From positions 1-32,247 of IMG/VR virus record IMGVR_UViG_3300031785_000028: DNA of 32,247 nt; one strand, given 5' to 3'. Origin of the DNA: a virus. Both the position numbers and the translations under genes were made by a program. Positions 1 through 32,247 of this stretch are shown one piece after another; the stretch's first letter is position 1, and each line of letters begins with the position of its first letter. The notes under the pieces are model-generated. The model was not told the DNA's origin. It worked only from the letters and a program-made list of their open reading frames with translations, and did no database searches.

Positions 1-243
1 CTCCCATGTGCCACGACCATCTAAGTAAGCCATCAAGTCTACAGCGTTTCCCTCCAAATGCTTTGACTTCATAGTTTGAGACGCACCTTTTGCAACAAGT
101 GCTTCTTGCTCTTCTTGTGTTCGTAGTCCACATATCACACCAAAATCTACTTTGGTTAGTGTGATAGCCTCCTTGACAACAAGCACAAGGTTTTGATTTA
201 CACCTTCTAATTTAGATAAACTTCTTTCAGATAATTCAAACAT
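1..243 (-). CDS. M15 family peptidase endolysin, 3'-truncated by window edge
   Basis: The frame opens with ATG at 243 and stays open for 81 codons to base 1, so only the N-terminal part is present. The translated piece begins MFELSERSLSKLEGV and contains SKHLEGNAVDL (residues 60-70). This is the SxHxxGxAxD zinc-site signature of M15 peptidases (VanY / T5 L-alanyl-D-glutamate endolysin type), with H62 and D69 as two zinc ligands. The third ligand would lie beyond the edge. Known family role: cleavage of peptide bonds in peptidoglycan stems at lysis. The start overlaps the stop of the upstream EF-hand membrane gene in a TAATG, suggesting translational coupling. The genes directly upstream look like holins, which fits a lysis cassette. 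I am confident of the family. The exact substrate (D-Ala-D-Ala or L-Ala-D-Glu) cannot be told from this part. Confidence 0.88.
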   Translation of the reverse strand, partial: MFELSERSLSKLEGVNQNLVLVVKEAITLTKVDFGVICGLRTQEEQEALVAKGASQTMKSKHLEGNAVDLMAYLDGRGTWE

Positions 244-566
244 TACTTACCTCCGTTTCTGTTCATTATAGCCGACGCACCCATGTATACAGAAACGACA
301 CCACCGCCAGTAAGGTAAAAAAGATTGGATATATCAGCGAGGGCTTCGACTCTATCAATAGGAACCACAAACATAGCGGCAGTAAAAGCACCCATAGCAA
401 TGAGACACGCAGTAGCCATTCGTCGCTGTGCCCTCTGCTTGCGTAAGTCGTGTTCAAGACTTTTGATTTCTGCGGCATGTGCTAACTCCTCATCAGAAAC
501 AATGCCGTCGCCGTCTTCGTCGTACTCAGCGTATATGGATTTTTTCTGTAATTTTTTTTGTGGCAT
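243..566 (-). CDS. EF-hand-containing small membrane protein, holin-like
   Basis: A 107-residue protein. Residues about 16-28 read DEDGDGIVSDEEL, a complete canonical EF-hand loop with acidic residues at positions 1, 3, 5 and 12, so it probably binds calcium. A charged helical stretch (about 30-50, ending RKQRAQRR) follows, then two hydrophobic segments: about 51-68 (ACLIAMGAFTAAMFVV) and about 80-98 (LFYLTGGGVVSVYMGAS). The tail is short and polar. The position between the three-TM holin region and the M15 endolysin suggests a second holin, antiholin or lysis regulator, but this is inference from context. The upstream gene stops 1 base before its ATG, and its own stop overlaps the endolysin start (TAATG). 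It could instead be a membrane structural protein. I recognise the motif but not a named family. Confidence 0.8.
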   Translation of the reverse strand: MPQKKLQKKSIYAEYDEDGDGIVSDEELAHAAEIKSLEHDLRKQRAQRRMATACLIAMGAFTAAMFVVPIDRVEALADISNLFYLTGGGVVSVYMGASAIMNRNGGK

Positions 567-567
567 A

Positions 568-777
568 TCAGTGTACTCTTACATTCTTCGTGTTTACCTC
601 TGGTATCATTTTGCACCAGCAGTAATAGTTCTTCGTCTCTTCTCCCATTCTAAAAGTCTGGTTGCTCAGACCATCTCTAAAATAATTACAAGTGTCCATG
701 TTTCTAAAATACATTTGACCTTGTGGTGTTCCTGAAAGAAAACACATCAGCATAAAAGCTGGTACTAAGTCGCTCAT
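568..777 (-). CDS. small cysteine-containing protein with hydrophobic N-terminus
   Basis: A 69-residue protein starting MSDLVPAFMLMCFLSG. The first 15 or so residues are hydrophobic enough for a short signal or anchor, and the remainder (FRNMDTCNYF ... NYYCWCKMIP) is polar with C12, C30, C53 and C55. This looks like a small secreted or periplasmic protein with disulphides. The ATG overlaps the stop of the holin gene in an ATGA, and the next gene starts 1 base after its stop, so it belongs to the lysis operon. A spanin-like or lysis-accessory role is possible from position, but there is no clear lipobox or long TM segment. I do not recognise a named family. Confidence 0.7.
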   Translation of the reverse strand: MSDLVPAFMLMCFLSGTPQGQMYFRNMDTCNYFRDGLSNQTFRMGEETKNYYCWCKMIPEVNTKNVRVH

Positions 778-1163
778 TTTTTCCTCAACATCTTGGCGGC
801 TTGGTTAACGCCCTTGATGCCGAACGACGCAGAGATTGCGATAAACAATAAGTATTGATACCAGTCAGGGAGAGTAGCTAGTACCTCAAACCCATCTCTC
901 ACATACTCTTTCATACCAGGAATGAAGACCAGGATTGCTGGGGTTAGTAGAACGACGAGGGCAAATTCGTCTTTCCAGGAGCCGTCTGTTGATTCAGCCA
1001 TCTTGCCTTCCCACTCGACTTCTCCAGCGGCGACTTTCTCTGCAACTGTTGCACGAGCTTTGGCTTCAGCAACCTTTGCTTGTCCGTCTGCCTTTGTCTT
1101 TTCGACCTTATTCTCTAGCCATGTCCCAGCTAGATTCGCTATTGGTCCTAAAAATTGTAACAT
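774..1163 (-). CDS. holin, three-TM type (GTA_holin_3TM-like)
   Basis: A 129-residue protein. The N-terminal half is amphipathic and Ala/Lys/Glu-rich (about 20-50, likely helical). It is followed by WKDEFALVVLLTPAILVFIP (about 62-81), a membrane segment, and a second hydrophobic region at about 103-117 (YQYLLFIAISASFGIKG), with a Lys-rich C-terminus (MLRKK). The WKDEF...LPDWYQ pattern is typical of the 'holin of 3TMs' family described for gene transfer agents and marine phages. The role would be to perforate the inner membrane and release the endolysin. Its start overlaps the giant gene's stop (TAATG), and its AGGAGG ribosome binding site is encoded by the last Lys-Gly-Gly codons of that gene. 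Family call good; the pore-forming role is from homology. Confidence 0.82.
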   Translation of the reverse strand: MLQFLGPIANLAGTWLENKVEKTKADGQAKVAEAKARATVAEKVAAGEVEWEGKMAESTDGSWKDEFALVVLLTPAILVFIPGMKEYVRDGFEVLATLPDWYQYLLFIAISASFGIKGVNQAAKMLRKK

Positions 1164-4100
1164 TAAAATCCTCCTTTACCGAAGCCTCCGCCTCCAAAGC
1201 CACCTTGATTACCACCAAAGCCTGAAGATGTTGATTTCCTACCTCCAGTTCCAGCTTCTCCAGCAACTAAGTCAACGACTTCTTCTTTAAATCCTCTTAT
1301 GCCACCAGCAACTGGGATTCTGCCCATGATAGAACGAACGGCTTCTCTTCTTCTAGCGTTCTTTCCTTCTGGGTCGAGAAGACTTTGGGGTCCAGCTATT
1401 CCAACATCAAAGATATCTTCTCCCAGTCCAACTGCTGGACCGAATATAGCTGAAGCAACTCTCATCTTTCCGTATGCTCCGTTGTCTGCTTGTGCGGCTG
1501 TGTTATGCAATAGTTCTCCGAAGAGACCTAATCCACCTATTGCTAATAATCCCTCGAAATAATTTCCAAGAATTATATCTCTATCACTACCTTCAGGAAC
1601 CCCTAACATCTCAGCTACAGTGCCAAGACCAAGTGGGTTACTATCGACAATGCTTCTTTCTCTTCTTGCAAAGGACTCGTTGTCCTCTCCACCTCTTGAT
1701 TGTGCGAAGTCTTTTGTTGTGTTTGCAAGGTATCCCATGCCAACTCCAGCGGTTGCCATGTAAACTGCTGGCTTTACGTTGCCCTTTCCAGCCTCTGAGA
1801 TTATGTACCTAGCCATTCTAGCCATCATCAACTGGAACGACTTAAGCTGAAACATCATAGAACCCCAAGGAGTCTGACCTAGTAGTGGTATCTCATTTGG
1901 ATTTGGAGTGAATATGGTTTCGTTAGTAAATCGTAACAGTGCGTAACGTAATGCTTTGTTAGATAAGATGTCTGTGTCACGAATGTCAGTAAGTTGTGGT
2001 GCACCATCAGCGACGAAGTCTGTCAACGCATTCTCACCTGTCATTCCATATCTTTCCAAGAATCTTATGGAAGTCCTGTAAGCCGTTGTGTTTGTTTGTC
2101 CATTCTGTTGTAAACGTCTAGCCCTTGCTATCTCTGCTTTGAACGCTTCAAAGCCGTGGATACCAGCTATCTCTCTTTGCATATTTGTCCAAGGTGTCAG
2201 CAATGTGAAATTGAAGAAGCTGTTTTGTAGCTTTTGTGAACCTTCTCCAGCCATCTGAACCATTCTGTCGTGAATCAGATTCTCTATGCTTACACCGATA
2301 TTCTTTGCGGCGGCTCTGTAACTTGGGTCAGTCATGTATTTAAACTGCGACTTAAGAAACGCACCCATGTTTCCAGAACGTATTAGCGGTAACACAAAGT
2401 CACCCATTGAAGTCAACGTCGTAAATCCTAACAAGCTAACTGCATTGAATGCTTTCACGTTTCGTGAAATTTTGTAGGACAACTCGTTACCAGAAAACTT
2501 TGTTAGCGGTCTCTTGTTAACAATGTCTACCATGTTCTCTGCTACTCTTAAGAACTCAGCAGATGGTTTTTGCAGTTTGAAGTCTGCAAGAGCATTTGCC
2601 ATTGCATCTATTCTCTTTTGAGTCTGAAGCTCAACTGCATCTCTAGGCTCATACAAACCAGACAAGACATTTTTTATTGCATGTTTGTTTCCTCTAGCAT
2701 CTTCGGCAACTAGTATGGCTATCTTCTCCATAGCTTCATCTATCCTGGATTCATCAGCAGAAGCTTTGGCAACGACTAGTTGTTCTATGTCTATTTCTGA
2801 TTGATACTGCCTCATCTTGTAACGTCGTTTCGCAGAGTTCATTAGTGCATCTTTGACTGCTTCTAACCCTCTCTCAGCAACAGTTACATAAGTTGCATAG
2901 GCGTGACCTCCAGTTCCAAGCTTATCAGCTATGGCTAGTTTTCTAGTTGTTCTATCAAAGTATTGAGTCATCAATCCTTCTAAGTCGTTGACCAAGAAGT
3001 CTGTCATGTAGTCGTACTGGTCAGGGTCTAGCTTGATAAGCCTTTGAAAGAATGGGTCTCCAACTGCTCTTCGTATTACGTCGTCACCATAAACCTCACC
3101 ACTTGTATCCATCATTGCATTTACCAAGTCTTCTGCAACTTGTCGTGGAGCCTTTTGATTTCCAGTGGACTCAAAGTCTGGTCGCCTTCTTTCTTCAACA
3201 AAGAACCTTGTGAATGCTTCTATTGCACCTTTAGGATTTTGCCTAATTCCTTCTGTGTCCCATTGTTGTGGAACATAGAACTCATCTGCACCCCTTCTCG
3301 TATCACCAACTGGCATACCAGCGTTTATTAAGTTCTTTCTCTCTTGTTCAAATGTGGCAATAATTAGACGTGCGGCTTGCTCTTCTCTTGCGTCGAGCTT
3401 TTGTACTGCACTCTCTCCACGACGAATGGCATTTAGTATTCTCCTGTGAGATGCGGGCTGTGCGGCGGCATCTCTGAGAGTTCCTAGTTTTCCTATGTCT
3501 GGAATAAGATAAGCATTTTTTCTAGCCCATCTTTTTGCCCAAGTGTCGTTGTCAGGCAACGTTTTTAGTATGTTCATAACAGGCATAATTTTGTCTGCTA
3601 AATCTACGTCGTGCCTTTCATACAAGCCAACTCCTTTTTCTGGTTTAATAAAATCAGCTAACCAGTGACCACCCATCATTCTTAGTCGTTGACTGTTTTC
3701 TTTGAAGAATCTGAAAACAGAAGAACTTTGCTTTACAGCTTGTTGGTCTTCAGAAGTAAGAGGCTCATTGCGTATAATCTTTTTGATAGGCTTTACCATC
3801 TCTGGTGAGCCAGCTTCTTGCAGACCTTTTGATATCTTGACTACGTCGTCTATGCTTACAGTTTTGTTCTTGAGAACCATGTGCTGTAACGTTGCTCCAG
3901 CTATGCCCTCAGTATCCTGTGCACCAAATACACTATAGTATATTCCTCTTCTGTCAGAGTCATACACCTCTGCATCAATATGTTTGATATGGTTTGGACT
4001 GAACATAGTAAATTGTTCGTCGCCATCTACCCCTGGAGTTCCAGCATGTATTCCTTCGTAACCTTCGTCTTGAAGAAACTTAGCAATCTTTTCTTTTGCT

Positions 4101-7100
4101 ATGGTTTCATTTGATGGGTCTACAGCTTCTATCAAAGATGAGTAAAGCATTTCGCCATCAAAGTCTTCGTCGCTACCCAAGTTTCTAATAAGTCTTTCTC
4201 TAGCGTCTGGCATTATTAAGTTGTTAACTTGAGCACTATTTATGAGATTGACGATATCATTTGGTTCGCCAGTGTTTACTGTGTAAATTTTGTTTGTTGA
4301 AAGGTCGAGTACGTTTTTAGTTCTTACAAATACTGGCAGTACACCAGAGTGAGTTCTGTACCCTGTTACTTGAGCAAAAGCTTTTTCTGCGGCTCTCTTT
4401 GAGGCTTTGATAGTTTCAATCTCTCTGAATATCTCGCCACCTGTTACTTCCATTAAGAAGTCGTCCATGCCGTATAGGTCGTAATCTTTCTCCATTAGAA
4501 GCTCTTCATATCTTTCCATAGACTCAGATATGTTTATTGCTTCTTGCTTGTTAGCACCATCTTCCATCTGAGATATGATGTTTTCTCTAGCACCCACCGC
4601 ACTTCTTTCATCTGGGTCTGCAAACACTTCTGCAAACCTAGCTTCAGGAGTGGTGTAAACGCCTGGTCCCATCATGCCAGTTTGGCTTGGTCGTATATAT
4701 ACGTCTGGGTTTTTGCTTCTGTTAAATACGTCAACCGCTGGTGTGCCATGATACTGGACGTATCGCATCAAATCTTCTTCAGGACCAATCCCTAAAAATT
4801 CTCTAACCAGAATTTTCTTTTCTTCAGTCATGTTGTCAACGACTTGTCTTGCGTAAGTGTCTGCTTGAGCAAGGTTTACCAATGGGTAATCAAACTCATC
4901 TACACTGTTCTTAACAGCCAGCCTCTGTCGTGAAGGAGCAAACATGTCGCCATGATATGTCATCTGACGGAACATCTGCCTGACAGACTTTCTGCCAATC
5001 AATCCGTTTACGACGTAAGCGACGTAGTCGAAAAACTTTTCTGCTAATATTGCTAACTGAGATTTACCTTGAAGTTCGTTGATTACTCCCTTTCCATGCC
5101 TAACGTTGAATATATCTCCTTTAGCTACTTTTCCTGATATCCATTGTGCCCAGCTTTCAACAAACCATTCTTCAGCAATGTCTGACTCTTTGTACCCAAC
5201 CTCTGGTGGAAGCTGTTTGTACTTTGCCGCCACGTCCATAGCCCTTGGGTCTTGCTTGGTTACAGCATCTCTGAAGGAGTTGAGCATCATGTCTCTGTCT
5301 GCTTCAGTGTGAATAGCACGGCTCATCATGTGACCAATCTCGTGCATCACGTCCATTGGGTCTGATTTTCCCTTAGTCAAACCTATTGCATATTTTCGAA
5401 CGTTCTTTCTTAAGTCGTTGAATACCATGCCGTTAGTTGGTGCAACTTCCATGAAAGCACCTTTGGCTTCAGGTAAAGCTTTGACCCCAGCTAAAGAATA
5501 CAAGTCTTTGACTGTCATAAATGTTGTGTGGTCATTTAAGTGTTCAGTAGCTGTTCTTCCTAAAAGATTCAGCATTCTGTAAAGCATAGTTCTGGAAGTG
5601 AACTCAATGTTCTTGTCTCTGTGAGTTATCTTTGAGAGAACTTCCTTAATTGCTGGAGGAGCATCTCCTGGAATACCATTAGCAGATTCGTACTTTTTGT
5701 TTTGTGCAATTTCTACGTCAATCGCTTTTCCAACCAAACTAGCTTTTGGCTTTGTAATGTTATTAGTTCTCTGTGATAAGAAACTAGCAACTAAATCTGC
5801 TTCGTCGTATCTGCCTTCTTCAATAGCGTTAGCAAGCTTTCGTCGTAAAAGGTTTACGACAGCACCCATCTGCTTTCCTGATTCAACCTGACTTAACTTA
5901 CTTATCTCTTTTGCGAGAGTGTTGCTAAACTCTTTTTCAGTATCAGACATTTGCTCCCAAGGCTTTACCTCTGGCTTAGCTTTCTTCCTTCTCATGTACT
6001 CTCGCTTGAGTGGATTGGTCTCAGCGTTGTCAACACCTAGCTCTTTTATCTTTTCGAGTAGCTCCCTGTCTTTCATGGAATGAGGTGACTTGTGAACCAC
6101 AGGGTCTACCGCTTGAGCACCATCTCCTATTTCATTTGCGTTGTGTTTGCCTTCTATGAAATCAACCATAGCCTTCGCATCTTGGAAGTCTGCGTTGTAC
6201 TGTCTTTGAACTATAGCTTTGGCTTTTGCATTTCCAGCACCAAATATCCTTCCAGCTTTATCAATGTTTGGAGCCTTTACATTAGACACACCCCTAGACA
6301 TATTTCTGTTGAACACATTAACAAACTCATCAATGCCAGTATCTAAGGCTACCAACATTTCATTTGCTTCTTGTACAAGAACGTTGTTTAGCTCTTGACT
6401 ATAAGGCACAGCCTCATCTTGTCCTTTTAAAACATTTGCTTGTGCTTCAAATGTAGATGCAAGTGCACCACTTGTTTGTTCTACTTCAACAGTGTTTACG
6501 CCAAACTCTTGTTCGGTCATTGCTATTTCTTGGTCAATGATGTCTGACTGTCTGTCTAAGTTTTGCTCATCAATAAGTTTTTGAAGCTCAGCATTGTCCA
6601 TCAATATTCTGCTGTCGTGAACAAGCCTATGTATTCTGTTGCTAGAACGAAGCATTCTGCCACGAGCTATTCGTGCATTTTGAAAATAGAAAGGATACAC
6701 TTCTTTACCATTGGCAAGTGTGATTGAGCCTTTTTCTTTGTTGTAGTTAGGCTTTCCCTTTTGATAGCTGTCTAAAAGACCAACTCTTTTTGCACCACTC
6801 TTATGAGTTCTTGCTCCAGGCTGACCGCCATACTTTCCATAAATCTTTGCTGATACTTCGGCTAAGACGTTTTGCAGTGCTTGGTTGTTTTTAGAGTCAC
6901 CGACGAGCATGGCATTTTCAGTCAAAGCCTTCTCAATCATAATCTGCATTTCTCTCAAGTCGTGAAGCTCTTGAGCAGAAAGACTTGCGGCACTAGTTTT
7001 GCTTTTAGTCATGCCGTTAATTTTTGTTAACAACTCATTGAATTGATTATTCAAAGAGCGTCCATTGGTAACAGTTCCTGATGCTGTTGGTGGGTCAGGC

Positions 7101-10100
7101 ATTATTCTTTCAAACAAAGGTATCAAGTCTGGGTCAACAGCTTCTTGTTTTACGTTAAACATTTTAGCTATCAACTGCTTAAGTTTGTAAGCGACGTTCT
7201 CAAACAATGATTGAGTCATGCCAGGGTTTTTCTTCAACGCATACAGTGCAAACTGATTTGCAAAGAACTCTGCTGGACTTTCTAGTTCGTTGCTGTGAAA
7301 ACCAGGAAGCCTTTTCTTTAGTTGTTGAACATCAACCCCTTGATTTTGAGACATATACTTCTTTGCTATACCCCAAAACTCTACTTTCTCTTGAGGTGAA
7401 AGCATGTTTGAGTACGCCCAATGTCCCATTTCATGTGCAAACTCTACTGTATCTGGAAGCTCATCTCCTTCAGCTTTTCCGCCTCTCATCACTACTGAGT
7501 TCGCATCAGTGTGTTCATTTAGACTATGATTTCTGTACCCATACTGAGAAAACTTTTCAAACTTCGGCATCACACTATCAGTAGGTGCTAAGCTTCTGTT
7601 TTGACTTCCAGCTATCTTATTGAAAAGAGTTAGAATAGCGGCAACGTCTGCTTCTTTTTTGCCAGTGAGCAACTTCTTAAGAGTCTGAAAGCTTGCCACT
7701 CTGGTATCGTTGTTCATTTTGATACCATTTGGAGCTAACTTTTCTAGTGTTTCGTAAGCACCTTCTAGGTTTTGAACCAGTGCTTCATACTTAGGTAAAG
7801 TCTTTATGTCTTTCCATTTGGTTGCTTCCATATCTCCTATGTATCTGAATAAGTCGCCAGCACTTCTTAGCCTACTAGCTATCTTTGTTTGCTCAAGTTT
7901 TGGAGATAGGTTTTCAGGAGTTAGAGCTATTGCATCTAACTGTTTTACATTTGTTGGTCTTTGGTCTCTTGCCCTTGGGCTTTTACCTAGAGGGTTTTCT
8001 ATGTTTGAAACAACCCCTACATCTTTTGCTAAGACGAACTGCCCCTGAAGATTAACAAACTTCTCTTCAGAATCTAAAGGTCTGAAAGTAGACCTAGTAA
8101 GTTTAGTGCTGTTCTTTTGAACTTGACCATCTGCATTAAATCTTTGACTTGTTCCAATGATGTACTGGTCTGGTCGTAACTTACCAGCCACATCTCCTAT
8201 GCTCTGAACATCTCCATTCCAAAGATTACGAGTTGTTCCAAACTTCTTGCCAAGGTTTGGGTCTACTAGTTGTAGAGTAAGCATTCTGTCTTCAGGTATG
8301 TCGAAGTCAGATGGCACAGAGTTTAGTGTTGGGTCATACTCTACAGCTTCATCTACCGCATTATCTACTACGTCGTTAGTATCAGAATCTATTGGAGTGT
8401 CTTTTCTGCCTTCATATCTTTGAGTCTTGTGCCAGTCAATAACCTCCATAGGTGCTTGTGAGCGTACACCTTCTGGGTTTATTCCCTTTTTATCTAGCAC
8501 TAAATCGAGTTCCTTCTGGAACATTTCAGCAATAGATATGTTGAAGTCTTTTTTATTGGTTACGCTTACATTATGTACTCTAGTGCCTATAGTCTTTGTG
8601 ATTGTTCCGCTAAACTTCCCATTAGACTCACCACGTTGCACAGTTCCCAAAACTTTGCCATCAATGATGATTTGTGCCTTGCCTTCTTTTAGTCGCTTAT
8701 AGGTTATGTCGTTAGCTATGTCGTAAACACGTTCTCCAATTTGAATGGGAATCGGATTGTTCTTTGTTCCAGAGGGCTTCGTGCTTGTATTTACTGGATT
8801 TTTGTCAGACTTGGAAACAACATCTTTTACTGCATCAGAAGCACCTTCCTCATCTATCAAGCCATCTACTTTCATCTGCTTGATTTGAGCAAGCATAGAG
8901 TTCATCTGGTCTTCATCAAGACCAGCGTTTAGAATTTGCTGTTCTATTTCTGCCGCACTTTGAGAGTCTGGTCGTGTACCAACGACGTTTTCAATAGCGT
9001 CAGAAACTTCGTCTTCGTTTAATTTTTGTGTACCCTCTTTTCCTACATTAGATTTTTTAAATTCTAGTTTAATTCTAGCCAGTTCTTGATTAGCTTGTTT
9101 AAACTGAGTGTCATCTAACGCCTTTTTCATACCTGGAGTTAGAATCTTCTTTAGTCTTTCTATCTCTTTTGCAATCTCGTCGTATCGTTGTTGCATAGCA
9201 ACAAGCTCTGAACTGACCTCACCTTCTGTTAGCCTGTTTTTCAAACGAAAATATTTTGGAGCCATTGCTTTCTTTTCTGCAAGCAATGTATCAATTTGAA
9301 TTAGTGGGCTGTTTTTTCTTTCTTCAACTACGTTTGCTGTCTGCTCTTGACGAGTGGACTTGACCAAAGGAGAGAGAAGTTCCTTCAATTCTTCTTTCAT
9401 TTCAACATCATCAAACTCTTCCAGGGGTCTGATGTTTGTGCCTTTGAGTTGTTCAGCAGTTTGGTAAGCTTTTCCTGAACCCCTCAAAATTTGTACTGCT
9501 CTTGTTCTTGCTGAGCTTAAGTCATTAGCGGCTTTTTCAGCCAACCTTTCTGCTCTGTCGAAATCCTTGTCCCCAGGTCTTTCCATCATAGTATCCAGTT
9601 CTGCTGAATACTTTTTAAGCCTGTTTCTTGAACTAGTAATATTAGCTATAACTTGCTCAAGTAACTCAACATCTCTGTGTTCTGAATACTTAGGAGAACC
9701 TTGGTTTTTTAATCTGTTGCTTTTGTCTATGCTTCTTTTTCTTTTAACAGCATCAACAGTCATGGCTTGAGATTGATTGTTTTTGAGCATATCAATCATT
9801 TGTATCTGCCTTGCGGCGGCATTACCTGTATAGACTCTCTTGACTCCATCGTTCGTCGTTTTAACTACGTCAAAAGTAGAAGAGCCAAAATAATCTTGAC
9901 CAGGTCTTAGTTGTTCAATAATTCTTTGAATCCTACCAACTTGCTTATTGGTAGTTTCCCTTCCAGAACCAGGCTTTCCATTTCCTTGAGTATAGTTGCC
10001 AAGTCTGTTTATAGAATGCCCCATGTAGTCTGCACCTGGGTTAGCCTCTACATCAGCGTCGCTAACAGATATGTCACGCATAGTCCTCGTCGTTAAACCT

Positions 10101-13006
10101 TTAACGCTATAGGATTTTCCGTGATTAGATACTCTGGTAAATGTTTCTTTTTCAGCAAACTTGTCCCAAATTGCCGCAATGTTTCTGTTAAACAATGCTC
10201 TTGTTTTCGCTTCACTTATCTTTGGGTTAAGCTTCATAAATACTTTCATTTGAGAATTAAGAAACTTGTTCCATCTTTCAGTTATCTCTGGGAACTTTTG
10301 TTTCTGTTCTTCTACATAAGCTTTAGAGTCAAACTTATTTGGGTCAGCCTTTTGCATAGATGTGTCAAAGTTTGAGTCTATGTACTTATCTATTGTGCTT
10401 GTCAGCTTTGTTTCGCCATAAATGCTCTTAATAAAACCTCGTAGCTCTGAAATAGTCGCAACCTCTCCAAGCTCAAATTGTGCGTCAAGGATTATTCTTT
10501 CTAACTGAGAGTCTTGCCACTCTGAGAAGTGTTGGAACGCATGAACTCGTAAGTGTTCTGGAACAGTTTCTGTAATTAAGGTGTTTACAATCTCTTGGTC
10601 AAGAAGGTGTGCTGGCACTTGACCCCTTGGAGCATTTCGAGAAGCAATTCTCAAAAAGTTATTAAAAGCTTCTTTTCCTTGAGAAGAATCAATAATGCTC
10701 CTAAGAACAGAAACACGCCCAGCCCTTGCTTCAAGGGTGTTGCCCTTGGGCATGTCAGCTAAAACTTCATTCGCTTTTGCTTTGTCGTAACCTAATTGAA
10801 GCAGTAGTTCTGTTACGTTACCCTTAGTCGCCTTGAAGTTGCTTAGTTCATTATTTAGCTGTTCATCTACTGATAAAAATCTTTCTTTGAAATCTTGAAG
10901 CTCTGCCGCAACCTCTAAAACAAACTCATCTTCTGCTGTAAAACCCTCATCATCTACATTCTTTTTTATATCTGATAATGTTTCTGCGTCACCAGCATCT
11001 TTAGACACTGGTTGCTCTGCCTCAATTTGTTGCTTAAGTTCTTTGAACCTAACTCTTGCTTCTTTTTGCTCTACGTTAAGTGCTTCAATTTGCTCATCTA
11101 AAGACTTTATTATCTCAGGATTTGTTTCTGCATCTCTTTTCTTTCTTAGTGCGGCTCTTTGTTTTTCAATGCCATCTTTGTTTCTTGAAAGTTTTTTCTT
11201 AAGGACTTCAAATTCTGCCGCCCTTGCCACTCTTTCTGATTCTAATTTTTCTAATTCTGCGGCTTCTGTGCCTTCTACTCTAGCGTCTCCCTGGCTAACA
11301 ACTTGTTCGTCGTCAGGAAGCCCACTTCTGTCAGGAGCCGCTCCATCAGCAACTGTGCCTTCGTCTGTCATGGTGAAACCTTCACCTTGCACTGCACCTT
11401 GCTGTTCTGTTGTAAATCCTTCACCACTAACAGTTCTAGTGTTCTGGTTTTCCAGAAGACCCATTATGTTTCGGTCATCTGTTAAGTTTAGAACTTCGTC
11501 GTCAACTATCTTTTCTACTTTATCGTCCATATGCTCAAGCAAGAGAGGGTCTTGCTTCTGAGTTTGGTTACGCATGAACGTCGTAAACTCAGAATGAGTT
11601 CTGTCGCCTCTTTCTATCGCATCATCAATCTTTGAAATCCTAGCGTCAGGTGTTCCAGAGCCAGCTTCTTCAGGACTCATCTTAGCTAAGAGTTCTTCCC
11701 TTGCTTTTACAAGTGCTGGTCTGCGAGTCTTACGCCACTCTTTTAACCATTTAAGTTTTTGTATAGATTTTTTTGCACGTTGTATTTCTGGGTCTGAATC
11801 AAAATTTCTGTTCGTCGTATCTAAAACGCCGCCTTCATCTACTCTTTGACTAGAGTTTCCTTCAGGAAATCTTTGTCCGTTTAGTTCTTCTAATTTGTTA
11901 GCAATGTCTTGCTCATTGACTGCTATCAAATCATCAAACAACTGATTGTCGTTTGCATCTTCACCAAAAGGGATTTCGTTCTCTAAACTTCCAGTGCCTC
12001 CGTCAACATCTACAGATGCTTGCAACTCTGGTCTTAGCTTTTGTTGTAATGTCTTTGATTTTTGTATTGCCGCATCAATCTCACCACGACCAACGGACGA
12101 CTTAGTTAGCTCACTAGCCGCATCAACGCTAATGCCCATCTCTTCAGCAATAGCTTCTAAGTTCTCTCCCATCATGTCTTCTCTGGTGGCTTGCATGCCT
12201 CCTGGTCTGTTGCCAATAACACCGCCTTTGTCGCCGACTATTCTTGAGTCATCAAATGGTCTAAACCCTTTAACACCAAGGTTTCTAAACTTCCCAACAG
12301 CGGCTCCAGCACCAAGTCCTCCACCGATTATTCCGCCAGTTGCTGTGCCTAATCCTACTGCACCAGCAAGTCGTCCATAGCTAAATTCGTCTTGTAACCC
12401 TATTTCTATGTTTCGGTTTTGCATTCCGATATCGGCTATGCCTTCAACAACACCACCAGCTACACCTTCACCGATAGCACCAGCTTTCATACCAGCCCTC
12501 ATGCCAGTTCCCATGAAGCCTCTTGTTAGATTTCCAGATAGTTTGGCGGCTGTAACTGCGGTTCTTGCGGCGGCTCCACCAGCACCGAAACCTATAAGGT
12601 TTAGTGGGTCAAATGCTAGAGCACCAGCAATACTAAGAGCGGCTTGCCCTTTGTCGCCGACAAAGTTAGGCATAGCGTCGTAAGCTTTTTGTATTCTTGC
12701 TAGTCGTCTGGATTGTGCGTCGCTTTGAGTTTTAGCGTCGTAAACATCTTTACCTATAGAAACTGTATTAAGGTTTCTCCAGCGTCTGTCTGATAAAAAG
12801 TATTCAACAGCTTCTTGCTGACCAGAAAAGCTTTTTCCGTCACGTTCGCCATAATACGAATATATATCTTCTAAGAACTCAGGGTTGCTTAGTAGTGCTT
12901 CCGCTTCATCTTCTTGTAAGTTTTCAGTATAATCCGCCTGTTGATATTCATTAGTAACAGTAGAATTATTATAAGAACCAGAACCTGGTTTGTAATGAAC
13001 TGCCAT
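1163..13006 (-). CDS. giant multidomain polyvalent/ejection protein (3947 aa): glycine zipper, two zincin motifs, ADP-ribosyltransferase-like domain
   Basis: One uninterrupted 3947-codon frame, ATG at 13006 after CTGGAGTATCC. Visible layout: Gly/Ala-rich hydrophobic glycine-zipper-like region at about 120-240; charged coiled coil at about 578-660; zinc-metallopeptidase motif HEMGH at 1858-1862, with SPAEFFANQF (E1913) as candidate third ligand; second motif HEIGH at 2555-2559, followed by AEEWFVESW (about 2611-2619); ART-like domain with YHGT (H2753), GPGVYTT (Y2784) and EQFTMFSP (E2997), giving an H-Y-E triad; a long helical region at about 3020-3900; and a Gly/Phe-rich tail ending GFGGGGFGKGGF. 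These domains match the polyvalent-protein class described by Aravind and colleagues in phages and conjugative elements. Its place after a row of internal virion proteins matches T7/P22 gp16, so ejection with the DNA is inferred. No lytic transglycosylase motif was seen. Existence certain; domain roles inferred. Confidence 0.9.
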   Translation of the reverse strand: MAVHYKPGSGSYNNSTVTNEYQQADYTENLQEDEAEALLSNPEFLEDIYSYYGERDGKSFSGQQEAVEYFLSDRRWRNLNTVSIGKDVYDAKTQSDAQSRRLARIQKAYDAMPNFVGDKGQAALSIAGALAFDPLNLIGFGAGGAAARTAVTAAKLSGNLTRGFMGTGMRAGMKAGAIGEGVAGGVVEGIADIGMQNRNIEIGLQDEFSYGRLAGAVGLGTATGGIIGGGLGAGAAVGKFRNLGVKGFRPFDDSRIVGDKGGVIGNRPGGMQATREDMMGENLEAIAEEMGISVDAASELTKSSVGRGEIDAAIQKSKTLQQKLRPELQASVDVDGGTGSLENEIPFGEDANDNQLFDDLIAVNEQDIANKLEELNGQRFPEGNSSQRVDEGGVLDTTNRNFDSDPEIQRAKKSIQKLKWLKEWRKTRRPALVKAREELLAKMSPEEAGSGTPDARISKIDDAIERGDRTHSEFTTFMRNQTQKQDPLLLEHMDDKVEKIVDDEVLNLTDDRNIMGLLENQNTRTVSGEGFTTEQQGAVQGEGFTMTDEGTVADGAAPDRSGLPDDEQVVSQGDARVEGTEAAELEKLESERVARAAEFEVLKKKLSRNKDGIEKQRAALRKKRDAETNPEIIKSLDEQIEALNVEQKEARVRFKELKQQIEAEQPVSKDAGDAETLSDIKKNVDDEGFTAEDEFVLEVAAELQDFKERFLSVDEQLNNELSNFKATKGNVTELLLQLGYDKAKANEVLADMPKGNTLEARAGRVSVLRSIIDSSQGKEAFNNFLRIASRNAPRGQVPAHLLDQEIVNTLITETVPEHLRVHAFQHFSEWQDSQLERIILDAQFELGEVATISELRGFIKSIYGETKLTSTIDKYIDSNFDTSMQKADPNKFDSKAYVEEQKQKFPEITERWNKFLNSQMKVFMKLNPKISEAKTRALFNRNIAAIWDKFAEKETFTRVSNHGKSYSVKGLTTRTMRDISVSDADVEANPGADYMGHSINRLGNYTQGNGKPGSGRETTNKQVGRIQRIIEQLRPGQDYFGSSTFDVVKTTNDGVKRVYTGNAAARQIQMIDMLKNNQSQAMTVDAVKRKRSIDKSNRLKNQGSPKYSEHRDVELLEQVIANITSSRNRLKKYSAELDTMMERPGDKDFDRAERLAEKAANDLSSARTRAVQILRGSGKAYQTAEQLKGTNIRPLEEFDDVEMKEELKELLSPLVKSTRQEQTANVVEERKNSPLIQIDTLLAEKKAMAPKYFRLKNRLTEGEVSSELVAMQQRYDEIAKEIERLKKILTPGMKKALDDTQFKQANQELARIKLEFKKSNVGKEGTQKLNEDEVSDAIENVVGTRPDSQSAAEIEQQILNAGLDEDQMNSMLAQIKQMKVDGLIDEEGASDAVKDVVSKSDKNPVNTSTKPSGTKNNPIPIQIGERVYDIANDITYKRLKEGKAQIIIDGKVLGTVQRGESNGKFSGTITKTIGTRVHNVSVTNKKDFNISIAEMFQKELDLVLDKKGINPEGVRSQAPMEVIDWHKTQRYEGRKDTPIDSDTNDVVDNAVDEAVEYDPTLNSVPSDFDIPEDRMLTLQLVDPNLGKKFGTTRNLWNGDVQSIGDVAGKLRPDQYIIGTSQRFNADGQVQKNSTKLTRSTFRPLDSEEKFVNLQGQFVLAKDVGVVSNIENPLGKSPRARDQRPTNVKQLDAIALTPENLSPKLEQTKIASRLRSAGDLFRYIGDMEATKWKDIKTLPKYEALVQNLEGAYETLEKLAPNGIKMNNDTRVASFQTLKKLLTGKKEADVAAILTLFNKIAGSQNRSLAPTDSVMPKFEKFSQYGYRNHSLNEHTDANSVVMRGGKAEGDELPDTVEFAHEMGHWAYSNMLSPQEKVEFWGIAKKYMSQNQGVDVQQLKKRLPGFHSNELESPAEFFANQFALYALKKNPGMTQSLFENVAYKLKQLIAKMFNVKQEAVDPDLIPLFERIMPDPPTASGTVTNGRSLNNQFNELLTKINGMTKSKTSAASLSAQELHDLREMQIMIEKALTENAMLVGDSKNNQALQNVLAEVSAKIYGKYGGQPGARTHKSGAKRVGLLDSYQKGKPNYNKEKGSITLANGKEVYPFYFQNARIARGRMLRSSNRIHRLVHDSRILMDNAELQKLIDEQNLDRQSDIIDQEIAMTEQEFGVNTVEVEQTSGALASTFEAQANVLKGQDEAVPYSQELNNVLVQEANEMLVALDTGIDEFVNVFNRNMSRGVSNVKAPNIDKAGRIFGAGNAKAKAIVQRQYNADFQDAKAMVDFIEGKHNANEIGDGAQAVDPVVHKSPHSMKDRELLEKIKELGVDNAETNPLKREYMRRKKAKPEVKPWEQMSDTEKEFSNTLAKEISKLSQVESGKQMGAVVNLLRRKLANAIEEGRYDEADLVASFLSQRTNNITKPKASLVGKAIDVEIAQNKKYESANGIPGDAPPAIKEVLSKITHRDKNIEFTSRTMLYRMLNLLGRTATEHLNDHTTFMTVKDLYSLAGVKALPEAKGAFMEVAPTNGMVFNDLRKNVRKYAIGLTKGKSDPMDVMHEIGHMMSRAIHTEADRDMMLNSFRDAVTKQDPRAMDVAAKYKQLPPEVGYKESDIAEEWFVESWAQWISGKVAKGDIFNVRHGKGVINELQGKSQLAILAEKFFDYVAYVVNGLIGRKSVRQMFRQMTYHGDMFAPSRQRLAVKNSVDEFDYPLVNLAQADTYARQVVDNMTEEKKILVREFLGIGPEEDLMRYVQYHGTPAVDVFNRSKNPDVYIRPSQTGMMGPGVYTTPEARFAEVFADPDERSAVGARENIISQMEDGANKQEAINISESMERYEELLMEKDYDLYGMDDFLMEVTGGEIFREIETIKASKRAAEKAFAQVTGYRTHSGVLPVFVRTKNVLDLSTNKIYTVNTGEPNDIVNLINSAQVNNLIMPDARERLIRNLGSDEDFDGEMLYSSLIEAVDPSNETIAKEKIAKFLQDEGYEGIHAGTPGVDGDEQFTMFSPNHIKHIDAEVYDSDRRGIYYSVFGAQDTEGIAGATLQHMVLKNKTVSIDDVVKISKGLQEAGSPEMVKPIKKIIRNEPLTSEDQQAVKQSSSVFRFFKENSQRLRMMGGHWLADFIKPEKGVGLYERHDVDLADKIMPVMNILKTLPDNDTWAKRWARKNAYLIPDIGKLGTLRDAAAQPASHRRILNAIRRGESAVQKLDAREEQAARLIIATFEQERKNLINAGMPVGDTRRGADEFYVPQQWDTEGIRQNPKGAIEAFTRFFVEERRRPDFESTGNQKAPRQVAEDLVNAMMDTSGEVYGDDVIRRAVGDPFFQRLIKLDPDQYDYMTDFLVNDLEGLMTQYFDRTTRKLAIADKLGTGGHAYATYVTVAERGLEAVKDALMNSAKRRYKMRQYQSEIDIEQLVVAKASADESRIDEAMEKIAILVAEDARGNKHAIKNVLSGLYEPRDAVELQTQKRIDAMANALADFKLQKPSAEFLRVAENMVDIVNKRPLTKFSGNELSYKISRNVKAFNAVSLLGFTTLTSMGDFVLPLIRSGNMGAFLKSQFKYMTDPSYRAAAKNIGVSIENLIHDRMVQMAGEGSQKLQNSFFNFTLLTPWTNMQREIAGIHGFEAFKAEIARARRLQQNGQTNTTAYRTSIRFLERYGMTGENALTDFVADGAPQLTDIRDTDILSNKALRYALLRFTNETIFTPNPNEIPLLGQTPWGSMMFQLKSFQLMMARMARYIISEAGKGNVKPAVYMATAGVGMGYLANTTKDFAQSRGGEDNESFARRERSIVDSNPLGLGTVAEMLGVPEGSDRDIILGNYFEGLLAIGGLGLFGELLHNTAAQADNGAYGKMRVASAIFGPAVGLGEDIFDVGIAGPQSLLDPEGKNARRREAVRSIMGRIPVAGGIRGFKEEVVDLVAGEAGTGGRKSTSSGFGGNQGGFGGGGFGKGGF

Positions 13007-13071
13007 TGGATACTCCAGTTTTCCAAAAGGTTATTTTTTTATAGTATATCAATCCATTATCTTAGTCGTCC
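13007..13071 (-). promoter_or_regulatory. 65-bp leader of the giant gene with GGACGAC element
   Basis: Read on the minus strand, the gap begins with the upstream stop and TAGGGACGACTAAG (plus-strand copy at 13062-13075). An A/T-rich stretch with TATACTATAAAA and a weak ribosome binding site (GGAGT) before the ATG at 13006 follow. The same GGGACGACT core begins the gap between the scaffold and capsid genes. A phage promoter, or a bacterial -10-like box in the A/T stretch, is plausible. This is inferred from recurrence only. Confidence 0.4.
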
Positions 13072-15417
13072 CTATGGGTTGAATCTACCATCTATGTTTC
13101 TTCTCATCATCAGAATGATACTAGTCGCTCTCGAATTGGGTCTAATTCCGCCAGCAGTTCCCGATGGACCTACATTCGGTTGACCACCTAGGACGAGTAT
13201 AGCGAAGTCTGCTGGGTTATCAATTTGTTGACCATTGCTGTTGTTAGGAAGATTTCCGTTACTCTTCATGTCTGAATACATTTGATAAAGTATATCAGCT
13301 ATATGATTTTCAGCAGTGTCTTTGTCGCTTCCACCAACAATGCCAGAAGTGTAACCTCCAAAGCTTCTCATGTTAGGACTTTGCATTAAGTCCGTTCCTA
13401 CCTTTTTAGGGTCGGTTGCAATCTGAGTTAAAACTGGAGCGTTTCCAGCACTTCCTGGGTCGTACTTCTCAATCGTGCCATCAGCACCAACCCTTATTAA
13501 ATCACCTTCCAGAACAGGACTGCCATTTTTATCTGTAACAGCCACTTCAGTGTAGCCAGTAGGAGCATTATCTGATGCAATTTTCTTTTTCAAGTCTACT
13601 GTCATAAGCTTGTAGCCTTGTCTCCACAAGTTACCTCTTGGTAACACATAAGAGCCTTTAGGCAACATTGAGCCTCTTCTTTCTCCAGACCTTACTTCTG
13701 TCATTATGTCTTCTTTTGTTTTAACCATTTCTGCTTTTAAGTTAGCGACTTCTTTTTCTATTGTGCTTCCGCTGTCTGGAAACACATCAAAAGCTCCTAG
13801 GCTTTTCATGTAAACATTAACAGTTGCATCTATATAATTGTCGAACTCTGCATCTAAGTTATTGATAAAGGCATCGAACCTGGGGTCGTCTATATCTACA
13901 TTAACTGTAAATTTTATTAACTGGTCTTTAATGTAATCTTCCATAGTTTTGATATAGTCTTTTTTGTCTTCATCTATTTGAGTCATGAAATCAGTCTGAG
14001 GCTTAAAGCCCAAGCCTGACTTAGACATTTGGTCGCTCATAACAGCTTCTCTAAATTCACTTTCAGGCATCATATAATTAGATAGCACTGCCCTAATTGA
14101 ATTTTCTTCTTCTGCACTGTAGCTACCTTTTGTTTTAGAGTTTGGAAAATCTTTAATAATATTTTGAGTTAGCGTAATTGCGTCTACTGTCGGTCTAAGA
14201 ACCATTCCACTATTTATCATACTCCTAAATGCTAACTGAGCAGATGTTCCATCTTGAAACATGCTACCTCTGCCTAAGAGTTCTTGCTTATATTGCTTCA
14301 CTATTGCATCAACTTTAGTTGTTGCTTTCTTTTCTGCCTCTTCATAGTTTGCTTTATAAGAACTGTTATATCTTATGCCTATGCTTGCCATATGGCTCAA
14401 GTACTGAGAGTCAGTTGCTTCTACTTCTGGCAAGCCTTTCTCTCTTCTTAAGTCGTTATAAAGGTCTAAGGTTTCTTTTGAGTTGAAGCCTCTGCCATCT
14501 TTTCCATGTTTAAAGAACTGCTCTCCGCCTTGCCCACGAACCAAAGCGTTAAACTCTTTTTCCATTTGTGTTGTGTATTCTGTTTTAGAGTGAGATATTT
14601 TAGCTTCTAATTGAGCTTTTACAGATGCTTTTAATTTTTTATATTGTTCGTCACCCATCAACGTTTTGTTGACTTTCGCTCTAGCTAGAATGCCGTCAAC
14701 TTCAACTTCTATTTGTGCGTCACTAAAATGCCTTAAGTTCGAAGTTACAGTTGAAAAATTATCTACAAGCTTTAAAGCTTCTGTAGTGGTGTCTGAAACA
14801 AACTTAGATTGTTTTTGTTTCATAATAGAAGTTATGGCATTCTTCTTCCAAGGCTTAACGCCATTGGCATTCATTATGGCTTCTGCTTCTTCCATAGTGT
14901 GAACGTTTTGTAGAAACAAATCATGAAACTCTTGTGCCCCTTTTTGCCTTCCATCTAAGATAGCTTCTGCAAACTTACCAGAATTTCTTGCCCATATTTC
15001 TTCGCCAAGTTCTTTTGCTTCTGGAAATAAAGCCATGAACTTTTGCTTGTTGCCTATCATGTCGGTTGGGTCTAAGTTCAAGTTGTCCATCACAAATGTG
15101 TTGAACAAGTCTTGAGTCTTTTTTCTGTTTTCAGCAAACTTTGCATCTTCAGCTACTCTTGTGTTCAAAGATTGCTGATTAGTTCTCTTTGCCATCTCTG
15201 ACAACATAGAGCCTGGACCTAGGTCTTGTAAAAGAAAAGCATCTCCACCAGAAAGGCTTTGACGCATTTGCTGAAAGTCAGCAACAGAAACTTCGTCGCC
15301 GTTCTCTATACGCATCTTTCTGTAAGCTTCGAAGGCTTCTCTGTTCTCCCTTCGCTTCTTATCAATTCTATCTTCTTCTTTTCTTTTAGCATCAAGAAAA
15401 CCAGATGATATCCTCAT
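13072..15417 (-). CDS. probable internal virion (ejection) protein, 781 aa
   Basis: A 781-residue, largely helical, highly charged protein starting MRISSGFLDAKRKEEDRIDKKRRENREAF... (coiled-coil-like up to about residue 40). Long Lys/Glu-rich helices occupy about 80-500. The last 200 residues are more mixed, with a DUF-like segment containing LPKGSYVLPRGNLWRQGY (about 590-610) and GYTSGIVGGSDKDTAENH near the C-terminus. No enzyme motif is visible. It lies directly before the giant gene and after a coiled-coil virion protein, the place held by T7 gp15 (internal core protein), so an ejected core protein is the best inference. Its ATG overlaps, in an ATGA, the stop of the +1 frame of the upstream gene, which is relevant to the frameshift there. 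Product call moderate; gene certain. Confidence 0.75.
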   Translation of the reverse strand: MRISSGFLDAKRKEEDRIDKKRRENREAFEAYRKMRIENGDEVSVADFQQMRQSLSGGDAFLLQDLGPGSMLSEMAKRTNQQSLNTRVAEDAKFAENRKKTQDLFNTFVMDNLNLDPTDMIGNKQKFMALFPEAKELGEEIWARNSGKFAEAILDGRQKGAQEFHDLFLQNVHTMEEAEAIMNANGVKPWKKNAITSIMKQKQSKFVSDTTTEALKLVDNFSTVTSNLRHFSDAQIEVEVDGILARAKVNKTLMGDEQYKKLKASVKAQLEAKISHSKTEYTTQMEKEFNALVRGQGGEQFFKHGKDGRGFNSKETLDLYNDLRREKGLPEVEATDSQYLSHMASIGIRYNSSYKANYEEAEKKATTKVDAIVKQYKQELLGRGSMFQDGTSAQLAFRSMINSGMVLRPTVDAITLTQNIIKDFPNSKTKGSYSAEEENSIRAVLSNYMMPESEFREAVMSDQMSKSGLGFKPQTDFMTQIDEDKKDYIKTMEDYIKDQLIKFTVNVDIDDPRFDAFINNLDAEFDNYIDATVNVYMKSLGAFDVFPDSGSTIEKEVANLKAEMVKTKEDIMTEVRSGERRGSMLPKGSYVLPRGNLWRQGYKLMTVDLKKKIASDNAPTGYTEVAVTDKNGSPVLEGDLIRVGADGTIEKYDPGSAGNAPVLTQIATDPKKVGTDLMQSPNMRSFGGYTSGIVGGSDKDTAENHIADILYQMYSDMKSNGNLPNNSNGQQIDNPADFAILVLGGQPNVGPSGTAGGIRPNSRATSIILMMRRNIDGRFNP

Positions 15418-15509
15418 GTCTTTGCCTTTCTAGGTCTGCCTCTTTTCTTACGGACCACCAGCCCCTGTGTATCGGTTGCTGTTGCCGACGAGGAGGTTGT
15501 TCCTTTTTT
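15414..15509 (-). other. +1-frame C-terminal extension with AT-hook-like KRGRPRK tail
   Basis: From the A6 homopolymer (T6 at 15504-15509 on the plus strand), the +1 frame encodes a Thr/Ser/Ala linker and the basic end VVRKKRGRPRKAKT. It stops with TGA at 15414-15416, inside the ATGA that starts the next gene. GRPRK tails are AT-hook-like, and similar endings are common in phage structural proteins. Most genes in this window end in such stop/start overlaps, whereas the 0-frame stop does not. This supports the tail being the natural C-terminus of the gene starting at 16389. The longer open frame up to 15908 is otherwise a shadow of that gene. Confidence 0.6.
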
Positions 15510-16389
15510 GTAAGTCTGAAATTTGTTTTTTAAGGGCTTCGATTTCAGCTTGACTGCTGTTAGTCGGCTTATCTGTTTTACCGAGCATATAGCCGACATT
15601 AGGAGCGACATTTTTCGATATGTCGCCTTCAAGAGTTCCCACAGCACTTCTTGAATCTGCCGCATTAGTCCTAGCATTCCTAACAAAAGCACCTTGATTC
15701 CGTGAAGTATTTTCGAAAAGAGTTCCAGCATTGCTTGGAAGAACCCCCTTAAGGATATCTGCTGAATCTTTATACTGCCCACCAATCTCGCCAAGACGTT
15801 TTTCACGCCCTGAGTAAATTGTGTCGAGATTTGCTTGAGTTCTATTAATTGCCGCATTGTAAGCCTCCTGGTCAATTTTGCGTAGCTCCTCGGCACTTTG
15901 CTGACCAAGTTCTCTTTGCGTGTCTCTGAACCTATCTGACCTATCCATGCCTTTAGCTATTGCGTCAGCGAAACCTTGTGATGAAACTCTATCTAAAGTG
16001 TTATAATAATCATCTACCATTGTTTCCCTGATTTGTTGGTAGTTTCTGTTTATATCATCTTGAGAAGCAGTTGGTGCTTGCCCCATAGCTTGTCTTGCAT
16101 TTGCTAGAGCTTGCTCCAAAAGCTGTGCTCTACTCACAATACCTTGTCGTAAAGCTGTTTCTTCTTGGGCACGTCGTTGTGCCATATTCATTTGTTGTTG
16201 CAGTATTCTTCGTTGTGCTTCTATTTCACGACGTTCAATCTCTTCGTCTCGTTCCGCTTGTTTTCTTGCTTGGTAGTAATCAAATATTTTACCGCCAGCT
16301 TGAATGCCCATTGCGGCTCTTGATGGGTCTCCGTCCTCACCTGGGTATAACGACGATATCCCTTTTGCTACATAATCTCCAAAGCCCAT
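15448..16389 (-). CDS. coiled-coil internal virion protein (T7 gp14-like position), C-terminus probably frameshifted
   Basis: A 313-codon frame, ATG at 16387-16389 preceded by AGGAG. The N-terminus MGFGDYVAKGISSLYPG is followed by a long Glu/Arg/Gln-rich coiled coil (about 40-125: EEIERREIEAQRRILQQQ and on), helical repeats to about 220, and a short C-terminal coiled coil EIEALKKQISDLQKRN (about 281-296). The small helical character and the place just before the 781-residue protein resemble T7 gp14. The reading frame as given ends NRYTGAGGP, leaving a 30-base gap to the next gene. Removing one A from the A6 run at 15504-15509 instead gives DLQKGTTSSSATATDTQGL and then VVRKKRGRPRKAKT, ending in an ATGA overlap with the next gene. 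Either a one-base sequence error or +1 frameshifting is likely. Full-length product would be about 324 residues. Confidence 0.75.
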   Translation of the reverse strand: MGFGDYVAKGISSLYPGEDGDPSRAAMGIQAGGKIFDYYQARKQAERDEEIERREIEAQRRILQQQMNMAQRRAQEETALRQGIVSRAQLLEQALANARQAMGQAPTASQDDINRNYQQIRETMVDDYYNTLDRVSSQGFADAIAKGMDRSDRFRDTQRELGQQSAEELRKIDQEAYNAAINRTQANLDTIYSGREKRLGEIGGQYKDSADILKGVLPSNAGTLFENTSRNQGAFVRNARTNAADSRSAVGTLEGDISKNVAPNVGYMLGKTDKPTNSSQAEIEALKKQISDLQKRNNLLVGNSNRYTGAGGP

Positions 16390-16398
16390 TGATTACTC

Positions 16399-17298
16399 CT
16401 ATGAAAACTTCCTTCCAAATCCAGTCCTTTCACTTATCAAGTTACGAGACAGTGGTCCACGAGCAGTAAACACAGCCCTTGGGTCATTTGGAGAAAAGGC
16501 AATAACTTGCTGTTGACCAGCGGTTGGCAATACATAATTTACATCTGGCACTACCGCTTGCTGTGGACTTAAAGGAGGTAAATTAGGGTCAGGCTGAACA
16601 TCTGGCTGTGCCTGAGAAGCAACTACGTCAGTTTGTTCTGCACCTGGGGGAGCCATGTTTTCAACAACTGTATCTCCGCCGCCTAAAGCTCTTAGCCCAA
16701 ATCCTTGCTGTCCTACACCCACATCTCCGCCTGGAGTTGCTGTTCCGCCTTGCATATTCACTGTTGCGTCCATGCCAGTTTCCATTCCAGCACCTTGGCT
16801 TTTTAGAAATCTACCTCTTTCGCTTGGGGCAAAAGGACTTTTTACGCCTCCAACTCCAGCCATTGCTGAATCTAATTCAGCCCCAAGTGCTGAAGCCTGA
16901 ACAGAATCTGCGTCTCCCAGAAAACTTCCTGGTCCTTCCGCACCTACTCTTGTGCCTAGTCGGTACTCTGTGGCTTGGCTCTCACTCAAAAAATCTGTAA
17001 TTTGTTTTTGCTTTGGCTTGTTTTCTGGACGGACTGGTTCATCTAGTATTCCACCTTTAGGAGTGTACTTGCCTTGAGCGTTGCCACCATTCTGTTGATT
17101 ACTGCTTCCGCCGTCATCATCACCGCCTGGGTCTGACATGCCCATCTTTTCACGACCTGAAGCACTTAACGTCATTCTCTCACCCATTGCTTTTTCTTCT
17201 GGCGTGGTCAGATTGAAGTTTACCATTTGGAAATCACTCGGTTCCATTCTTGTGTTTCCATAGCTGTCTTCTGAGCTTGTGCCTGGTGAATTACCCAT
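16399..17298 (-). CDS. low-complexity virion-associated protein starting MGNSPG
   Basis: A 299-residue protein with a good ribosome binding site (AGGAGG) 6 bases before the ATG. It opens MGNSPGTSSEDSYGN, then is rich in Gly, Pro, Gln, Ser and Asp throughout, e.g. SDPGGDDDGGSSNQQNGG at about 54-71 and Pro/Gln runs near 220-260. It ends with an Arg-containing segment (FTARGPLSRNLISERTGFGRKFS). The composition suggests a largely disordered linker or assembly protein. The first six residues are identical to the start of the upstream 603-residue gene, suggesting related N-termini or a common targeting or processing signal. It sits among ejection-protein candidates, so a virion role is likely. No enzyme motif and no named family recognised. 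Confidence 0.65.
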   Translation of the reverse strand: MGNSPGTSSEDSYGNTRMEPSDFQMVNFNLTTPEEKAMGERMTLSASGREKMGMSDPGGDDDGGSSNQQNGGNAQGKYTPKGGILDEPVRPENKPKQKQITDFLSESQATEYRLGTRVGAEGPGSFLGDADSVQASALGAELDSAMAGVGGVKSPFAPSERGRFLKSQGAGMETGMDATVNMQGGTATPGGDVGVGQQGFGLRALGGGDTVVENMAPPGAEQTDVVASQAQPDVQPDPNLPPLSPQQAVVPDVNYVLPTAGQQQVIAFSPNDPRAVFTARGPLSRNLISERTGFGRKFS

Positions 17299-17307
17299 TA
17301 TTGCCTC

Positions 17308-19119
17308 CTATCCAAATAATATTCCAGAGCGTCGATTGTCTCTATCAACTTCTCTTTGAGTTGCTCTTCTAGTTGTAACACTTCCTGTGTCTCTATTTCG
17401 TCCTCTTTGAAGATATCTGCCACCAAAACCTCTGTTCATCATGTTCATCATTAACGAAGCATCGTTGTTTTGTAAGGTAAGAGGTGTTGTTTCTGTGCCA
17501 AAGTTTTGTAATGTGTTCACATCTAATGGTGTTTTTTTGATGTTTTGTAACGGGTCAACGTAATTTGTATCGTTTCCGCCGTCATCGTTGTTGTTATTAT
17601 TGTTGCTTCCACCACTCTTCAAGTTAGAGCCAAACCCTGAATCTGTATAATCTATATCACTGTCTTGCCCTGTCTCATCAACAGCTTGTAGGTCAGACTG
17701 AATTGATGATGTTACTCCTGACTTAGTATTTACAGTAGCCTTTGTTCCTTTTCCACCACTGCCTGTTGGCAGTTCATCATAGTTTTTGCCAGCAATATTT
17801 ATTGACCCAGGAAGACCTAACTTTTCACTGCCTTCTGTTACCAAATCTTTTATAACTTTGTTTGAAGCAACTACTCCAGTCATGGCAAGTGGGATATTGC
17901 CTGTCTCTTTGTAAATGCCCTTTGCTACTTCCCCACCTACTGGTCCACCTATGTACTTAGCTCCAAGGCTTCCCATAAGATTTGATGGACTTAAAGTAAT
18001 ATTTGGATTCGAGCCTAACTTTGCCTCTCCTCCAGATGCCCAGCTACTTAATGTCTGTTCCCCAAAGTTTACATCTAATGCACCAGTAGCAAGCCTTGCC
18101 GCATTTGACATTCCAGAAGTTGCATACATTGTAGCTAAATCAACTCCAGTTCCAAGAAGTTGATTACCTTGACTCGTAGCTGTTATTTGTCCGCTGTCAG
18201 TGATTCTGAAGTTTGTGCCGCCTAGACCTTGTGCAATGTTAATATCTGTAAATGGAACGTTTATGTCCACACCAGAGCCAGAGTTTAATCCATCTACAAT
18301 AGCTTTAGCATACTCTGCACCACTCAGTTGTCCAAACCCTCTGATATTCGCAACGTTATCTGCACCTAATACCTCTAGCACATACGCTCTCATTGAAGGG
18401 TCATCTTGCCTTTGACTCTTGCCAAGCTCTCTAGCAAAGTCTTGCAGTGCTTGTGTTTGCATTTGTTTGTTGTTTGACGCTACCCCTTGCATCAGAGACT
18501 GTTGAGTATTGTAAGGTAGGTTTGAAAAAGCTGGGTTATCTCTTAAATCATTTAGCTTAGTATTTGTGTCTCTATTATCTTTTACATATGCGTCTGCATC
18601 GTTCTGTGTTTTTTCATACTCTTCCCTGTGTTCGCCACTTCTGTAATCTTTGTTTTGAGTTCTTAAACTTTCTGCGGCAAACGCCTCTTCATGATAAGGA
18701 GAGTTGGGATTTGTGGCTTGGTTAACAAAAGAAGACCTCTTCGCACTGTTCTCATCAAACTCTTCTTTAGTAACGTTTTTGCCATCTATGCTGTAAATCT
18801 GACTGACTTCCCCAGTGGCAAAGTCTGTAACATTTCTAACAACTCCGACGGAAGGAACTTTATCTCCAGGAGACCAGCCCCCTGAAGCACCAGTAGCGTC
18901 GTCAGAGAAATATGTTCCAGCAGTGGCTTCAGCGTCATTGCTGAACATGCTTTTTTCTTGTTCTTCTCGTTCTTGTTCATCAAGAAGGTCCATTATTTCT
19001 TGGTCTAACGCCTCTCTTTCTTCGTCGGTCATCTTTGTGTTCGTGCCGCCGAATATGTTTTTACCAGTGGTATCGTTTAAGCCATCATTATTTTGGTCGT
19101 CTCCAGGAGAATTGCCCAT
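17308..19119 (-). CDS. probable virion protein, 603 aa, MGNSPG N-terminus
   Basis: A 603-residue protein opening MGNSPGDDQNNDGLND, followed by an acidic helix (EEREALDQEIMDLLDEQ, about 34-50) and a charged helical middle. A more hydrophobic, Gly/Ala-rich part spans about 300-430 (e.g. LMGSLGAKYIGGPVGGEVAKG), possibly glycine-zipper-like and membrane-active. Asn/Asp/Gly-rich linkers include NNNNNNDDGGND at about 510. The C-terminus is Arg-rich (RGFGGRYLQRGRNRDTG, then RRATQREVDRDNRRSG). Its ATG overlaps the stop of the GNAT gene (TAATG), and the following gene begins 9 bases after its stop with the same MGNSPG. The hydrophobic Gly-rich part in an ejection-protein cluster suggests a protein that enters or crosses the host envelope. 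This is inference. Confidence 0.65.
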   Translation of the reverse strand: MGNSPGDDQNNDGLNDTTGKNIFGGTNTKMTDEEREALDQEIMDLLDEQEREEQEKSMFSNDAEATAGTYFSDDATGASGGWSPGDKVPSVGVVRNVTDFATGEVSQIYSIDGKNVTKEEFDENSAKRSSFVNQATNPNSPYHEEAFAAESLRTQNKDYRSGEHREEYEKTQNDADAYVKDNRDTNTKLNDLRDNPAFSNLPYNTQQSLMQGVASNNKQMQTQALQDFARELGKSQRQDDPSMRAYVLEVLGADNVANIRGFGQLSGAEYAKAIVDGLNSGSGVDINVPFTDINIAQGLGGTNFRITDSGQITATSQGNQLLGTGVDLATMYATSGMSNAARLATGALDVNFGEQTLSSWASGGEAKLGSNPNITLSPSNLMGSLGAKYIGGPVGGEVAKGIYKETGNIPLAMTGVVASNKVIKDLVTEGSEKLGLPGSINIAGKNYDELPTGSGGKGTKATVNTKSGVTSSIQSDLQAVDETGQDSDIDYTDSGFGSNLKSGGSNNNNNNDDGGNDTNYVDPLQNIKKTPLDVNTLQNFGTETTPLTLQNNDASLMMNMMNRGFGGRYLQRGRNRDTGSVTTRRATQREVDRDNRRSGILFG

Positions 19120-19586
19120 TACAACTCCTTTCTATAAGAAGCACCAGCTACGTCGTAGCCATATCTCTTCATAAACTTTGCCCACTTCTCTGCATACTGA
19201 ACATGAGACGTAGGATTATAGTGCATGAGCGAGCACCCATTTGCTTTTGCCCATTTTTCCCATTCTTTAAAAAAGCCCATCATAGTCCACACAGTTCCAG
19301 ACCCTTTTTGCACCCACAAGACATCTTCGTCGCTGACCCTTTCATCTGTAAAAAACATTTCAGACCAGTGAGCAACGAAGAGACCATAGATTCCTTTTTC
19401 ATTTTCCGACACAAGGAATAGTTTATATGGGTTTGCGATTGTTCTTTTTGCATACTCTGCAACCTTTTCTGGGACATACGCTCTGCTCCCCCAGTAAGAG
19501 GTGGCATGGAACGACTTACCCAAATCAACACAACTCCCCACATCTTCTAACCTCGCTCTCCTTATTATAAAATTACTTGTCATCAT
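19119..19586 (-). CDS. GNAT-fold protein, T7 gp13-like
   Basis: A 155-residue protein. FIIRRARLEDVGSCVDLGKS at the N-terminus is a typical GNAT beta1-alpha1 opening. The centre has the strand/turn pattern KLFLVSENEKGIYGLFVAHW, then a helix FFKEWEKWAKANGCSLMHYN, and the C-terminal W-KFMKRYGYDVAGASYRKEL resembles the last GNAT strands. The GNAT acetyl-CoA loop (Q/RxxGxG/A) is poorly matched (QKGSGTVW at about 93-100), so catalysis is uncertain. T7 gp13 belongs to such a GNAT-like family and is needed for virion assembly, and this gene precedes the other internal-virion candidates just as gp13 does. Two Met codons stand in tandem at the start. The first overlaps the upstream gene by 14 bases. 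Fold call fairly good; enzyme activity open. Confidence 0.75.
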   Translation of the reverse strand: MMTSNFIIRRARLEDVGSCVDLGKSFHATSYWGSRAYVPEKVAEYAKRTIANPYKLFLVSENEKGIYGLFVAHWSEMFFTDERVSDEDVLWVQKGSGTVWTMMGFFKEWEKWAKANGCSLMHYNPTSHVQYAEKWAKFMKRYGYDVAGASYRKEL

Positions 19587-20517
19587 CTATATACAGAACT
19601 TTGCTTCCAAATCCTGGAGACAAGCCCTGTCTTCTTCCTTCAGTGTTTATGTTTCTACTAAAGGAGCTTGTTGGTTTTGCATCTCCGTAGCTTATGCCTC
19701 CAGTCTTTCTGTCCTTTACCTTTCTTTTATAATTAACTCCATCTGGTATTTCAGGCATTGTTGTAAAGGCTGGTGCTGGAGGTGTCTTTGATGGTAGACC
19801 CAGCGAAACATTTGCTTGTTCGTTTTGGTCGAACCCAGCGACTGGTTGTGTGGCTAGTATACTTGCATAATCAGTTGGTGGTGGATTGTTAGCTTGCAAA
19901 GGCTTTTCATCTGGCAATGGCGGTTGATACCCTTCGTAAGCACCATAAGCTCCAGCTAATCCAGCAAAAACTCTATCTGCTGTTGTTATTGGATTTTTAT
20001 CTGTGCCAGAAGGCAGACCGCCATAAGCTAATGCTCCACCAATAGCGGTTTGTAAAGCTTGGTCGTTGTCGGCTCCAATTAGTTTTGCCGCTCCGCCAGA
20101 AGCTATTCCAGCCAATGTTGCCTGTACAACTCTGTTGTCTAGTGGGTCTTGAAGAAACTCGTCGTAATTCTTTTTTAAACTATCGACAGAGCTTTGATAA
20201 ATTTCTTGTCCAAGCTGTTTCGTGCTGTCGATTAAGTTGTCTATGTCTACATGATACCAGACATGACTAAACTCTTGAGCACCTGTCTCTGGATTATATA
20301 CACCTTCGTCGCTTCCGACTTTAAACTGCTCTGGGTTCAAGCCTTCGTCTCTTGTAGCTTGCATGATTGCCATAGCCATTGCTGGATACTTCTCCATGAC
20401 TGGCTTTGGAACGACATACTCGCCTTCCATTGTATAAGAAACGTTTGTATCACCACCCCTCATTTTGCTTTGGTGGTACTGTAAAGTTTCTTTTGAGGGT
20501 ATTTGGTCAAAATTCAT
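19573..20517 (-). CDS. probable internal virion/tail-associated protein, 314 aa
   Basis: A 314-residue protein with AAGGAGG 6 bases before the ATG; the SD itself overlaps the upstream stop codon. N-terminal segment: SKMRGGDTNVSYTMEGEYVV, then PKPVMEKYP. The middle has a helix at about 112-130 and a Gly/Ala-rich hydrophobic stretch at about 139-200 (ATLAGIASGGAAKLIG; TAIGGALAYGG; VFAGLAGAYGAYEGY), compatible with membrane insertion as in ejected proteins. It is followed by a Pro-rich linker (PPLPDEKPLQANNPPPTDY) and a basic C-terminus ending YIDDDK. The GEYVVPKPV motif recurs, in my recollection, in marine phage virion proteins. No catalytic motif. It overlaps the GNAT gene by 14 bases. Confidence 0.65.
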   Translation of the reverse strand: MNFDQIPSKETLQYHQSKMRGGDTNVSYTMEGEYVVPKPVMEKYPAMAMAIMQATRDEGLNPEQFKVGSDEGVYNPETGAQEFSHVWYHVDIDNLIDSTKQLGQEIYQSSVDSLKKNYDEFLQDPLDNRVVQATLAGIASGGAAKLIGADNDQALQTAIGGALAYGGLPSGTDKNPITTADRVFAGLAGAYGAYEGYQPPLPDEKPLQANNPPPTDYASILATQPVAGFDQNEQANVSLGLPSKTPPAPAFTTMPEIPDGVNYKRKVKDRKTGGISYGDAKPTSSFSRNINTEGRRQGLSPGFGSKVLYIDDDK

Positions 20518-20527
20518 AGTTCCCTCC

Positions 20528-22363
20528 TTATACGTTAACAGTCGCCGCCGCTATTCCTACCTCAAGTGATGTTGCCGACGAAGCGTTTGTAACTACAAGC
20601 TCTAGTCGTCTGCCAACTGATGTTGAATCTATCTCAATGATAGTCGTCAAAGATTGTTGTGAAGCTGTGGTTGATACACTGTATGTCGAACCAACAGCAA
20701 CTCCATCTACAGATAGCTGTATTGTGCATGTCCCACCAGATAGCTTGAAAGCTAATCCGTCTATTCGTATTGTTTGCTTGAATAGCCTTGTCACAAAATA
20801 CGTTTTGTTTGTAACTGTTGCAGAGCTTTGTTCCCAAACACTAAAGAAAGGTATAGTGTTTGTTGAGAATGTCTCTGGCAACTGACTGACTGGTAGTTTA
20901 CCAGAGGTGTCCAATGTAGCTACACCATTAGCCGCACCCATGTAAGTCTTTGGCACGAGTGATGAAAAGTCAATATCGCCATACTCCAACGACGTACCAG
21001 TGCCATTTACTCGTACATACTGCCCAGCATTTGTCTGCAAGAAAGTAGGGAGGGAGCTTTCAGGAGACGTATTTAAAAACTGTGTTCCGTCGTAGAACTT
21101 CAGAACTGCTGGTACTTGTGATGTGTCAAGCCACAAGTCTCCTGTTACTGGAGCCGTTGGAGCGGTCAGCGAGTTGACGATGTTTGCCTTGCCAGCCAAC
21201 GACGTAGCAAGGTTTGAGACCTTAATCTGCGGAATCTGGTTATCTGTAACCGATAGCTTTGCGTATTTTATGAATCCGTTTTCGTCAGTATACTCATCTT
21301 CGAACATCAAACCAGCAACAGTTTTTACTGATGTATTCTCAACAGTTATAATTGTTACCTTGTCACCAGTGTTTAGCTGGTTGTTTGTGTCTAAGAATGT
21401 AATTGTTGAAGCGGCAGAGGACGCTAAGTAGTCAGCATTACCACCTGGCTCTTGCAAAACACCATTTCTAAATACTAAAAGCTTTTCGTCTGTTGTGTGC
21501 ACAAAAGATACAAGAGTTGTTGCACCTGATATCTCGTTGTCTACTCTTCGGAAGTTTGTAACAGCCTGAGAACGAATAGAGTAAATGGTAATCTTATCTG
21601 CATTGGCTAGTGCTGGATTTACGTTACCGATTGTTACAGTATTGTTCGTCGTACTGTATGTGTATTGTGCCGCAGTTCCGCCAGTTGTTGCTTCGTGTAG
21701 AAGTATGCCGTTTCTGTACACCACAATATCTTCTGTGCTTGCGTCAAATGTGTAAGGCACAACTGTGTTTGGAGTTCCGATTGTTGCTGTAGCTGTTGCA
21801 CTGCTTCCGTTACCACCAGTGAGGGTGATGGTCGGAGCGGCAGAATAGCCAGAACCAGCGGTTGTAATAGTGATTGCTGTGACTGCTCCTCCAGATATCG
21901 TCGCTGTTGCGGCGGCTTGTACGCCGTTCGTCGTGTCATTTGGAGGACCGATTGTTACTGATGGTGCGGCTGTGTATCCACTGCCTCCAGCACCTACTGT
22001 AATTGCAGTAAGGCTTGAGCCAATCTCAAAGTCTTGTCTGTTGAAAAAGAATGGACCTTCTACGTTACCAACAGAAGCACCAGCACTTCCTCTTAGGTCA
22101 GCAATGTTTGCTATGGTTATCCAGCCACTTTCGTCGTCAGCGTATTGCCCTACCCTGTACTGAATACCAGTGTTCACGTCCTGTCTCATCTGAATGGGAC
22201 CACGGAACACCCCCTCTTCGTTAAATAAGATACCAAACAACTCACCGATTGTTTTGTTTCCAAGCTCGGCAGAGTTGATATACCGAATGAGATTCTCAAA
22301 GTCGGTATGTATGTTCCCACTATTCACATAGTTTTGTGGGTGTTGTTGTCTTAATCTAGCCAT
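20528..22363 (-). CDS. tail fibre / appendage protein with GSGY repeats
   Basis: A 611-residue beta-rich protein. The N-terminus (NYVNSGNIHTDFENLIRYIN) resembles particle-binding heads of marine phage tail fibres. Residues about 115-190 contain two copies of a Gly/Ser repeat, GAGGSGYTAAPSVTIG and TAGSGYSAAPTITLTGG, followed by domains with repeated FRNGVL/YRNGIL motifs (about 220-340). A further segment, APTAPVTGDLWLDTSQVPAVLKFYDGTQFLN, is typical of collar or fibre modules, and a C-terminal jelly-roll-like domain occupies about 490-611. No chaperone or enzyme motif seen. It starts in a TAATG overlap with the stabilisation gene. Host binding is the likely job. Which receptor is unknown. Confidence 0.78.
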   Translation of the reverse strand: MARLRQQHPQNYVNSGNIHTDFENLIRYINSAELGNKTIGELFGILFNEEGVFRGPIQMRQDVNTGIQYRVGQYADDESGWITIANIADLRGSAGASVGNVEGPFFFNRQDFEIGSSLTAITVGAGGSGYTAAPSVTIGPPNDTTNGVQAAATATISGGAVTAITITTAGSGYSAAPTITLTGGNGSSATATATIGTPNTVVPYTFDASTEDIVVYRNGILLHEATTGGTAAQYTYSTTNNTVTIGNVNPALANADKITIYSIRSQAVTNFRRVDNEISGATTLVSFVHTTDEKLLVFRNGVLQEPGGNADYLASSAASTITFLDTNNQLNTGDKVTIITVENTSVKTVAGLMFEDEYTDENGFIKYAKLSVTDNQIPQIKVSNLATSLAGKANIVNSLTAPTAPVTGDLWLDTSQVPAVLKFYDGTQFLNTSPESSLPTFLQTNAGQYVRVNGTGTSLEYGDIDFSSLVPKTYMGAANGVATLDTSGKLPVSQLPETFSTNTIPFFSVWEQSSATVTNKTYFVTRLFKQTIRIDGLAFKLSGGTCTIQLSVDGVAVGSTYSVSTTASQQSLTTIIEIDSTSVGRRLELVVTNASSATSLEVGIAAATVNV

Positions 22364-24285
22364 TATCCTGTCCTCACTGCTACTGCGAACCCTATAATCT
22401 TCAAGAGTCCTTTACCGCTAGTCGTGAAGCGGAACTGTACTCCACGATAACGATGTTCAAATTTTCTTTCATACTGTCTACTTAACGGCACATCAGGGAA
22501 TTTGTCGTCCGCTCCGTCATCTTCTATCAAAAATTGCATAGAAGACAGATACCTACCACGCTCATCAAACGCTTCAACTTGAAGCTCACCTTTACCAGTT
22601 GCTTGCAAGATAAAGCTGTAACTTTCCTTGATGTCGTTGATAGCACCTTGCCATAGTATGGGTGTAGTCACGACCATTTCTGGACTGTACTGCACTATAT
22701 CTTCGATTTTGTTATGCTCCCAGATGCCTCCTGGCGTTCCTAAGAGTGTTACTCCCCCTAGTGTTTTTGCACATCTGGTATTTAGAAAGTCTCCAGATGA
22801 CCATTTACTTTCTCCACCTACCTGTGGGTTCAGTGTTAGGGTTAGCCTTTTGGATATCTGGTCTGATTGAGGAAAGAATATATGATACTGACCTTCGTCT
22901 TGGTCAAAGAATGCGTTGATTTCCTCTGTGTCAGGCACAGATTTTAGATAATCTCTGTATATCAAGTCGATTTTATTAGACATTGGAATGGTAAATATAG
23001 TCACACCATTAGTTTCTGAGCGTCTTAGCGAATGTACGCCGTCTCTTGAACAGAACAAAAGGTCTGAACCAGCTTGTGCAATGGTGTTGTGGCTTATCAG
23101 TCCGACCTTAATATTAGCTTTATCGTCGATTTGCCATAGTGTGTAGTTAGGGTGTAGCTGATACACAAGCACTTGGTCGAATGTAAACACGGCTAGTCGT
23201 GAGTTTTCAAACACTCCAAGCCCTCTTATCTCATCAGCAGTACCAATTACGTTTGCCACATCAATGTCTGAAGCCTGTGTTACTTGCACAGCACTCACAT
23301 CTTCGTCTAGTGTGAATACGTCTTCGGTATCTACACGACTAAAATCAATGATTGTTCGTCGTCCAGGCTGTCCCGCAGTCGCTAATCGTCGTTGAACAGA
23401 CACGACGTAGGCTGGTCTGGGGTCAGACTTAGCTTCTATTACCTCAAACTTAAATCCATCATATGAATACATTGGAAAGTCTCGTGATGCGAATATAACT
23501 TTATTGTTATAAACTGTAGTCGTCACGATAGCTGATGCTGGGTAAACTTCTTCTGTTGCATGTGCACCTGACTGTGGCGACACATCGACTCTACGACCAT
23601 ATATGTAGTAATCTTGCTGAGTTCCGTCCGCCTTTTGCTGTGCGGCAACCCAATCATAGAAGGCTGTAAAATCTGCGGCGGCAGAACCTTGGGACTTTAC
23701 TGTGATTTTATTAAATATCAGGTCAACAGCGACCTTCAGTGTTCCGCTTTGAGTTAAGTTTACAGGGGTGTGCGTTTTGTCAAATGCAACTTCAATGCTG
23801 TAAACTGGTGTACCAGTTGTTGCAAGACCATAAGCAAATGATGTCATGTCTGGATAATTGGCTACTGTTTCGTAAACTATAGTGTAATAAACGAGTGTGC
23901 CAGTGGGTCTGTAAGTGCCGCTTGTGTCGTCTTCTAACCCAGTGTTGCCACTGTTAAACTTTAATGGAACAACTCTTTGCGGATTAGCTAAAGCACGTTC
24001 TGACTTTAAGGTTGTTCCGCCTCCATCTTTCTGTGCCCACACGGCTAGGTCACGCCCAAAGAATGCGACGTGTTTTATTAGTGCGTCACCTGTTGTTCGT
24101 TGCGTTGCACCTGGGTCTCTAACAATAGACCCACGGAAATCTGCATAGCCATTTACGATTGATATAAGATGTTGCTTTTGCCCTGTGTCCAAAGCACCCT
24201 TATCTCTTGATGCGTCAATACCTTGAAAGTCCTCGTAAGGGTATATCTTGGTCTTTACGCCTGATGGTGCGTATGTAGTTGACAT
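22363..24285 (-). CDS. packaged-DNA stabilisation / tail hub beta-propeller (P22 gp10-like)
   Basis: A 640-residue protein. It opens with an extended arm and GVKTKIYPYEDFQGIDAS, and DFRGSIVRDPGATQRT follows (about 54-70). The core is built from repeated beta-strand motifs of a propeller: NKVIFASRDFPMYSYDGFKF (about 248-267), RLATAGQPGRRTIIDFS, LGVFENSRLAVFTFDQVLVY, GSDLLFCSRDGVHSLRR, GGVTLLGTPGGIWEHN. This pattern and the neighbourhood (capsid - adaptor - this gene) match the phage stabilisation protein family of P22 gp10, which closes the portal after packaging and carries tail appendages. The length (640) is larger than P22 gp10 (472), so extra domains are present at the C-terminus, likely a beta-sandwich (about 540-640). 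TAATG overlaps on both sides. Confidence 0.75.
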   Translation of the reverse strand: MSTTYAPSGVKTKIYPYEDFQGIDASRDKGALDTGQKQHLISIVNGYADFRGSIVRDPGATQRTTGDALIKHVAFFGRDLAVWAQKDGGGTTLKSERALANPQRVVPLKFNSGNTGLEDDTSGTYRPTGTLVYYTIVYETVANYPDMTSFAYGLATTGTPVYSIEVAFDKTHTPVNLTQSGTLKVAVDLIFNKITVKSQGSAAADFTAFYDWVAAQQKADGTQQDYYIYGRRVDVSPQSGAHATEEVYPASAIVTTTVYNNKVIFASRDFPMYSYDGFKFEVIEAKSDPRPAYVVSVQRRLATAGQPGRRTIIDFSRVDTEDVFTLDEDVSAVQVTQASDIDVANVIGTADEIRGLGVFENSRLAVFTFDQVLVYQLHPNYTLWQIDDKANIKVGLISHNTIAQAGSDLLFCSRDGVHSLRRSETNGVTIFTIPMSNKIDLIYRDYLKSVPDTEEINAFFDQDEGQYHIFFPQSDQISKRLTLTLNPQVGGESKWSSGDFLNTRCAKTLGGVTLLGTPGGIWEHNKIEDIVQYSPEMVVTTPILWQGAINDIKESYSFILQATGKGELQVEAFDERGRYLSSMQFLIEDDGADDKFPDVPLSRQYERKFEHRYRGVQFRFTTSGKGLLKIIGFAVAVRTG

Positions 24286-25112
24286 TAGTAGCTAGTCCTT
24301 TTCCCATCTCTCCTTGCATCATAAGGTTGTGAGCCAGTTGGTGTAACAGATTTGTCCCAAGGTGACATTTCTATTGGACCAGAACCATACTTCCTCTGAT
24401 ACAAGATTCTGTTCATCATTTTAAAATACATTGGTCCGTATGCCTCAATCTTGTTTGATTGTTGCTGTACAGAGTAGTGATACAACAAACCTGACACCAT
24501 TATAGAATCAGGTATAGCTCTTTGTTGTTGGGGGTGCGTATAGTAATCAATCTCTGGATTGTCCCAATACGCATGACCTCGTAAGTCTTCTATCACTAAG
24601 TTTGCAAATTCTACAAACATTAGCATGACTTCACCATCTACAGTTCCTGGGTGCATGTCTCCGTAACGACGAAGAGCTTGAAATATCAAAGCCTCTAAAT
24701 CACTGTATGGTTCGGATATATGAGGATTGTTTACAGAATATCTGTTACGAGCTTCTTCTTTGTCCCAGTCTTTCTGCCAAGTTTCTCTTATTTCTCTTTC
24801 TGTATTTGCGTCAATAACGTCACGCAAATCACGAACACCTGGCATATCTGCCCTACCCGTACCTTCGTCGTAGTGAGTTGGGTCTGTGTTTACAGGTCTT
24901 GCACCAGTTATATCTGAGTAACTTCTGTTTGCACCAGCGGCGTTAGTTCCTGTAGTTCCGCCTCCAGTGTTACTGGCACTAGCATTTGCGTTTGTGTTCG
25001 ATACTGGATTGTTTCCGCTACCGCCACTGCTTGAGCTTGAACTTGAGCTAGAGCTACCGCTCCCACTACTGCCACTGCTTCCGCTACTACTGCTACCGCT
25101 ATGATAACTCAT
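24285..25112 (-). CDS. head-tail adaptor candidate with Ser/Gly linker (P22 gp4-like position)
   Basis: A 275-residue protein. The first 60 or so residues are almost only Ser, Gly, Asn, Thr and Ala (MSYHSGSSSSGSSG and on), a flexible arm. From about residue 135 a folded helical domain follows: DLEALIFQALRRYGDMHPG, MLMFVEFANLVIEDLRGHAY, then MVSGLLYHYSVQQQSNKIEA and a C-terminal MMNRILYQRKYGSG. Helical proteins of this kind between coat and gp10-like genes are adaptors that bind the portal (P22 gp4). The assignment is from position and helical content, as no diagnostic motif is visible. An SD (GAGGAGT) lies upstream and overlaps the previous gene's end. Low-complexity N-terminal arms are unusual for gp4 homologues. 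Confidence 0.6.
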   Translation of the reverse strand: MSYHSGSSSSGSSGSSGSGSSSSSSSSSSGGSGNNPVSNTNANASASNTGGGTTGTNAAGANRSYSDITGARPVNTDPTHYDEGTGRADMPGVRDLRDVIDANTEREIRETWQKDWDKEEARNRYSVNNPHISEPYSDLEALIFQALRRYGDMHPGTVDGEVMLMFVEFANLVIEDLRGHAYWDNPEIDYYTHPQQQRAIPDSIMVSGLLYHYSVQQQSNKIEAYGPMYFKMMNRILYQRKYGSGPIEMSPWDKSVTPTGSQPYDARRDGKRTSY

Positions 25113-25115
25113 GTA

Positions 25116-25496
25116 TTACTCCTCTTTGAGATATATCTCTTTCACAAAAAACTCGTGCATTTCAAAAGCCTCGACGTGTTCTGGCTTGATTGAGAACATA
25201 TTATACTCTCTATCTGCGTCCCAATAAGTTCTGTATAGCTCTCCTCTAAGATGAGTTTCTCTGTTGATTACTTGAGGTTCTGCTGAGACATAGATTGTGT
25301 TTGCTTCTCTAGCTGGATTTTTAGGTGCTGAGTTCTTTACAGCCTTTTGTGACTTTGATTCTTTAGCGTTTGATGAAGCTTTCTTTTTAGCTTCTTTGCT
25401 TGGTGCTATGCCACCTTCCCAAGCTTCGTTTACGTTAGGTGTTGATGGGTCATCTCCCATGAGTTGACCTTTTTCGTTCCTTGCTCTTTCTGCCAT
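25116..25496 (-). CDS. small basic virion-associated protein, 126 aa
   Basis: I chose ATG at 25496 (MAERARNEKGQLMGDD) because GGAGGT lies 5 bases upstream. A TTG four codons earlier would also be open, but has no such site. The N-terminal half is disordered and Lys/Ser-rich (SKEAKKKASSNAKESKSQKA at about 35-54), and the C-terminal half (YVSAEPQVINRETHLRGELY and on) looks folded, with alternating strands. It lies between the capsid gene and the adaptor gene, downstream of a strong terminator, so its own promoter or read-through is needed. A head decoration or completion role is possible; no family recognised. Confidence 0.65.
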   Translation of the reverse strand: MAERARNEKGQLMGDDPSTPNVNEAWEGGIAPSKEAKKKASSNAKESKSQKAVKNSAPKNPAREANTIYVSAEPQVINRETHLRGELYRTYWDADREYNMFSIKPEHVEAFEMHEFFVKEIYLKEE

Positions 25497-25512
25497 TGTT
25501 ACCTCCAATAAA

Positions 25513-25541
25513 AATAAGGACGGGTTGTGCCCGTCCTTATT
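25513..25541 (-). terminator. intrinsic terminator downstream of the major capsid gene
   Basis: A perfect 12-bp stem, AATAAGGACGGG paired with CCCGTCCTTATT, with a 5-base loop. On the minus strand it is followed by TTTATT, i.e. the T-rich stretch expected after a rho-independent hairpin. It lies 29 bases after the capsid stop codon and just before the SD of the next gene. It could limit read-through and so set the high capsid-to-adaptor ratio. Confidence 0.85.
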
Positions 25542-25560
25542 GTAACATCAAGGGGAGTTT

Positions 25561-25574
25561 TTAATCGTCCTTAT
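25561..25574 (-). promoter_or_regulatory. GGACG element at the capsid stop codon
   Basis: On the minus strand ATAAGGACGATTAA spans the capsid stop codon TAA. It matches the ATAGGGACGACTWA element at two other gene ends with three or so differences. It is followed 20 bases later by the terminator hairpin, whose stem carries the related AATAAGGACGG. Function is inferred from recurrence only. Confidence 0.35.
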
Positions 25575-26749
25575 GTGACTTTTTGCCAGCCTTTGATTCT
25601 ATGATGTACTTTTGCTTGAGTCATCTCAAGTCCGCACTCTGTCATATACATGTGCTTGACACCATCAAAATCAGGAGCCTGAATGTCTCTGATAAGCTGA
25701 GTATCTCTACCCTGTAGGTATCTGAACTTTAGTTCGCCCATATCCAAGATAATCATCTCTTGGTCCATACCTGTCTGCCTGAACATTGGGTGCATGTATA
25801 CCAACAAGTCGCCAGCATATGTTGTGTACCTTGTGAGTGACACTCCATAAGCGTTGTCGATTTGTGTTGGTTGCCATCTGTTCTTTCCAATCTCCATGAG
25901 GTTAGAAATAACCCTAGCACCACAGAATGCGACCTTCTCTGATGAACCAAACGCAAAGATTGTTTCAATCAAAAGTCTGTCGAACTCTTTTTCAGTGATG
26001 GTGTTTGCACTTGCACCGAAAGAAGCTCCGTCGGTTACGTTAGTAATCTGTGTTAACAGACCACCAGTAAACCTTGTCGGATTAGCTGTTGAGCCGTTTG
26101 CCTCGTGCCTTTTACCAAAGAACATAGCTCTTTCAATGTCACCCATGTGTAACTTGAGTGCCTTTGTAAGTTGCTCTTGCTCTTTGTCTCCAGTTCTCAA
26201 GTATGTGTTCTGGAGAGTTCCACTGACTTGCACCGCAGTTTTGAAAATCTGAGTGAAGTTAAAGTCTGTGGTTGGGTCGAAGCTGATAGCTGTTGGACTA
26301 GTGCCACCTTCCTGGTCGGCATGTCCAGCAATAATTAATACAGCGTTGTCAGCAATGGTGTGAGATGTGCCACCAATGTTTCTTTCAACTGCTATTGTAT
26401 TAGCAGATAAGTTTGCATCTGCTGTTGCTCTCATTATCTCACCAGTTGTCTGGTTTTGTAAGATAGTTCCAGCTACAATAAATGCTTCGTCGTCATCATT
26501 ATCCAACGTAATTGATGTTGTTGATGTTGATGCGACCGCTCCATTAACAGTAACAGTTCTGTTTGGAAGCTCGTCCCTAAAGTGATTGTACTTAGGGTCG
26601 TCTGTGCTTTCGGAGCCAGCCATTGAAAGCAATGCTTGCAAAGGTGCTGTTCCGTTAGGCTCTAAGAGAGTGAATAGCTCTCTATAGTTCGTGGGACGAA
26701 ATTCTGTACCGAATTGCCCAGTCCCACGCAGTCCTGTAATCGCAGTCAT
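25571..26749 (-). CDS. major capsid protein, HK97 fold, SU10-like (DUF5309 type)
   Basis: A 392-residue protein. The start MTAITGLRGTGQFGTEFRPT is followed by a helix (NYRELFTLLEPNGTAPLQALLS). Residues about 65-155 are beta-rich (AVASTSTTSITLDNDDDEA; TGEIMRATADANLSANTIAVE), as in the inserted or E-loop region. Later come LLIETIFAFGSSEKVAFCGAR, the VSLTRYTTYAGDLLVYMHP strand and the C-terminal DGVKHMYMTECGLEMTQAKV, which follow the SU10/DUF5309 coat pattern. It forms the icosahedral head with the upstream scaffold. A very strong ribosome binding site AAAGGAGGT ends 4 bases before the ATG, a 160-bp leader precedes it and a strong terminator follows, all fitting high expression. No protease gene is visible, so maturation cleavage is not implied. 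Confidence 0.85.
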   Translation of the reverse strand: MTAITGLRGTGQFGTEFRPTNYRELFTLLEPNGTAPLQALLSMAGSESTDDPKYNHFRDELPNRTVTVNGAVASTSTTSITLDNDDDEAFIVAGTILQNQTTGEIMRATADANLSANTIAVERNIGGTSHTIADNAVLIIAGHADQEGGTSPTAISFDPTTDFNFTQIFKTAVQVSGTLQNTYLRTGDKEQEQLTKALKLHMGDIERAMFFGKRHEANGSTANPTRFTGGLLTQITNVTDGASFGASANTITEKEFDRLLIETIFAFGSSEKVAFCGARVISNLMEIGKNRWQPTQIDNAYGVSLTRYTTYAGDLLVYMHPMFRQTGMDQEMIILDMGELKFRYLQGRDTQLIRDIQAPDFDGVKHMYMTECGLEMTQAKVHHRIKGWQKVT

Positions 26750-26753
26750 ATTG

Positions 26754-26762
26754 ACCTCCTTT
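26754..26762 (-). promoter_or_regulatory. strong ribosome binding site of the capsid gene
   Basis: AAAGGAGGT on the minus strand, 4 bases before the ATG at 26749, close to a perfect Shine-Dalgarno and the strongest in this window. Confidence 0.85.
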
Positions 26763-26848
26763 TGCGATAAAGTTGCGTTTTTCTAACTGGGTGCTCACAA
26801 ACAAACTGCTTTCAGCATAATCATTTGATAAACCCGTTCACGATTTTT

Positions 26849-26862
26849 GAAGCCGTAGCGTC
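26849..26862 (-). repeat. 14-bp direct repeat, copy downstream of scaffold gene
   Basis: GACGCTACGGCTTC on the minus strand, identical to 28067-28080. The two copies lie in the noncoding gaps on either side of the scaffold gene. Confidence 0.8.
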
Positions 26863-26909
26863 TCGTGTTATCTTCATTAAAGAACAACTTTTATGTTAAG
26901 TCGTCCCTA

Positions 26910-28031
26910 TTATGCCATATTTCTTTTTTTCATAGCCTCATCTGCTACTTTGTTTATAAAATCCATGTTTGGGTCTTGGGCTTGTTGACCGCCAGCAGTC
27001 GCTGAACCTGGAGTAGCGTTAATATTTCCTGTAAATGCCACTCGTCGTTTAGCCATATCCCTTAGTCTTTCCATTTCTGGTGTGCCTTTTACAGCAACAT
27101 AATCACCCATGACCTTATCTGTCAGACTAGCATCTATGAAATCTTCTTGTGTAAAACCTCTCTCGTAAGCAAAGGTAAAGAAGTCATCACTCTCCGAATC
27201 TGGCAACTGATATTTTTGTTGTGCCTGATTTAGATTGTTTGCCGCAGTCTGCCTATAAGCGTCTTGAGCTTGTGTTTCTGATTGCATTGCAGTTTTAGCC
27301 GCATCTTGATTTATCTGACCAGCAGAAGCCAAGAATTGATTTAGAGTCATTCTCATGTTCTGATTGTCTTGTTGCAATGCTTGTATTGTTTTGAAACCCT
27401 CTCTAAACATAGGTGGCAGAGACACTGCATTCTCTTCTTCCCATCTTTTGATTTGGTTTTCGAACTCACTGTCAAGATTAGCCATGTTGGTTACTGGCGT
27501 ACCTTGTCTGTCAGGTGTTGGGTCTTTCTGTGCTCCCATAGTTGGGTTTTTTACAGCGGCTTGTGCCGCAGATTTTAAAAACTGTACTACGTCGTCCGCA
27601 GTTACATTCTGCCCATTTCTGCTTGCACCTTCCATAATGCTTTGAACATAATCCAGTGCTGGTTGCATTGGCTTGTTCTGCATTAGTTTATAGTTTGCGT
27701 CTTTGTATCTGTTAAAGGTTTCTTTGATTTGGTTAGAAGATAAGTCTCTAACATCTCCGTTTCCAAAATCTACCTTTATCATCGAGACACTCTCGTCCAG
27801 AGATTTGTCTGCTTCAGTTGTAGGTGAAACTGCTTCTTGAGCCTTCTCTACTTCAGTAGGGGGTGCGTCTTTTGGCTCTGGCGGTTTACCTTGAGGCGGT
27901 TGTCCTTGAGGTGGCATACCTTGAGGTGGGGGCGTTTGGGGTGCTGGAGCCGTAGCATTTGCATCTCCTAACTGTTGACTAGCCATTTGGTTAATCATCG
28001 CCTTATCTTGTTCATTTAATTGTTCTGCCAT
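26910..28031 (-). CDS. scaffold / capsid assembly protein
   Basis: A 373-residue, acidic, Gln/Ala-rich protein. The N-terminus is Pro/Gln-rich (APAPQTPPPQGMPPQGQPPQ at about 28-47, a degenerate PPQG repeat). The middle is helical (IKVDFGNGDVRDLSSNQIKE at about 85-104, then a coiled-coil-like Gln/Asn-rich region at about 190-270). The C-terminus ends DFINKVADEAMKKRNMA, a basic helix as in scaffolds that bind the coat protein. The arrangement just upstream of the capsid gene and the composition match T7 gp9- and P22 gp8-type scaffolds. The SD is AAGGAG, 6 bases before the ATG. It is flanked by the 14-bp direct repeats and ends at a TAATAGGGACGAC element. Good call by context; no sequence signature specific to one family. 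Confidence 0.75.
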   Translation of the reverse strand: MAEQLNEQDKAMINQMASQQLGDANATAPAPQTPPPQGMPPQGQPPQGKPPEPKDAPPTEVEKAQEAVSPTTEADKSLDESVSMIKVDFGNGDVRDLSSNQIKETFNRYKDANYKLMQNKPMQPALDYVQSIMEGASRNGQNVTADDVVQFLKSAAQAAVKNPTMGAQKDPTPDRQGTPVTNMANLDSEFENQIKRWEEENAVSLPPMFREGFKTIQALQQDNQNMRMTLNQFLASAGQINQDAAKTAMQSETQAQDAYRQTAANNLNQAQQKYQLPDSESDDFFTFAYERGFTQEDFIDASLTDKVMGDYVAVKGTPEMERLRDMAKRRVAFTGNINATPGSATAGGQQAQDPNMDFINKVADEAMKKRNMA

Positions 28032-28080
28032 TTTTTACTCCTTTGTCAGCCGTAGCGAACGTTGCGGAAGCCGTAGCGTC
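28032..28080 (-). promoter_or_regulatory. 49-bp gap before the scaffold gene with repeated CGCTACGGCT
   Basis: On the minus strand it follows the stop TAG as GGACGCTACGGCTTCCGC, then a second CGCTACGGCT (28048-28057), then the SD AAGGAG. It shares the GGACG-at-stop-codon arrangement with three other gaps. Direct repeats 9 bp apart could be a protein-binding site. Confidence 0.4.
28067..28080 (-). repeat. 14-bp direct repeat, copy upstream of scaffold gene
   Basis: GACGCTACGGCTTC on the minus strand, identical to the copy at 26849-26862. A shortened copy (CGCTACGGCT) follows at 28048-28057. Confidence 0.8.
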
Positions 28081-28344
28081 CTATTGTTTTTTGTCTACCT
28101 CTGAACTTTCCATAAGTATTTCGTTGTCTAGCAACATGTCTAAGTTCTTTGGTAGCTCTACCAAACGACGAGCCGCAAACATTGCACCTCGTCTAAAATT
28201 TATCTCGTCTATCGTTAGCATTTTATTTTCTGCCATTTGATAAGCCGCAGATAAAATCTCTTCTTGCATCTTCTGTTGGATTATACCCCAACCATCAGAT
28301 TTTAGTAAATCTTGTACCTTTCTTTTTTGTTCTACTTTGTTCAT
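28081..28344 (-). CDS. small helical phage protein, 87 aa, upstream of scaffold
   Basis: I chose the ATG at 28344 (MNKVEQKRKV) because it overlaps the previous stop in an ATGA and has GGAA upstream; a TTG three codons earlier is also open. The protein is all-helical and charged: VQDLLKSDGWGIIQQKMQEE, then NKMLTIDEINFRRGAMFAAR, then RLVELPKNLDMLLDNEILME. The FRRGAMFAARRLVELP pattern is one I associate with small proteins next to portal genes in many phages, but their function is unknown. Here no portal is visible in the window. Possibly a head-assembly accessory. Confidence 0.7.
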   Translation of the reverse strand: MNKVEQKRKVQDLLKSDGWGIIQQKMQEEILSAAYQMAENKMLTIDEINFRRGAMFAARRLVELPKNLDMLLDNEILMESSEVDKKQ

Positions 28345-28565
28345 TTTTTCCAACTAATTCTAGCTGGTCCCTTCTTTTTTCTAGCCGCCGAGTTGCACTG
28401 AGCCTTCGTCGGTCTGCAAGCTGGGTACGGGCGTTTTGAGCCACCCTTTGCCGACTTACGACCACAGGGCTTTCCTGTCTTGCAGTCTATCCAACCTTTG
28501 CCATTGTTCCGAGAGAACCATTTGCGTAAGCCGTCACTACCGCTTTTTCTTTTTGCCGTAGCCAC
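28341..28565 (-). CDS. small basic Cys-containing protein, DUF5872-like, GTG start
   Basis: A 74-residue protein. The initiator is GTG at 28563-28565, with GGAAGG about 5-6 bases upstream, overlapping the end of the preceding tiny gene by 29 bases. The sequence GLRKWFSRNNGKGWIDCKTG, then KPCGRKSAKGGSKRPYPACR, with Cys at about 28, 34, 50 and 57, matches the pattern W(I/V)DC-KTG-x-C-GRKSAK-x-YPxCRP that I associate with DUF5872. The four Cys could bind zinc. It is very Lys/Arg-rich, so nucleic-acid binding is plausible. The family has no established function that I know of. Confidence 0.75.
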   Translation of the reverse strand: MATAKRKSGSDGLRKWFSRNNGKGWIDCKTGKPCGRKSAKGGSKRPYPACRPTKAQCNSAARKKKGPARISWKK

Positions 28566-28689
28566 CTTTGCCTTCCATGATTAGCTTGCCGCCAGTTTTC
28601 TTAGCGTACATCTTTGCCGCCATTATACCAGCTTGTGTGTAAGGAAACTTCTTTTGCGTCGTGCCTGGCTTTTTCATTACCCCTGGCAT
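28537..28689 (-). CDS. 50-aa Lys-rich protein
   Basis: Translated by hand: ATG at 28687-28689, MPGVMKKPGTTQKKFPYTQA, then a middle GIMAAKMYAKKTGGKLIMEG and the end KGGYGKKKKR, stop TAG at 28537-28539. Net charge is strongly positive. The start lies 1 base after the stop of the preceding gene, and its 3' end overlaps the next gene's GTG start by 29 bases. The ordered length, clean start and matching context of neighbours make it a real gene. The central AAKMYAKKTGGK looks helical. DNA or RNA binding is inferred only from charge. Confidence 0.65.
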   Translation of the reverse strand: MPGVMKKPGTTQKKFPYTQAGIMAAKMYAKKTGGKLIMEGKGGYGKKKKR

Positions 28690-28690
28690 T

Positions 28691-28822
28691 TTAGTAACTC
28701 TTCTTCTTCATGGTTTTCTTTTTCCTCATCATAGGCTTTTTCTTAGGCATTGCCTTTTTCTTCATTTTATTTTTGGCACTGCTTCTATCAGATTTCCTTT
28801 TTGGGACAATTACTATAGGCAT
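28691..28822 (-). CDS. 43-aa Lys/Met-rich protein
   Basis: Hand translation gives MPIVIVPKRKSDRSSAKNKM, then a Lys/Met/Pro run (KKKAMPKKKPMMRKKKTMKK) and KSY, with stop TAA. Its ATG directly follows the stop of the preceding gene (TAAATG). More than 40% of residues are Lys or Arg, and the C-terminal half is close to a histone-tail-like polycation. No SD of its own is obvious other than AGGAGAAAG within the end of the upstream gene. Function unknown; nucleic-acid condensation is a guess. Confidence 0.6.
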   Translation of the reverse strand: MPIVIVPKRKSDRSSAKNKMKKKAMPKKKPMMRKKKTMKKKSY

Positions 28823-28951
28823 TTACTTTCTCCTTTTTTTAGTAGTTTTCTTCTTACGAAGTTTTTTTAGGTCTGCACCAGTGATTTTATTTCGTGGTGG
28901 TGCAACTCTCGCTAATTTTTTTTGCTTTGGACTATATTTACTAAATGGCAT
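28823..28951 (-). CDS. 42-aa basic protein
   Basis: Hand translation: MPFSKYSPKQKKLARVAPPR, then NKITGADLKKLRKKKTTKKRRK and stop TAA. I recall the KYSPKQKKLA-VAPPR-KITGAD core from other marine phages, which supports it as a gene. Strongly basic C-terminus. It lies on the minus strand, 8 bases or so after the preceding gene's stop and directly before the next ATG. Function unknown. Confidence 0.65.
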   Translation of the reverse strand: MPFSKYSPKQKKLARVAPPRNKITGADLKKLRKKKTTKKRRK

Positions 28952-29160
28952 TATTTTGGATACTTTCTTTTATGACCTGTTAATTTGTCTACACCCCTAA
29001 TAACTTGATTTAAAATACTAAATCTTCCAAGTGGTGAGCCAGAAGGATTTTTCTTTGATGGTTTGAAGACTCTTGACTTATCGCTCTTATTAGTTTTTCG
29101 AGCATAGTTAGACTCTTTTTGCGAACGACTAAGTGTTGTTCTTTTACTTTTGTTTGGCAT
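28951..29160 (-). CDS. 69-aa basic protein
   Basis: MPNKSKRTTLSRSQKESNYA, then Lys/Ser/Arg-rich (RKTNKSDKSRVFKPSKKN), then a short hydrophobic patch (GRFSILNQVIRG) and GHKRKYPK. Net charge highly positive. Its ATG shares a base with the preceding stop (TAATG). Related by composition to its neighbours; function unknown. Confidence 0.65.
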   Translation of the reverse strand: MPNKSKRTTLSRSQKESNYARKTNKSDKSRVFKPSKKNPSGSPLGRFSILNQVIRGVDKLTGHKRKYPK

Positions 29161-29321
29161 TATGCTCTACCCTTCTTTTTAGACTTGGTTCCCCAGTTTG
29201 CGGCTCCAACTTTTCGGCAAGAAACCAAAGCCCCTGAAGCATAAGCACTTGGAAAAACTCTGTAGCGAGCTTTTACTTTATGATAACAAGCGTCTTTTTT
29301 ACCTTTTTTCTTTGCCGCCAT
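29160..29321 (-). CDS. 53-aa basic Cys-containing protein
   Basis: I start it at ATG 29319-29321 (MAAKKKGKKDACYHKVKARY), preceded by AAGGAA with 6 bases spacing. The longer open frame to 29387 lies inside the upstream gene and lacks such a site. The core CYHKVKARYRVFPSAYASGA, then LVSCRKVGAANWGTK, is a small domain I recognise from many marine phages (conserved AYASGAL and C-RK-GAANWG), without known function. The two Cys and charge suggest nucleic-acid or metal binding. The start is 3 bases after the preceding stop. Confidence 0.75.
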   Translation of the reverse strand: MAAKKKGKKDACYHKVKARYRVFPSAYASGALVSCRKVGAANWGTKSKKKGRA

Positions 29322-29323
29322 AA

Positions 29324-29578
29324 CTAATTCCTTATCTGTGTCCAAACTGCAAAAGACACAAAGCCTAAGAAAGCCACAATAACCCACTTCAGAACTGTGT
29401 TTGCCACAGTCTTCTTTAGGCTACGATAACCTTCAATAAGTAATCTTAAATCTTTGATGTCGTGTACAGCTTCGTTGTCTTGCAAGCCAATATCTGACAA
29501 TGCTCTTTGTGCACCTTTGTGAGATGCCCTCTCTAACAGAGCCTCTAGTTGTTCGTCTGTTAAAGATTTTCTAGCCAT
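29324..29578 (-). CDS. 84-aa protein with C-terminal membrane segment (DUF6127-like)
   Basis: The N-terminal two thirds are helical and charged (LTDEQLEALLERASHKGAQR, then ALSDIGLQDNEAVHDIKDLR), and the C-terminal segment ANTVLKWVIVAFLGFVSFAV (about 59-78) is a single TM followed by WTQIRN. The GAQRALSDIGLQDNEAVHDIKDLR pattern resembles the small family of unknown function DUF6127. A tail-anchored membrane protein here could be lysis-related (holin-like), but the lysis cassette is at the other end. Starts in TAATG overlap with the preceding gene. Confidence 0.65.
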   Translation of the reverse strand: MARKSLTDEQLEALLERASHKGAQRALSDIGLQDNEAVHDIKDLRLLIEGYRSLKKTVANTVLKWVIVAFLGFVSFAVWTQIRN

Positions 29579-29961
29579 TATAGAGAGTCTTCGTAAGTCT
29601 TTTGGTCAGCCGCTACTTTGTCAGCGTCAACCTTGATGCCCCAATCTTCGTTCTCTTCAGCGGTCCAAGGCTTACATTTTGGTGCAAGTTCTAACGCCAT
29701 GCTCATAACCCAGTTGTTTGTTTCCTCGGTTAGTGAGTATTTCTTTTTTAAGTCAGCCTTGAATATAGCAGTGTCAACAGACCCCCAGTCATTTCCGTCC
29801 TTAGAAAACAAATGAGTGATTCCCATTTCTGACACATTTTCTGAACCCCAGGTTTTTGGCATTTTTCCTATTTTCACAAAAGTTCTTGGTGTAGGAAGGT
29901 AACTACCTTCTATAATCCCATCTTTGCCTTTTGTTCCTGAGTAACTTGGTATTTTTGACAT
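29578..29961 (-). CDS. 127-aa hypothetical protein downstream of the fibre gene
   Basis: MSKIPSYSGTKGKDGIIEGS, then a mixed alpha/beta protein with WGSENVSEMGITHLFSKDGN (about 38-57), two Trp-rich spots and the C-terminal half acidic and helical (EENEDWGIKVDADKVAADQK). SD AAGGAGG 5 bases before the ATG; it overlaps the upstream stop. A fibre chaperone or assembly factor is possible from its position, without sequence support. Not a recognised family. Confidence 0.6.
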   Translation of the reverse strand: MSKIPSYSGTKGKDGIIEGSYLPTPRTFVKIGKMPKTWGSENVSEMGITHLFSKDGNDWGSVDTAIFKADLKKKYSLTEETNNWVMSMALELAPKCKPWTAEENEDWGIKVDADKVAADQKTYEDSL

Positions 29962-29970
29962 GTTTCCTCC

Positions 29971-32247
29971 TTAGTGTCCAATAGATGGAACATAGTTGCT
30001 TCCACCAGTATCGTTAAAGGTCGAGCCATTAGAAGAATATCCCCAAGCCCACAAACGTCCGTCCATATCTATGCAGTATCTGGACATCTCTTGTGTGCTA
30101 CTTGTGTGATAGCCAGAAGCCCAGGCAAACCTAACTCTTCCACTAGCTCTCGCATCAAGATATATCGGCTTATAAGTCGATTCGTTTGTTGCGACGTTAT
30201 ACCTTCCCATTGCTGGAGAAGAGTAACCAGCAGTCTTTACTGTGCCGTTAATACGCTTCATTCTGTCAGCAAAACTTGTATGACATACAGCCATATAGTT
30301 GTTGTAGTAGTATGATGTGCTGGTAGTGCTTCCTGAAGAAGTAAACTGACTGATGAATTTTAGTTCAGGAACAATCTGTGGTGTGTATACGTTAGATGTG
30401 TTTCCAACTCCTACAGAACCTCTTGCATTTTGTCCCCAACCATAAACGTCGCCGTTTTCTGTCAGAGCCATTCTTGTGGAATCTAAGTAACTTCCTCCTG
30501 GAGCAAATATGTCTACGACATACTTCCCAGTCTCTAAGCCTACAGTAGATACAAGAACTGGGCTGTTTCTTTGAGTTGTAGAGCCGTCTCCAATCGGTCC
30601 GTAGCCATTATATCCACAGGCATATAAACGACCATTAGCCATCATAAAGTAAGTGTTGCCGTAAGAGCCTCCGCCAGCACACAGAACTTTTGCTACCTTA
30701 ACCCCAGCTTGTGGTGATACTTGAGTGGCTGTTGCTGTGTTGTTTGTGTTTCCATGTCCAAGCTGTCCGTATCCGTTGTAACCCCATGTGAAACAGTTAC
30801 CGCTAGTGTCAAGAGCCGCCCAGTGACCATACTGCCCACCGCCTCCGCCAACTAGCGAGTCAATGTTTGATAATCCAGCATGTTTTACTGGAGTGCTTTG
30901 GTTTGTTCCAGCGGAGCTTCCACATTGCCCATGACCATTGTAGCCCCAGAGGTAAACATCTCCTGATTCTGTTAGAGCACCAAATGTTACACTTGAGTTT
31001 GGATAAGTGACTGTAGACGCTATGAGCCTTATCGGTCCAGCCGCACTTGGCATGTTTACTTTTGCAAATCCGTAGTTGTCAGCCGCCGCTCCATTTCCGA
31101 TTTGACCTTCGTCTCCTCTTCCAGTAACCCACACACTTCCGTCTTCAAGCAATAGGGCTGTATTGTTGTAAGCGGAGATGATTTGTTTTGTTCCGTACTT
31201 TGAATAATCTTGACTAGGCTGTGTTGCGTCTAAGCCCATAGCTGAACCATAGTTATAAGTCAGAACAACTCCACTGTATGGCTCGTACTTGTCGTACTCC
31301 ATAGTTTGTCTGCCCTCGCTGGTATGACCCCATGCGGAAGCATTAGCTTTTCCATTTGCCCAATAAAGACATGCTGAACCTCTGTAGCCTTGCTCGTTGC
31401 CATGATGACCTGAAGTATAAGTTCCCTTATTTGCGGCATGAGGATAGTCTGTAGCGTTCTCAATATGAGTTCCTAATCTGTACCTTCCTTCTGACCAAAG
31501 TCCTGTAACGTCGTTTGGAGGAGCACAAGCCCCAACATTGACACCGCCTCTTGTAAATTCGTTTTGCCACTCAGGTCTGTTTCCATCTTCAGAAACTCTC
31601 AAAACTTGTTGAGCAGAACCTATTGGTAACTTTGTCACTCCAATACTAGAAGGTATTGAAACAACTCCGTCGCCACCCATCAGGTTGTGGTTACTACAAT
31701 AATAGTACAATGTAGCGGCATTTGTCCCTGTTGTTGGTATAACAAGCTGAGTGTATGCACCTGAACTTCCAGGGGTTCCGACATAGGTAATGTCGGCTGT
31801 GCCGTCACTGTTTATATCAGTTAGCTCTGCACCACTGTTGTGTGTTCCGTGCTGTGTTGTTGAAAACCTTATTGGGTGTCCAGTATTTGTGCCGTCTTCT
31901 TGGTAAAAACGATAGGTAACGCCTGGATACAAAACAAAGTTAGGTGTTCTGTTGTAGTTATAAGTACTACCCATACCTGTGTAGCCACTGTAAGGAGAAA
32001 AGTAGTATAGGTTTTGACCACCATAGTTTCTTACATAGACGTTGTAATACTCTGTAGTTCCGCTTGCTTTACCATCTCGGTAAATCATGTCTCCAGGATT
32101 CTGAGTGGGGGAGGTTAGTGCACTCGTAATACTTTCGACATCAATTACATGCTCTACAACTGTTCCGTTACAGAAGACCCAACCTTTTTTGCCAGCACCT
32201 ACCGAAATGATGTTGGTGGTTTGCTCTAGTGTTTTGAATTTGACTGG
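29971..32247 (-). CDS. tail fibre-like protein with cupredoxin domain and RCC1 repeats, 5'-truncated
   Basis: The frame is open at 32247 for 53 codons before the first Met, with plausible protein (e.g. GKKGWVFCNGTVVEHV, then SPTQNPGDMIYRDGKASG). The gene therefore begins outside and the Met at 32088 is internal. At least 758 residues are visible. Counting from the window edge, about 75-200 is a cupredoxin-like beta domain with H124 and C184-x2-H187-x2-M190 (YYYCSNHNLMGG), the complete type-1 copper ligand set with the spacing of amicyanin/pseudoazurin. About 350-750 holds at least six RCC1-type propeller repeats, e.g. GDVYLWGYNGHGQCG, GNCFTWGYNGYGQLGHG and GRLYACGYNGYGPIGDG. The GDMIYRDG segment is typical of marine phage fibres. 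Probably a host-binding structural protein. Copper binding is not proven. Confidence 0.82.
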   Translation of the reverse strand, partial: PVKFKTLEQTTNIISVGAGKKGWVFCNGTVVEHVIDVESITSALTSPTQNPGDMIYRDGKASGTTEYYNVYVRNYGGQNLYYFSPYSGYTGMGSTYNYNRTPNFVLYPGVTYRFYQEDGTNTGHPIRFSTTQHGTHNSGAELTDINSDGTADITYVGTPGSSGAYTQLVIPTTGTNAATLYYYCSNHNLMGGDGVVSIPSSIGVTKLPIGSAQQVLRVSEDGNRPEWQNEFTRGGVNVGACAPPNDVTGLWSEGRYRLGTHIENATDYPHAANKGTYTSGHHGNEQGYRGSACLYWANGKANASAWGHTSEGRQTMEYDKYEPYSGVVLTYNYGSAMGLDATQPSQDYSKYGTKQIISAYNNTALLLEDGSVWVTGRGDEGQIGNGAAADNYGFAKVNMPSAAGPIRLIASTVTYPNSSVTFGALTESGDVYLWGYNGHGQCGSSAGTNQSTPVKHAGLSNIDSLVGGGGGQYGHWAALDTSGNCFTWGYNGYGQLGHGNTNNTATATQVSPQAGVKVAKVLCAGGGSYGNTYFMMANGRLYACGYNGYGPIGDGSTTQRNSPVLVSTVGLETGKYVVDIFAPGGSYLDSTRMALTENGDVYGWGQNARGSVGVGNTSNVYTPQIVPELKFISQFTSSGSTTSTSYYYNNYMAVCHTSFADRMKRINGTVKTAGYSSPAMGRYNVATNESTYKPIYLDARASGRVRFAWASGYHTSSTQEMSRYCIDMDGRLWAWGYSSNGSTFNDTGGSNYVPSIGH

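Follow-up and report, generated by a model that had tools for sequence, protein, structure and literature searches.

A giant protein of a CRP-810-type marine phage with predicted enzyme-like domains between two ends resembling gp16-type ejection proteins

Introduction

The T7 proteins gp14, gp15 and gp16 leave the phage head before the DNA and build a channel, with four copies of gp16 located at the inner membrane; a preprint on phage N4 identifies its giant virion RNA polymerase (vRNAP) as the counterpart of T7 gp16 (PMC12633501). T7 gp16 and the TEP/OEP of phage PhiM1 carry peptidoglycan-hydrolase domains (PMC11440229; annotation). Polyvalent proteins, a second group, are very long polypeptides encoded in a late-gene context in which metallopeptidase (MPTase)-like and ADP-ribosyltransferase (ART-PolyVal) domains occur together (Iyer et al. 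2017, PMC5512222). T4 Alt is an ART that acts on a host target (PMC5512222). Giant ejection proteins bearing polyvalent domains have a precedent in the N4-like vRNAPs (PMC5512222, PMC12633501), including that of Roseovarius Plymouth podovirus 1 (RPP1). Polyvalent zincin–ART proteins, giant ejection proteins and the combination of the two, in the RPP1 vRNAP, are thus already known.

Here we describe a giant protein encoded by a 32,247-base virus contig from IMG/VR (the window). Roseobacter phage CRP-810 is the founding member of a marine phage family (PMC11288001), and its major capsid protein (MCP) shares 62.7% identity with that of the window; the contig is that of a CRP-810-type marine phage. 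An initial annotation had proposed that its longest gene encodes an injected anti-host weapon built into an ejection protein. Given the N4-like precedent, this combination is less unprecedented than was first suggested.

Results

A single uninterrupted frame encodes the giant protein

The giant gene (1163..13006, minus strand) reads from an ATG at 13006 to 1163, encodes 3947 aa (438.7 kDa) and occupies 37% of the window; the frame, which had been reported with its length and its share of over a third of the window but no strand, is present on the minus strand. Uninterrupted homologues of 3873–4014 codons, each in one frame, were found in L004 (54% identity), L005 (43%) and L007 (39%), so the frame did not arise by chance. 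The only cultured relative found, roseophage CRP-810 (OR671924; L002), also carries a full-length homologue, but in pieces: it is annotated as three ORFs, gp36–gp35–gp34, with gp36 named internal virion protein D. This difference from the window is attributable to two frame breaks, at about 9065–9126 and 15069–15142. The gp35/gp34 break falls on a perfect tandem duplication of ~30 nt that is absent from relatives; at the gp36/gp35 break the frames overlap, as they would after a small indel. We considered whether the three ORFs could be natural pieces. Because relatives (L065, L087, L075 and L085) read straight through the gp35/gp34 break point, this was rejected in favour of frame breaks, be they real or errors of assembly, as the likelier cause.

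The gene ends a series that resembles ejection-protein genes in order and size

Upstream of the giant gene the order is MCP, tail proteins, an acetyltransferase (phrog_1249; 19119..19586, minus strand) in place of T7 gp13, then proteins of 603, 299, 313 and 781 aa. The giant gene is followed, on the lysis side, by genes for a phrog_2524 protein, a small product, a phrog_27150 member and an endolysin. Order and sizes fit the series acetyltransferase/gp13, gp14, gp15, gp16, the 313-aa helical protein (15448..16389, minus strand) being gp14-like and the 781-aa protein directly upstream of the giant (13072..15417, minus strand) gp15-like by position only. A gene for 620–900 aa directly precedes the giant gene in most family members for which upstream sequence is available; its product is too divergent to be assigned to gp15 from sequence.

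Other features of the contig were recorded. A long frame with an AT-hook-like tail, RKKRGRPRKAKT, overlaps and runs just past the 313-aa gene (15414-15908, minus strand). Its counterpart in L004 (7068-7583) ends in PKKRGRPKKVK, and no such AT-hook-tailed overlapping frame was found in L007 or CRP-810; either a frameshift that extends the gp14-like gene or an overlapping gene might account for it. The adjacent genes at 16399-17298 and 17308-19119 (minus strand) encode low-complexity products that both start MGNSPG and are possible paralogues. A protein that runs off the contig end at 29971-32247 (minus strand) has RCC1-type repeats, and its N-terminal part is tail-fibre-like (phrog_4219, phrog_30742).

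Both ends of the protein are homologous to ejection proteins

Scanned as a single sequence against Pfam and PHROG, the giant protein gave nothing significant, so family-wide scans were needed. Surveying the ORFs of all contigs collected yielded 60 non-redundant members, ~2.9–4.1 k residues long when complete.

The N-terminal module (residues 1–250; 12257..13006, minus strand) is Gly/Ala-rich. Residues 31–241 are homologous to the N-terminus of internal virion protein (IVP) D of pelagiphage HTVC109P and its relatives (35% identity; hhalign probability 99.9, E = 1e-36). The genes upstream of HTVC109P IVP D belong to the T7 gp13 and gp14 families (phrog_308, phrog_805), which makes this protein the positional counterpart of T7 gp16. 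A glycine zipper had been proposed at about residues 120–240; a Gly/Ala-rich stretch is indeed present by composition (39 G+A per 100 residues at 101–200 and 34 at 201–300), accompanied by hydrophobic peaks at 122–140 and 213–231. A sequence search of the N-terminal segment against the PDB returned nothing.

The C-terminal ejectosome module (residues 3030–3947; 1166..3919, minus strand) is the most conserved part of the protein, and its 918 residues recur in 243 environmental viral contigs. An AlphaFold2 model built from 59 sequences (pLDDT 75.5) is almost all helix and ends in a disordered Gly/Phe-rich tail, in agreement with the long helical C-terminus and tail described initially. Compared with PDB folds, the model had one significant match, the PhiM1 C4 ejectosome (8vb2_A; E 3.6e-4, probability 1.00). 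The low TM-scores of this match (0.21/0.18) are expected of a long flexible helical chain, so we take it as evidence of kinship and not of a close fit. T7 core protein 7eyb_I appeared at rank 14 (E 1.1, not significant), and a sequence search of the C-terminal segment against the PDB returned nothing. The C-terminal region also matched a 1004-aa protein of Escherichia phage TL-2011b (AEW24591; hmmsearch 6e-24, hhalign E 1e-20), a member of phrog_342, "internal virion protein with endolysin domain".

Other pairings were examined and set aside. The C-terminus gave one short, weak match to T7 gp16 (603-673, hhalign probability 9%), and direct homology is not claimed; its match to pelagiphage IVP D was not significant (hhalign probability 2%) and homology there was rejected. 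No significant sequence match was found between the giant protein and T7 gp16, N4 vRNAP or RPP1 vRNAP.

Judged from these sequence comparisons, the homologies at the N- and C-termini point to a gp16/IVP D-type ejection protein. The proposal that the gene encodes the last ejection protein accordingly held for the protein itself, while its gp14- and gp15-like neighbours could be placed by position alone.

Domain order is nearly constant around a variable stretch

The order N-terminal module, variable stretch, zincin 1, (zincin 2), ART and C-terminal module was found in 60 diverse members, with occasional domain loss; a few of them have no detectable zincin 2 or ART. Residues ~250–1760 (7727..12259, minus strand) form the variable stretch, ~540–1700 aa across the family, which aligns with the closest relatives only and in which no domain was identified. 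Residues ~660–1750 had been singled out as unexplained, and a profile search of residues 660–1760 likewise returned just weak coiled-coil-like matches; a sequence search of the middle segment against the PDB gave nothing. An RNA polymerase in the middle of the protein was rejected, as neither family scans nor comparison with the N4 and RPP1 vRNAPs gave a match. An E3-binding Pfam domain was matched in one relative (L136) and occurs neither in the window nor in most members. One 3277-aa member (L146) lies on a scaffold of Poseidonocella sp. HB161398 (NZ_VATA01000004.1) beside genes for a Cas4-like exonuclease and a primase-polymerase; this locus is probably a CRP-810-like prophage or phage remnant.

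Two HExxH domains are conserved such that one site is always kept

Both HExxH motifs that had been reported, at residues 1858 and 2555, are present at those residues, and two such motifs are unlikely by chance in this protein (P = 0.0025, 2000 composition shuffles). Zincin-like domain 1 (residues 1760–2060; 6827..7729, minus strand) contains HEMGH (residues 1858–1862; 7421..7435, minus strand) and a third ligand, E1913 (7268-7270). Its HExxH and the third Glu, in SPxEFFANxF, are each kept at 96–97%, with all four residues kept in 53 of 60 readable rows. Seven full rows, from one clade, have lost the HExxH (HAxxQ, SSxxE etc.) and the third Glu alongside it. HExxH domain 2 (residues 2400–2720; 4847..5809, minus strand) contains HEIGH (residues 2555–2559; 5330..5344, minus strand) and a candidate third ligand, E2613 (5168-5170), within AEEW. 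This second Glu is kept in every row with an intact HExxH and is often replaced where the HExxH is lost. Sequence searches of both domains against the PDB returned nothing; weak family matches were to Tox-MPTase3, M91 and M48, which comprise toxin/effector and general peptidases.

Among the 60 readable proteins, the window and CRP-810 included, both sites are present in 32, zincin 1 only in 21, zincin 2 only in 7, and neither in none. On a tree of the C-terminal module, zincin 2 was lost about five times, and zincin 1 shows two changes, one a true clade and the other, in L036, an artefact of the contig end. A hand calculation from the counts, with rows taken as independent, puts the chance of seeing no double loss at ~4%; because the rows are related, this figure is suggestive only. 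Reciprocal loss was therefore not treated as a strong statistic, zincin 1 loss being essentially confined to one clade.

What the zincins would do can be considered in light of this pattern. One possibility is that they act during entry and not in the cytoplasm, replacing the T7 gp16 transglycosylase and cutting peptidoglycan cross-links or periplasmic proteins to make way for the channel. Neither the giant protein nor the 781-aa and 313-aa proteins yielded a peptidoglycan-hydrolase domain, which fits such a role given that T7 gp16 and PhiM1 TEP/OEP have one, as does the retention of at least one zincin in every readable protein. The weak family matches are not to wall peptidases, however, and the ART would be left unexplained, so that we regard a role in entry as unlikely. 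A role confined to virion assembly seems improbable to us as well. Here the zincins would not be weapons; ahead of packaging or in the course of it, they would process the giant protein, and possibly further head proteins too, in the way suggested for P1 DdrB. This role agrees with the proposal of Iyer et al. that autoprocessing is the main role of polyvalent zincins (PMC5512222), and the sufficiency of one active site in every lineage would be expected of a maturation step; yet the N4 vRNAP, with its zincin-like domain, is packaged uncut (PMC5512222), and the ART and its conserved place between cargo and C-terminus are not accounted for.

An ART-PolyVal-like domain precedes the C-terminal module

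Residues 2720–3030 (3917..4849, minus strand) form an ART-PolyVal-like domain, an identity supported by profile and fold. Its motifs in the giant protein are YHGTP with H2753 (4748-4750), GPGVY with Y2784 (4655-4657) and EQFTMF with E2997 (4016-4018). The Pfam profile PF18760 (ART-PolyVal) matched a stretch within it (3968..4396, minus strand; E 5.3e-6) at 21.6 bits, below the 31.2-bit cut-off, which three relatives exceeded. When a profile of this region was compared with the PDB, the only matches were weak ones to tankyrase/PARP, in the right register.

In BFVD, a model of zincin 2 and the ART together (pLDDT 85) matched phage entries titled "Large polyvalent protein associated domain" (E = 1.5e-16) and others titled "PolyVal ADP-Ribosyltransferase" (E = 2e-3 to 5e-3). 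Against PDB folds no match was significant, helical bundles swamping the list, with tankyrase-2 at rank 50 (E 2.8). In domain 2 the helices bearing the HExxH and the third Glu are seen, a third Glu ligand being conserved by sequence in domain 1 also, but the model has no strand and so has no three-stranded beta-sheet core as described for polyvalent MPTases. A fold search thus bore out the ART part of the original proposal through the PolyVal hits, and two HExxH domains with a conserved third ligand are present, whereas the expected sheet of zincin 2 is absent from the model.

Each residue of the H-Y-E triad reported initially is found at its given position. Iyer et al. describe polyvalent ARTs as having H, Y and D in strands 1, 2 and 5, respectively (PMC5512222); the triad here is therefore close to, and not, the textbook set. 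Across the family H is conserved in about 90% of rows and Y in about 95%. At the third position, which lies five residues ahead of the Phe in FxPxxVKH, 32 of ~57 readable rows have D or E. (The pattern count misread the window's own row, which has E2997 at this position.) H or Y has been lost in several lineages. Together with the variable third residue, these losses suggest that ART catalysis is possibly not essential. In L030, L034, L035, L025, L026, L021 and L031 the ART His is Asn, zincin 2 is lost and zincin 1 is intact.

Such variation raises the alternative that the zincin- and ART-like domains are non-catalytic structural filler, a folded or unfoldable core mass. The degeneracy of zincin 2 in 21 of 60 proteins and of zincin 1 in 7 of 60, and the all-helical model of zincin 2, are consistent with it, as is the inconstant third residue of the ART. 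But zinc ligands disappear set by set, and no protein has lost both; zincin 1 is complete in most readable rows, and ART H and Y are largely kept. We therefore consider structural filler very unlikely.

Discussion

The middle of the giant protein appears to comprise two protease-like domains and one ADP-ribosyltransferase-like domain, set between two ends that resemble parts of an ejection machine; the machine that delivers DNA would then probably deliver enzymes into the host too. The reading we favour, and consider reasonably probable, is that the protein is functionally equivalent to T7 gp16/IVP D: the final ejection protein of a short-tailed phage, and its largest, made about threefold bigger by internal cargo. 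A few copies would probably sit in the internal core above the portal and be threaded unfolded through the tail before the DNA. The C-terminal module would help to build a trans-envelope channel, the Gly/Ala-rich N-terminus would probably act at the membrane, and the cargo of two HExxH metallopeptidase-like domains and an ART-PolyVal-like domain would enter the host with the rest of the protein. At least one zincin would then cut, most simply, the giant protein itself, for ART release or ejectosome remodelling, or else a host protein. The ART would bind NAD+ and modify a host target early in infection, as T4 Alt does. A reading as an anti-host weapon is plausible, with both activity and target predicted.

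A more speculative version, which we judge quite unlikely, has the zincin act as an ejectosome timer: a cut after ejection would free the ART into the cytoplasm and dismantle or close the trans-envelope channel, with the two proteases redundant. As either zincin would be enough, this would explain the retention of one zinc site per lineage.

The arrangement joins two ideas that are usually kept apart, ejection proteins as parts of a DNA channel and polyvalent proteins as injected effectors. Because the cargo lies between identifiable ejection ends, in a family represented in pieces in the cultured CRP-810, cutting of an ejectosome protein after delivery becomes testable, which bears on how a transient ejection channel shuts. 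It also indicates that annotation of the "internal virion protein D" core gene in CRP-810-type phages is incomplete.

Comparison with known systems

PhiM1 TEP and T7 gp16 have what appears to be the same position in the gene order as the giant protein and, unlike it, are ~1.1–1.3 k residues long with an endolysin/transglycosylase-like domain; in the model the giant's C-terminal fold is shared with the PhiM1 tetrameric ejection protein (8vb2). The last ejection protein of TL-2011b, whose gene follows those for a phrog_418 internal virion protein and a lytic transglycosylase, has a C-terminal module homologous to that of the giant over ~580 columns, but it is without cargo domains and its N-terminus does not match. 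Conversely, IVP D of the Pelagivirus group (e.g. HTVC109P gp40, 1268 aa) is like the giant in its N-terminal ~210 residues and occupies what appears to be the same place, after gp13/gp14-family genes and a gene for a ~660-aa protein, yet is one third of the length, with no zincin, ART or C-terminal module detected.

N4-like vRNAPs are, similarly, giant third ejection proteins at the end of a late block, as is seen for the vRNAPs of both N4 and RPP1, and the RPP1 vRNAP (3760 aa) has zincin-like and ART domains in one polypeptide like the giant. These proteins differ in having an RNA polymerase module, none being found in the giant, none of whose segments showed homology to them by sequence. With HExxH domains and an ART-PolyVal domain in a late-gene protein that is putatively virion-associated, the giant would fall within the definition of polyvalent proteins as long virion-associated proteins with at least two domains of unrelated biochemical activity; with them it shares context, domain types and very great length. 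In polyvalent proteins, though, domains are freely shuffled, whereas domain order in the giant family is nearly constant across ~60 diverse members, and the giant differs further in having a chassis identifiable at both ends as that of a gp16-type ejection protein. What appears to be new, going by sequence, is a protein in which both ends are gp16-type ejection modules, with enzyme cargo in place between them and no RNA polymerase, and whose architecture seems near-constant across a large marine family in which one zinc site is always kept.
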